Source of the DNA: Sipunculus nudus | Lineage: Eukaryota; Annelida; Sipuncula; Golfingiida; Sipunculidae | Direction of reading: 5' to 3' | DNA: 64,000 bases | Assembly (NCBI GenBank): GCA_026874595.1 | Contig: CM049320.1 | Coordinates: 37,882,714 to 37,946,713, forward strand | Shown here: positions 1 to 64,000 of the stretch, in pieces | Layout of the letters: each line of letters starts with the position of its first letter | How positions within the stretch are numbered: the first letter of the stretch is position 1 | Program-made: the position numbers and the translations under genes | Notes under the pieces: generated by a model | Database searches by the model: none | Seen by the model: only the letters and a program-made list of their open reading frames with translations | Told to the model about the DNA's origin: nothing

Positions 1-1200
1 GACTGCTGTCCCAAGCAGATCGGGTGACTGCAGCTGCTATATATACTGTGGTTGCCTTTATATTGGCGGGGCTGAATTTTCGCGGTTTTTATATTTTTTA
101 AAGTTTCACGGGGTTCCTTTTTCGCGCTCTATCATTGGTCTAGTAGTGTATTTCATTATCAAAAATAGTTTCATTTACCGGCGATTTCACTATTATCTAG
201 GTCTCCTATTTCTCTGCCCGGATATCGCATGTTCAAACACTCACAGACGGCTAAGCCGACGCCTGCGGGAAGCATTGACCCCGCTGGCTGTAATTAGTTC
301 AGGGCCGAGGCTCATTAAAAAACAACTCAAATGTTATTAAGGTGTGTCGAGAAACCAACCTGTAACTACAAAACGGTATATTAAGTTTGTTTAGGGAAAC
401 TGTCTTGATAAGGGTATCTTACTCCTGTTAATTAAAAGTCGAGTCGTAATCACCTGCTCAACCAACAAGGGACGCCTGTAGGTAGCCCCCTTGTTTCAGT
501 ATCAAAGGCAGGGATGTGCCCAGAATAATTTGAATGCCGTTTATATATGTTGCTAATTACTTCCATATAGGTGGAAGAAGGAACCGTATTCAGTTTCTCA
601 TGGTTAAAATCTGAAGCAAAACATAATATTCCACTGTTTTAAGGCACTTTGGCCCCAACATGAACTGCGACCTTTCAAATATATTCAAAACTCACGTCAT
701 CACTAGCCAATCATACATCGTTTGGTGCGTCATGATTTCACAGAATTAGTCTTTTATACAATTACAAGATGACCCTACCCTAGCGGCTATATTCACTACT
801 TTAGTGGCAAATTTTATTCATTAACATGACTAAATACGGCACAATGTGAACGAGTACCTTCTACTCAATATTCATTTTTTAGCGGCACTGGATGTCATTT
901 AACTTGGCACACATACACGTAATTTTTAAATATTACTGACCAGCGGGCATTGACACTTTCCAGTCATGTGCCGGGGGAAAGGAATAACTCCCGGGCGCGT
1001 CCGCCGGAGTTAGCACGCACCTGCAAAGGGTCCCGGTGTTTTGCATCAAAGCCAACCGATATTATTTAAAATGGGCCCAGCATTCTCCCTGAATCATTTA
1101 TCGTATATGCACCAGGCTTGATGGACAATTACTACATAGCTGAAGATAAATATCAACTGTCGCAAACTATCGGCAGCTTCTGAAATTAATTATTATGGTC
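1..1200. other. Non-coding stretch, no gene seen
   Basis: AT-rich sequence with many stops in all frames. A GC-rich island near 960-1040 holds a short imperfect hairpin (TAACTCC paired with GGAGTTA). If the exon at 1833 is real, this stretch is probably intron or upstream intergenic DNA of that gene. Confidence 0.5.
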
Positions 1201-1220
1201 TGGTATATGTGCATTCAAAA

Positions 1221-1285
1221 CTGCGCGGTTTCATTTTCGCGGTCAGGGAGCGACCGCGAATATCGCGAATTTGAAACCACCGCAA
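1221..1285. repeat. Palindromic CGCG-rich MITE-like repeat
   Basis: The left arm (1221-1244) and right arm (1251-1285) are inverted copies of each other with a few mismatches around a six-base loop. Both contain GGTTTCA and TTCGCGGTC or their complements. Similar 'TTCGCG' stretches appear at 75-90, 47440-47470 and 47785-47845. Such palindromes are often the remains of small non-autonomous DNA transposons. The family is not identified. Confidence 0.45.
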
Positions 1286-1530
1286 GTATATATGACATCT
1301 TAAGTAGCAAACCTGTTAAGTGTCAGGCACACACCCCTTGGGTGTATAATTAATTAAAGGGCCGAAACATTAGCACGTGAGAAACCTCGTTCCCTGCAGA
1401 TCCAAGAGAATACCAGTGGGCGTGGAGCCTCATTTAATCTTCCTACATTTTGTTGATAAAATTGATTAAATAAGCATAGTAATAATGAAAATATGTTAAA
1501 AGGGTTAAATATGCTACTGTTTTCCACAAT

Positions 1531-1533
1531 ATA

Positions 1534-1577
<44 letters not shown>
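1531..1577. repeat. (TA)n microsatellite
   Basis: Nearly pure AT dinucleotide tract of about 45 bases, interrupted once by GT. It generates a spurious tyrosine/isoleucine-rich reading frame. Confidence 0.9.
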
Positions 1578-1578
<1 letters not shown>

Positions 1579-1832
1579 CTTCTTGGGGAAAAAGACTATA
1601 CAGCATCACGCCCATCTATCGATCTTTAAGTATTTTGCCTTCGTACAAAAAATATATGAAAAACAATTATACGGCAACAATGAATCCGGATATTGTAAAA
1701 CCTTGTTATGTATCATACTTCCCCGTGACCCATATCCAGCTTCGTAGAATTTAATTTGAACTTTTTATATTAAATCGATATTTTTTTGTTTTTACCTTTT
1801 CCTTTATTAATAAACATTCATCAAATTTACAG

Positions 1833-1975
1833 ATGATTCTTTTCGTGAGAAAACAGCAGAGAGCAAATTCCGTGTTGTTCCTACAGGTGAATGTAGAGAC
1901 TGGAAGGAATATTTGCATGAAAAACCAAAGTTTGCTGAAAAGAATACTTTCAAATTTTCAGCATCGTCATATTAG
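1833..1975 (+). CDS. Putative terminal coding exon of an unidentified host gene
   Basis: A pyrimidine-rich tract (about 1785-1806) leads to an AG acceptor at 1831-1832. From there a frame runs two bases of a split codon plus 46 codons to a TAG at 1973-1975. The peptide is hydrophilic and protein-like, starting DSFREKTAESKF and ending FKFSASSY, with a central CRDWKEYLHEKPKF. An AATAAA polyadenylation signal at 2262-2267 would end a 3' UTR of about 300 bases. Earlier exons must lie across an intron of at least 1.8 kb, possibly outside the window. The frame starting ATG at 1833 is also open for 49 codons, but its product looks less like a real protein and it would ignore the splice site. I do not recognise the family. 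The exon call is inference from splice, polyA and composition signals. Confidence 0.45.
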
Positions 1976-2290
1976 TAAGTAGGCGGTAGCTGTGAAAAGC
2001 GGTAGTATTACTTGGTACTTCTTGTAAGTATGCACAAAGATGGATTTAGGATCTTTTCGCAGTTTGTAGGATCCGTACAATGTTTGCACAAATTAGGTTT
2101 AAGGAATGATACTGATATAATTTTTTTTTTAAGAATGCGATCCCAGTGAATTATACGTTTGGATGTGGTGGACAAGTATTAGAATAAGTAAGGATATCGA
2201 AAGGATGGATTTGGAGGTGGAGCGAAACCCACCAAAAATATCATTATATATTTAGACCTGCAATAAAGGAAATGTTGTTAAACAAACGCT
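1976..2290 (+). other. Putative 3' UTR with polyadenylation signal
   Basis: Sequence after the TAG of the 1833-1975 exon. AATAAA at 2262-2267 is the first canonical signal. GT/T-rich sequence (2272-2300) follows, as expected downstream of a cleavage site. Confidence 0.35.
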
Positions 2291-2740
2291 TCATTTTTTA
2301 TTTCAGAGATAATTGAGTTTCTCTTATTTCAAATCTTTTTGTTCTTCATTATACATAACACCATCTTTTCCTGCTGCTTTGCGTCGGGAATATATAATTG
2401 TTTACATGTTTAAATAATATATGTCGTATGAGTGAAGATTTAGTAACTATATTGTTTAAATTGTGTTTGCTGTTAATGATTCTGAAACATATCCATTGTT
2501 AGATCATTATGAGATAGGTGGAACGTCATGTAAATTAAGGATTTAATTTAAGATTTTTAATTTTATTTAAGATTAATATACCCATTTACTGCAGATTTTC
2601 TTTCACAAATGCCCATATTCAAGGTCACAAAGGAGACTGAACAAATAATATTTTAGTATGAAGCATTCGACGTCCCATGCATTTGTATGGAAATGTTGAA
2701 CAAAATACGTAAAAATCATATCAAGGTGGCAGTTGTGCCC
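2291..2740. other. Intergenic, nothing recognised
   Basis: AT-rich with no supported gene. At 2745-2770 the complement of the sequence reads CAGTGGCGGATCCAGG, the typical end of a hAT-type element; no partner end was found nearby. Confidence 0.4.
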
Positions 2741-2778
2741 CTCTATAGCAAAAGCCTGGATCCGCCACTGATCAAGGC

Positions 2779-2942
2779 TAAAAACGGCATAGCCATGCAT
2801 GAGTGAAACATGGCCGTACATGGGCATGACCTTCCCGTTAAGCCTGCATACCGCTCACCGCCTGGGCTGAGATTCTAACTCGCATTCTCCCGACTTTGAA
2901 ACCTGTGCTCTGCTCCTGGACCACAGAAGCCGGTTCTGTGTC
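2779..2942 (-). mobile_element. tRNA-derived SINE, family 2, copy a
   Basis: Read on the minus strand, the element begins near 2942 with a tRNA-like head: a box-A-like TGGTCCAGGAGC and a degenerate box B, GAGTTAGAATCTC, at about 2869-2881. Its tail matches the copy at 41175-41425, including the 'GGCCGT' and 'CTTCCC' blocks. The decayed promoter boxes suggest an old copy. Family assignment comes from comparing three copies in this window, not from a database. Confidence 0.5.
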
Positions 2943-2944
2943 TA

Positions 2945-4800
2945 TCAAGATGTTTCTCGTTGAATGTCACATATAACTAGTCTATAGTAGACATAAACTG
3001 TATGTACAGTATGAGATTCTCAATTCTACAGAGCAGTCCCTGCAAAAATGTTCCCAATTCAGCCCGACAGATCCTATAGACGCAATGAGCATGGCGCACG
3101 TCGCCAGTCTCATTATTCATAATACTTATAAATATTATCAAAGGAACAGTCTAGTTCCTCTGAATCAAGTTGATTCAGACATCTATTCCGGTTGATAAAA
3201 CTATGTATATATTCATTTGATATGCCCTAATGTTCTGTATAGATGACTCAGTGTCAGCTTTGGCCTATACAACCGGCTAATATCCTAATGGCTGAATAAA
3301 CGACTGAACATAAAGGAATCGCCTATGTTGAGCCATATGAACCTGGCTACTGTATGATTTAATACTACGGTCTGTTTACCAGCAGTAAACAGGCATCTCA
3401 AGTGAAATCAATAATGGCTCATGCAGGGGAGCAATTCGGAAATCAAAGCAAGGCGACCCTTTGGGCGTTTAAATAATATACACGGTCTATCTTATTTCGA
3501 ATGCACATTTTAACATACTAGATGCCCGCGTGGAAAATCCACGGTTCTATATGATAAATATAGTTCTGTAATTAGCTGCAAGGGACTGAATGTCGCATAT
3601 TTTATTCCTAGGCATCCGGCAAGATTACTTGTGCTAGAATTCTCCAGAAACCCCTTCCCCTAAAAGGAATCAGCAAAGAATGGGAAATTTTGTTATTCAA
3701 CCAATCACACAAAGAAATTTTTTAAAAGACGTGAGCATATATAGGGTCTACGAATTAAGGGTGATATTTTTTTACGATAAACAACAAGAGTACGACATCA
3801 TGATTGCTGGGGTGATGACAATATAATAGATATAAAGATTGCCGAAAGTTCTGTAAAATGAATACAAAATAGAAGCTAGATGTCCTGACTGGAATCTCGA
3901 TCTTATATCGGGCTGCTTCCTGCTTTTATGATTTACATATGACAAGATAGAGTTTCATTGTTGATATATCAGCCCCGAAGACTAAATGTCATCCGTCGCC
4001 AACAGATGTCGCAAATGTGGTTGAAAATGTCTGTCATGATATAATTACATTTGTCAACATTTTGATCGTAGAGGGCGATATTAGATGATATACCAGAAAT
4101 GAGAATGCTCCGTATATATGGTACGGATAATAATCAGGACAAAGCGTTTACATTGTAAATAAATAAAAAAAAGTAAGCGAACGCTAGATCTCAGCGACCT
4201 CTTCCCTAAAAAGACATTTATACAATTATTTCAAAATTAACGTTACAGAGATTGCATGGCCGAGATTGTAAAATATGTGCAAGTCTAAAAAAATTAAATT
4301 GTCTGGTATCGCCCTGATTATTTCTGTTGGGAAAGCCATTATAAAACAGACATATAAAAATCTATTAAACCGACAGCACAGAAAGATCCTAGGGCTGCAT
4401 GTGCTGTCAGTTTTTCATCAGCAATGCTAGAACTGAAACGGACGGGCGTGAGCAGTTTGATATTATTTTTTCGTCTCCAGTGTATTCGCCCCTTGAATCC
4501 GCTTCTGATGACCCACGACGAAAGAACATTAAAAAGTGTCACACCTTTTTATCAGCAACCTCCTCTCTTAAAGCAAAATTTGTCGATTCCTCTCTTTGTA
4601 GCATCAACTTATAGTTTTATGAATGATCTATATATTATAGGGACATTATTATAAGAAACAATACTCTAATGAAACAAAATGTTAACATCAAATTTTAATC
4701 CTTTACAAAACAAAAATTTCCAATGTACTTTGGTGATTGGTGTAAGGGGCACACTACGATGCAATTAGGTTATCACGAAGTTCTTGGCATTTAAGTTTCC
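2945..4800. other. Intergenic, nothing recognised
   Basis: No reading frame with coding character. Small overlapping ORFs near 4340-4650 on both strands have unrelated compositions and no splice or start context. No clear repeat structure was seen. Confidence 0.4.
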
Positions 4801-4823
4801 ATGGTTTCAGGGACAGGGATATA

Positions 4824-5806
4824 TATATAAAACTAGATGTGTCGGAAAGACACGAATGCCCCCGCCTGGGGCAAATTTGAAACATTTGTTAAATTTGAAA
4901 TTTTTTTTTAAGTTCAGGAGTAGTCGTATGTTCAAAAGTAGGTCAACAAGGGCTAAATGCAAACTCCATCTGTAACGGGTCATTATCAAGCAACACACCA
5001 AAAATCAGGCCAGTATCTGCAGGCATTGTGAAAAAAAGTCCGTACATGTGCATTTTTTCATAAAACTTTTTTTGTCATTCATGAATTTTTCTATGTTTAG
5101 GACCCGTAAAACAATCAAAAGTAACTGTCATTATCTGGCCACACATAAAAAATCAGGGTGGTATCTGCAGACACTAAGGAAAAAAAGTACGTACATATGC
5201 ATTTGTTATGAAAAATTCTATTTTTCATGAAACTTTCTATGTTCAGGAGCAGTCAAATGGTCAGAAAAGGTCAACTGGGACAAAACGTGAACTCGATCTG
5301 TAACTGGTCATTATCTGCCAACACACCAAAAATCAGGCCAATATCTGCAGGCATTGCGAAAAAAAGTCCGACATGTGTATTTGTCATGAAAATTTATATT
5401 TTTCATGAAATTTTCTAAGTTAAGGAGCCGTAAAACGGTTAAAAGTAGGACGAAACGCAAACTCTATCTGTAACTGGTCATTATCTGCCTACACTTAAAA
5501 TTAGGCCAATATCTGCAGGCATTGTGGGAAAAAGTCCGTACATGTGTATTTGTCATGATAATTTCTATTTTTCATGAAATTTTCTAAGTTTAGGAGCCGT
5601 AAAACAGTCCAAAGTAGGTCAACCGGGACGAAACGCGAACTCGATCTGTAACTGGTCATTATCTGTCCACACACCAAAAATCAGGCCAATATCTGCAGGC
5701 ATTGCGAAAAAAAATCCGTACAACTGTTTGATTTCGGAAGGACGGAAGGACGGACATGGGTAAAACTATATGTCCCGGCCCCTTTTGTGGTGGGGGCATA
5801 AAAGTA
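4824..5806. mobile_element. Probable DNA element with internal tandem repeats
   Basis: The left edge has a small hairpin (GTGTCGGAAAGACAC) followed by AATGCCCCCGCC. The right edge has GGTGGGGGCATAAAA at about 5789-5803. ATGCCCCCGC and its inverted counterpart act as short inverted ends. The stretch before the right edge carries GGAAGGACGGAAGGACGGAC and a CATGGGTAAAACTATATGTC block, a tail I associate with abundant bivalve repeats. Everything in between is the five-unit tandem array listed separately. No transposase is present, so it would be non-autonomous. Confidence 0.5.
4906..5740. repeat. Five-unit tandem array, about 170 bases per unit
   Basis: Units begin near 4906, 5096, 5241, 5417 and 5588. 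Each carries, in order, AGGAGC(A)GT, AGTAGGTCAAC, CTCGATCTGTAACTGGTCAT, CAAAAATCAGGCCAATATCT, GCAGGCATTG, AAAAAGTCCG and TTTTTCATGAAA, with substitutions and small gaps. The second unit lacks the AAC...CTCGATCTG block. Several short ORFs here are by-products of the repeat. Confidence 0.8.
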
Positions 5807-5809
5807 TAT

Positions 5810-6330
5810 ATATATATATATTTATAAAAAACCAAAAGCATCTTTAAGTTTTCATAATACTCCAACAACCTTCTTCACCATTAGCAGTCTCCTATAAGGG
5901 CCCAGGTTTTTTATAACTCCGCCTGGAAGGTAAACTGTTTTCCCTTGGTTCGTTGGTTGGTTTTTCTTACAACAACATTTTTACACAGAGCGGACTTTTT
6001 TGTAAAGAAAATAACACCTAAGTAACAAGTCATTCAACTTTGTAGGTAATCTGGATCACAATTAAATGTTTTTAATTCAAAATAATTGTGTATTTTTTTC
6101 AGCTTCTGACCAGGCGAACCTGTGTTACTATGTAATAATTTCCACGGACGCATTTCTTGTACTCTCATATATCGTGAGAGATATTAATAAATACTTATAC
6201 AATGAGCGGGCACGTTGTAATTCCTTTCGTGTTACTGACCTGTGCCCACGCAGTGACTTTTTACATGTCTCATTGATTCGCCCTGATGTCTACATCACTA
6301 CATTGACTTTTAACTGTACTCAAAGTACAT
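5810..6330. other. Intergenic or 3' flank of the LINE, nothing recognised
   Basis: Starts with a short (TA)n tract (about 5806-5822). No gene is supported. The ORF at 6066-6335 on + has no coding context. Confidence 0.35.
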
Positions 6331-6428
6331 TTTAGGATTCGTGTGTTTTATTTATGCAAATATAAATGAAGGTTACACTATGTTCAATCTGCATTTTTAA
6401 AGATTCCATACATGTATGCAATATGACA

Positions 6429-9400
6429 TCACATTTTTGCAAACAACATTTTCAAACGTATATCCCTCTGTGTCTCATTATTCCTATTTGCCAGATTTAT
6501 ATAAATTTCCGTTTCTAATCTGAATTTTAAGTCTTGGAGATAAGCAGTAAAACGGACATTTCTATTGTTAAACTTCTCCACATAAATATACCTTTACCCT
6601 ACCAAAATACAATAGTTCAGAATATCATATACCGTCCATCTTCACTTCATATTCCAAAGAATGTCCCTCAAACAGAGCGGTATGTAATTATCAAATATGT
6701 CGTTCCACCATGTCTGTAAGGTTAACCAAAAATGACGTACCACATAACATTCAAATAAAAAATGTTCTATAGAGTCGATATCACTGCAATAATTACATCT
6801 ATGAGAGCTTAAAATTTTCCATTTAAATAACTTTTTATTACATGGAAAAATCATTGTCAATATTTTATATTGTAATGTCTGAATTGATGTAACTCTATGA
6901 ACATGTACAAGCAAACTGAATGTAACTGGCCAATCTATATCATCATATTTTCTATTCCATTTGTCCACTGATGAAGGGTAATGACACACATTTTGTATAA
7001 ATATCTTATAAAAGTCCCTAACTCTAGCGGTTAACAAATTGATGTCCCCTTCACTAGTATGAAGCGTATATACATCCGTTTCAGTTGTTATTAATGGACC
7101 CTCATTATCTGTTTTTTTCCATGCTACTGGTATAGCATCTACCAAACTAAAATACTTTAAGTATTCCCCTTGCAGTATATTAAATCTCTCCTGAATTATG
7201 TCAAATGTTAATATATTTTTACCTTCTATTATATCTTTTACATAAATAACATTTTGTTTAAAAAAAGATTCGTGAAAAAACACTTTTCCACCTAACATAA
7301 TTTTACTGTTAAACCAGAGAGACTCATTACAGAATTCTTTTCAAATTTCCACATGATTTTCAGGAACTGTTTGTAGAATCTAGGTAATTTTATCGGTATA
7401 TCTCTCGACCATATGAAAATGTGATAAAGTCCCTTAGAGTGTGCTATTTGAAATATACATCTACCACCGGATGGTACCATCTATTACAAAATATTCTTCA
7501 CTATGATAACTTAAAACTTTGCAGAAAACTCGTTTTTTCTACCAATTTCAAGCCTCCTTTGCTTATTTCATTACAAATAGCATATCTTTTTTATTTTATC
7601 AGGCTTACCTTTCCACATAAATGCATAAAGGAAAGATTCGACCCATTCGGGCACATAAAGCATATTTACTGCATACAATAAGTGAGGTAATGCAAGACTT
7701 TTAATTATTGTAATTTTTCCTTTCAGAGACAGATCTCTTTGTCTCCAAATATTTAACAAACAATTCATCTAATCGTGAAGATAAATTCAATTTATCCATC
7801 TCTATTTTATTGTTTGTAAACCATACTCCAAAGATTTTAAACGATCCCTTGTTAACTTTTATACCAAGTAGCGCCTCTCTTGCTGGCAGTGTCTTTCCTA
7901 GAAGTATTATTTCAGATTTGTCAACATTAAGTTTTAATGGAGCGGCCAATTTTAATAGTTCTAGCAGTCTTAAAACAGATCCCAGTGAATACTGATTCTC
8001 TACAAATATTGTTGTATCGTCTGCTAGTGGTACTAATCTATATTCATTTTGCCCTACGCATACGCCCTGAATATCTGGAGCATTTCTTATTCTAATTGAT
8101 AATATTTCAACAGCATTTATAAAGAGCAGCGCGGATATTGGGCACCCTTGTCGGATGCCCCTTTCCAATTTAAAAAAAAATCTGGTTGTTCTTCCATTAT
8201 TTATCACACAACTTTCAATGTTTGTATGTAAAATTTTAACCTATCTTCTTAAACGTGGTCCAAAATTAAAATGTTCTTAAGTTTTATTAATAAAGCTCCA
8301 ACTTAAGCTACCAAAAGCCTGTTTAAAATTTGCAATTAGAATGATACCCGTCAGGCTTTTTTAATGCAATTATCATAAAGGTCCTCTATTGTTCTAATGT
8401 TACAACCTATGTTCCTGTTTTTTAAATAACCAGTCTGAAATTCACTAATTATTATAGGTAATACTTTTTGCATGCGTATGGCTAAAACCTTTGTTTAACA
8501 ATTTATAGTCCTATTGAGCAAGGTGATTGGACGCCAGTTTTCAAGATATCTCAAATCTTTGCCCATTTTTTGGTATTGTCAATTACCCCTGTTCTCGTTC
8601 TACACTAAGCTGTCCATTTTTAAAAGAATAAGAATACGATTCTATTAATGAATATTGCAGATTTAACCAGAAAAATTTATAAAATTCGACGGTAAATCCG
8701 TCTGTTCCCGGACTCTTCCCATTTTTTCATTAAGCTTAATGCTTGTTTACATTCACTAAGTTTTATATCTACTTCACAAAAGGATGATTCATCTTCTCCT
8801 AAAGTCGGATCCTCATTATACCCTTTGAAAAAGAAATCTTCATTTATTTCAGATGTATTATCTTTCATATACAATTCCTCATAGAATTCTTTCAGTAGCT
8901 CAACTATATCAGTTGGATTTTTAATTAATGAATCGGCCTTCATTAATGACACGATCGATCTAGCCGTTTGATTTCTCTTTTCTAAATTCAGAAAATATTT
9001 CGTGTTTCTTACCCCTTATTCAACAAAAATTGCTTTCGATCGTATAATAGCTCTTTTGGTACAGTAGACATTAATTTGTTCCTTTTACACAGTAATTACT
9101 CATATCTCACTTCATCTTTCTCATTTTTATCATTATCTAGTTTCTTTTTTAATATATTTAACATCCTATTTATCAGATCATCTTCTAATCTACGTTCCTT
9201 CGCTTTTGCAGTGGAGTATTTTATACAAAATGCCCTCACATCACATTTTAATAATTCCCAAGACCTGTTTCTATTTATTAATCGCTTATTGTGATCTATA
9301 CGGGTTTTAAAAGTATTTATACATTCATTAACGAAATTATTATCTTTCAATCGATCAGCATTAAATTTCCAAAATCCCTTACCTCCTACCTCTTTGTTCA

Positions 9401-10116
9401 TTTAGAAGTACATTAATAGAAATTAAACAATGATCAGATTTTATTGCCGGGCATATCTGCGTGTTAAGAATATTAAATTGTAAATGCCCACTTACTAACC
9501 AGTAATCTAGACGTGATTGCATTTTTGGTCTGTTTTGCTGATAAGTGTAACCTTTTTCATTGATATTGCGTAATCTCCAGATGTCAACAAGTTTTAAAAC
9601 ATCCATCATGTTTACTATAGCCTGTGCATACCTTGTCCTAGCTTTGTTCAAAACAGGACATTTATCCAAACTAGGATTTATACAAGTATTAAGATCTCCA
9701 CCCAATATAATGGTACAATCATATTCATACAGGTGCGATTCTATTTCTTCCTGGAAGTTTAATTTATCCTGCATGTGATCACCAGTTGGCGCATAGCAAT
9801 TCACTATTAAAAACTTTTGCTCATTTATATTCAACAACACATTATCCGTATTCGTCACTAATCTGCACTTCAAATGTCTTATCACATTTAGTTGGAAACA
9901 AAATGGCCACTCCTTTACTATTTGAAGTACCATTTGAATATAAAATATTACTACCCCACTCATGTTTCCAAATTTGTTCTCTCGATTGCTCAGAATGCGT
10001 CTTTTGTAAAAATATAAAACCTTTATGGAATCTTTTAAGCCATCTAATATCTGTCGACGTTTTTTCTTATCTCCTAGACCGTTAACATTTACGCTGGCAA
10101 AATAACACTCACTCAT
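6429..10116 (-). pseudogene. LINE ORF2 remnant: endonuclease, reverse transcriptase, CCHC
   Basis: The likely start is the MSECYFASVNVNGLG segment at 10116. The endonuclease keeps LIVNCYAPTGD, IILGGDLNTC, SRLDYWLVS and SDHCLISI (about 9400-10116). However, the region of the catalytic glutamate is frameshifted, and in the correct frame reads FLQKTHS, with Lys instead of Glu. RT traces follow: NWRPITLLN (about 8530-8560, -), GIRQGCPISALLF and LADDTTIF (YADD-box variant, ORF 7701-8207), then the thumb region (7571-7768). The C-terminus (6642-7298) has a C-X2-C-X7-H-X4-C finger (CNYCSDIDSIEHFLFEC), and the last segment can be followed through an internal stop to TGA at 6429. At least five frame breaks are visible. 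Confidence 0.85.
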
Positions 10117-10920
10117 AAACTTGAAAAACAATTAAAAACTTAATACCCCGCAAAACATAAAATAGTTTTAAGACCACATATGTCAGATCGTCATTACATC
10201 TAAATCCCAACAATACCTTGTCAAAAATGTCAAACTGTACAAATATAAACAGAATCCTCAATTTATTTCTCAGACTCCATACACGATCTCTATCACAAAA
10301 CCGAACCATTATATCCCTGCACTTATTCCGGTTTCTCGAAGAATCCCCCAACCTATGACAGCGCTGAAATTCAATATCTTCCACATTGTCTACCCCCAGC
10401 TTATCCACAAATAGAGCTTGTACTGTCTTTATACACATAGTACTCGATTCGTTAGAATCTTCAAGCAGTCCAGAAAATTTCAGGTTTTCTCCCCTTAAAT
10501 AAGTGTCGAAATGTAAAAGTCTCTCTTTTAAATCATGATTTTCATATTTATTTTCTTCTAACTGTTGCAATATTTTCGAGTTCACCCCTTCTTGTGCTTT
10601 TACTGTCTCTTTTAATGTTATCAATTCAGACTTAGTCTCTTCTAGCTCAGCCTGTGTGTGTTCAAGAGAATCTTGTAAGCTTTTAAAGTTTTCAAATTCG
10701 GCTCTTAACTGACCAACCTCTGTAGTAAGACCACCCATGGCATTTTTAATTTTCTCAATCTGGCTTTGTAGCTCTCTCATACTTAAATTATATCTGTCAT
10801 ATCTATTGCTTGTGTTCCTTGCTCACCTCTATCACCATCTGGCGAAGTAAGTTTCTTCCCCTTTGGGGTTCCTGTCGAAAGTTTTGGTGTCACCACTTTT
10901 GTTCGTGCCCTGGTATCCAT
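10109..10920 (-). pseudogene. LINE ORF1 remnant (coiled coil plus RNA-binding domain)
   Basis: ORF1 proteins of L1-type LINEs bind RNA and form trimers through a coiled coil. Here the N-terminus (10783-10920) gives a basic 45-residue segment starting MDTRARTKVVTPKLSTGTPK and then meets a stop. A one-base shift restores the frame into the 223-codon stretch at 10109-10780. That stretch has a heptad-like coiled coil (residues about 1-95, e.g. MRELQSQIEKIK). It continues into an RRM-like block with LRGENLKFSGL, IEFQRCHRLG and DIMVRFCDRDRVW (about 95-175), typical of the L1 ORF1 (Transposase_22) family. After NKLR the sequence loses family character, so a second frameshift or truncation is likely. 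The end overlaps the start of ORF2. Confidence 0.75.
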
Positions 10921-10921
10921 T

Positions 10922-11479
10922 TTATGTCTATATTCATGTGCGTGTGTATCGTCAAACAGGCGTGGTCGCGTGTGTCACAGTAAACTAATATGCAGTTGAG
11001 ACCCTGACACGGTCTTAAAGCCGATTACGTATGAGCTCAGAATAATAGAAATGTGTCCGGCCACGTATTGGTTACCTTGTTCACATAATTGAAACTTTCA
11101 ACTTGCAACAGCAGATGTTGTCTTTCATGTTAAGAAAAATTCCGATTTTGCCAACACCATTTTATAGAAATATACACAATATCTCCGCATGCCGATTTGT
11201 AAGACTTATGGTGAACAATATCCCCATTGTTGGAAGCATTTCGCTGCTACTCTGATCACACACGTCCGATCCTCATAGGTCACGTGGACAATTGACAATT
11301 GGACAAATGATGTTGACTTGAAATTTAACTTGAATGTTCCAGGTTAATCTATGACATTAAACATTAAAGAAGTTTATGTGAACGACAATATTCAGTTACG
11401 GGAACAGATCAGTTGTGGCAAATGTGGTTTAAAATGCACTTCGTGGAACGAATTAGGACTTCATAAACTCCGAACTTTC
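10922..11479. other. Probable LINE 5' flank, then intergenic
   Basis: The first ~100 bases upstream of the ORF1 ATG may be LINE 5' UTR, but no border is visible. Nothing else is recognised. Confidence 0.3.
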
Positions 11480-11484
11480 GTCTC

Positions 11485-11515
<31 letters not shown>

Positions 11516-11516
11516 C
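11480..11516. repeat. (CT)n microsatellite
   Basis: CT dinucleotide tract with two CCC interruptions, followed by CTCAGAAG. The second CT tract at 11673-11721 is also followed by CAGAAG, suggesting a local duplication of the tract with its right flank. Confidence 0.9.
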
Positions 11517-11670
11517 AGAAGATGAGGGAATATATAATATTATATATTCTCTCTTCACATAAGAAAAGTTATCAACTCAATCCCCTCTCGTCCCTTTCTC
11601 TCTTTTATTGACTATGAGAAAGTAAGGTTTGTACCGTCCTGTCTCAAAGAAAAAAGCAAAAAGTAAACCA

Positions 11671-11672
<2 letters not shown>

Positions 11673-11721
<49 letters not shown>
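11673..11721. repeat. (CT)n microsatellite
   Basis: Pure CT tract of about 48 bases ending in CAGAAG, sharing its right flank with the CT tract at 11480-11516. Confidence 0.9.
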
Positions 11722-11723
<2 letters not shown>

Positions 11724-13490
11724 AAGCAAAAAAGATAATATATCACGGATGCTCACCAGGTTAAGTATTGTAGGCCATAGACAACAGGGAGGAATGCCAA
11801 GCTTAATAGATGTATATCACCCTGACAAGAAAATTGACAAGACATCGTTTAGGGCGTGAACGTTGCCTCGTTTACACGAGATGTTACGGGTGTATGCTGG
11901 ACTGACATTTCCGACAGCTCCCCACATCCTCCTGCTGTTAATGTAGCGCTCGTTAGGCTGGTGGATCCTGGCAGCTCTCAATTAACCAGGTAAATAGAAG
12001 CTTTTTCCACGCGGTCACGTGTCAGCGAGTTTACTATGTAGTACAACAATGACTACCAATGACGTCACAGTTTTATTATCCCAGGTGCTCCTGTAATTCA
12101 AGCACTGTCCATTTTCAAGTACATGAGGTGAAAGCTTGTTAGGACTTTGACTAACATATTCTGTGAGACATTCTTGATCATGGGGTCAGTGTTTTTAATA
12201 AATCAATCATACATTATTGGGCAGATGTCACGGTGACAATTAATGATTTTGTTACTGTGACACCGTTTTAGAGGAAATTATAAAATGCCTCTGTATTATT
12301 TAATATATCATACATTAGAACACAAGGAGACTTTTCAATAACTTTTTCAAAGGGAGTATTGATGATAAATGCAAGTAGTACAATTTCTTTCTTTTTTTTT
12401 TTTTTTTTGCTATTTGAACATTGCATAATGGGCGTAATTCCTGAAGTAGCGATATTCTCCATACAAACAAACTTAGACCTATTTTACAAGGAATAACAAA
12501 GTATGACGAACATCCAACAAAAGTGGATAACAATCCTAGCTTTGTTGCTAGTTTTGTTTTACTAGTTTCACTGTTACCTATTTTAGTGATAATTTTGAAC
12601 GATGTAAACCTTAAAGTGAAAACTAGAACCTATCGTACCTTTTTAATACAAACTGTAAGTACAACGTTACATGACACTATCTATATTAGTTGCGTAGTGT
12701 AAATGCTCGCATACGCGTTTTGAAATTGGGCGTCCATTGTGTACAACACTTTTTCCTCTTGTGAGTTACGGCATAAAAACCGAAAATACGAATTTGTTGG
12801 ACTCGTACTTCGGCGATTAATGTAACCCCCCCCCCTTTCTCCGGCGAAGAACTCTGGACAACAGGAGGTAAGCCATTAAAGGCAACATACCCCTGAACAG
12901 GATTCGCAGACACACAAACACTGAAGCAGACGTGGAAGGAAAATTAATGCCACAATATAGTAAGCCATGGTATTAATGCTGTGCTATGATTGTGAGCTAA
13001 ATTATCAAACAACAAAACTATACGAGGGCTTAGGTTACATTAGCGTCAAATAAAGCACTTTCATATTCACAATTGGTTTCTCTGCGGTTTGCATGCAGCT
13101 GTTTGGTTTGTCAACAAGAGCCACAGAGTGGACTGTAGGGGACTGTAAAAGCTTTTGGAAATAAGATCTTCTGGCTGGAGTCAGTACTGGAACAGTTAAA
13201 TACATCAAAAGCATTGGGTAGCCGACGATGTAACCCATTTAACAATACCACTGGACGTTTCGTAAAGTATCAAATAAGAGACCGATTACCTGTTCCTAAA
13301 GCATTTTAAAGGACCATGACCGTTTTTATTGGACTTATAGATTGCACAAAAAATCTTTCATTTTAATGGTTTAATGGTTGGGTCGGATTATTAAAAATAA
13401 AGAGATACCAGAACCGACTGACAGCCTTCATTCGAATATGGAAATGGGTTGTTATTTGCTTTGTGCTATCATAATTGTGGGCCTTGACAG
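11722..13490. other. Intergenic, nothing recognised
   Basis: No gene supported. Contains an 18-base poly-T (about 12394-12408) and a C run at 12827-12835. Reading frames across these are artefacts of the homopolymers. Confidence 0.4.
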
Positions 13491-13496
13491 TCGATT

Positions 13497-13625
13497 GGAA
13501 AAATGCTCGGTGCTCTCCGCATGCGACCCGGGTTCGATCCCGAGTGTGGCTATGAGAGTCTATAACCAGCCAACTTGCTGTCAGAGTGCCTTACATCCTT
13601 CAGCGAGGAAGGCACTTTAAGGCTC
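13497..13625 (+). mobile_element. tRNA-derived SINE, family 1, copy a (partial)
   Basis: Contains a strong RNA polymerase III box B, GGTTCGATCCC, at 13531-13541, in the context CTCTCCGC...GCGACCCGG and followed by GTGTGGCTATGAGAGT. The same context is found in complement at 25800-25848. The copy diverges after the head, losing the CCGTCCAAGG block present in the other copies. Confidence 0.6.
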
Positions 13626-13770
13626 TATGAGGATGCAAATATTTTCGTAATTTCTTACAAAGCCTCATGGCCTACAAGTAAGCTGATATAAACCAGACTA
13701 ATCTTTAGCGTCTTTCAGTATACTTTCTAACAACACCTAACAGAGCGAGACAAATTTCGTTTTAACTCGG

Positions 13771-13780
13771 TATATAAGTA
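13771..13780 (+). promoter_or_regulatory. Candidate TATA box
   Basis: TATATAAGTA lies 35-45 bases upstream of the ATG codons at 13815 and 13827. With no transcript evidence this is suggestive only. Confidence 0.2.
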
Positions 13781-13814
13781 AATCCCTCCGCATGTTTGTT
13801 GAATTTCTGACCGC

Positions 13815-13916
13815 ATGAATACAACCATGGCCTCGTACGTTTCTCTGGACGTAGGAAAATTGTACACGATACAGGAAATCACTCGTTACCAAAAAGACGC
13901 AGTTTCAGTTTGGGTT
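13815..13916 (+). CDS. Candidate first coding exon, unidentified
   Basis: From ATG at 13815 the frame gives 34 codons, reading from residue 5 MASYVSLDVGKLYTIQEITR. It ends exactly in phase 0 at a consensus donor GTGAGT (13917-13922). The second ATG (13827) sits in a good ACCATGG context. A TATA-like sequence lies upstream. The peptide looks protein-like, but I recognise no family. No downstream acceptor or second exon could be identified, so this may be chance or a decayed mobile-element gene. Confidence 0.22.
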
Positions 13917-14095
13917 GTGAGTTCATATGTATTATTTTGTGTTCAGTCATCATTCGTAGCCTAATGTTAAGGTTATGGGCTTTGTACCACGATATGAATA
14001 CAAACAGATGGAAGACCACTGCAATGCGTTTTTCCGTATGGATTGTATAAATACTCAAGTAACGCTTACCAGCCTAGTATAAATGCCTACTGAGA

Positions 14096-14275
14096 CGTGC
14101 AGTCACGGCTATAGGGTTGTAGTTGTCCGTCCAAGGTCGGTGGTTTTCTCCTGGTCCTCCGGTTTTCTCCACCTCGAAAGGCTACCAAACGCCACCATCC
14201 GAGCCAAGGAGCGGGCCCTGCATCATTTATTATAAATAGTTGTACCATCCATGTTAAAAAATGTATATTTATATG
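14096..14275 (+). mobile_element. tRNA-derived SINE, family 1, copy b (3' part)
   Basis: Shares with 25688-25848 (complement) and 38690-38880 the series GTCCAAGG, GGTGGTTTTCTCC, CCGGTTTTCTCCACC, GCCACCATC.GAGCC and the terminal AATAGTTGTACCATCCATG. The head with box B is missing, so this is a 5'-truncated copy. Confidence 0.55.
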
Positions 14276-14279
14276 TAAT

Positions 14280-15120
14280 ATTCGGCTAAGGTTAATGCAT
14301 ACCTTGTTCCATCAACATAATGAAATATTATTATATTACAAACGAAATGAAACCTAAACTGAACTCTGCTCCCCGGCACTGCGAAATGCCTGAGAGCTTC
14401 CAATAGTTGTATATGGATTTCAACAATATCCAATACAAGATCAATTGAAATATGGAATAAAAGTAGCCAGAGACTGTTGTATATCTACGCAAATGTTCTA
14501 ATCTGACTTTGATATGTGCAATATATAAAATGCACATGTGTCATGGTTCATAAACTCCATGATCAAATCAAAGGTGAGCTAAGCTCACTAGATCAAAGGC
14601 GGCCCCTATATTATCGTATCAGTGAATGGCTCTTGCACTTGGACCGAATTAACACCGTCTCAAAAGTAAAGCGTCCTTTAAAGAAATATAATGGTGCTCT
14701 AGATTACTTCAAACTTTAATGGACTGTCCATTGGATGTTACACTAACGCCTCCTCTCGTTATTATCGCATTGTTTGGTGTTCCTAGCTAGAGATCTGCTT
14801 GTTATATATGCCACTATAATTACAATTCTCAAGCGTAAAAGGGGCACAGATTATCTGGGATAACATGATGTTCAAAAAGAGAAAAGTTGAAATTTCAATT
14901 GATTTGAACATTTGCCTGAAACTGCAGTCTACCCTATTTGAATGTATTCGGAAAATAGTCTGACCATGGAAAACTGGTTAAAATTAATTTAAATATAGAA
15001 GAAATATAAACAAGAACAGACATTTTTTTTTTTGTCTGAGAACGTAATGTCAGAATATATTTTGACAGGGCTGTATTATTTGCAGATTTAGGTTTCCAAG
15101 CGGGTTAATCGTTGCATTTT
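14280..15120. other. Intergenic, nothing recognised
   Basis: AT-rich sequence. The overlapping ORFs at 14331-14719 show no coding features. Confidence 0.4.
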
Positions 15121-15129
15121 TGTTTTAGA

Positions 15130-15690
15130 TCAGGTGACCTCGCAAAATGGTCTGGTATCGAACACCGCGGGCAGTTCAGTGAAGTGAATTCCACGTTCAA
15201 GAGAATGGGTGGTATGTCGTCTGCTACAGATCACGTGACCTGGTCACATTTCCCACTTTCCCGCCCGCATTCTGTCTCGTTGTGACCACCAGGGCAGGGT
15301 GTGTAGTTCACCACAGGTGCGTCAGGCAGATAACCTGATGATTTCAGTAACAGAATGCTCTCGGCAAGGTGAGAGGGGATACTAGCTTAATAACCAGACT
15401 CACTCAGAGTGGGCGGTAATGCTGGTGTACTGGACGGCGCTTGTTAATCCGATCTGTTTGCAACTATCCATAGAAGTTAACATCACGCAGGTGGAGACTG
15501 CCCTGGAACATACGTGACCAGCTAGCTTAAATACCTTGAATTCATGTCATTTGAACGTGCCGCACAGCATGTTATCGAGCCTTCAATATTGCGTACACTT
15601 GACGTTTCCTTTGGATATATTTAACATAAGTGCCATCGGTTATATGAATACATCTTAGTGGAGTGGAATGAAGATTAGCTGATGGTAAGT
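15130..15690 (+). promoter_or_regulatory. GC-richer island ending in a consensus splice donor
   Basis: This stretch is noticeably richer in G and C than its surroundings and ends in GATG|GTAAGT, a near-perfect 5' splice site at 15684/15685. Together these could be a promoter plus a non-coding first exon of a + strand gene. No TATA, coding start or downstream exon was found. This is inference only. Confidence 0.2.
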
Positions 15691-16925
15691 TTAATATATA
15701 TTTACTTCATTTCATATTTACTTTATTGACCTTACAGTGCTGTGCTATTATCGCATATAGATATAATATTTTTTTTTAAACAGTAGGCACCATTGTAGAC
15801 AATATTTTTTCCCAGAGGTTATGTTTCCATCCAAAGTCAACATTACATTGTGGTGATGATCCGGCTTAAGGGCGGATCCGGTTGGACTTTTTTGCTTTAA
15901 CGGAGGAATATTCACTCTTCAGATCCCATTTTCTTCTTCAGTGACAGAAAAATTGAGTTGGTAATAGACAACAGAACAGGGAAATCGGCCCAAAAAGTTG
16001 GTTGATGGAGGACCGGCTTAATACCAAATTTGAGATGAAAATTTTACAAGAAAAACATGTATCTTTTACTTCCATCCAGTTCTCTAGGTACTTGGCCAAG
16101 TTACATGACGTCTCCAGAGGTTGCCATTCTCACTTTGATATATACATCTTTAGAACATTTTGACACTAAATAACCAATCAATAACTTTGAAAATACTTCC
16201 TTTTTCCTATTACGATCGAATATCGTTACCTTGATAGGAATAGAATGATAGGAAAATATATTTTCATCTTGTGAAAAATATTTTCTCATATGTTGATTCA
16301 TTGCAATTCTAAATCAATTAACACGGTGTGTTTGGTTGATTTCTAGTAAACTGTTGTCCTATGCTTCTTTCCTTCATTGCAGTGTACTTTTTTTAAATAA
16401 GTATATTGCACAAATTTAATCAACACACAAGTGGGGAATAGATTATATACAGGTGTTAGTAGTTTAAGATTAGCGCATTCTACCATAGAAAATCTTAATG
16501 AACTTCCTCAAAGAACATTTATCAAATGATAAAAGAAACATTTCAGCATTCTTATGTCAAGAAGAGATGTAACCTGTATATACAAATCCTGTGTCATGGC
16601 AATGCTGTGAACATTAATGTCAGTGTTTAGTCTATGTGCATGTACTGTTCCTGAACCTAATTCGCCAACAAACGAGTCCTAGATAATTTCTTTATTAAAT
16701 ATCTAATTAGAAAAATGTTAGGGTCTTCTCCAAATATAATAATAAACACTGGCGCTCCAATAATGGTGTATTATCTGGGTTTTTTTTAATATACACAATA
16801 TTTGAGCAAACAATGGAGCCAATGATTTCATATTTAGGATACACACGGTGTATTACTATGTAAAATTTGTTCCCTCTGTGAACAAAGTAGAAAACTAGGA
16901 AAGCACTCCGAGAGCGTGCATGGTT
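15691..16925. other. Intergenic or intronic, nothing recognised
   Basis: AT-rich. A fragment near 15858-15885 (GGCTTAAGGGCGGATCCGG) resembles the bivalve repeats seen elsewhere, but no element borders are visible. Confidence 0.35.
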
Positions 16926-16929
16926 CTCC

Positions 16930-17150
16930 GGCAAGGCAGCTACTTACCCCCTATGGCGTTGTCAGAAATTTCATTTAGAAAGATGGTGATCCAAAATTTT
17001 ATCAGTTGTTCCTTTTATCATTGGCGAGCTATTCTGAAAATTCCATGAAAATCTGGTGAAAACTGTACGAGTATGTTGCTGACACACAGAAAAACAAACA
17101 GACAAACGCCGGCAAAAACATAACCCCCGCCCAATGGCAGAGGTAATATA
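16930..17150. repeat. Interspersed repeat fragment with CACACAGA...GGCAGAGG end
   Basis: Contains GCTGACACACAG, AACAAACAGACAAACGCCGG and AACATAACCCCCGCCCAATGG followed by CAGAGGTAATATA. I associate this order with a common bivalve dispersed repeat ending in an inverted 'CCTCCGCC...GGCGGAGG' palindrome. The palindrome is decayed here. Family naming is from memory and unverified. Confidence 0.4.
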
Positions 17151-18180
17151 ATTGGTACAGGAGCATACATGTTGAGCAGGGGATGATAATAAAGAAAGAA
17201 CAAATGTTGTTAGTGTAGGTACAGGCGAAATCAATGTGGTTTAATAACGTGCTATAAAGCAAGTCTGTTACCGCCAGAGGCAGTCGCATAACGCCGGAAC
17301 AGCAGCGCCACATTGTGTCACCTGGCCATGAAGCTTGAAGCCGCATACTCCCAACTCAAACCGAATAACGGTAAACCACAAATACCCTAGTCATGGTTAG
17401 AATACCAGAGGCCTCGAGAATATGCAGAAAGCATTTACATTATCTCCTAGAAATTACGTTGAACATTTTATGGTGGTGACAAGAATTAAGGTTATGTGGA
17501 TTTATATTTAATACATTTAAATAAGTTCTAAAGTTGTTTTTTTATGTTTACAATTTGCACAACTGATAATAAAAAAACACCTACTCGAGTTGGCCATCAT
17601 TATTGCCAGGAAGAACAAGAACTGCCTGGAAGATGTTATCAGCTACGATGCCTAATTTGCCTGCATCCAGCAGCTGCAATCCTATCATTATTTAGTCCGA
17701 GATAACAAAAAAGGTGAAACATACACGGTTAGTTTCTGTGGTAAACAAGTTAAGTTAATAGCAACGTTTGCCAAAGCACGATTCTGTAATGTAAAAAGCA
17801 AAACTGATAAGGAGGCAGTCCCTGTTCTTCGCATTGCTATGGTATCTTTTTGTATCTCCGCTGACGTGTTGCTGCCTTTACAGAACATCTTGTGTGGAAT
17901 CTGCTGATGACTTTGTCTTATTTATATTGGCTCCACATTTTACCAGGTGGACCGCTACTTGAGTATATCTGGTTTTGCCGGTTGGCTGGTATTAAAATCC
18001 TCGAGAACGGCTGATGAATCGAAACCAACACTGCAACCGCTAACACCATAGCATCCAACCTCATTTTCACGATAAAGTGTTTAAAATATACAACATCAAT
18101 AAATCCTTAAATGTAAAATGCTTCAGGACCTATGCCAGAAAAAGAAGGACCAGGGCTAACGATAAAACCTAAAAGTCCCC
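17151..18180. other. Intergenic, nothing recognised
   Basis: No supported gene. The ORFs on the minus strand at 16971-17346 overlap in three frames and none has coding character. Confidence 0.35.
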
Positions 18181-18184
18181 ATGC

Positions 18185-18297
18185 AGGTCCGGAAATAAAA
18201 AAAGGAAGGGGGGGGGGGTCCAGGCCACAAAATTGGTCTGAATCCCTTAAAAAAGGTTGGGTCGGCTGAAAAGGGGGGGGGGAGGGGTTCCGGACCT
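18185..18297. mobile_element. Short MITE with perfect 10-base inverted ends
   Basis: AGGTCCGGAA (18185-18194) is inverted perfectly as TTCCGGACCT (18288-18297). Internal poly-G runs and TTGGTCTGAATCCCTTAAAA match, in complement, the GGGATTCAGACCAATTT block of the element at 44152-44340, so both belong to one family. No transposase is present. Confidence 0.6.
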
Positions 18298-18769
18298 CCC
18301 TGGAATCGTCCCGGATGGCAGGATCTGTGCAAAACGGCATTGCGTGCTGTTTTGAGTAAGTTTACGTCGGTCATCTATAACATCTGGTAGACGCTGTACC
18401 CTACGGCATCCAATAATTACGTCTGGAGAACTAGGGGAGTTCCCACACAGCAAATGTTTAAGGACGCAACAAGCTCCCAAATATAAACACCCAGCGGTCA
18501 ACAACCCATGTCATTAAACTAGTGAGGAGCTCTTGTCGTGAGCGGCGCTAGGTGGCATTATCTGTAAGCACTATCAAGTTTCAGACTGTAGTCTTATATA
18601 TGTTACTTTGATTGTTAGATAATTGTATTCCCAGGTACCTCACAGACGTCAAGAGCTCTAACCATCTGGGCCAGGTATGTTAACCGTGCTGTTAACTGAA
18701 TACCTGTGCAACTCAGGTTAGCGAGACATATCTCGTGATATCTGTGTTCCCATAATGCCCTCCTCTTGG
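18298..18769. other. Intergenic, nothing recognised
   Basis: No gene or repeat border recognised between the MITE and the dispersed repeat copy at 18770. Confidence 0.35.
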
Positions 18770-19135
18770 CCTCCTTTTCGATCAGCAGGTGTGAGGAGGA
18801 CACTGCGCAGAATCGGACTCACAAGAGCACGACTCTGCTGTTTAGGGATTTTGGTATTGAATATAAGCCCCTCAGTTTACCTAGATTTTTAAATACACCA
18901 GCGGCGGAGGTATAAACGTAGTGCAGAGGGTAATGTGTGTTGGAAAAGAATTCTTCCAAGTCAAATTACATAACATGAGTGTTTTGTAGTGAAGACTTCA
19001 CGGTACAAGTAATATGTTTTAAGCGTGCACATGTGAACTATAAAGACAAGGTGTTTCCTTTAAATGTGACAAATATTTATTTTAAAGTTTGACTCAATCC
19101 CACAATTCAAAAATGGAAGCGGTTCGTTTTGAGTT
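18770..19135. repeat. Dispersed repeat, unnamed family, copy 1
   Basis: Aligns by eye along its full length with 42570-42976. Shared blocks in order: CACTGCGCA.AATCGG.CTCAC, CTGCTG.TTAGGG, ACACCAGCGGCG.AGGTAT, TTCCAAG...TTACATAA, GGTATAAGTAATA-like, GTGCACATGTGA, AAGGTGTTTCC, TTTTAAAGTTTGA and TTCGTTTTGAG. There is no coding potential, inverted ends or polymerase III box. Copies are diverged, so the family is old. Confidence 0.65.
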
Positions 19136-19489
19136 AAAAACAGAAACGGCCTCTGGCGGAAGCCGCGGAAGGGTGGTGTGAAGAGAAGTGGAGACCATGG
19201 GGCAGAAAGTGGACCCCAGTCCCTGTAGTTTTCATTCAGGAGGTGTCCTTTACTCATTTGGCATAAGCCCTGAAAAAAAAATCACTTTTTTACAAATCCC
19301 GTGCTCATATTTTTAACTTTTTCCTGTATTGACTTTGCATCGGTTAATGAACTCTAACTTTCCTTTTGTACATAATAAAAGTATGGTTTTTGACATCAGT
19401 TGAATTGCACGAACATAAGCCTCATAACTGTATCCGCCTAAACAAAGTTTTGCGGGTACTATGTCTTGGTCGTGTTCCGCCGCCGTCTC

Positions 19490-20150
19490 CGCCGCCGCAG
19501 CCGCGTTCGTTTCCGAAGAACTTTTCTGAAACCACTTGACCGATTTTTCCGAAGTTTGACCCTGTTATTGGGTCACGTGAACTTGTGCCTAACCATTTAA
19601 CGTTGACCTCTGACCGTTCTTCTCTATAGAGTGTCCATCTGTGCGTCTGTTTTCACATATTAACCTACATATCTTTGGACTCGTTTGACCAATCGAGCTA
19701 ACATTGTGCACGAGTGTAGCTTTTGGATAGTTTTATATCATACAAACTGCTGGTGGCGCCAGTTAAAATTACCCATATCTCTGCATTGGTTGGACTTATC
19801 CACCTGAAATTCTGCATAGGTATACATCCTGGATAGCTTTCTTGATTTTATGACAGGTGGCGCCACCTACAATCACGGTTACGTTGCAGAAATCCGTGCT
19901 TATAAGACGTAATGTCCTGAAATGTTGCATGTATATACGACTCACATAGATCTTTATAATTCGCAAAACTGTTGGCGCCACCTGCAACAATTTTTGCACA
20001 GCGTCTTTCTGTTTGTCTGCCCTTGGATCAAACTACTCATATCTCGGCAGTGGTTTGACCTATTCACCTGAAATTCAGCATATGTATACATCTTAGATAG
20101 CTCTCTCTTTGAAAAGACAGGACGTGCTACCTACAATCATGTTTACATTG
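19490..20150. repeat. Dispersed repeat with two to three ~264-base internal units
   Basis: The blocks ACTCATATCTC.GCA.TGGTT, CACCTGAAATTC.GCATA and GTATACATC.T.GATAGCT recur at about 19775 and 20038, with a weaker first unit near 19665. Each unit includes a GGCGCCA-type palindrome (19755, 19862, 19974). The left edge has a CCGCCG-rich stretch (19481-19505). This looks like a non-autonomous DNA element with internal tandem units. Confidence 0.55.
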
Positions 20151-21490
20151 CCCTCATCCATGCTAATATGCAACACATCTCATTCTGTTTCCCCTTGCCA
20201 CTCAATCCATGCCTCACTTCACCCGTCCCACTCTGATTTCGGCGGATACACGTCGTCGCTTGTCGACTGCCCGTATTCTAGTTATATATCATTAGGTCTG
20301 GAAAATATATTAATAATTCTGAAGCCATTTTCGTACCCCTCCCTCTTTATTTATTATTACAAATTGACATTTATTCAGGCACTGTTTGTACCAAACGCAT
20401 ATTTGTAGGATATAAATGCACAGGCATATTCAGTGTCCCAATATGTGCAAAATAGCACACAACAAACAATCATTGACACGTTAGTCAAAAATTTTAAGAA
20501 ATGCCATGTTTTATCTGTTAGGACAACGTGCCGCCTTCTTAAAGTCAACACCGAATTTTGAACCTGATTGCGGTGGTTAGCAGAAAACCCGTCTTTTTTT
20601 GATGAAGCGTACATTATAAACACTTGGTGAAAATTGCATTATTTATGTTGTGTGCTGCCATACGAGCCATTGACGCTCTGATTAAATTATATTAATTATT
20701 TTCGGTTCGTTTAAATGCACGAAGGACATCCATCTAGATAGAAAAAACATTTGTTTAACGATCCTTAATTTTGATGGAGTGCTTTTAAAATGGTTTCAAT
20801 GGTTTCTCAATGAGTATTTGGTATCTACAGCTAAAACAATAATGGTTTAAAAGCAATCTACTGAATCTCTGATTTTCTTAGCCTCTTATTTCGTCATTAA
20901 CGCGTTCCACTCAAGCAAATGCATAAAATGTTATAAGACACTTTCACTTGTAATTGAGTCCTTTATCTTGATTAAAAAAATAGTGAATAACAATGCAAAT
21001 GATAGTTGGGTGTAAAAACACCATACCTTAATAAATGTGACGTGTACTACCAATATTACGCTCCTCACGCAGTCGTCCCAGATCTCCTCAACGTTTTTAA
21101 CCGCTGCTTTGTATAGCAAGGTTCTTTGAGTCTGAACACCAGGGCACAGAGCAAAGAATTGTAATCAGAACAATAAGAGCATGGTATCACATTGTGCATC
21201 AACTTCAAATAAAAAAAAATCAACATGCGACACTCGCTCTCAGTGGACTGATTACCCCGAAACAGCCGCTCTCGTTGGTCCTATCCTTGCCTGTGCCAAA
21301 ACCGGTGCAATCACACAAACCAGAGCGGGTGTTGTGAATGTTTGAAATTTGAAGCTGGATGCACAATTCTATACCACGCTCTCATTGGTCTGATTACATT
21401 TTTTTTCCTCAGTGCCTACCCTGGTGTCCAAACCCAGAGAATCTGGCTGTACAGTGAAGCGGTAAAACCAAAAGGATACAGGGACGACCT
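20151..21490. other. Intergenic, nothing recognised
   Basis: AT-rich. No gene or repeat border recognised. Confidence 0.35.
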
Positions 21491-21494
21491 AGGT

Positions 21495-21910
21495 TTAAAA
21501 GCCCCCTTCTCACTTCCACGAATTTGGCGCCGAACCACCACGAACTGACACTATAATATTTCGTTGGGATGCCGTTAGGGTGTCGTAGATGATGTCTTAG
21601 ACATACGCAATATTCGTAGCAATGTCTTGAGGACATCGGCCCCATTCCAACTTTCACGAATTTGACGCCGAATCGCAACGATGTTAAATTCGTGGCGATT
21701 CGTGGCCAATCACCCTAATAAAAATTCCATTACGAGGACCATGTTGTACGAGAGGAGTACGATGCTAGTACGATTTGCTACGACAGTGACACGAAGCCAG
21801 CACGATATGACACGACACTTTTAAGAATGTTCACGACTCCGTTTCGACGTCTAAGATACTGGTACGATATCCCAAAGATTGATCTGCGACTTGTGAACGA
21901 TGCTCCTACG
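21495..21910. repeat. CACGAC-rich repeat related to the 23.3-kb palindrome
   Basis: Starts AAAGCCCCCTTCTCACTTCC then ACGAATTTGGCGCCGAA, an imperfect match to the complement of 23640-23675. A second version of ACGAATTTGACGCCGAATC follows at 21656. The rest is rich in TACGA/CACGA words typical of this family. A ~50-base piece at 21510-21560 recurs inverted at 23285-23340. Confidence 0.55.
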
Positions 21911-22458
21911 ATCATTCAGTTTTGCTAAGCCATAGCCGTAAAGATAATTTTGTTACTTTGCACCCTGGTCTGCAGCCAAATTTCATAGTTACAGCTGCCC
22001 TGTAAACAAAATGCTGATAGCGGCCGTGGCTGTCCTGTATCATGAAATACGATAAAGCAGTGAGAAATCCAAACTCGGACTTTTGAAAACTTTTCCCAGA
22101 ATGGGACTCGACAGTCAATGACTGGCACTTGGACTCCAGTTGTCACCAGGCGGAGAATATATATATATCTCTCATGTCCATTGAAAAATGAAAATGAAGA
22201 TGACGACTGATATGTTCTAAAAATTATCAGAATATGAAAAGATAAAATGTGTTCTAGACCAACAGATTAACAATATACTGGATTGTTAGATAGCTGTATA
22301 TGTGATATAGCTATTGTAATGTCAAAACGAAGAAGATAATAGTAAAAGGACACCATAACAACACTTTACTTAACTTCTCCAGTTATTGTAATTTGACAAA
22401 AATGATCCAGTTTAAAACAAAGATAATATATGTCTCATTTGATTTGAGTATTTAGAAA

Positions 22459-22545
22459 ATAATAATAACAATAATATGTTTTATTTATATAGCGCTAAAT
22501 CAACAAAATAGTTATCAAAAGCGCTTTACAAGACACAAAGCACTC
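22459..22545. repeat. TATATAGCGC...AAAGCGCTTTACA dispersed repeat
   Basis: TTTATTTATATAGCGCTAAA followed by AAAAGCGCTTTACAAGACAC forms an inverted AGCGCT pair. This motif is very common as a small dispersed repeat in many marine animals, preceded as here by (AAT)n. Confidence 0.6.
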
Positions 22546-22960
22546 TTTTACCAAAACATAAAATGTAGATTCCTACTTAAGCAAAGTTTCCTAAAAGAAA
22601 CCCCTAATATCTAAGAACTACCAAAAGCTAATATAAAAAGGTAAGTTTTAAGATTTCTTTTAAAAGAAGCTAAAGATAAAGATAGTGAAGATCTGAATGG
22701 CGACTTATTTTTATGGTGGCAAATACGACGTCGACTTCTTTAAGTCCAGACAGACGACCGCCTATATCGGAAGTAAAATATCGTTTTCTCAAAATATTGG
22801 TTTAAGTACCTAATTGATTCAGCTCTCAATTTGATATAAGATAATTCTTTTAATATCAATTTGTGTAAGGCTCAGTATCATTCTCCAATAATAAAATAGG
22901 AAATTCATAATTAATGATATATTGACAGTATGTTTGAGTATATGACGAAACTATAATATA

Positions 22961-23280
22961 TTCAGCTTCTTTAAATGATTTTGGTTAAAATTTATTTTTA
23001 AACCAATATCCACAATACAAAATTTCCTTTAAAACAAATTTATAAATTTATATGGTTTACTTACTGCAAAAACATCCTCATTTGTTTACAAAGAAGTTAC
23101 AAATTACAAAGAAAACGTAATTTGATTCAGCTTCTTCAAATTATTTTAGTTCAAATTAAGTTGAAACCAATAACCACAATACAAATCTTCTTTAAAACAA
23201 ATTTACATAGTGTTCGTACTTCTAATCCTTTATCCTCGTTTGTTTGTTAGAAGTTAAAAAACACTAAGAAAACTAAATTT
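22961..23280. repeat. Diverged two-unit tandem duplication, ~165-base period
   Basis: TTCAGCTTCTTTAAATGATT at 22961 recurs as TTCAGCTTCTTCAAATTATT at 23126. Later pairs are ACCAATATCCACAATACAAA with ACCAATAACCACAATACAAA, and TTTAAAACAAATTTA in both. No coding content. Confidence 0.75.
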
Positions 23281-23352
23281 TCCGTTACATTATGATATCA
23301 GTTTGTGGTGATTTGGCGCAAATTCGTGGAAGTAGTGTCTCTCTCTTAAGAG

Positions 23353-23880
23353 GTTCTTGTTGTTGTCGTGTTTAAGTCGTGTCAATGCTGTGGTCCTTCG
23401 TGAGCATTCGTGGCATTGTTTTTCATCACGAATGAACACGAATTATGAATACTCATGTACGACTTACCAAGAAACTGTTACGACTTCCCTACGACTTGTG
23501 ACGACAAAGCTTGATTTTTGAACATTTCAAAAATAGCGCCATGAATTCTGAGTGCTCAAGACCTCGTTTCGAACATTGCCGAATGTTCAGGACATCATCT
23601 ACGACACCCCCACGACGTCCCTACTAATTTTAATGATTCGGCATCAAATTCGTCAGAGTGTGAACAGGGCTTTAGAATTCTTGTCGTTATTTTTGAAATG
23701 TTCATAAATTAAGCTCTGTCGTCACAAGTCGTACGGATGTCGTAACAGTTTCTTGGCAAGTCGTGTAAAAGTCCACATAATATGTGGTCATTCGTTGATG
23801 TGAAACTGTCACGAATGATCAAGAATAACCACGACCTTGACACGACTTCAACACGACTACAATACGACCACAACAAGAAC
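23353..23880. repeat. Large palindrome: ~190-base arms, ~145-base loop
   Basis: The left arm (23353-23538) and right arm (23685-23880) are inverted copies. Matching anchors are GTTCTTGTTGTTGTCGT with ACGACCACAACAAGAAC, CCAAGAAACTGTTACGACTT with its complement near 23740, CTTGTGACGACA, and GAACATTTCAAAAATA. The loop carries AATTCGTCAGAGTGTGAACA then GGGCTTTA, inverted relative to 21497. This looks like a MITE inserted or folded back in inverted orientation. The arms are still clearly alike. Confidence 0.8.
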
Positions 23881-23899
23881 CACTCATGAAAGAGCCACG

Positions 23900-25300
23900 G
23901 TCAAAAAACGTCAGACGAATCAAACATGGACATTAACTTCGGGGCTGATACACTTTTCTGGTAAGAGTGGCAGCTGCGTGAGGGGCGTATACCAGTATCT
24001 GTACTTATGTATACAGAAATGACGGAACTGGTCACGTACTAATATAAATTTGGCACGTGCTTGTTAAACGGTTTCTCCTAAACGTGAAAGTTAGAATAAA
24101 GCGGGAAAACGGATTTAGCAAGTGCTGGCTAACTAGGGAATAATGGTTATAATATTAGAAAATAATAAGACGCCTCAATTATGACTCATCGACAAAAAAT
24201 TTAAATACTGATCATGTTGGTTTAATCTAAGGATAAATTGCCTGTGACAATAAAGACAGTTTCATCTTTTTAGTTTTTAATTTTACAAAAAAACTGTAAT
24301 AGAAACCCTGAAACTGGAATTTAACCCCCGTTCACCATTAGTTTCCTGAGCCAACACTATTTTCTGTCACCTGGGCCTACATCCGCGACTGGTATATCCG
24401 TGTTTAAATGAACATCTATTTATTCAAATGAACAAACATTTGCCTTCAGTGGATCAATATTCCACAGTGTGCGGAATATTTATTGTCTCTCAAGGAAGCT
24501 ATAGATGTGATACATAAAAGAAGGATCAATTGATTGTGTCCATGTTTACCATTGGTCAGGTACCTTTATCAATTCTATCCACCGATTAAACCTTGGATCG
24601 TTGCTGCCAATTTCAGCTTACGGAAGATGGCGACATCTCTTGGTGAATAAGATTACTAGCACTGGCCGATAGTTTTGTCCAGCTCCCCAGATCAAGATGG
24701 TTACTGGAAATAATTTTGCTGAAGCAGTACTTTAGAATTGAATGCCACATCACTCCTCCTTGTTGGAGAATTCAGGGTAGGCCACTTTAAAAATGTTTGG
24801 TATCGTAGGCCAAACAGACGGAAGAAAGTTTGGGATAAACACTACCCAGTTTAAGCATCATGTTTATAATGACATTAATGTAACATGTACGCCATGTACA
24901 TCCGTGACTTTATTTACTGGATATTTGCTGCATTTGCAAGAATAGTCGGCAATGAGCGATACAAATGTCTCATTAATACCTATCTGAGGCGGAGCTCTAA
25001 ACATAAGCATCAACTCTAACTTTCTCTGTAAAGTGTAAACGATTATTAAGAATGCTTTAAAGAAAAGCAGGCTTACAAATACATGTTAATGGTGACGCTC
25101 ACACAACGTGGTCTTCTATAGGTTCCTGCGTAGCATCTTTAAATACAATGGTACCAAATCCTGAAATAAAACCAGAATACGATCTTTTACAATAAAACAA
25201 AGTGAGGAAACTGGGAGTGGTTGCATTGCTTTTATTTCTATTATAACAAATGACTAACAGTTAGTCTAAAGGCAACGTACATGTATTTTGTATTAAATAT
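23900..25300. other. Intergenic, nothing recognised
   Basis: No gene supported. AT-rich, no repeat borders seen. Confidence 0.35.
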
Positions 25301-25307
25301 CAGTCAC

Positions 25308-26022
25308 ACGCAGTGATGGATGACTTGAGTGCTGTCTTTGACTCAAGTCCAGACTCGAATCCACATTTTAGGGACTCGGACTTGTACTCGAGGGTCCTAG
25401 ACTCGTACTTGTACTCAGGCTCGTGTAAAGGACTCGAGAAAGCAGACAGACTCAATCTCTACTCCAGTAGACGGAATGATCTGAAATAATATATTATAAA
25501 ACATGTATTTACATATGTGAGCTATTAACAGAATATTGCAAACAAGACTGTCTATACCAAGCTTCAGCTCTGCATCGGGAGATAAACGTATTTAAACAAT
25601 CAAGTGAAAAACATGTGTAAGCTGATATAAAAATATAATATAAACTTCTTTATTTTACAAAGATTGTACAAATAGTTATTATAACTAATCAAAGCACTCT
25701 CCATGGCTCAGATTGTGGAGTTCGGTAGTCTGTATGGGTGGAGGAAACCGGGGAACCCGGAGAAAACCACCAGCCTTGGACGAGCAACTACAACCCACTC
25801 TCATAGCCACGCCGGCGATCGAACCCGGGTCGCCAGCGGAGAGATGGTAATTTAAATTTGCCGTTTAAATTTCTTTTAATGAGGAATTACTATTTGGACT
25901 CGGGGTCCAGATGACTCGGACACAAGGAAGGTGGACTTTGACTCAAAATTCAAGGACTCTGACTTGGATAAGGATTCGAGTAGCCTCGGATGGTGTGGAC
26001 TCGATTACGTCACTCACTGGTT
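25308..26022. mobile_element. ACTCG-rich element bounded by CAGTGA ends
   Basis: Both flanks of a nested SINE are rich in degenerate GACTCGGACT/TACTCG words (25340-25480 and 25895-26000), which occur nowhere else in the window. The outer limits read CAGTGATGG (25308) and, in complement, CCAGTGAGTG (about 26022), a weak inverted pair reminiscent of hAT ends. No matching target duplication was found. The SINE at 25688-25848 interrupts it. Confidence 0.4.
25688..25848 (-). mobile_element. tRNA-derived SINE, family 1, copy c (most complete)
   Basis: On the minus strand the head has CTCTCCGCTGGCGACCCGGG, box B GGGTTCGATCG (25816-25826) and GTGGCTATGAGAGTGGG. It continues with CGTCCAAGG, GGTGGTTTTCTCCGGG, TTCCTCCACC and GAGCCATGGAGAGTGC. 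Copies at 13497, 14096 and 38690 share these blocks. It sits inside the ACTCG-rich element. Confidence 0.65.
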
Positions 26023-26029
26023 ATACGCC

Positions 26030-27985
26030 ATGTCTACTATTAGCCTGAGATTAACAAATTCCTTTCCCATTACCGAGTCATGTACCGCCATGAATATACC
26101 GCTGAGGCACCGAATCGAAAACGACAAAATTTCGCACTCGACACCCAAACAAGTGCCAGCTAATCTACTTGCGTCTGGTTGACCTTTACCGTAAAGTACC
26201 GGCGCCGTGTCACTTTCATCCCTGATACAGAAATATAGGAGAGAAGCCTTTAATGGACTTCTTTTTCAGGTATTAGACACATGATTAGCCGAATAATCAA
26301 TAGGACGGGAGTTGGAAAGGTCTGGGCAAGGACCGGGCATTATCTCGTGTATGAGGGTGGGTGTGTGCCAGTTTAGACATCATACTCTGCAAGGTGTGAA
26401 ATTACAAGCGTACCTATATTAGAAATAAATAGTAAATACACCATGCCATATGGACCATAGAAAACGTACATAGGGAAATCTAAGCCTGATTGAGAACTAA
26501 GAAAAACAGCATAAATGCTCCATGTTTATCTACATTTTCCTCGTATTTTATAAAAGAAATCCTTCGTCACCGTTCTTGCCTTCACCTCTTGAGTTTCCTA
26601 ATATTATGTCATTGAGAAATGACAAAAAGCTGTAATACAGCTGCATTTCTATATAAACGGATATCATTTCCCTAGCGAGCCCGTTACCCGGTGTCATTCT
26701 ATTTCGCCTTTATGAAGGAATTAATTTTTCTTGCACCAGTGCTTCTCCATACGCTGTGCATCTTCGTACTACTAAGACTGTGGCAGCTACGCTTCCCCAT
26801 TCCTTGAATCAGCGAGCCGTTCTGGCGTCTATTTCATAAATAATGAATAAGGCAATCGAACCAATCAAATAACTCAAACGTTATGCATTGAAGGGAGGGT
26901 ATCGGGAATCAAACCAATTAATCAAATAAGGCCATTAAAAACCTATCCCGTTTCGGGTAAATGTTTTTTTCAAGATGGCGTGCAAGAAGTGTATTGTTAA
27001 CATTTTGTTCGTTGGATTTGATTTGCAGTTGTAATTTAGACCCAAACACTTTATGTCTTGAGCATTATTTGGGAAATATAGTTATCAAGATATGGCACTT
27101 TATATTGCTGAGTTAAAATTTATGTTTTCCCTAAAACGACTTGTGTGCTTTATCATATAATTTGTCTGAATCTTTTTTAACTCAAGCTCTCTTTTTTATT
27201 CGTGTTGCAATGTCCTGGCGAAAAGAGGAATGAATCAAATTACATTGGCGAGGCGTGCCATCAGCTAGGCTTTTAGCCACCAGCTAGAAATAATTAACTA
27301 TGTCATCACAGCTCGGTAACAAATGCATTACCCGGCAAAATATACTTCTACCCATCAAGCCGCCGAGGGAGCGAATTACCACACGCCCAGACTTACTGTG
27401 TAATAGATACATGTTCTACAATTGACATATGATATCTGAAATATCGCAAATTGACACGTAGGTGGATCCCATTTCGCCTATTATTGCCGCTGCGTGTTGT
27501 CTCTCCTGCTGATATTGGTGTAGTTTGTTTAAATCGTGACATGCATCTGTATAATATTATATCTATTGTTATTAATGTAATTCACAGTGTTGCAGACCAC
27601 CGCTGTTACAGGTTTATATCAAATGGTAGTCGAAAGTACAGTAATATAAAAAAGTATAAAATGCTAAACAAACAAGCTTCGGGATATCTGCTGCATGTGT
27701 TGTGAGGAGCTCAGGGCTCTGGTACCCGTAAAGTCAAAGTCTTGGACACCCATATCTGTGAGCCATACGCAGTCCGTAATTAACTGCTCGAGGAAATTTA
27801 AAAAAAAGGCTGGGTCACCAATATGTTAGCCATACATAGTCCTTAATTAACTGCTCGTGAAAATTTTTTAAAAAATCGTCTTGATGATGAATCTGGAGAG
27901 TAAAGAATAGAAATCAAAGTATTACTTTTTTAAAGCTGTCTATGACGGGACGTATTATGGTATACCCATGGTCAGACAGTCCTTT
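26030..27985. other. Intergenic, nothing recognised
   Basis: No gene supported. CATATGTTAGCCATAC/CATACGCAGTCCGTAATTAA words recur at 27750-27850 (a ~65-base imperfect tandem pair ending TTAATTAACTGCTCG). Confidence 0.35.
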
Positions 27986-27989
27986 ATCT

Positions 27990-28312
27990 ATTAGTGTCGC
28001 CGCGAGAACCAGGAATGTGATGGATTTAAAGAAAAATCTCGACATAAATATTAACCAGTATAATATCTCGCCTTAGTTCGAATCTTGCAAAATCCATGTA
28101 TATTTGATGAGGTCAGAGGTCACCAGACTTTGATAGCGCATTGATGACTTGCAAAAAAACTGATAGATTTTCATGAAACTCATTATGGATGTTAACCAAT
28201 ACAGTTTCTCATTATTACATTCTCAGCAAAATTCACGCATATCTAATGAGGTCAGAGGTCACAAGATATGCGTCGGCCGTATTATGCACCATTTGCGGTG
28301 CTCTTGTTTTTA
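27990..28312. repeat. Dispersed repeat with duplicated GAGGTCAGAGGTCAC unit
   Basis: GATGAGGTCAGAGGTCACCA (28108) recurs as AATGAGGTCAGAGGTCACAA (28243), each preceded by a similar AACCA..A..GT/CTC...GCAAAAT context, giving a ~140-base period. The right edge CCATTTGCGGTGCTCTTGTT resembles the end of a dispersed repeat common in bivalves. GAGGTCAGAGGTCA is a direct repeat of nuclear-receptor half-sites, but is probably repeat sequence rather than a control element. Confidence 0.5.
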
Positions 28313-28319
28313 AATATTT

Positions 28320-29130
28320 TCTTTTTTTTTTAAATGAAGACAATGACGATATTATGAAATATGTTCCATCATGAAAATATTGTAAATATAAAATAGTGTA
28401 AACTGGCTACAGTGGGAGACTGTCTCAGGAATCATGCATGTTCTGATTCATACAGCCGGAGGAAGAGAAGGGAAAATCAGTATAAGGTTAAGCTGAAACT
28501 AGGAAATAGTCAAAGACCACAAATATACGTGGGACCGAACAATGAAAACCCTTTTCCAAGGTAAGATAATAACCTTAATGTTCTGCATCCTATGTTACAA
28601 ACTGAGCAAATAATTAAGTTGGTCTGATTCTTCTGAAATAGAAATTTTTGCCAACAACATAGTTCGCTGCTCTGCTCAATTTAACAACGTCCTTGAATAT
28701 CCCGTTATTATGTTGGTATGTTTTATAATAAGCTCGTATCGCAGTATCCTTCCGGCAAACCCTGAAAATACCACTGTATGCCGAGGAAAGTTTTACGTGA
28801 TCGTTACTATGACGACATAAGTGTTATTTATAAGACGGTTCAGTCCTTGAATGCCAAATGACCTCCACGCCTAGTTATCCTCAACCAACTCATTTTTCAA
28901 ATCTCACAATCTACGTGGCTATTTACAGATGGATTCGCAAAATAAGGTATGTCATATTAAGTTTCTTGTTCTGTTTGGCTTGGAAGAACGCCCCCCCCCC
29001 CCTCCTCGATAGAAACAACGACTGAGAGTACGAAATCTATGGTCTTAATTCGCCAAATGTTAAATGTTTGTGGGATATAGTTCAGCTGTGAACGTTTTTG
29101 TAAAGAACATTCAAGGTGCAGGCCAGCCAC
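28320..29130. other. Intergenic, nothing recognised
   Basis: No gene supported. A C run lies at 28991-29002. Confidence 0.35.
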
Positions 29131-29136
29131 TATATA

Positions 29137-29352
29137 TGTATATCGTGTACAGTTAGTGTTACTTCATGTATCTAGTTTATAAAAGTTGTTGGTATTGTCG
29201 ACGGGGTAAACATCTTGTTTTCTCTCCGGATCATTCTTGCGTCATTTCCTAATTGTCTTAAGAATTGGTTATTTGCGTTGTCCTTGAATTCAATATTTTG
29301 GAGTATTCTCAGCCACCCGCTCATGAAGTAACACCAACTGTATACGATACAT
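29137..29352. mobile_element. ~215-base MITE with ~31-base inverted ends
   Basis: The left end (29137-29168) contains TGTACAGTTAGTGTTACTTC. The right end (29322-29352) in complement contains TATACAGTTGGTGTTACTTC, with three or four mismatches over the arm. Flanks are TATA-rich, as with TA-targeting elements. No coding capacity. Confidence 0.75.
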
Positions 29353-29359
29353 TATAATA

Positions 29360-29900
29360 TATATAATATATATAATATATATAGGGTCTATCCTTTAGGC
29401 TGACATATAGCAAAACTAAGTCTTACGTGAAAATGCAGCCACTTGAATGTAAATGAAACATCAGATGGAATCAGATGAATTCTAGAAATAAAGACATCAT
29501 CCATAGACTAGTGCTTAGTGCTCAGGCAAATCTATAATTTTAGTAGAAATGGGGCTATCCAGGAAAAAAACAAAGCCATTTGTATTGACTAAGCCGAACT
29601 GACTTTGAGAGGCCGGCCCGTAGTGAATGCTTCACATAAGTATTTTTTTACCTATATGTGGTCGTCAAAGGCATTGATGAAAGCGAGATGGAGCCTTAAA
29701 CCATGCGGATAGTAAGCGGACTACGTGGCAGATGGAATAAGGATGGTGGGTCGTTCAATGAGGCGTGATGAAAGAACAAACCGACAAAATATGATAGAAT
29801 ACTGAATAACTATGAATGAAATATGTTTGGTTCCCTTATTTAAACGACAAATAAGCAATGCCGTACGAATTTATGAATAATGGATTACCCTTTAAGACAA
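29360..29900. other. Intergenic, nothing recognised
   Basis: AT-rich, no repeat borders or gene seen. Confidence 0.35.
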
Positions 29901-29905
29901 ATCGA

Positions 29906-30092
29906 CAGGGGCGGCCTGGGATGGGAAATAGGTCTTGGAAATTTGAGTGAAAGCGGTCCAAATTTAAAACCATCGGCCCACTGGGCACCAATATCTAATA
30001 CATACCAGCTGCCCACAAGCACCAAGAAACTGTTTTTCGCCATCACCTCACCGTAAAACTTTTCGGCGTCCCGATGGGCCAGTCCGGCCCTG
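29906..30092. mobile_element. hAT-like MITE, ~187 bases
   Basis: Ends are CAGGGGCGGCCTGGGATGGG (29906) and, in complement, CAGGGCCGGACTGGCCCATC (30092), an end sequence typical of hAT elements. The flanking eight bases (CAAATCGA and CTTATCAA) agree at five positions, compatible with a decayed 8-base target duplication. No transposase. Confidence 0.55.
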
Positions 30093-30099
30093 CTTATCA

Positions 30100-30675
30100 A
30101 TAGCTTTAGTGTGTTTTCTAGTCGGTATTTAATAAATTCAGTTATGCATCAAATCTGCGTTCCCTTAGTGACACCATAATCAGACTGACTTCATGTCATT
30201 TCCCAGCTTTACGTGACACCAGTAATTACCCTAATGGCTACATTTCCGCAGTCCCCGGAGATTTTTAATATATGCCATGCTGGAAGAGATAGTAGACGGA
30301 CTGTTATCAAGAGGATGTGAATTTTATTTTATATTTGATAATGATTTCAATGATGCTTGATATCGGTCAGCCAAAACAGGTACCGTATATATATTTCAAC
30401 ACACTTAAAGTGATAACCGATACATATTGACGATACGCGGTTTTTTTTCTTAAGGTTATTTACTAATTTAAAGGCCATTAAAAATATTACCCTGTCACTG
30501 CTGACACGCATGTGAGTTTCTTTGAGTATTAAAAGGCCAATATAACAAATATAAAAAAGCTTAAGCTTTATAAATATTTCAGATTATAGTTTAGGTTAGG
30601 GTTGTGTCTATATTTGTTGGCAGTCATTGTATATAATCGAAACGATGATAGTTTATTCAAAGCAAATCAAAAACC
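30100..30675. other. Intergenic, nothing recognised
   Basis: No gene supported. Confidence 0.35.
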
Positions 30676-30679
30676 ATAA

Positions 30680-30686
30680 TGTGTGG

Positions 30687-30729
<43 letters not shown>

Positions 30730-31296
30730 GTCCAGCGGACACGGAAGAGTGTGAGTCAGTTTGTGGACCTTTCCGATAATTGCAGCACTTATAGATATTC
30801 TTCGAACTTTGTAACAGATTTTATTAATTCTTCAGTTTGCCTTTGGGTCTGTTACCAGAATTTCCCTTATGGATTACAACAGATTGATTTCGGGATTGAA
30901 TTGGACTGTTATTCTCTGAGAAGATTTTCGTGAACTGTTCATCTGGATTATATGTTTTAAAGGACTTGTTGAGCTGTGACAGGGGTGGTATCCAGAAATC
31001 CTAGGATCCGGACACTCTGGTACTGTGCACTTTGATTATTTTACTGTGTGATTGTATTGATTTGTTGTTGTACAGCTGTTATACTTTGTAAGTGTATTGA
31101 TTTAGTGTATGTAATGTTAGGGTTGTTTTAAGAATAAATTATAATTATTTGTTAACAAAAAACTACTGACTTCTTTATTCATTCCCCTCAACATTTCAAG
31201 CTGCCTAGCGTTACAGAATCTGATTTTCATTTATCTCCCTAACAAAATTTATGCTCGTCACGACTACGTGACCTGTTGTTATTAGGTTCCGTAACA
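30680..31296 (+). mobile_element. Retrotransposon long terminal repeat (single LTR)
   Basis: Followed six bases later by a proline-tRNA-type primer binding site, which fixes the right edge of an LTR at the CA of CCGTAACA (about 31296). TGTGTGG at 30680 is a plausible left edge, giving a ~617-base LTR with TGT...ACA ends. It contains the (GA)n tract at 30688-30726 and an AATAAA at 31132-31137 that could be the R-region polyadenylation signal. A second LTR and all of gag-pol are absent, so this is a truncated remnant. It is most likely of Ty3/Gypsy type, though family identity cannot be settled from the LTR alone. Confidence 0.65.
30688..30726. repeat. (GA)n microsatellite
   Basis: Pure GA dinucleotide tract of about 38 bases near the left edge of the putative LTR. 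Confidence 0.9.
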
Positions 31297-31302
31297 TAAA
31301 AT

Positions 31303-31320
31303 TGGGGGCTCGTCCGGGAT
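31303..31320 (+). other. Primer binding site complementary to tRNA-Pro
   Basis: TGGGGGCTCGTCCGGGAT is an exact 18-base complement of the 3' end of animal tRNA-Pro, starting with the TGG that pairs with CCA. Such a site just inside a 5' LTR primes minus-strand DNA synthesis. Chance occurrence of this 18-mer in AT-rich DNA is very unlikely. Confidence 0.85.
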
Positions 31321-33585
31321 CTTTAACAAATGTCTCAGGTTTGAAAGATGTTTAAACAATAACAAAAAAATCACTGAGATATCTATACAAGTATTTCATC
31401 TTTAAATAAAATGTGTTAGTCTTGTGTAGATGAGGGGTACGCCGAGGCTCACACATCGACGTAGCCGCCGGAAACGACGAAACGTCTTGTATACCTTATA
31501 CGAATGACTGTTTCGTCGTCTCCCCATGTATAGAGCTAAGTGGTGCTCGATCACGATGTAATAGTATTTTTCTTGAAAAGGCGGCTTTATTATAATCACG
31601 ACGGGGTGACATTAAACCTACCTCATCATGGTAAAAGTATCTTATTTTTTAGTACAACTGTAACTTACTGGCAAGTGAGTGTAGGTATATTTTATTTCAG
31701 TTATGCATTTTTGTCCAAGAAGACATGGCGCCTTTTGCTCCTCACCGCCATGACATATGCATAAACAGAAAGAACGTATTAATGGCTAGTTTGATAAGGG
31801 ATATTGACATATTTAAGCCGGGAATATATACAATTAGCTTACTGTACCAGAACTTTGTCTTAATTGAATGAGATACCCGAGATCCTTATGGAGCTTAATA
31901 TCCCAGCTAAGTGCAAATGTGGGGTTGTGACTAAAAATTACTCTCAGATTTACTTAACATTTTAGTAGCCTTTGGTGGCCAATGTTGACGTTGTCGTTCC
32001 CAATGCTTCCTTGGGCACAACCTCGAGTTACACCGGTGTAACGATTCCAGATTACCCCCGTTACTTAAATCGATAACAGATTACCCCTTTTAACTGTTTC
32101 AGATTACCGCCTCAAAACATTTGTTTCTTTATGTTCATTAATTATTATTAATACAATTCTACCTTATGGATTCTCAAAATAGGTTGAATCTTTGTAAATC
32201 TTATGTCTGCATGTTATGTATCATGCGGTTTAGTTAAGCGTATGAGTCAACAGAATATGATTATCAAAATAATTAACATTTAGTGACTACCTTATTTTTC
32301 ATAGATTGATTCCAGCTTTTTATATTAATTCTCGTATAAATCACGTGGTGTACACGTAATTAGGGTATTACATTTAGTGTCGGATTATCAAGTCACGACT
32401 GTATTTGAATGATATAACATGAGTTAAATCATATTAATTAATTCGTTGGTTTAATAAGCGTAGGGTTATCTGAACAATAAGGGGATAACCTGAAATAACA
32501 TTCAGACTACCTTCGCGGGTAACCGGGGGATGTCCTGAAATGAGGTGTAACCGGAAGTATTTATATGATAACACATCGTAGCAATCGGGGTGAAATGACA
32601 CCCGGATTTGAGAGAAGATCACCAAGACATTGAGACATTTTTTTTTTAATTTCTAGAATCGGGTTGACACAGAGACACTTCGGGTGACATCGGAATATAT
32701 CGGGAAACTTCGGGACAAATCCGAATGATATCGGTACATCGCATCGGGAGACATCGTGGTTACATTGGCGATGTGTGAGTCAGCCCTATGGGTGGATTAT
32801 TCCCACACACGCGCGCATGCATATACACAATGCGTTTCTCAAATTTTAATGGAACATGTGAACGGCAAAAAGTGAGAGCCTGTGCTTAGTTCTTTGAAAG
32901 CCTTTCAGATAATTATTTATATATTCAGTGGGCGGAATACCAGGCAAGTCGCTTAGGACATAAAGAATCTTTGAGTAGCAGCTTCAGCGATGATAAGTGC
33001 CGCGGTTTCCGACATCTCATGGTTGTCTGTGCTGAGCGTTTTAGCTTTTGACTCTTGCCGATATTTTTTCTTGACTACATAAATAGAAAAGCGATCAGTG
33101 CCACAATAGATCAAGATCGTCTTTCATCAGACTGACAGCCCTGGGTCAGACTGGATCTCACTTTAAGAGGCTCTTGCGCTGTTTCTCCGGCTTACAATTT
33201 CGACGGATAAAAACGCCTGCCAATCTCAATGGCTCGGTTTTATTTCATAGCGTTGACGGGACAACAACATTAGGAACGCGGCTCACTTTTTTAACTGGAG
33301 ATAGCACAGCCTGACAAATGAGAGTTAAACAGGAGATTAATTTTTCTGATTCATCCGAAGTAAAAATCTAAGCATTGATATAGATTTGCTCTTAAGCTGG
33401 AAAAAAGATCAATAGTTTAGAACCTTTTTTATATCAGTGAAAAGATTTCCTTCGGGCAAAACCTACAGTTAGGAACTCAAATGAATATGTAGATGACGTA
33501 TCTGTCAAGCCTGTGAACTGTTTTGTTTTACTGTTAAAAACAATATTCATCTGATTCACGTTTGATATTAGGCCAGTGTTTTGAT
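31321..33585. other. No gag-pol, otherwise intergenic
   Basis: Downstream of the primer site no capsid, protease, RT or integrase motif is seen in any frame. 32650-32770 has a short CGGGTGACATCGGAATATAT-like run of ATCGG/TTCGG words (a degenerate ~12-base tandem). Confidence 0.4.
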
Positions 33586-33587
33586 TT

Positions 33588-33720
33588 TAAGCTCAACTGG
33601 ATGATAGCCGTTTGAGTGAAAGCGACTTCATTCTGTCCTTCGTCTGTCCGCCAGAAACTTGTAACGTAAAATCCATAAAGTTCTGTCACTCATCTCTTTG
33701 GATATTCAAAATAACCTATT
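33588..33720. repeat. Partial copy of the AGCTCA...TGTCCG bivalve repeat
   Basis: TTTTAAGCTCAACTGGATGA, then a TTTGAGTGAAAGCGACT-like stretch and TCTGTCCTTCGTCTGTCCGC match the start of the fuller copy at 43030-43600 with many substitutions. Confidence 0.45.
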
Positions 33721-33845
33721 TCCCTCGGAGAAACTGGCAAAACGTGATTATGAGAACTCTGTAAGTCCGACTCTCCTGTGATCTGGGCTTAGAGCAAGTA
33801 TTTTGTGTGCGACTTCTATACCTTTGAGACTACAGGGGCGTCAAT

Positions 33846-33868
33846 ACAAGAAGGGGGGGGGGGGGGGT
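33846..33868. repeat. Poly-G run
   Basis: G homopolymer of about 18-20 bases beside a TTATATATCCCC stretch. Similar G or C runs at 18208-18220, 34781-34791, 39992-40008, 43253-43269 and 44303-44315 often sit inside the GGATCCGG-type repeats. Confidence 0.8.
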
Positions 33869-34114
33869 TATATATCCCCAACTTTTGAGCAAGGGGGTGG
33901 TCTATGTTATCATCGTCCTACTTATCATAGAACAATATTTGTATATTGGAAGTGAAATATATTAATAATTAGAATTACATAATATAGTGCCATTTCTGAG
34001 TGTACTCGGAAATATTATATATCTAAACCTGGTATAGAATTATCCTATACTGGAAACATAATATCTTAATTTTTTTCAAAACCTTATACTTTAATTTTCA
34101 TTGATTGAAATGTG

Positions 34115-34115
<1 letters not shown>

Positions 34116-34174
<59 letters not shown>
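34116..34174. repeat. (TA)n microsatellite
   Basis: Pure TA tract of about 58 bases. Confidence 0.95.
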
Positions 34175-34179
<5 letters not shown>

Positions 34180-36005
34180 TATAAAAAAGTTACAACTTTG
34201 ATTACCCTCCCACTCCGAGTCATCCTCACCCCACCCCTTTAAGATAAATTGACACCACTGGGGGACTATCAGAATGCAACGTTTCAACAGAATGGGGATA
34301 GTATTCTCTTGGTTGTTTTTTTTTCTATATATTACGATATTTTATGTGTGCGTGCAAATATATTTCAAAGTCGGTTTCCAAATATTTCAGGAAGTGCCTG
34401 CAACCCTCAAGTCTCATTCATGTAAAACATAAAACTCAAGTTTCAAGCTTCAATATCAACATTTCATTAACTGGACTATTATATGAGTAATTGAATAAGT
34501 ATGAATTGTGCTGAACCACTTAAAGATATTGGTTTTACAGAACCGTAAATTTCATTGATCAATCTTTGACGATTTCGGCTTTTCGCATTCATAATTTTAT
34601 CATAATATTATCTATTATTTGACACCCAGTATCTAAGAAACCGCTTGGGCTATGACCACTTATTTTACAGGATTATTGATCTCGTGAATGCTACGTCAAT
34701 GTAAGTTGCAGATGACGCCACAGACAGGATAGTAAGCAGAGGAGGATAAAAAAAAGACCTCCGCCAACGGGGTTTCCTTCCCCCCCCCCCCTCGGAAACT
34801 TTGGAAAATTACAGCAAATACCGAAATAAATTCAGAACAAATATTCAAGCTATATATTAAAAAATGATACGAGAGAGATGAGGTTCCCTCCCCCGGATCC
34901 GCGGAAGGCTTATTTTGCCTAAGTAGTAGTGAGTCCAAAAATCTGTTTAACAGTTCTTCCTGATAAATGCATAAATTATAAATACTTCAGCTTTTATTTA
35001 GGTTTATTATTCTTTCGAGTAATTATTGAATGAGTACCAATTGAAATATTTAAGTATCAAAATGGCACCTTTCTAGAACTTAACTTTCGCTAAATTTAAT
35101 ATTTGGATTTGTGAGTTTGATTCTATTATTACATGTTCTCCGTTACTGATCGTGTGAAGTATGAAAATAAAGCTGCAGGTGGTACCAGGTTGGCTGACTT
35201 ATTCTCTGTTAGCCAGATTGGTATTTTCCCCTTTTCTAAATAACTTACAGACAAGCTATATATATGCTGGACTACAGCCATAAGTAAAAAGAAATTGTCC
35301 ATTTCACTGTATTATTGCATTGTCATTCACTCTTATAAACAGAGAGTTTTGAATGTAATACCCTAGGATTTCATGTTGAGAATGACCGACTGCAGAAAGT
35401 CTTGTACCTGTGGGAATCTTAGAATATGTTGTGAGCAATGGACCTGTGTTGATCAATCACTGCTGGATCCTCATAAATCCTTAAAGGTCATGTGCCATAT
35501 CCTATTGTGGTGGGCCAGATTCAGCCGAGCGTCGTGGCCCAGAGGCCAATTGTTTAAGTATGAGAAGCAATGAAAATCTAATACTTATAAAAGGAATTCG
35601 GTTCACGTTTGTTCGCAATGTTCTCTAAAACCGCGTTGTGTATAATTATACTGTGCCATACATCATTTTAAAGGTTATTATCCCCGCAGTGACATAGGCG
35701 ATATGAGAATAAGTAATTTTTAATGTACATATAGTTTTTAGTGATTTTTCAGTTTTTACGGACTTGCACAGACCGAGCACAGCCGAACTGCCTTCGGCAA
35801 TGACCGGAATGCTTGCATCGTGGTCACTCAACCTCAAAGGACTATTGTTCATATGAATAACGCTTGCTTTCAGTGAGGGATTTGAGCATGTTTGGCCCTT
35901 CAAATATGAACAAGGCTCTCAGTAAAAGCGAACAAAAACATGTTTCTCGCTTTATGAAATGGATAATTTAACCCAGGAGGATAAATGACAAAACCAAGGT
36001 CCCGC
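34180..36005. other. Intergenic, nothing recognised
   Basis: No gene supported. GGATCCGCGGAAGG near 34895-34908 and a C run at 34781 suggest another decayed GGATCCG-type MITE without clear ends. Confidence 0.35.
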
Positions 36006-36009
36006 TATT

Positions 36010-36130
36010 TCAGGAACAGGGGTGAGGTGGGGTGGAGTGGTGGCGGGGGTTTCAAGCCTTAAAATATGTCTGATACGATGAAAAAAAAGGTTGCGATGGC
36101 TGAAAATGGGATACGGACCCCCTGCATGGA
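36010..36130. repeat. Fragment of the GG-rich MITE family
   Basis: AAAAAAAAGGTTGCGATGGC, TGAAAATGGG and GGACCCCCTGCATGGA parallel 18250-18305 (AAAAAGGTTGGGTCGGCTGAAAA ... GGACCTCCCTGGA), so this is a third, end-less copy of that family. Confidence 0.45.
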
Positions 36131-36650
36131 GTCCCGTTGGGTCCGCTTCTGTTGCTTACGAAGTATGCATATTTCTGTTTCTTTCTTCAGGAACAGTTTC
36201 CTTGCAACGTACATTTAATAAAAATCGTTCATGTGTTCCTCACATCAACCTTATCTTTATAAGTCGAACGATAGAATCCAGTCAAATATCAACGAAAACC
36301 TGAATGCCCCCGTTCGCAATGTAAACATCATCACTGACCAGGTTTTCAAGGTAAACATACCGGGGTATGAATTTCTTGCCACGAGCACAGAGCCACAAAA
36401 TAAATGTAAAACATATTTATACACATTTTATAGAGACAGTTTCTCACTGAAAAAAAAAACTAAATTTTCTGTTAACTTTTAGAATAAAAAAGGAGCCAAC
36501 CTTCCACATCTCAGTTAATATATCTCCCCAATCCCGGTAATAAGCCCGGTATACCGGGTTTATCAGCTAGTAAATCATAATACCGACAGAACCTCTGAAC
36601 CACAACTGTTGATCATTGTCTCCCCCTTAAGCCTTCAGAGCGCTATCCCT
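36131..36650. other. Intergenic, contains a perfect 14-base palindrome
   Basis: CCCGGTATACCGGG at about 36546-36559 is a perfect palindrome inside a longer imperfect one. No gene is supported; ORFs at 36091-36482 lack coding context. Confidence 0.4.
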
Positions 36651-36654
36651 TGGT

Positions 36655-36752
36655 TGGCGCCGACCATGAAAAGTCTCACCGAGATTCGAACTCACGATCT
36701 CTCGGCTTTGATCACTGTGAACTATTCCTAGACCACAGAAGCGGAAAACATC
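36655..36752 (-). mobile_element. tRNA-derived SINE, family 2, copy b
   Basis: In complement it reads CGCTTCTGTGGTCTAGGAAT (box A region), AAAGCCGAGAGATCGTGAG and a near-perfect box B GAGTTCGAATCTC at 36681-36693, then ATGGTCGGCGCCAACC. The head is tRNA-like throughout but the anticodon arm and acceptor stem do not close as a tRNA gene. Confidence 0.65.
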
Positions 36753-36759
36753 ATCATAA

Positions 36760-37220
36760 ACCTACCACTTATAAACATGTAAACACGGTCACGACTATGC
36801 GCTTTTAGTTATTATCTAACATTTTACAGAGCAAAAAAATACATCTAAAACCCGACAAATATTTGTGACCCAGAATAAAAAATAGCCGATGTCTGAGACA
36901 TTTTAGTTTGTAGACTAATTAGATTGAAGATGAGCGTCGCCGCACCTGGGCCACTATTTCAGTTTTATTTGCCCCTATATTCACACATCATATACTTTGG
37001 ACGACATTCCTTGTTTTATAATTTAATGTGACGTGTCGGGGTTTCATTTTCCATACGTTCGTGACTAAGCTAACAAACGACCTGATGATATCTACAATGT
37101 CACGTGATGTCTGCTCACTATTACATGTGTTTTATCTCCACTTTACCTTTGCCAAAATATGCATATTTGAATCAGTTAATTAATGTTTATTATTTTATAT
37201 GTGATATCTATTATATCTAT
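36760..37220. other. Intergenic, nothing recognised
   Basis: No gene supported. Confidence 0.35.
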
Positions 37221-37222
37221 TT

Positions 37223-37225
<3 letters not shown>

Positions 37226-37276
<51 letters not shown>
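37226..37276. repeat. (TA)n microsatellite
   Basis: Pure TA tract of about 50 bases. Confidence 0.95.
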
Positions 37277-37278
<2 letters not shown>

Positions 37279-37407
37279 CCTGACGGTGGCACCACTGTAT
37301 CGTTGTCACGGAACTATTCCTTGCCCACACCATGGAAACGCCCGTTGTTTTGGTATTGAACTGCCGGGGAACTGCCTTAAATACCGGAGAAATTCAGCAT
37401 TATTTTT

Positions 37408-37755
37408 GTTTCATAATCGATCAGATTCGTTGTATTTTTGTGAAAGATACACGTTTATATAATGTATATTCATAATGAGATAGTACGGTACGCTTTATTC
37501 AGTGGTCGAACTTGCAGCGTCATCTGTCCGCTTCTGAATGAAACAAATGCAAAATAATTAACAAGTCTTATTCTAGTCCACAGTATTGTATGTGGAGTAA
37601 AATGGAATGGCTAGAGTTGTGATTGTTTCAGGAATGAAATATTTTTTTTAAATCCGAAATTATATCGATGATTGGTCGTTTTCTTTCATAATCGATCAGA
37701 TTCGTTGTATTTTTGCAAATGACACACATTTATATAATGTACATTCATAACCATT
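37408..37755. repeat. Local direct duplication of a ~73-base block
   Basis: TTTCATAATCGATCAGATTC followed by GTTGTATTTTTG and TATAATGTATATTCATAA at about 37409-37477 recurs at about 37684-37751 with few changes (spacing about 273 bases). Confidence 0.8.
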
Positions 37756-37759
37756 CCCT

Positions 37760-38680
37760 AGCCTCATTACGTAGTTGTCTGTGGTTAGTTTACTGAGATT
37801 GCGCTCCCATCCAGAGAGTGTAGAATCCATTCTATATCGTGGTTGTAACAGATGTTTAAAAAGATGCACCCTGAGTTTATCACATTACTCATATGTATAT
37901 ATATACACACAGAATATCCGTGCACGTCTACGTATACGCACAATACATACAAAATGCGTGTCAAACCTTGCATCATATACGCACACAAGCTGAGCAGGAC
38001 GATTTGCACATCATCCACACACTACAAATGCAGAGCTTTACGAAACACACACGCTACCTGCCTACATATTGACTACAAGAGCAACAGAGCGTTTAACATG
38101 GAAAGAAAGGGATAAACCGATCCAATATTTAAGACTTTGGCAACATGATAACATACCTTGTTCTAAGACTCCGACCACCCAACCGAGTTTGTCATTTGTT
38201 CTCTGTACCTTGAATTTAAAAATAATTATATCACCAAACAAGTAAACCTGCTTACATCATATGCAATGTCGAAAACCTTTCCGAATACATCAGTTGCGAA
38301 ATTGCACAGTGTATGCCAATATTTATGTGGATGTGGCTCTTGAACTGGTTCGTATTAAGCACTTGTAAACATGAGGCTTTCACTTTCAAACCAATTTTTT
38401 TTCAACTTTGGGTAATTAAAATATATGCTCAAGACCTGTGCTTTGTACCTCCTGCATTAGATTCAAGCATTCTTTAGACACACATTCGTTGCCAGTGGGG
38501 CTGCTCTGCTGTTTGCATATCGAATTTTGATCTCAACAGCATAGGGCCTAATTATCTAATATAGCCAATATTTACGTTACTCTCTACAATATTAGGGTGT
38601 TTACGGCTTACAAATTTTCATGTGCGCTATATACTTAAGTAAAACTTCGAGACAACGGATAAATTGGGGGACCACCTGGA
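37760..38680. other. Intergenic, nothing recognised
   Basis: No gene supported. The overlapping ORFs at 37775-38115 on both strands have no coding character. Confidence 0.35.
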
Positions 38681-38689
38681 GGTCTGAAC

Positions 38690-38885
38690 AGTCGAGGGGC
38701 AAAACGCTTGGCTCTCTTCTCTGGCGACCAGGGTTCGATCCACGACGTGCATTTGAGAGTGGGTTTAGTGGCCCGTCCAAGGCAGGGTTGTTTTCTCCGG
38801 GTCCGTCCTCCGATTTCCTTCAGCTTAAGACACTACTGAACGCCATCTTCTGAGCCATGGAGATTGTCTAAGATTAGTTAATTTA
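38690..38885 (+). mobile_element. tRNA-derived SINE, family 1, copy d
   Basis: TTGGCTCTCTTCTCTGGCGA, then box B GGTTCGATCC at 38732-38741, GAGAGTGGGT, CCGTCCAAGG, TTTTCTCCGGGTCCGTCCTC, GAACGCCATCTTCTGAGCCA. The block order equals copy c at 25688-25848, with a tail AATTTAACTATTTGTACAAT as at 14230. Confidence 0.65.
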
Positions 38886-38889
38886 ACTA

Positions 38890-41170
38890 TTTGTACAATC
38901 CACGTACAAATAAATATAGTTAAACGATCCAGAACACGTCTTAATATAAGCAAAAATAAAAAAAAAACAACAGTGCATGATACAGAACACGAAGTCTTGT
39001 CCCATCGATGCCAAATGCTTTTCTTTCGCAGTTACACGGAAGTTTTATGTATGTGCCTCTGGTAAAATAATCTCTGTTCGAGTGCTGAAGTTATCACAGT
39101 AATACACGTATCTCTAAAAAGAACCGTGATTTTGACAAGGCTCACATGCGTGCATTTACGTGGTATAATTATCGTGGCAAAATATGTCTTGGCATTACGT
39201 CCAGTTGATTGCACACTCAAAATCACATGCTACTTTCAATGCTTGGCTTTCAGTCCAAACCCCACTTTGAGTGATGGCATAGCAATTTATTTCTGTTTCT
39301 TATTTACTACAACGAAATTTTATGTCGTTTTTCTAATCGTTATGTTTCGGTTATCAGTACCACAACACATGGACGACGCAATGACCTTAGTCTCAAGAAG
39401 AAATATCTCTGTTAATTCGTTGATGCTTGGGAAGCAGCATATCTAAAGTAATGTACCTGTTTCTTTGTCTGACAAAGGCTCCCAGGTGTCTGCTCTGCGA
39501 GTTTTGTGTAGTTTATCTGTCGTCTTTTGTCGTCGTTCTTCGTGGCATACACCGCTGACAAATTGGATGTTTTCAGTTACTTTCTGCTAAGCTGGCCAGC
39601 TATATGGATCAGGAAAAATGACCAGTTAAGCTCACCTGCCCGGGCAATGCAGGAAGCCAGTCTGCCATTTGCCAGTCTGCAAAGAAGTAATGAAATAATC
39701 ATATAAGAATCATGTGTTATCACTACATTTTCTTGTCTTGCACAAGTCAATGTCTCTTCTTGAAAGATTTTAGTAACCTCTGATACTACATAATGGGTAT
39801 CGTCTGTATTTGTCTTGATAGACCTGGCTTGTTAGAAACTTGGAAGGGACGAAATTAATAACTGCAACATTATACCCACATCAGAGGTCACGTGAGCCCC
39901 CTACATTGAGCCTATCCCCCGGCGCATAGGGGTTTATTTCTATATTATTATTTGGGTAAAATGATTTGTTAGTAGGACTATATAGCCTTCACCCCCCCCC
40001 CCCCCCCCACCCTCCCCCAGTGCAAATCCATCGATTATCATTTATTTCTTTCATGATGATGCGTGAATTTTCCCTTCTGATATATGAATGTCTGCCGAGA
40101 CGTCAGAGTATTAAAACTTGTCGTGTCTAAATTGCTCAGAGCATCTCGATAGGGAAACATATTTTCTTCATTTATGATAACGTCAGCGCTTATCAGAACG
40201 TCGTAAATTAATATTCCAAATCATTAATATTGAAATCATTAAAATCATTAACAGCACCGATCATGTGCGAAAAAGATAGTTATCATTCTACTGGTAAATC
40301 TCTCTGTATCTTTGTAGAATCAAGGACCGCACACAAAAAGTTTATCTATTGGATAAAACATTTTTCATTATAAAATCTAACAATATTTTACATCAGTGGT
40401 ATATTCGACAGCTTTCTCTGAGATCCAGAAAAATTAACAGTTAAAAACATTTCAGTGACAAACCAACATGTCATGGTTCAGATTCTGGCTAAGGTCACAA
40501 CATATTTTACTTAAATAGAGAAATCTAACTTTAAAAAATACATCAGCTTATAACGGTTAAGAAATGAGAAAATTTTATCCAGAGAATATCTTCGAGATGT
40601 CAGTTTCCATCCGAACCCAGTCGGGATGCAAGAGCGTTTCTGAAAAAAATAAAGCAGCCTCAGTCAATATTATGGAGTTTTAAAAGAAATCGATCAGCTG
40701 TTAACAAGCGTATGATCCATAAGAATCCAAAAATAGTGTAAACGACCAGTGAGGCTCTAGGGTTTCAATAACTGATCAAGTTTCAAAGGTCTTGTATATA
40801 TTAACGAGATTGCATGGGTATCTATGTAATATGATAAATTTATTCACGCATGGAAGAATAAGCCATACTTTCTGTAAACAACCTTTTACATGTATTGAAG
40901 ACTGTTGGATCCGTATACAGTTCGCCCATATGCCTGAAAGAATATATATAACGATATGTCGCTGGATTTAGATTACAGTCAAAATATAACACAATTATCT
41001 ATCATAGGTTTTATAATAAGTGACTTGATCATGTTTTTAGTGAGGTAAATTTCCCAATTATATTTAATGCTAACTGGACTACGTATATGTACATCTGCAG
41101 AATTCCATTCCGGTGTCGGACTACGTGACAGGACAGTATAACAAGCTTCCTTTATATCCTGGTGTCAACC
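38890..41170. other. Intergenic, nothing recognised
   Basis: No gene supported. Contains the poly-C run at 39992-40008. Confidence 0.35.
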
Positions 41171-41174
41171 GGGC

Positions 41175-41425
41175 CCTGGGACTAGTGCACCTGTGGGTCT
41201 TGGGTGCATAATCGCCCCCATTGCTGGGTTTTACCGCAGAGGAACCCCCAGAAGGCGCACTCGTTTGTGAGTGAAACACGGCCGTCAGCCACGGCCTTCC
41301 CATTAGCAGGGCGCTCACTCTGGGTGGGGGCCGACCGTGAAAAATCCACCGCCTCGGCTGAGCTTCTAATTTTGAGTCGTGGGCTCTACCCCTTGACCAC
41401 GGAAGCCGGGGTGACACAATCATTA
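41175..41425 (-). mobile_element. tRNA-derived SINE, family 2, copy c
   Basis: In complement it starts CGGCTTCCGTGGTCAAGGGG (box A like) and carries a decayed box B (AAAATTAGAAGCTC), CAGCCGAGGCGGTGGATTTT and CACGGTCGGC. The tail blocks GAGTGAAACACGGCCGT and GGCCTTCCCATTA match copy a. The two overlapping ~100-codon ORFs here come from this GC-rich SINE and are not genes. Confidence 0.55.
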
Positions 41426-41429
41426 AAAA

Positions 41430-41845
41430 CATCTAACATGTACCAAGGTTCCATTTTGCACAATCCTATTAACGTTATTCCTGACTCTTTAACTTCCAAT
41501 ACATTTAATTCCAAATAGCTAGTGCATTCAATCTGACTAAACCGATCAAGCTTCCTAAAGCACTAAAGGTTATATCCTAGGCCTTTTAGACAGGACATAT
41601 TGGTGAACCGACATAATAAAGAATGGAGCTGGTGTTTATTATATTTACGCAGTCCAGTCGTTCCCACAAGACCAGACAGTGCATGATATCGGAACCAGGG
41701 TGGGTATTGCCTGGAGACTATCTGACGCGAGTGTTTACTGAATCTAAATTAAAAGAGTATATAAGAGACACCGAGAACACATGAGGGCTCCTGTCTGTCT
41801 GTGCGTCTGTTTGCGGCATATGATCTTATTTGTTTTAAGTTTTTT
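41430..41845. other. Intergenic, nothing recognised
   Basis: No gene supported. Confidence 0.35.
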
Positions 41846-41847
41846 TG

Positions 41848-42240
41848 CCTCCGTCAGGAGGGCATGCGTTCATTCCCGTTCGCGCGTGTGTGTGTGTGTG
41901 TTTGTGTCTGTGTTTTTGTTCGCTTACGCGATCATGAATGTAATCTCATGAAATTTTCAGGGTATCTCGGAACTTAGCCAATGAAGAATCGATAGGATTT
42001 TAATGTAAGTCCGGCTCATGATCCGGATCCAGGTAGGACTTAAAGGAATATTCACAAATGTGCATTCACATATGCCCTATTGAACGTTGGAATATGGGCT
42101 GCATAGGTAAATGCTTACACTTGTTGGGGAATATATGCACCAATGAACCTTGGAACATTGGCCTATGAATGAATTAAAACACTGGTTTCGGAGTATCTCA
42201 CATTAAGGACTACCCACCTGGCGGAGGTCTGCTTACATGA
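41848..42240. mobile_element. Dispersed repeat with CCTCCG...CGGAGG inverted ends
   Basis: The left edge TTTGCCTCCGTCAGGAGGGC and the right edge CACCTGGCGGAGGTCTGC are imperfect inverted copies. The interior has a (GT)n tract (about 41885-41902), ATGAAATTTTCAGGGTATCT, and a CACATATGCCC...GGAATATGGGC...GAACCTTGGAACATTGGCC run. The pattern fits a common bivalve non-autonomous element. Named from memory, not verified. Confidence 0.5.
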
Positions 42241-42569
42241 TATTGCATATTTCTAGTTTCTAATTTTTGTAGCATGGAGTTTTGTTTGTTCCTTAAGACG
42301 ATACCAATCAGGGTCGGACACAACAGCTTAACAAAAGGATGGGGCTCAACGCCCTTACACAGGAATATGCTAATATATGCTGGAGTATATATAAAAAACC
42401 GCTCCAATACGCTTAATTCCCAACTGCTTTTCGTTAATTGATTGAATTTTGATTATAATAATTATTATTATGTATATTATTTTATTTCTCAGACTTTTGT
42501 AGGTTTAAAAAAGACATGGAATGGAGCCTCCTGCGCCCAACCCCCCTCCCCAACACACACACACACCTC

Positions 42570-42976
42570 CCCCGCTCCCTTCATCAGCCTCTGCTTATAC
42601 TTACACTGCGCAAAATCGGTCTCACAAAAGTTCGAGTCTGCTGATTAGGGTTTCTGTGTATAGAAATCCAAGCCCCATTATGTACCAGGGCTACTACATA
42701 CACCAGCGGCGTAGGTATTAATGTAGTGAAGAGGAAAATGCAGTATGTCCAAATATTATGTTTGATAAGAATTGTTTCAAGGCAGATTACATAAACATGG
42801 GTGTCTTTTTAGGATTTAGGGTATAAGTAATATTTTGTAAGCATGCGCATGTGATATCTAAACGGAAGGTGTTTCCTGGTACTGTAACAAAATTTGATTT
42901 TAAAGTTTGATAGTTGAGACAAGCAGTCCCGGCGATCAGCACTATTCCCATCTGGAAGGGATTCGTTTTGAGATCA
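42570..42976. repeat. Dispersed repeat, unnamed family, copy 2
   Basis: Second copy of the repeat at 18770-19135, in the same orientation. It retains CACTGCGCAAAATCGGTCTC, ACACCAGCGGCGTAGGTAT, GCATGCGCATGTGA, AAGGTGTTTCCTGG, TTTTAAAGTTTGA and TTCGTTTTGAG in order. It is slightly longer than copy 1 through small insertions. Confidence 0.65.
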
Positions 42977-43027
42977 TATATGAAATCAAATTTCAGTTGA
43001 GCAATAAATGAAAATACCAAAACCGTT

Positions 43028-43600
43028 TTTTAGCTCAGCTGACTGAAAGTCATCTGAGCTATAGCGGTCACCCTTTGTCTGTCGTCTGTCCGGTCGTCCG
43101 GCCGTCCGTAAACAGGGCACAAATCATAATCGCTGGACCTGGAATCTTCAAGCTTGACATACTGGGGGGTCCATAAAAAATCTCCTTGGAAACCTGAAAT
43201 TTGGGTCTCTGTTACCCATATTCTTTGAGCTATGGGGCTCCTAAGTACCCCTCCCCCCCCCCCCCCCCGAATAAATTTTGATCAAAAATTTGATACAAAA
43301 GCTCAAGTATCTGAAGAACTAATGCATTGATCACCATGATTTTTGGCATGGATATTGATCATTGACAACTGTTAACATGGCACAATTCCTAACTGCTGGA
43401 CCTGGAATTTTCTAAATTGACATCGAAGGAGGTTCATGAAAATATCTCTGCTACCCATATTCTCCGAGCTATGGGGCTCAGAAGTACCCCTCAGAATAAT
43501 TAAAAAATTGATGTTAATTATATTTCAAATACATCTTAAAACACACTCTTTGAATTTTCATGTTCAGCTCATAGTCATGGCCCATGGGCCACTTGTTTAT
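43028..43600. mobile_element. Complete copy of the 'AGCTCAGCTGA...GGGCCACTTGT' repeat
   Basis: Begins TTTTTTAGCTCAGCTGACTG and ends CATGGGCCACTTGTTTA. A direct sub-repeat is present: CTGCTGGACCTGGAATTTTC, TACCCATATTCTCCGAGCTA and GGGGCTC.AAGTACCCCTC occur at about 43397 and 43450, and also at about 43132 and 43208, with a ~255-base period. An ACCCCT-flanked C run occupies 43253-43269. I recall this as a very common oyster/bivalve dispersed repeat of non-autonomous type. It encodes nothing. Confidence 0.6.
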
Positions 43601-43609
43601 ATTATCATG

Positions 43610-44145
43610 TTTAAAAAGGAGCCTACAATAAAGTGGGGTAAACTTGCGGACTGTTTAAAGTTACACACTTTTCTTAGCAATATGATTATTAATGATATTG
43701 AAATATTACATGAAAATTAATGAAAACAATCAGAATATATTCCATCAGACAGATCATTGTAATGTAATATATTCGAAATGATACATACTTGATGATTTTA
43801 ATCATTGCTGATTGGGTGTCATATAAATTAGGACGTTTCACCTGGGGTGGAGCGTTAAATAAATTCGTATGATTAAAACGACCAAGATCATTAATGTACT
43901 AAACACATGCCTGGAAAGTATATTTTATGTGAAAGAAATTCTGTAAAAAACAAAATGGGCTTATTTGTCTGTTCATTATTAGGCACTGACCGTTTAAGCC
44001 GTGAACCTTGGAATACGTTCTTCAAGAAGACTGTCGTGAGCGGAAAGGTCCGGCTGTACAACTGTTGACCTTGTCCTTTTTTTTACTCAAATGGGGTCAG
44101 AATTACATCCAGTTCAAATCCAGGGGCATCAAAACAGGGAGGATG
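43610..44145. other. Intergenic, nothing recognised
   Basis: No gene supported. Confidence 0.35.
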
Positions 44146-44151
44146 GTCAAT

Positions 44152-44340
44152 CAGAAGCGGATTCAGGGGATGGGGGACCATTTTTCAGCTTACACAAACT
44201 TATTTTTTAGGGGATTCAGACCAATTTCTGCGGCCAGCACCTCCCTTTTTCGGGATCTTTGGACCTTTTTTTTAGGCTTTGTAATAAGTCATTCTGTGTT
44301 GCCCCCCCCCCCCCCTTCCTAAATCCTGGATCCGCCCCTG
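44152..44340. mobile_element. hAT-like MITE with CAGNNGCGGATYCAGG ends
   Basis: The left end CAGAAGCGGATTCAGGGGAT (44152) pairs with the right end, in complement CAGGGGCGGATCCAGGATTT (44340). TCAAT directly flanks both sides (44147-44151 and 44341-44345), a likely target duplication or part of one. The interior GGGGATTCAGACCAATTT is shared with the MITE at 18185-18297. Confidence 0.7.
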
Positions 44341-44349
44341 TCAATGCAA

Positions 44350-47260
44350 TCATGGCTTCTGATATTAAGAATCAAAGACTAATTCTATTTCTGAGATTAC
44401 AATGAAATATTTTATTTCTAAATCTTGATTAGAATAAATATATACTATGAAAATCATATTTTTTTTCAAACCTTAATTGGTATATTTTTTTTAAATGTGT
44501 CAAACAGACAATAAAAGGTGTTTATTATATCCCAACTGTGATTCTCCCACGCTTGTGTGTCATCCCTGACCATCAAAGATAAATTGTTGCCACTGCACTG
44601 TTCAAATCTCTGTAACCCTCATTAATTTAATTGAAGAGCCGTATACAGTATAATTTGACGGGACACTTTATGGCAGACCCTTCTCCTGCCTACGGTAAAG
44701 CCACTCACATAAATACGATTTCGTTTACAACCTTTCCTGTGAAGGTCTGACATTTCAAATTTTTTCTCCGATGGGCAAGGAGTTGTGCTTCAAAATACTG
44801 CCCACGTTCGGAGAGAAAAGTCTACCCTAATCTGCTACAATCATGCCTGATTGACGACGGTAACTCCAGGCAAAAAGGCAATTCATGTGTATTTTTCCTA
44901 ACCGTGCACCCGGAATAACGCCTTTTGGATATTTGGCAAAGCTTTGACATTTATAACATCCTCTAATAATGGCTCTAAGAATATTACTCCTAATTTGGCC
45001 ACTTTTACTTGTCCATAAAAGCTTGTCAAGAAAAACTAATATTGCATTGAGCATTACTTTTTTCTAACCCCACGTGACTTTTTTTATTTTTATGTTGATA
45101 TTTGTTTTTCGTTTTCCTCGGCACATTTTGTTGAAAGGGTGTCAATTTTACGTAAAGTTACATAGAAGTGAGCAAATGGACGGATCGGCGACATTAAAAA
45201 GTACTTAAAAGTCACAGCATAAGACCCACCGTCAATGTACAAAATTATTTCAGAAGCCTCGTTTCCGGTTAATAAGATCGCAAACTATTTAAGTTGTATG
45301 AGGTTCCTTTTCCTGCTGCAATGTAATATAATACTTTTTTCCTGCAAAGACCCTTTTGGTTTGGCATTTTCGGTAACAAAACAATAACACAGAAAAATCC
45401 TATATTTTCAGGGTTCCATGCATAACCTTCCATAAATATATCAAGCTGCAGTTACAGATTTGTCACGGAAGGCATGTTTCAGAATGAGTTCTTTCAAGCA
45501 TGGAGCCGGGCGCAGCCGCCATTTTTCGCCAAGGCCAGCTGAGTTAAGATTAAGCCGAGCCTGAGAAAAAATTTAATACAAAAAGAATAAATCTTTTACA
45601 ATTAAAAATGCCCGAAACAAATGTTCAGGTTTTGTTTTAGTTTTTTTTTTCCTTTGTTTCTTGTCGTTGAAAGGAAATAGTGTGATTGTTGAAGTATGAA
45701 AAAATTGGCTTTTGAAACCACTAGAATGAGCTATACTCGATATTATATCACGAACTAGTTAAATGTAATATGGTTGCAATATTTAATATTTTTTTAAGAT
45801 TAGAGGGATACTTTATTACACCATCAAATGAATACAGGCTTTCAGGTCAGTTTAAGGCCAGCCGACATTTTGCAAGCTAAAGTCAGCCGTCCAAGCCAGT
45901 GGCATTTTTGTGGCTAACTCGGCTCCGGGCTCTTTCCATGCATGTAATGACCATTAACAAGTTTTAGGTCGTGTTCCTATTAGTTCGGCACAGAAAATTT
46001 ATTAAGCAGTTTCTTTCATTTGACCGGGGGCAGATGATTTACATGAATTTAGGATTGTGAGCGAGAGAAGTGAAAAGATATTTCATATATGTAATTTGTC
46101 GTGTTATAATTTCATTTAGATGAACGGAAGGAATTTTAAATGGCTAGAGTATGAAACAGTATAAGATCGAGAAAGGACTGTACAGATTTTCTGTCTCGTA
46201 CCAAAGAAATGTATTGCTGTTGTTGTCAGCAAACCCTAATTCTTCTGAGGCATATCACGTGGCAGACGGACTTAAAGGACGAGGCAGCAAATAAAAAAGT
46301 CACTTGAAGTCTAGAAACTGCCAGGGTAAATTGCTTTTAGCCACGTGATCGTACTCGAATTTGTCTCCGGTGTGGCATGTTCTGGCGTATTATCTGCAGT
46401 GCGTGATATTTTATTGTCATTTGGACTGGTCCAGTCTGAGTGGTGTCCTTCCTACGGATGGTAAAGAGACGGCATGATTTGTTAGACAAAAGGTTCGCCG
46501 AATGTAAGCGACTCTCACACATCACGTATTTTTCTTCCATCGCAACAGGTCGGCGCCGTACAAATTTTATCAGACGCCGGTAGTGACATTCTAGAAACCC
46601 TCATTTACTATCTTTAAGACGGTGCAGTATTTTATCCAAAGACATTTGTTATCTTGTTTCTTCCGTTAAATCTATTAGAAAGTTGCCTAGAGGCGGAGCT
46701 CAGCTTCGCTGCGAGTTCTGTCGGTTACTAATGTGTTAGTATATCCACTTTGTTATCATATAAAGTTTACCAGTATATTGCTCAAGTTTTTTTTTCTTTT
46801 AAACTCATGGTATGCAAATTAGGTGACAGAGGTAGTTGTTAATTGCGTTAAATCAAACGCAACAATGAAGTATATGTATAAGGACACTTGTTTCATCATG
46901 GCTACAAAAGTATGGTTCCTGTAGTTCTACCAATGAACTTAAAATTTCTACTTGTTTTTGTGTCTTTTATATCGTTTGATGTTAGTTCTTTATTACGCAG
47001 GTATCCATTCATTCACTTTAATGACGTTATAAGGCATTTTCAGATAGGTGATTCGAGCAGATATATAACGATAACTTAAATAAAGACGTGGTATGCCCAT
47101 ATCTTGACCTTACCTTTTTTAATGAATGGGATTATCAAATGTGATAGATAAAAACCCAGTATTAACTCTTTTGTGTTTTCCCAGTCAGTAATTCAGACTT
47201 TTTATATCCTTATCGAAATGCTACATTTTTAAACAAAATTACAAGTTACAATGGTATAGT
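44350..47260. other. Intergenic, nothing recognised
   Basis: No gene supported. The minus-strand frame at 46337-46540 starts in a fair Kozak context but has no splice donor or family resemblance. Confidence 0.35.
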
Positions 47261-48096
47261 TTGATCCATAGTTCAGTTTCGTGTGTAAAAATATGGAAAA
47301 GTCCTGTTTAGCGTAATTTACATTTACAGGGTACTTAAAAAGTACAGCAGATACGCTTATCGGTATATCGATATATCGGCAGTGTGAGGTCGTACGATAC
47401 GATTACCGATGGCTCCGACGAAATACGGAGACTGAAATTTCGCGATATCTTCATTTTGACCGTTTCGCGATTGCACCAGAACCTAAATAAAATCTAAGTA
47501 CAACAGTGTTTGAGTTTATTATAAAATGAGGAAATTCCAACGACACTTCACTGTTAATGCTACAGTAATTATAATAATACCTGTGTCATAGTTGACATAT
47601 ATATCCCCAGGGATTACCGCATCTTTTACAGTATTTAATGTGTGCTTTTATTGGACGGTTCCGATAGGTTTGTTGATTAATGAACCATGTTTTCAGAGTT
47701 GTTATAACTAATCTGTTTATATGCAGATGCATCATTCCCTTTTGTTCATCTTATTTGATAGGGTTTTATTCCCGTGGGTTTAATATTCGCGATTATTTCC
47801 CATTCGCTAATATCGTCACGTGAAATTAAAACCCTCGCGATCAAAAAGGCAGCAACCAGGTATAGGTTTCATAGACTGGCTCCCAGACGAAATTGTTATA
47901 TAGTCCTTCTTAAGCTGTATTGCATGAATTCAATCGAATAAAGGCTTTAAGCAAAAAATATCAAACCATTCGTTTAGCTCCATATTCGTTCATCTAATCG
48001 GGATGTAAGCTGCACGCCGGCCACAGATGAAACGGCAAATTAAAACACCCCAAGTCCTAAACGTCCTTTATTATCACTCAAATGCCACAATTTTTT

Positions 48097-49259
48097 TAAA
48101 GAAACCTCGTTGTGTCGAACTCGGTTAAATCGAATTCTCGCATGTGTCGAAGTCAAACGTGGGGTCCCTGAAAGATAGTTAAAACCTTATTTATTTAACT
48201 CCGCTTGTGTCGAAGTCGGATGTGTCGAAAAACCGGATGTGTCGAGGTGTTTTGTTGGTCCACAGCTAATATTTCTATCGCTTAACTCGAAGTCATGATT
48301 GGATAACAGTTATGCAGGGCCCGTCAATCATGATTGGGCCGTGATGACCAGTCATAATTAATTAATACGGACCAGGCTGTCACTCATCAAGCGCGATGGC
48401 TCTGTCGACCCGAGGTCATGCCGCTTTAATGTTTGGACCACAACTGTGCAGGGTCCAACAATCATACCTACGGCCGCGATGACTAGTTACATAAATAAAA
48501 CCGGCAAGGATCTTTCTCATCCCGCGCGACCATGCCTTTCTTCTCCCGCCGACAAAGCATTAATGAGAAGTTATTGATAAACCAAACATAATCCAATCCG
48601 TACCTTTGATGAGTCTAGGATAAACATACAGGAGTCCATATAATGGGTTGAAGATTGACTCTTATTCACCATAGAGTACGTTATACAGTATTACTGCTTT
48701 ACTTTTATATTGTTCGTATCCCGTTTGTTATGGGTTCGCGGCCTGCTAAGCGTAAGCTTGATATAAAGATCAGAAGTACGAAGCTGACGTGGTTTAACTC
48801 TGCTCGTGCACAGGACATCCCAGTCAGTGGACCCATGCTGCATGCCAAGGCTACTGACTTCGCAGTCAAGTTAGCGGTCCCCAACCTAAAGTGCAGCAAT
48901 CGGTTACATAAAGATCTGAAGGTCTGATGTGTTGTACTGAAAATGATCTGAGCAAATCGTTTATTGATTTGTGTGCTTTCATACACGTACATATATATGC
49001 TCTTATTTCACTTTCTTGATTTACCTAATCCTATTTTTGGTGATACTTATTTTTTTTATTATTGATAAAACCTGTGTTGTTCTTTCACGAAAACATTTGT
49101 GAGAACTATAAGAAATAGGCCCTGTACATGTGCAGTATTTATCCATCATAATCGAGGCTGAAGAAGGTTGAATATACTGAACATCGGTTATCTCGAACTC
49201 CGGTTGTGTCGAAGTAAATTTACCAGCCCCTTCGACTACGACACAACGAGGTTTCACTG
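48097..49259 (+). mobile_element. Internally deleted pogo/Tigger-like DNA transposon 1
   Basis: The right end, in complement CAGTGAAACCTCGTTGTGTC, pairs with the left end GAAACCTCGTTGTGTCGAAC (from 48101; the first bases are mutated). TA follows the right end at 49260-49261. Copy B keeps the uninterrupted TTTTAAAATATATGTTTAAT site near 59735-59757, so the borders are confirmed by an empty site. Subterminal regions repeat TGTGTCGAAGTC/TGTGTCGAAA words (48145, 48200, 48222, 48239, 49206). A ~125-base internal tandem duplication spans 48316-48540. It carries only a transposase fragment. Confidence 0.8.
48730..48927 (+). pseudogene. Tigger/pogo transposase fragment (CENP-B-type DNA-binding domain)
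   Basis: Starts MGSRPAKRKLDIKI, the usual beginning of Tigger-family transposases. It jumps over most of the first helix-turn-helix and continues with TWFNSARAQDIPVSGPMLHA and KATDFAVKLAVPNLKCSN, which is the HTH_Tnp_Tc5/CENP-B second DNA-binding motif (the IPVSGPML signature is distinctive). It then breaks down and stops after HKDLKV. The DDE catalytic domain is missing. The frame extends upstream to 48655, but the ATG at 48730 fits the family start. Confidence 0.75.
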
Positions 49260-49939
49260 TATATGTTTAATATCTCCCTGTCATAAGTATGGATATTTTA
49301 TCAATACAAAATCTAGGGCTACCTGCATAATTGATATGGATATTTCTTCTTAATTCCAGCCCGAGTAAGAAGAAACTCCAAGGATTTTGATAATTAACGT
49401 TGCTCTAGGTCTGTCACAAATATTGTTAAATTACCACACTTTGTGCTCCCAGGCACGTAATGTCTGTCTCCTGATTGATGCCACACGTGATTTACCAGAA
49501 CACATGGACACACACGGTATGTCATTAACGGTGCCAGGGTTTGCAAATTAATTCCCCTCACGTTGAACTTATGGAAAAAGGCGCAAAGACCAGATTAGGG
49601 GCGGGACCAGAGGGATGCCTGCTGATGCCCACATCTCACTCCTTCTAGATACGTGATATTTTTATACCTACCTTCCTCCTACTGAGAATTCTTCCACGTA
49701 TAAAATATTGCTATAATTATAATAAAAATAATAATAATAATGCAGTAGAACGCCTGTATTGCAGTCACCATCGGGACTGGATGAAAGACTATACAGGACT
49801 TGACCAGGATAGGGGGTTAAAATGTAACACGAAACCAAGTTCAAATCTTTATTACAGTCAACATAATAAACGTATATACAGAGTATTAGAATAGTTACTG
49901 CTATCAATAAAAAAATAAAATATTTATGACATCGTTCAG

Positions 49940-50201
49940 TTTATCATTCTCTGTAGATACACACTGGCATTTGCGTTTTCTTCATACTGTTCCATTATCT
50001 ATCACTTCCTCTAAAGTATTATTTAACCTGAGTTCGGCCGACACCATAGATTTCTGCTAGCTGTCTGCTGCTTTTCCCGTAACTCTTCCTGATCAGATCT
50101 ACCTTATTTTGAGTGCAAGTTCTTGTCTTTTCGTGGTCACCATAATGGTCAAAATGATTTGGACAGAGTAATTTATACATGTAACAATGTTTATTTTGCA
50201 T
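49940..50201 (-). pseudogene. Tigger/pogo transposase N-terminal helix-turn-helix fragment
   Basis: Minus-strand frame 50019-50201 gives TCTQNKVDLIRKSYGKSSRQ then LAEIYGVGRTQV, a CENPB_N-type helix-turn-helix (KV.LI...GKS.R.LA..YGVG.TQV). A one-base shift after TQV continues NNTLEEVIDNGTV, then a stop and RKRKCQCVSTENDK, as in the linker of Tigger transposases. The rest, including the DDE domain, is deleted and the element passes directly to its 3' inverted end. The fragment is not functional as a transposase. Confidence 0.65.
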
Positions 50202-50426
50202 TCATAATTATTCATGTATGAGTAAATTATTTGATGTTTGCCGCACTGTTTTCGTTTGATGTACGTGTTCACAAGGACATTAAAGAAAGGTTTAAAGATC
50301 CACAGTTTGCCTAACGTTTTTCTGATGACATAATCATCGGGACCCGCTGGTTGTCATTCGTTAATTAAATGACAAACACTCTGATTAAGATACGGCTCGC
50401 ACGACTGATTCCCAAACATACAAGAG

Positions 50427-50857
50427 GTTTGTTTGTTTGTTTGTTTGGCTTTTATTTCCTCCAAAAATGAAGATTACACAAACAAAAATATACAAGATTC
50501 CAATATTTAGAACAATTATTGGATACAGTGTTTATGACACTTTTCAAAAATATTAATAATAATATTATCAATAGTATCACCATCATCACCACCATTACCA
50601 TTAATAACATTATTATTAATAATAACAATAATAATAATACCAACAATAACAATAGCAATAGTAATAATAATAATAATAAAAATAATAATAATAAAATAAT
50701 AGCAATACTAACAACATCAAATCAGCGTTATATATACAATCAATAAAAAAAAAAGTGGATAATAATATTAGAAAACCCACAGAATTGTGCTCTGTTTATT
50801 CGCAATCAACTGAGCTCAATTACTGTTATTATCACAACCGTCAGTTTGACAATTTCA
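50427..50857 (-). other. LINE 3' UTR and (AAAC)n tail
   Basis: Between the ORF2 stop and the tail lies low-complexity AAT/AAC/ACC trinucleotide sequence (about 50545-50705 on +), followed by AATAAA just before GCCAAACAAACAAAC (minus strand, 50427-50455). Confidence 0.7.
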
Positions 50858-53800
50858 CTAGAGTCCCTGTGTTGTAACAAAAACATAACGTGCCCAACAC
50901 AGTAGAATCTGAAAGTATTCGTTTTCGTTGGCAATAAGATCATCATGATCTGCCCCAAACACAAAATAAACAAATGTTTCAGAATTAAGAGCACGTAGCT
51001 GATTTATATTTGTATCCGGGCACAACATATTTAGCTTATCCCAGACAGTATTCCTATCCTCCGTAAGAAAAGTACACTCTATGAGAACATGGAATACTTT
51101 GTCGCTAAAAAACTGACCACACCTGTGACAAAGTATTTCATTTCTAAATATTCTAATATCCGGTCTGACCAGCAAGTGTGCCAGATACTTGAATACATTC
51201 ATACAATACGGGTGAGACATTGCTGCTCTCCACAGTGAAGATGGGTGTGAACTATACGAGGGCAGTACATTCGCAAAAAAGGAGAGCGACGCGTCAGCTT
51301 CAAGTGTTGCCGTATAAGCCTGTTGGTCATGCTGCATTATGGCGTTATCGATAATATCCTTCCAAGATCGTTTATTTGGGAAATGTGAAGATGTTTTCAA
51401 GTTCTCAATGTATCCATTTAAGTTGTATTTCACAAGTATGGGATAAAAATCTCCCCAGATTCCTTTCGGCTTTCTTTTACAAATGAAATAATGAAAAAGC
51501 CTTAGAATTAATATTTCTTTACAAAGATTATGGGGACTGTTGCGGCATTGCTGCCCTAAAAACAGCAACTTAGCTCTGTCAACACAGGAACCCATATTGG
51601 GACATCCCACCATTCGCGTCACACAAACTGAACGCGACCTCATGCTAAATCCCTGTGACATTTTCAAACAATATCTCAAAAACCTATCAAGCCGCAACAT
51701 TTCCACATCTGATATTCTCCACCACAGTTCGCAACCAAATATTGCACGGGGTACAATAACATGGCGTAAGAGCTTGCAAAATGTCAAAGGGTTTAACCCC
51801 TGGCCCCCAGCTAATCCTACAACATTCATAAAAGAAGCTCTCCCCTTAGTGACAGCTGCTTGTATTCTTTCAGTGTTTAGGCATGACTTGTCCTGTATGA
51901 TTCCTAAATGTTTAACTGATGAAACTACTGGGATATTTTGTTCTCCCAAGAACCAATTCAAACTTCTGTAATATTTTACATTGAAGGTGACAATATTAGA
52001 TTTTTTAACATTATAATTGAATCTCCACTTGCAAGAAAACATATGGCATATATCAATTAAGCGTTGTAAATTACCTGGCGTTATTGCAAGAAGACAGACG
52101 TCATCGGCTTGGGTTGGGGACCCTGTATAAACATTACCAATAGTTGCACCAAACCCCGAGCCTCGCAGGGTTTTTAATAGGTCATTGATATACACCAAAT
52201 ATAGCAATGGTGAGAGAATTCCCCCCTGACGAACAGACTGCAATTACGGTATAGATTTAGATACACATTTTCCTACAACAACTCTAGAATAGCAATCACT
52301 GTACATTTCTCTGATCATGCGCCACATCTTACCCCTAATTCCCATTCTGTATAGCTTAAACAATAATCCTGCATGCCAAACAACATCAAATGCACATTTT
52401 GTGTCGAGAAAACAAGCGTACAATGGTGCAGTTCTTTCAATATGATAAGCAATGCACTCTTGTACAACAAATGATGCATTGATGCTAGACATACCTTTCT
52501 GATACCCAAATTGCATCGGGTCTGGAAATATATCTGTTTTATGCTCGATCCAGCGCATGATTCTGGACAAGCACACCCTTTCATACAGTTTGTATATTAC
52601 CGGTAAAAGAGTGATGCCTCTAAAATCTCCCGTCTCATTGGCCCTTTTACCTTTTTGTTTCGGAATCATAATTACCGAACCATGCTTAAGATTTGATGGA
52701 ATATACTCAAGGCGGCTCATCAGTGTAATAAGAGAACACAATTTTGTCCACAAAACATGCCCACCATACAGTATATGTTCACAACATATGCCATCTGAGC
52801 CCGGCGCTTTCCTGGGTTTCAGTGTTTTAACTGCTTCAATTATTTCCGTGACAGAAAATCGAGAATCCAAAATAGGGTTATAATGATTCCTGCTTAATGT
52901 CACAAAAGTATCAACCATATTTGTTATATACGTGAAATGTGCCTGATCAAAATTAATCCCAGAAAGTGGAGTATACAATTCAGACAAGTGACTAGCCCAG
53001 GCGCCAGCAATATCATTCTCATGTCTTAAGGTTTCACCTTTATATTTCAGCTCCGAGCAACTACTTTTAGATTTGCCCCCTCTGGCTCTTAAAATAGCCC
53101 AAAAAGCCCCTTCGTCACAATGAGATGACCTGTCCAATTCGTTTAACAAATTTATTTCATATCTGTAGCGTAACTCTCTCATTTTGAGTCGGAAAAACCC
53201 GTTTTGCGTCTTTATAATTAATGTATAGCACATGTTCTGCATTGCGTGGTTTTCCGGCATCAACCCATCTCCTCCTGTGTCGCCTCATAATAATATGAAG
53301 TGGTTTTAAACCTTCTTTCCAAAATGGTTTTAAATAAGATTTCCTTCCCCCAACTGGAATTGTTTTATCACTAACCCCGTGTAAAACTGAAATCATTTTA
53401 AAATAGAAATCATTCACTTGATTAGGGTCATTACAGGTTTCGATATCTGGACAACTCAGTTGGCTTAAGATCTCTTGTACCTCTTCAGTGTACGTTGTTT
53501 TAATCTGCTCAGCTGTGAGCTTGTGCCACAAAAGACGCACCTGCCTTGTATTTGTTTCGGTAACAATTAAACCTGACAATTTCAACCTTGCAACCACCGG
53601 CAAATGATCGGACACATTCAGGTCTTCCCAGTCCAGTACCATGCATGAAGATACCAGATCAAGTTTACAATCTTCGATCAAAATGTGATCAATTAGGGAA
53701 ATATTATTTCTACTAGTTTCGTGCTGATATGTATAAGCTGGACCAGAACATACATTATTATTGCTAAGCGTGATCAAGCCCCTCTCTACAAATGCCTGAC

Positions 53801-54329
53801 TTGCTTTGACACTACGAATATCACTACGCGGAGAGTGCCGGTCTCCCTCTAATTCTACATTCAGGTCACCTAGCAGGATTACTATGCCAACTTCAGAGTA
53901 CATGTCATACATGTCACAGAGAATATTTAAATGCTCATTAAAATTATCAGTATCAACATTTTTTGGTGGCAAATAAGCTACAAATATAAAGAGCAACTGT
54001 CCTTGGTCTAAATTTATACGTAACCCGGCTATCCGGTCAGACACGCAGTCTATCGGGGTAACTCGTGACCTATATTTTGTTTTATATAACAGTGCTGCGC
54101 CACCCTTGCCTCTTCGATACGGATCAAGATGATCCAGCGAAGCATCTGAGACACCATGAGATACATATTCTGTAGAAACAGAATTCAAAAAATGCAAACT
54201 GTCCTCGAAAAGCCAGTGTTCAGTTACTCCGAAAAAATCGACGTCGTACTCACACATAACATGAGACAGATACGGCGCTGAAAACATAGCTCCTCGAGCA
54301 TTAAAACAAGCAATGGTTATGTGATTCAT
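50858..54329 (-). pseudogene. LINE ORF2: endonuclease, reverse transcriptase, CCHC; two lesions
   Basis: From MNHITIACFNARG (54329) an apurinic-type endonuclease shows TEHWL, GGAALLY, ILLGDLNVE and VSDHLPVVARL. Near 53200-53215 a one-base shift moves the frame from NYKDAKR into GFFRLKMRELRYRY. The RT then shows KAPGSDGICCEHIL, VIMIPKQKG, FRGITLLPVIYKLYE, FGYQKG and FLDTKCAFDVVWH (first catalytic Asp). A single in-frame TAA at 52244-52246 follows SKSIP, and the same frame resumes QSVRQGGILSPLLY and TQADDVCLLA (catalytic Asp pair; Q replaces the usual Y/F). The tail has C-X2-C-X9-H-X4-C (CHRCGQFFSDKVFHVLIEC). About 1,155 codons in total. All catalytic motifs remain, so death was recent, or one lesion could be an assembly error. 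Confidence 0.85.
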
Positions 54330-54426
54330 TATGTGAGAAAAGTTGACAAAATATAATACAATGAAAGCACAAAGTCCAATAGACAAAAAAAATAAATCAA
54401 GTAAATAACGTCCTTGTTAACTAGCA

Positions 54427-56028
54427 CTAATATTGCGGACCTTTCTTCTCATCCGTTTCAATCCATCGACGACAATACACAATCCCTGGCCAGAAATCTT
54501 TAGCAAATATTTTTTCCTCGTCTGCTGGATCATCATGTATTTTAGCGCCTTGAGCATCTCCCCGTTTAGTCGGGAAAATGTGCGAATATGTCACTTTAAT
54601 GTTCCTTACAGACAAGTAATCAAGCATAGACTTTTTTGTCGCACCAATGGAAATGTTGCCAATATACAACTTGAGTGTTTTTCTGCTTTTTTGCACAGAA
54701 ACAAAACCTGACGACTCATCACACTCCTGGTTTTGTGTCATGCGTGAATTAGCATAATGTGCTCCTTCAAAGGTACTCAGCTGGTCACAGTGCTCGGTGT
54801 GCACCTTGTGGTATGGTGTTCGTTCGTTCGTCTCCTGGATGTATTCCCGGACAGAATCTCTTATTTTCCGCGGTGCAGCTGTTGGTTTCCGAGCGCTCTC
54901 CCTCATTGTAATCTGGACAGATATAGGTATTCCTTCCTCTGTGGTTTGTACCGTCCCCACTTCGGAATGAAGCATCTGTTTATCTGGTTTGTTACCAGGA
55001 TTTGAGTCAGCCTTATTCTCCGTAATTACAGGTATTGTGTTGTAACCACCTGTTGCATCACTAGGGTTGTGGACTATTGGCGTCAGTTGTTCCATTTCAC
55101 TAAATACCTCCACACCAGGAGATTCACCCGACTCATCGGTTCGTTCATCTCTCGAAGCATCTGTTGTTCCCTGTAATTTTGACGCATACGTTGACTTAAC
55201 TTTTGTCTGCGTGTAAATTCGTTCAAGCTGAAACAGTCGTTGACGGAGCTTGGTGATGGATTCGACACATGATCTAGTTTTCTCAGCTGTCAACTCGTTT
55301 TCTTTCATCATATCATGAAATTTCTGTTTAGTATCTTTCATTTCTGAGTGTGATTGAGCAGCTTTGTTTTCAAAACGTTCTGTCATATTCCCCAATTTTT
55401 CTTCTACTTTCTCAGTACATTTCTCCAAATCCATCACCCGTTTTCTGTTTTCTGAAATTAATTCGTTTGACACAATCACGTGATTTACCTTTTCCTTGAC
55501 CCTGCTCAGTTCATTCATATTTTCATCACACTTGGATTCCAGTGCACTGAATTTTTCGTTATACGTCTGTATAAAATTCGTTTTACGCTCCTGGGCGGCA
55601 TTAGCTAGCCCCTCTAAATGTTCCAGTCTGGACATAAGCTGCTGATTTTCCGAAGACATATTTACGATCTTGCTCGATAAATGTTCTATTGTCTTTTCAG
55701 CCTGGTTTAGTTTTTCACAAATAGCCTTCCATTCTTGGTTGTAAGAATCTTGCAATTCGTTTGCTTTACCCACTGCTTGCGTGACAGCTGACCGGAGACC
55801 AGCAAGTTCTTCTCTAACGTGGTTTTCTATGGGATTACACTGCGCTTCAGCTGCCCCTCCCTGTGTAGGGCGGCCACCACTAATGACTTCGTAAATGTCC
55901 TCAACCGCACCCCCGTTTATAAACGTTTGCAGTATATAACAGTCTCTAGCAAGTTTGTACACAAGGCTCGGACCATCTTGTGTAATGATATTGAGGTCAG
56001 AAGAGGCCGCTCGATCTGTTGAGCCCAT
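54427..56028 (-). CDS. LINE ORF1 protein, coiled coil plus RNA-binding C-terminus
   Basis: An uninterrupted 533-codon frame beginning MGSTDRAASSDLN. Residues about 70-290 form a long, heptad-rich coiled coil (e.g. LNQAEKTIEHLSSKIVNM, LVQ/E-rich, few prolines), expected to oligomerise. A low-complexity, Ser/Thr/Pro-rich linker follows (about 290-435). The C-terminus (about 445-530), starting LKLYIGNISIGATKKSML and ending FWPGIVYCRRW, is an RRM-like fold whose WP-G-V---RRW ending is characteristic of ORF1 proteins of several invertebrate LINE clades. Such proteins bind the LINE RNA to form the retrotransposition particle. The intact frame contrasts with ORF2, which has two defects. Confidence 0.85.
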   Translation of the reverse strand: MGSTDRAASSDLNIITQDGPSLVYKLARDCYILQTFINGGAVEDIYEVISGGRPTQGGAAEAQCNPIENHVREELAGLRSAVTQAVGKANELQDSYNQEWKAICEKLNQAEKTIEHLSSKIVNMSSENQQLMSRLEHLEGLANAAQERKTNFIQTYNEKFSALESKCDENMNELSRVKEKVNHVIVSNELISENRKRVMDLEKCTEKVEEKLGNMTERFENKAAQSHSEMKDTKQKFHDMMKENELTAEKTRSCVESITKLRQRLFQLERIYTQTKVKSTYASKLQGTTDASRDERTDESGESPGVEVFSEMEQLTPIVHNPSDATGGYNTIPVITENKADSNPGNKPDKQMLHSEVGTVQTTEEGIPISVQITMRESARKPTAAPRKIRDSVREYIQETNERTPYHKVHTEHCDQLSTFEGAHYANSRMTQNQECDESSGFVSVQKSRKTLKLYIGNISIGATKKSMLDYLSVRNIKVTYSHIFPTKRGDAQGAKIHDDPADEEKIFAKDFWPGIVYCRRWIETDEKKGPQY

Positions 56029-56047
56029 GTCACGGAGTCACTGCCCC

Positions 56048-56226
56048 TGACCGTAATTGAGGCGTTTCCCGGCCTGCAGGACCGAGAGACCTGACCGTAA
56101 TACGGAATAGAGGAGTGACCGTAACTGACAACAAAATGATTATGAAATATAACGGTCGAAAATTCGGGACCGGAAAATCTGACCGTTATAGACGTATTGA
56201 CCGTTATTAAGGCGTGGCCGTTAGCA
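56048..56226. repeat. Cluster of GACCGTWAY motifs upstream of LINE ORF1
   Basis: GACCGTAATT, GACCGTAATA, GACCGTAACT, GACCGTTATA, GACCGTTATT and GGCCGTTAGC occur at about 56049, 56093, 56117, 56181, 56199 and 56217, plus an inverted TAACGGTC at 56149. They lie between ORF1 and the right inverted end. They could be subterminal transposase-binding repeats or part of the LINE 5' UTR. Confidence 0.6.
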
Positions 56227-56239
56227 GGCGTTCTACTAT

Positions 56240-56242
<3 letters not shown>

Positions 56243-56283
<41 letters not shown>

Positions 56284-56434
56284 GAATAATAAAAAGATAA
56301 TTAAAAAAAACAAGAATGATAAGAAGAAGAAATATAATAATAAAAATAATAATTATATTTGTAAAAATAATGATTAATATAATAATTATTATAATAATAA
56401 AATAATAATAGTTTTAATAATAATTATTATTATA

Positions 56435-56467
<33 letters not shown>

Positions 56468-56475
56468 ATTATTAT
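56243..56475. repeat. (AAT)n running into (ATT)n, hairpin-forming
   Basis: A long TAA-type trinucleotide tract changes to ATT-type near 56400, so the two halves are mutually complementary. Copy B has the same arrangement at 60206-60415, which anchors the alignment across the big insertion in A. Confidence 0.85.
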
Positions 56476-58046
56476 TTGGTTATATTTTTATATGTTTTTG
56501 CTTGCTTTTATGACACCCTTAGCACCAAAATCCAAACTCACCAGACAATTTCAGATTTGTGGTCATAAAGAAGTAGACTTTTTTTATTCACATCCTAAAC
56601 ATATGACGCCAACACGTTGTTTCCCCGACTATTGGGAGAGTTGTGGATATTTGAACATCTGAGCAACGTTTGTCGGTAATGCCGTTAATATCGTCAGTGG
56701 AATACAGATTAATGCTTTTTTATTTATTTTTAATTTAATGCATCACATATAATCTTGATGATTTATACACTTCACAGTAAAATTCATAAAATTATTAAAT
56801 ATATGTGTGGGATGGTTCCGATAAAACCATATGCTTACGAAAATCGGTTGATTTTTTATTAAAACTGTGTTGAATTATTGCATCGGCACAGAGAAATTCT
56901 AAAATTATTAAAAAACCATGTAAGATGGGTCCGATAGAAATACATACTTGCGACAATCGAATTTATATCTTCATAAATGTTTCATAAGCTTTTTGGATTT
57001 AAAAAAATTAAATGTACTTCGTTTTCTACCGTGCATCCACACGTCGGTATGCTCCCCGATCACATTTGTTACTATTTTGTTGAATTATCTATCAAACTTC
57101 GTCTCAGCTTATCTTAAAGGGTTATGAGACTTTACTGGTGGGACAGGGATAAAAACACCGATAATGGCACAAGAATACGGATCAGCTTCAATCACATCAT
57201 ATATAATCAGGCGCATGATAAGTAATCCATCAATTACCACGATTTTCCGGACAGTAATTGTCTGTCCGGCTGCCCATTGTTATCACAGTTATTATCATTT
57301 TCTCCGTTCTTGTCCAGTTACTCAATTACTGGTGGATTTTCAGTGACGCAAATGATATATGAAATTGTTAAATCGTTAATGCCATGTTATTGTTGCGCAA
57401 TGAATGATTATGATTTCGTCCCCGCTTTGTGAACCAAACTAAAATAGGTATACCCTGCACAGTCGGCTAATATTGATAAAGTATGTTCGGGAAATGCAAT
57501 CGGAACAGTATCCAGTTACATTTCTCATATTTTCAACAAACCTACGAGCACCAAGGGTATCAGCGTGACGTCAGTCGAGATCACCTGTGACAAGATTTTA
57601 ACTGTTTCTGTATTTTATAGACTGGTTTTGGATTTTATCACATTGTTTCGTAGGCTTGTGTTATTTATCAAAACAATACGTGTTTTTTTGCGTTGAAGCA
57701 TTTTTCCTGCTGCAGAGAAATTTTGTTTTCAACAATTTGGCTTTGGTAGTGAAATTCATGATGGAAATTATAAGCATGTGCTCACTGCGTGCAGCGGCTT
57801 ATTTTGGCCGTATTCCAGGGTATAATTTAAGAAATATTTACGACTGCACAAACATGTAATCAAGCGTGGTACATCAGCATATATAGACCTACCAATAAAA
57901 CAACTGATCGCCAAAGGAACCAGCCTGGTGACCAGCGACACAGATTGAATATTTAGATTGAAACATAACCTGTTAATCTCGAGGTTGTATATATATCTTA
58001 TTGATATTTTGTGAATATTATGAATGAATTACGAATGAAATGATGA

Positions 58047-58052
<6 letters not shown>

Positions 58053-58110
<58 letters not shown>
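58053..58110. repeat. (TA)n microsatellite at the copy A end
   Basis: About 57 bases of TA followed by CCGGTATATTTATTTGTTA. The same junction occurs in copy B at 63921-64000. Confidence 0.95.
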
Positions 58111-58112
<2 letters not shown>

Positions 58113-58133
58113 GGTATATTTATTTGTTAAAAA

Positions 58134-58954
58134 ATAAAACAGAATGTTTACATATTTATACCAGAGATAATTATATGGTTTATAGCCTTGATTGACATAC
58201 GTGATCGATGAAATTAATTTATTTACAGATGAATAATAAAGTGGTTTTTCGTCTGTAACAGAACAAAACTCTGATAGACCAATGGTTTTCTTCCGGTGTA
58301 TGCATCATCAGGTGGCGAAGCAATATATCATCCATCTGGTTTGCCTGTAAACAGATTCTACGCAAAGGCCCTGGACCGATTTTGATGACATAGTATGGAA
58401 GATTATGGTAACCTCGAAGTAACAATAAATTAAATATTGGCGGTAATTTGAATCAACAAAAATTGTATTAAGTTGCTTTTGTGGCAGATCATTGGTTTTA
58501 GAGGTGGCTTCGAGAACCGGGCTTAAATTTTGAGTAAAGGAAAAGTAAGAAACTTAGGAATTACGATGCTGGCGGGGGTATTTATGTAGTCGAACGACTA
58601 TTGTTATTAACCTTTCAGACTTATAAGGGTTTCGTTCACACTTTCAAATGGAAATCATAGAAAAGAATGCAACATTCTACAAAATAAAGACATTCTTAGC
58701 AAGACTAGCCCATGCATTAAGGTCAGGTTTTATACTAGGATGTTGGTGTAAATTTTTTGACAGACGTGAGAGTAATCAAACAATCAAACATGGGCAAAAC
58801 CACTACCTCCTTGGCGGAAGTAATGACCAGATGGAGCACAGGAACCACAGCACTGGAGTCTAATACAGGAAATACATTAAGGAAAACTTAATGGCCACTT
58901 TTGATCTTATTAGATGGCAAATGTCTACAACTCGATATATAAAGCACGATATAT
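58134..58954. other. Sequence between the duplicated segments
   Basis: No gene recognised. It either separates two copies or is the last part of a tandem unit whose counterpart lies beyond position 64000; the window cannot distinguish these. Small ORFs at 58219-58863 lack coding features. Confidence 0.4.
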
Positions 58955-60205
58955 ATCCATAGTTCAGTTTCGTGTGTAAAAATATTGAAAAGTCCGGTTT
59001 AGCGTAATATACATTAACTGGGTGCTTAAAAAGGAATACGGAGACTGAAATTTCGCGTTATCTTCGTTTTGACCGTTTTGCGAGGTTTTTTTTTTCGCGA
59101 TTGCACCAGAACCTATATATGAAATCTAAGTACGGCAGTGTTTGTGTTTATTATAAAATGAGGAAAATCCCACGATACTTCACTCTTAATGTTACAATAA
59201 TTTTAATAATACCTGTGTCATAGTGGACATATATATATATCCCCAGGGATAAACCGCATGTTTTACAGTATTTAATGCGTGCTTGCATCGAACGGTTCCG
59301 AAAGGTTTGCTGCTGGTTAATGAACCATGTTTTCAGAGTTGTTATAACTAATCTGTTTATATGCAGATGCATCATTCAATCTTGTTCATCTAATTGATAG
59401 GGCGTCTTATTCCCGTGGGTTTAGTATTCGCGATTATTTCCCATTCGCTAATATCGTGAAATTAAATCCCTCGCGAACAAAAGGCAAACACGGTATTATA
59501 AAAGAGATATAGTCTCCAAAGCCTGGCTTCGTGACAAAGATTGTTGTTTAGTCCATCTTAAACTCATTGTATGAATTCAATCTAATAAATATGTTAAGGA
59601 AAAAATATCAAACCTTTCTTTTAGCTCCGTATTCGTTCATCTAATCACGATGTAAGCTGCACTCCGGCTACTGATGAAACGGCAAATTAAAACACCCCAA
59701 GTCCTAAACGTCCTTTATTATCGCTCAAATGCCACTATATTTTAAAATATATGTTTAATATCTTCCTGTCATAAGTATGGATATTTTATCCATAATCTAT
59801 TACAAAATCTAGGTCTACCTGCATAATTGATATGGATTTTTCTTCTAAATTACAGCCTGAGTAAGAAGAAACTCCCAGGATTTTGATAATAAACGTTGCT
59901 CTTGGTCTGCCATAGATATTGTTAAATTACCACACTTTGTGCTCCCAGGCACGTTGCGTCTGTTTCCTGATTGGATGCCACAGATTTACCAGAACAGATG
60001 GACACACACGGTATGTCATTAACGGTACCAGGGTTTGAAAATTAATTCCCCTCACGTTGAACTTATGGAAAAAGGCGCAAAGACCAGATTAGGGGCGGGA
60101 CCATAGGGATGCCTGCTGATGCCCACATCTCACTCCTTCTAGATACGTGATATTTTTTATACCTACCTTCCTCCTACTGAGAATTCTTCCACGTATAAAG
60201 TTTTA

Positions 60206-60415
60206 ATAATAATAATAAAAATAATAATAATAATACTAATAATATTCAAAGAAATAATAATAATAAGAAGAAATATAATAATAAAAATAATAATAATATG
60301 AATAATAATAATAATGATTAATATGATAATAATAATTATTATAATAAAAATAAGTTATAATAATAACAAATATTATTATTATTGTTGTTATTATTATTAT
60401 TATTATTTCATTATA
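60206..60415. repeat. (AAT)n/(ATT)n tract of copy B
   Basis: Uninterrupted counterpart of the A tract that was split by the 6.5-kb insertion (A pieces at 49711-49741 and 56243-56475). Confidence 0.85.
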
Positions 60416-61117
60416 TTCTAATATGTTTTAATGTACGTTTGCTTGCTTTTATAAAATCGCTAGCTCCAAAAACCAAAATAACCAGACAATATCAGATTGT
60501 TTGTCACAATGAGTAGACTTTTTTTATTCACATTGTTGAAATCCTAAACATATGACGCCACATGTTGTTCCCCGCCTATTGGGAGAATGGTGGAAACTGA
60601 ACATCTGAGCAACGTTTGTCGGTAAGGCCGTTAATATCGTCAGTGGAATACAGATTTATGCTTTCTTTATTTTTTTTTAATTAAATGCTCACATATAATG
60701 TTAATGATTTATTCACTTCTCGGTAGAGAAATACTCCTAAAATTATTAAATATATGTGTGGGATGGTTCCGATAAAACCACATGCTTACGAAATCGGGTG
60801 TGGGCAATTAAGAAAAATCTGAATTTCACAATTTATCGTAAATAAATCGTTGTTGAATAAATGCATCAGGTATACTGATGTCAGTTTACGTACTTCTCGG
60901 CAGAGCGAAAATCTAAAATCATAAAAAAGCGTATAGGACGGGTTTGATAGGAATTAATGCTTGCAAAATTCAGTTATGAGCAGTTCAGAAATAGTTGATT
61001 TTTTTTAATTTATTGTGAATAAATATCTTCATAAATGTTTCATAAGCTTTTTAGATTTAAAATATTAAGTGTACTTCGTTTTCTCCCGTACATCCACACG
61101 TCGGTATGCTCCCCGAT

Positions 61118-61135
61118 CACATTTGTTACTATTTT
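61118..61135. repeat. Target-site duplication, left copy
   Basis: CACATTTGTTACTATTTT, repeated exactly at 62944-62961. The pre-insertion single copy survives in segment A at 57061-57078. The last Ts merge with the poly(T) of the LINE tail. Confidence 0.9.
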
Positions 61136-61282
61136 TTTTTTTTTTTTTTATTGCCAAAACAATTTATTAACATGAACATAAAAAACAACATGATACATTA
61201 CATACAAGACATCAAGGACACACAAAGTCACACAACTACGCAAAACCGTAACACAAAATGGTACGTATCTGTAAGAGAAATG

Positions 61283-61285
<3 letters not shown>

Positions 61286-61331
<46 letters not shown>
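61286..61331. repeat. (TA)n microsatellite in the LINE 3' UTR
   Basis: About 45 bases of TA lie just downstream of the LINE ORF2 stop, inside the inserted element. Confidence 0.95.
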
Positions 61332-61335
<4 letters not shown>

Positions 61336-61342
61336 TCTAGTG

Positions 61343-62943
61343 CTAATTTAATCTATTTTTAATGTAAGTATCCACTCTTTGTATTATGTTACCCCACTTC
61401 TCTTTATGTATCTGAGTCTTTTCACTATTCTTGGCTATCCTTTTTTCTATATCTTCAAAAGATTTAATATAGTTTAAACAGCTTAATATATTTGGTTCCT
61501 GATGCTGGCATCTGCATACATATATATATATATATCTTTTAACTGACAAAACCACCATATTCACACTTTGTGATTCGTATTGATTAAATATAATACCTTT
61601 AAAATCCAATTTTTTCCCTTCACAAAATTCTTGTTCACCTTCTAAAATCTCACTCAGACTCTTCCACAAACTTCGACTCTTTTTGCAAAGCCAGAACAAA
61701 TGACAAATTGTTTCAGACTCTGTCTTACAAAAGGAACATGAAGCATCTGTCTGTTTTTTAATTTTAACCAGGAAAGGATTTAGAGTCAATTTTCTGTGTA
61801 AAACTCTAAACTGAAAGTATCTGAGCTTGCTATCGATTGTAATTGTATATATCTCTTTAAAGGACTGCATTATATATTCCTCTGTCACACCTAGTTCTGC
61901 CTTCCATTTATTGCATATATTACAAGGTTCTGCAGATATAGTTTTCAGAACCTTTTCATAAATTTGCTTTGAAAAAGTTTGTTTATTTAATATTTAAAGA
62001 AATGCTACTTTATCTGAATTGTTTATATTTTCAATCTTTTGAATATGTTCTTTCCAGGCTAGTGGTATTACGCTCACTAACCCATAATACTCTAAAATAT
62101 TTGGTTTACAATCAAATATTTTGCAACATTCATCAAAATTACAAAATCTAGTTTCACCTTTATCATTAATTACAATATCTCTTATAAATTTTATTCCTTT
62201 CTCTGCCATTGTTCTTATGTAAACCATTTTGTGGTCAATTTTAATATAAGAATTAAACCATATTGCTTGATCTAACAGACTGCTTATTTTATCCTCTGGT
62301 TCGAAATGGTATATTGCCCAACTGGAAAAAACCTCACACCAAAAAGGACTACATTTTGACATAAGTTTCTGAATATCTTGGGCATTAATATTCCCTTCTA
62401 GTATATATACAATTTTTTCCTTCATATCATTTAAAACTAATTCTGTCCAAGGTTTCAGTTCATTTCCTACAAACAACCTTTTTATCCAATTTGTTTTCAG
62501 TGAAATATTTTTACTCTCAAGGTGAACCATAGCCAGTCCACCTCTATCTTTCCAGTTATACATTATATTCCTATTAATTTTATCAGCCCCTCCATTCCAA
62601 ATGAATTTAAAGAATTTAGATTTAAGATTTGCATAAAATTGCTTTGAGGGACTTGGAAGGACAGACATTATGTAGACTAGCTGTGGTATCAGTTGTGACT
62701 TTATAATTGTTATTTTACCAAGGGGAGACAATTTTCGACTTGACCACAGGTTTAATATATTTTCAATCTTTTTTAATTGTTTATTATAATTAATATCTAT
62801 CATATCTTTCCAATCTTCACTTTTTGTTATTCCTAAAACTGAAATTGGTTCTCTCGTAAACAATATGCCTAGGTCTGTTATTATTTTTTCATTATTTTTA
62901 AGCCTACAACAGTTTCCTAATGGTTTAACTGACGTTTTATCTA
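61343..62943 (-). pseudogene. LINE ORF2 C-terminal part, one stop codon
   Basis: The frame is open from the truncation point (62943) through LGNCCRLKNNEKIITDLGIL and LFTREPISVLGITKSEDWKD. The thumb/connection NLWSSRKLSPLGKITIIKSQ then runs to VAFL, where a single TAA (61994-61996) intervenes. The same frame continues ILNKQTFSKQIYEKVLKTIS and EPCNICNKW to a C-X2-C-X8-H-X4-C finger (CSFCKTESETICHLFWLC) and ends at TAA 61343. A YIYIY run near 61515-61535 reflects a (TA)n expansion inside the coding part. The endonuclease and catalytic RT core are missing. Confidence 0.85.
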
Positions 62944-62961
62944 CACATTTGTTACTATTTT
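62944..62961. repeat. Target-site duplication, right copy
   Basis: Exact repeat of 61118-61135, followed by GTTGAATTATCTAGCAAACT, which continues the copy A sequence after 57078. Confidence 0.9.
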
Positions 62962-63917
62962 GTTGAATTATCTAGCAAACTTCGTCTCAGCTAACCTTAA
63001 GTCGTTATTAGACTTTTTCTGGTGGGACAGGGATAATAAAACCGAGAATGAAGAAGAATACGGATCAGCTTCAGTCGCATGATATGTAATCAAGCGCAGG
63101 ATGTGTAATCCATCAATTACCACGATTGTCCGGACAGTAATTGTCTGTCCGGCTGCCCACTGTTATCACAGTTATTATCATTTTGTCCGTTCTCATCCAG
63201 TTACTCAATTACTGGTGGATTTTCAGTGACGCAAATGATATATGAAATCGTTAAATCGTTAATGCCATGTTATTGTTGCGCAATGCAAGATTATGATTTC
63301 AATCCCCGCTTTGTGAAACCAACTAAAATAGGTATGCCCTGCACAGTCGGTTAATATTGATAAAGTATGTTCGGGAAATGCAATCGGAACAGTATCCAGT
63401 TACATTTCTCATATTTCCAACAAACCTACGAGCACCAAGGGTATCAGCATGACGTCAGTCGAGAGCATCTGTGACAAGATTTTAACTGTGTCTGTATTTT
63501 ATGGAGTGGTTTTGGTTTTTTATCACATTGTTTTGTAGGCTTGTGTGATTTACCAAAACAATACGTGTTTTTTGTGTAGATGCTTTTTCTGCTGCAGAGA
63601 AATTATGTTTTCAACAATTTGGCTTTGGTAGTAAAATTCATGATGGAAGTTAAGCATGTCCTCACTGCGTGCAGCGACTTATTTCGGCCGTATTCCAGGG
63701 TATAATTTAAGAAATATTTACGACTGCACAAACATGAATTCAAGCGTGGCACATCAGCATATATAGACCTACCATTAAAGCAACTGATCGCCAAGGAACC
63801 AGCCTGGTGACCATAGATTGAATATTTAGATTGAAACATTACCTGTTAATCTCGAGGTTGTATATATATCTTACTGATATTTTGTGAATATTATGAATGA
63901 ATTACTAATTAAATGAT

Positions 63918-63920
<3 letters not shown>

Positions 63921-63974
<54 letters not shown>

Positions 63975-63981
63975 ATATATA
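63921..63981. repeat. (TA)n microsatellite at the copy B end
   Basis: TA tract with one TT interruption at 63962, followed by the CCGGTATATTTATTTGTTA junction as in copy A. Confidence 0.95.
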
Positions 63982-64000
63982 CCGGTATATTTATTTGTTA

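Follow-up and report, generated by a model that had tools for sequence, protein, structure and literature searches.

A probable head-to-tail tandem duplication with private transposon insertions in Sipunculus nudus

Introduction

Two direct copies of one stretch of DNA, lying side by side and carrying different transposons, raise the question of what event produced them and in which order their insertions followed. We addressed this question for a locus in Sipunculus nudus, using a stretch of 64,000 nucleotides (the window; contig CM049320.1 of assembly GCA_026874595.1, positions 37,882,714 to 37,946,713) together with 40 kb on its right and 10 kb on its left, 114 kb in all; positions are those of the window, continued beyond its right end. 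A first-pass annotation had described direct copies from 47264 and from 58955, at an offset of about 11.7 kb, and had offered two readings: either a local event had produced a tandem, or a large repeat not yet recognised lay here twice in succession. It named a co-linear match between the copies as one test, and it proposed a self-alignment that takes in the right flank and a genome search for other copies of the unit.

Results

Two abutting copies with common ends

Self-BLAST of the window gave six collinear direct matches between the copies, A and B, beginning at exactly the two starts first described; E was reported as 0 for three of the six and was 3e-26 for the weakest. The start-to-start offset measured 11,691 bases, in agreement with the earlier estimate. 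With the 40 kb on the right included in the self-alignment, copy B was found to run past the window to about 66323, its right end lying beyond two segments present in B only.

47264..58954, plus strand: copy A of the unit, with 3952 bp that can be aligned when the larger private segments are left out
58955..64000 in the window and on to about 66323 beyond it, plus strand: copy B of the duplicated unit, from self-comparison and flanking DNA
47264-47342 and 58955-59033, direct: A/B match, self-BLAST
47422-48100 and 59035-59747, direct: A/B match, self-BLAST
49260-49741 and 59748-60234, direct: A/B match, self-BLAST
56260-56850 and 60204-60800, direct: A/B match, self-BLAST
56959-57081 and 61017-61138, direct: A/B match, self-BLAST
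57061-58129 and 62944-64000, direct: A/B match, self-BLAST of the window only
57061-58274 and 62944-64146, direct: A/B match, 114-kb comparison
58272-58912 and 64827-65444, direct: A/B match, 114-kb comparison
58920-58952 and 66291-66323, direct: A/B match of 33 bp, 94%, E 2.7e-9

Copy A ends at 58954 at the latest and B starts at 58955, with at most two extra bases at the join, which reads GCACGATAT, then AT, then ATCCATAG. At the start of A, GTTTG is followed by ATCCATAG, and the sequence preceding it is unrelated; at the end of B, GCACGATAT is followed by GGGGCC, and the DNA beyond is unrelated as well. In the assembly, A and B are a two-copy head-to-tail tandem duplication in which both ends are common to the copies, which supports the first of the two proposed readings, the local tandem event. 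A 39-base junction filler between the copies was considered and rejected, since 33 of those bases recur at 66291-66323.

Comparison of the unit start with the unit end, and of the unit end with the left flank, showed no repeat above 8-10 bases, and the two flanks shared no repeat at E 1e-8 in the 114-kb comparison. This speaks against an origin by recombination between flanking repeats; the 10% divergence of the copies limits any inference on short microhomology at the unit ends.

A near-single-copy unit with older repeats inside

Five queries covering nearly the whole unit were searched against the species' own genome (1.43 Gb, 153 contigs). Across all five, A and B were the sole matches to the long alignable parts of the unit, and no other full-length copy appeared among the candidates scored, which speaks against the second proposed reading, a pair of large unrecognised repeats. 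The remaining matches were confined to short parts. Query 58955-59954 gave, besides itself and three pieces of A, at least 40 pieces at 37 places with 69-82% identity, all within query positions 87-552 (40 of 2487 candidates scored). For query 57090-58040, with all 21 candidates scored, A and B were the only full-length matches and all others, 20 of 22, lay within 722-951. Query 58115-58990 (36 of 36 candidates scored) matched A, B and the start of A, plus short pieces: 29 of its 36 matches fell within 1-158, and three of 61-113 bp and 72-80% identity, at 261-373, were the only others listed outside known repeat parts. Among the matches listed for query 59955-61137, all but itself and A lay in the (TAA)n part at 240-478 (40 of 1644 candidates scored), and query 65449-66286 had one candidate, itself.

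59041..59496 (in A about 47428-47862), no strand assigned: older dispersed repeat in both copies, own-genome matches of 69-82%
57811..58274, no strand assigned: short and older dispersed repeat surrounding a (TA)n run in both copies, from own-genome matches

Apart from the A/B matches, these common repeats are 68-85% identical to their relatives, and they predate the duplication. Overall, the unit is near-single-copy DNA of an ordinary kind that contains older repeats. A Helitron-like or other transposon identity of the whole unit, which starts with TC after an A, was also rejected: no end-to-end repeat was found in a unit that is near single copy. In both copies, at 56238-56476 and 60204-60407, (TAA)n runs into (TTA)n as a long imperfect palindrome.

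Uneven divergence between the copies

With the (TAA)n blocks left out, A and B are 90.65% identical over 3530 columns (330 mismatches, comprising 146 transitions and 184 transversions, and 46 gap events), a mean mismatch of 9.35% and a K2P distance of 0.0999, or 0.050 per copy. The best block reaches 94.4% (49258-49714), so the earlier figure of roughly 95% in the best parts was about right; other blocks lie at 92.9-93.4%, and the worst, at 82.6%, comprises the internal repeat and the (TAA)n stretch. Mismatches per 100 columns had a variance-to-mean ratio of 3.71 against a shuffled mean of 0.88, and none of 2000 shuffles was as high. One 100-column stretch is free of mismatches while others hold 19-30, and the longest identical run is 94 columns (p 0.017). 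Divergence is thus spread less evenly than chance would give, and a single rate of drift does not suffice to describe it. The unevenness lies partly at an internal tandem repeat (56756-56863 against 56868-56977) and at a poorly aligned dispersed-repeat edge; gene conversion, constraint and poor alignment within repeats are possible contributors.

Private insertions and losses

Both Tigger-like insertions ascribed to A and said to be missing from B were recovered. The LINE claimed for A is also present and private to that copy; it does not count as a separate insertion into the unit, since it sits inside Tigger2. The LINE claimed for B lies between exact 18-bp target-site duplications, and A carries the same 18-mer once, as an empty site. 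Three independent insertions into the unit (Tigger1, Tigger2 and LINE B) and a further one into Tigger2 (LINE A) match the earlier count of at least three.

48096..49257, plus strand: Tigger1, Tigger-like (pogo-type) DNA transposon in A only, with dispersed relatives
49743..56244, minus strand: Tigger2, Tigger-like DNA transposon in A only, with a 13-bp exact terminal inverted match, split by LINE A
50427..56040 (right end approximate), minus strand: LINE A, nested in Tigger2, with ORF1-like, endonuclease and reverse-transcriptase frames and a (CAAA)n-type 3' tail
61136..62943, minus strand: LINE B, in B only, 5'-truncated, between duplications at 61118-61135 and 62944-62961
57061..57078, plus strand: empty LINE B target site in A
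47343..47420, no strand assigned: 78-bp segment in A only, an insertion in A or a deletion in B
64147-64826, beyond the window: 680-bp segment in B only, an insertion in B or a deletion in A
65449-66286, beyond the window: 838-bp segment in B only, single-copy in its own genome

Each of the two Tigger-like elements is a member of a dispersed family, and the ends match. Relatives of Tigger1 begin at 48101 and end at 49257 (95 matches from 40 scored of 1377 first-look candidates), and the many relatives of Tigger2 begin at 49743 (40 scored of 753 first-look candidates). Tigger1 gave an HTH_Tnp_Tc5 match with E 1.8e-4 and 21.8 bits, just below the 22.2-bit Pfam cut-off; the Tigger2 fragments gave only weak HTH matches below cut-off (E 0.055 and 0.17). 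Terminal branches, which are upper bounds on insertion age, measure 0.046 (429 columns) in the 5' part and 0.093 (327 columns) in the 3' part of Tigger1, and 0.033 (494 columns) and 0.047 (182 columns) in the left arm of Tigger2. The Tigger-like elements are about as old as the duplication and likely inserted after it, a placement that follows by parsimony from their absence in B and with which their ages are compatible without proving it.

LINE A matched Exo_endo_phos at 24.8 bits (cut-off 24.5) and RVT_1 at 39.9 and 27.7 bits (cut-off 29.6), and its second frame is in pieces. The five best of its 59 matches elsewhere are 98-99% identical, and only 2 of 994 columns are private to it against five relatives, a terminal branch of 0.0024. 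Of the direct repeats sought as a target-site duplication, none exceeds 8 bp and the 8-bp one is not at the edges, the right end being uncertain; both relatives examined for a 5' end are themselves 5'-truncated. LINE B carries a zf-RVT domain, a 3' tail and dispersed relatives, the three best of which are 98% identical; 9 of 1572 columns are private, a terminal branch of 0.0075. Since both branches are far below 0.050 per copy, it is well supported that both LINEs are clearly later than the duplication. The first-pass order, duplication and then insertion, accordingly holds for the LINEs by their low divergence; for the Tigger-like elements, it follows from parsimony, and their ages are compatible with it.

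As for the smaller segments, the 78 bp in A have no other match beyond 12-13 bp within the 114-kb stretch. The left 90 bases and bases 450-640 of the 680-bp segment match dispersed repeats (at least 39 further matches, with 40 scored out of 1171 candidates), and its edges show no clear target-site duplication. The 838-bp segment was probably deleted from A, the simpler reading for single-copy sequence.

Coding content and neighbouring repeats

All open reading frames of at least 100 aa in 47000-64000 lie in transposons, one of them extending beyond LINE B by 28 bases. Of the 20 longest frames of the unit (stop to stop, 68-117 aa), ten were compared with Pfam: eight had no match at E 0.1, and two had chance-level matches (E 0.067 and 0.05) far below cut-off. 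Rfam returned no family at gathering score, and the tRNA search found none. The unit shows no sign of function and looks like neutral intergenic DNA.

Elsewhere in the 114 kb, 4830-5806 and 71996-72842 (the second beyond the window) are inverted copies, 82-88% identical, of an element with a minisatellite-like array of period about 150-180 bp. Satellite-bearing non-autonomous Helentrons are described for the oyster in PMC7492417, and the element resembles these. A degenerate LINE occupies 6642-10822 on the minus strand; its endonuclease (PF14529), reverse-transcriptase (PF00078) and zf-RVT-like parts are scattered over separate, broken frames. Dispersed repeats at 18800-19092, 42603-42910 and 78642-78938 (the last beyond the window) resemble one another at about 73-75% and have no relation to the unit. 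At 102624-103111, also beyond the window, a short-unit tandem array matches itself at shifts that are multiples of 15 bases.

Discussion

A single local tandem duplication, followed by drift and by private insertions and loss, is very probably the history of this locus. One local event on one chromosome would have doubled an intergenic segment of about 4.8 kb in head-to-tail orientation; of this length, the two copies still align over about 3.95 kb, and about 0.84 kb is retained in B only. The join would be non-homologous, by end joining or replication-based template switching, given that no repeat is found at the unit ends and at most two bases are extra; short microhomology may have been erased by the 10% divergence. 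The copies would then have drifted apart. Copy A would have gained Tigger1 and Tigger2, the latter being hit very recently by LINE A, and some 0.84 kb was probably lost close to the right end of A. In B, LINE B would have been gained recently through target-primed reverse transcription.

A different order, in which Tigger1, Tigger2 or both already lay in the unit before it was duplicated and later left B by cut-and-paste excision, appears doubtful. Tigger-like elements are able to excise, and the branches (0.033 and 0.047 for Tigger2, 0.046 and 0.093 for Tigger1) bracket the 0.050 per copy, the 3' branch of Tigger1 exceeding it and the 5' branch nearly equalling it. However, such branches only cap the insertion age, parsimony favours gain in A, and no excision footprint of Tigger1 is recognisable by eye in B, where the AT-rich and (TAA)n context could mask one. 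The uneven divergence described above could mean that parts of the unit are constrained, for example as a regulatory element or non-coding RNA present in duplicate, or that the copies are still linked by gene conversion; we consider this highly improbable.

The duplication itself could also be questioned. In a heterotype false duplication, A and B would be two haplotypes of one locus set side by side by the assembler; two alleles would also show different transposon insertions, and haplotigs fit a collinear mosaic with private insertions. PMC9516828 gives its marks as gaps separating the pair, read depth reduced to half and linked reads that are discordant; here, the 114,000 bases that hold the copies and their surroundings contain not one N. 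Moreover, 9.35% mismatch with 46 gap events would probably be extreme for alleles. We regard this explanation as improbable, and an assembly artefact seems unlikely judging from the sequence. That A and B represent a large, unrecognised dispersed repeat or composite element, present twice in a row, is scarcely credible: the unit does hold parts of two or more dispersed repeats, along with a (TAA)n stretch that has many matches, but outside these parts its long stretches matched A and B only in the five own-genome searches, and the copies abut, with no terminal repeats found at the unit ends.

A local tandem duplication remains our preferred reading. Its value lies in the clean layers at one locus, where repeats common to both copies are oldest, the duplication follows, Tigger-like elements close to it in age come next and young LINEs are last. 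The locus serves as a local check, on a small scale, that events following a duplication can be put in order from private insertions, and it leaves the understanding of mechanism unchanged.

Comparison with known systems

Terminal inverted repeats and an adjoining TA are criteria for pogo/Tigger transposons. Both elements here have inverted repeats beginning CAGT and a TA beside their ends, and Tigger1 adds the Tc5-type DNA-binding match just below the Pfam cut-off; they differ in being broken, without intact transposase. With APE-type LINEs, LINE A shares the endonuclease and reverse-transcriptase domains, and LINE B the zf-RVT domain, 3' tail, 5' truncation and target-site duplication, whereas the second frame of LINE A is broken.

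Tandem direct duplications are common, and recombination between repeats is the prevailing model, according to PMC3744419; no such repeats are seen at this unit. Bivalve genomes, according to PMC10294476, are characterised by segmental duplications. Compared with local tandem (segmental) duplications of animal genomes, the unit is small (about 4.8 kb originally), apparently geneless and with no homologous repeats found at its ends. It shares with them two direct, abutting copies on one chromosome with common ends, neutral divergence and later private transposon insertions. A tandem duplication with private transposon insertions is an ordinary genome event, of which this locus is a new example.
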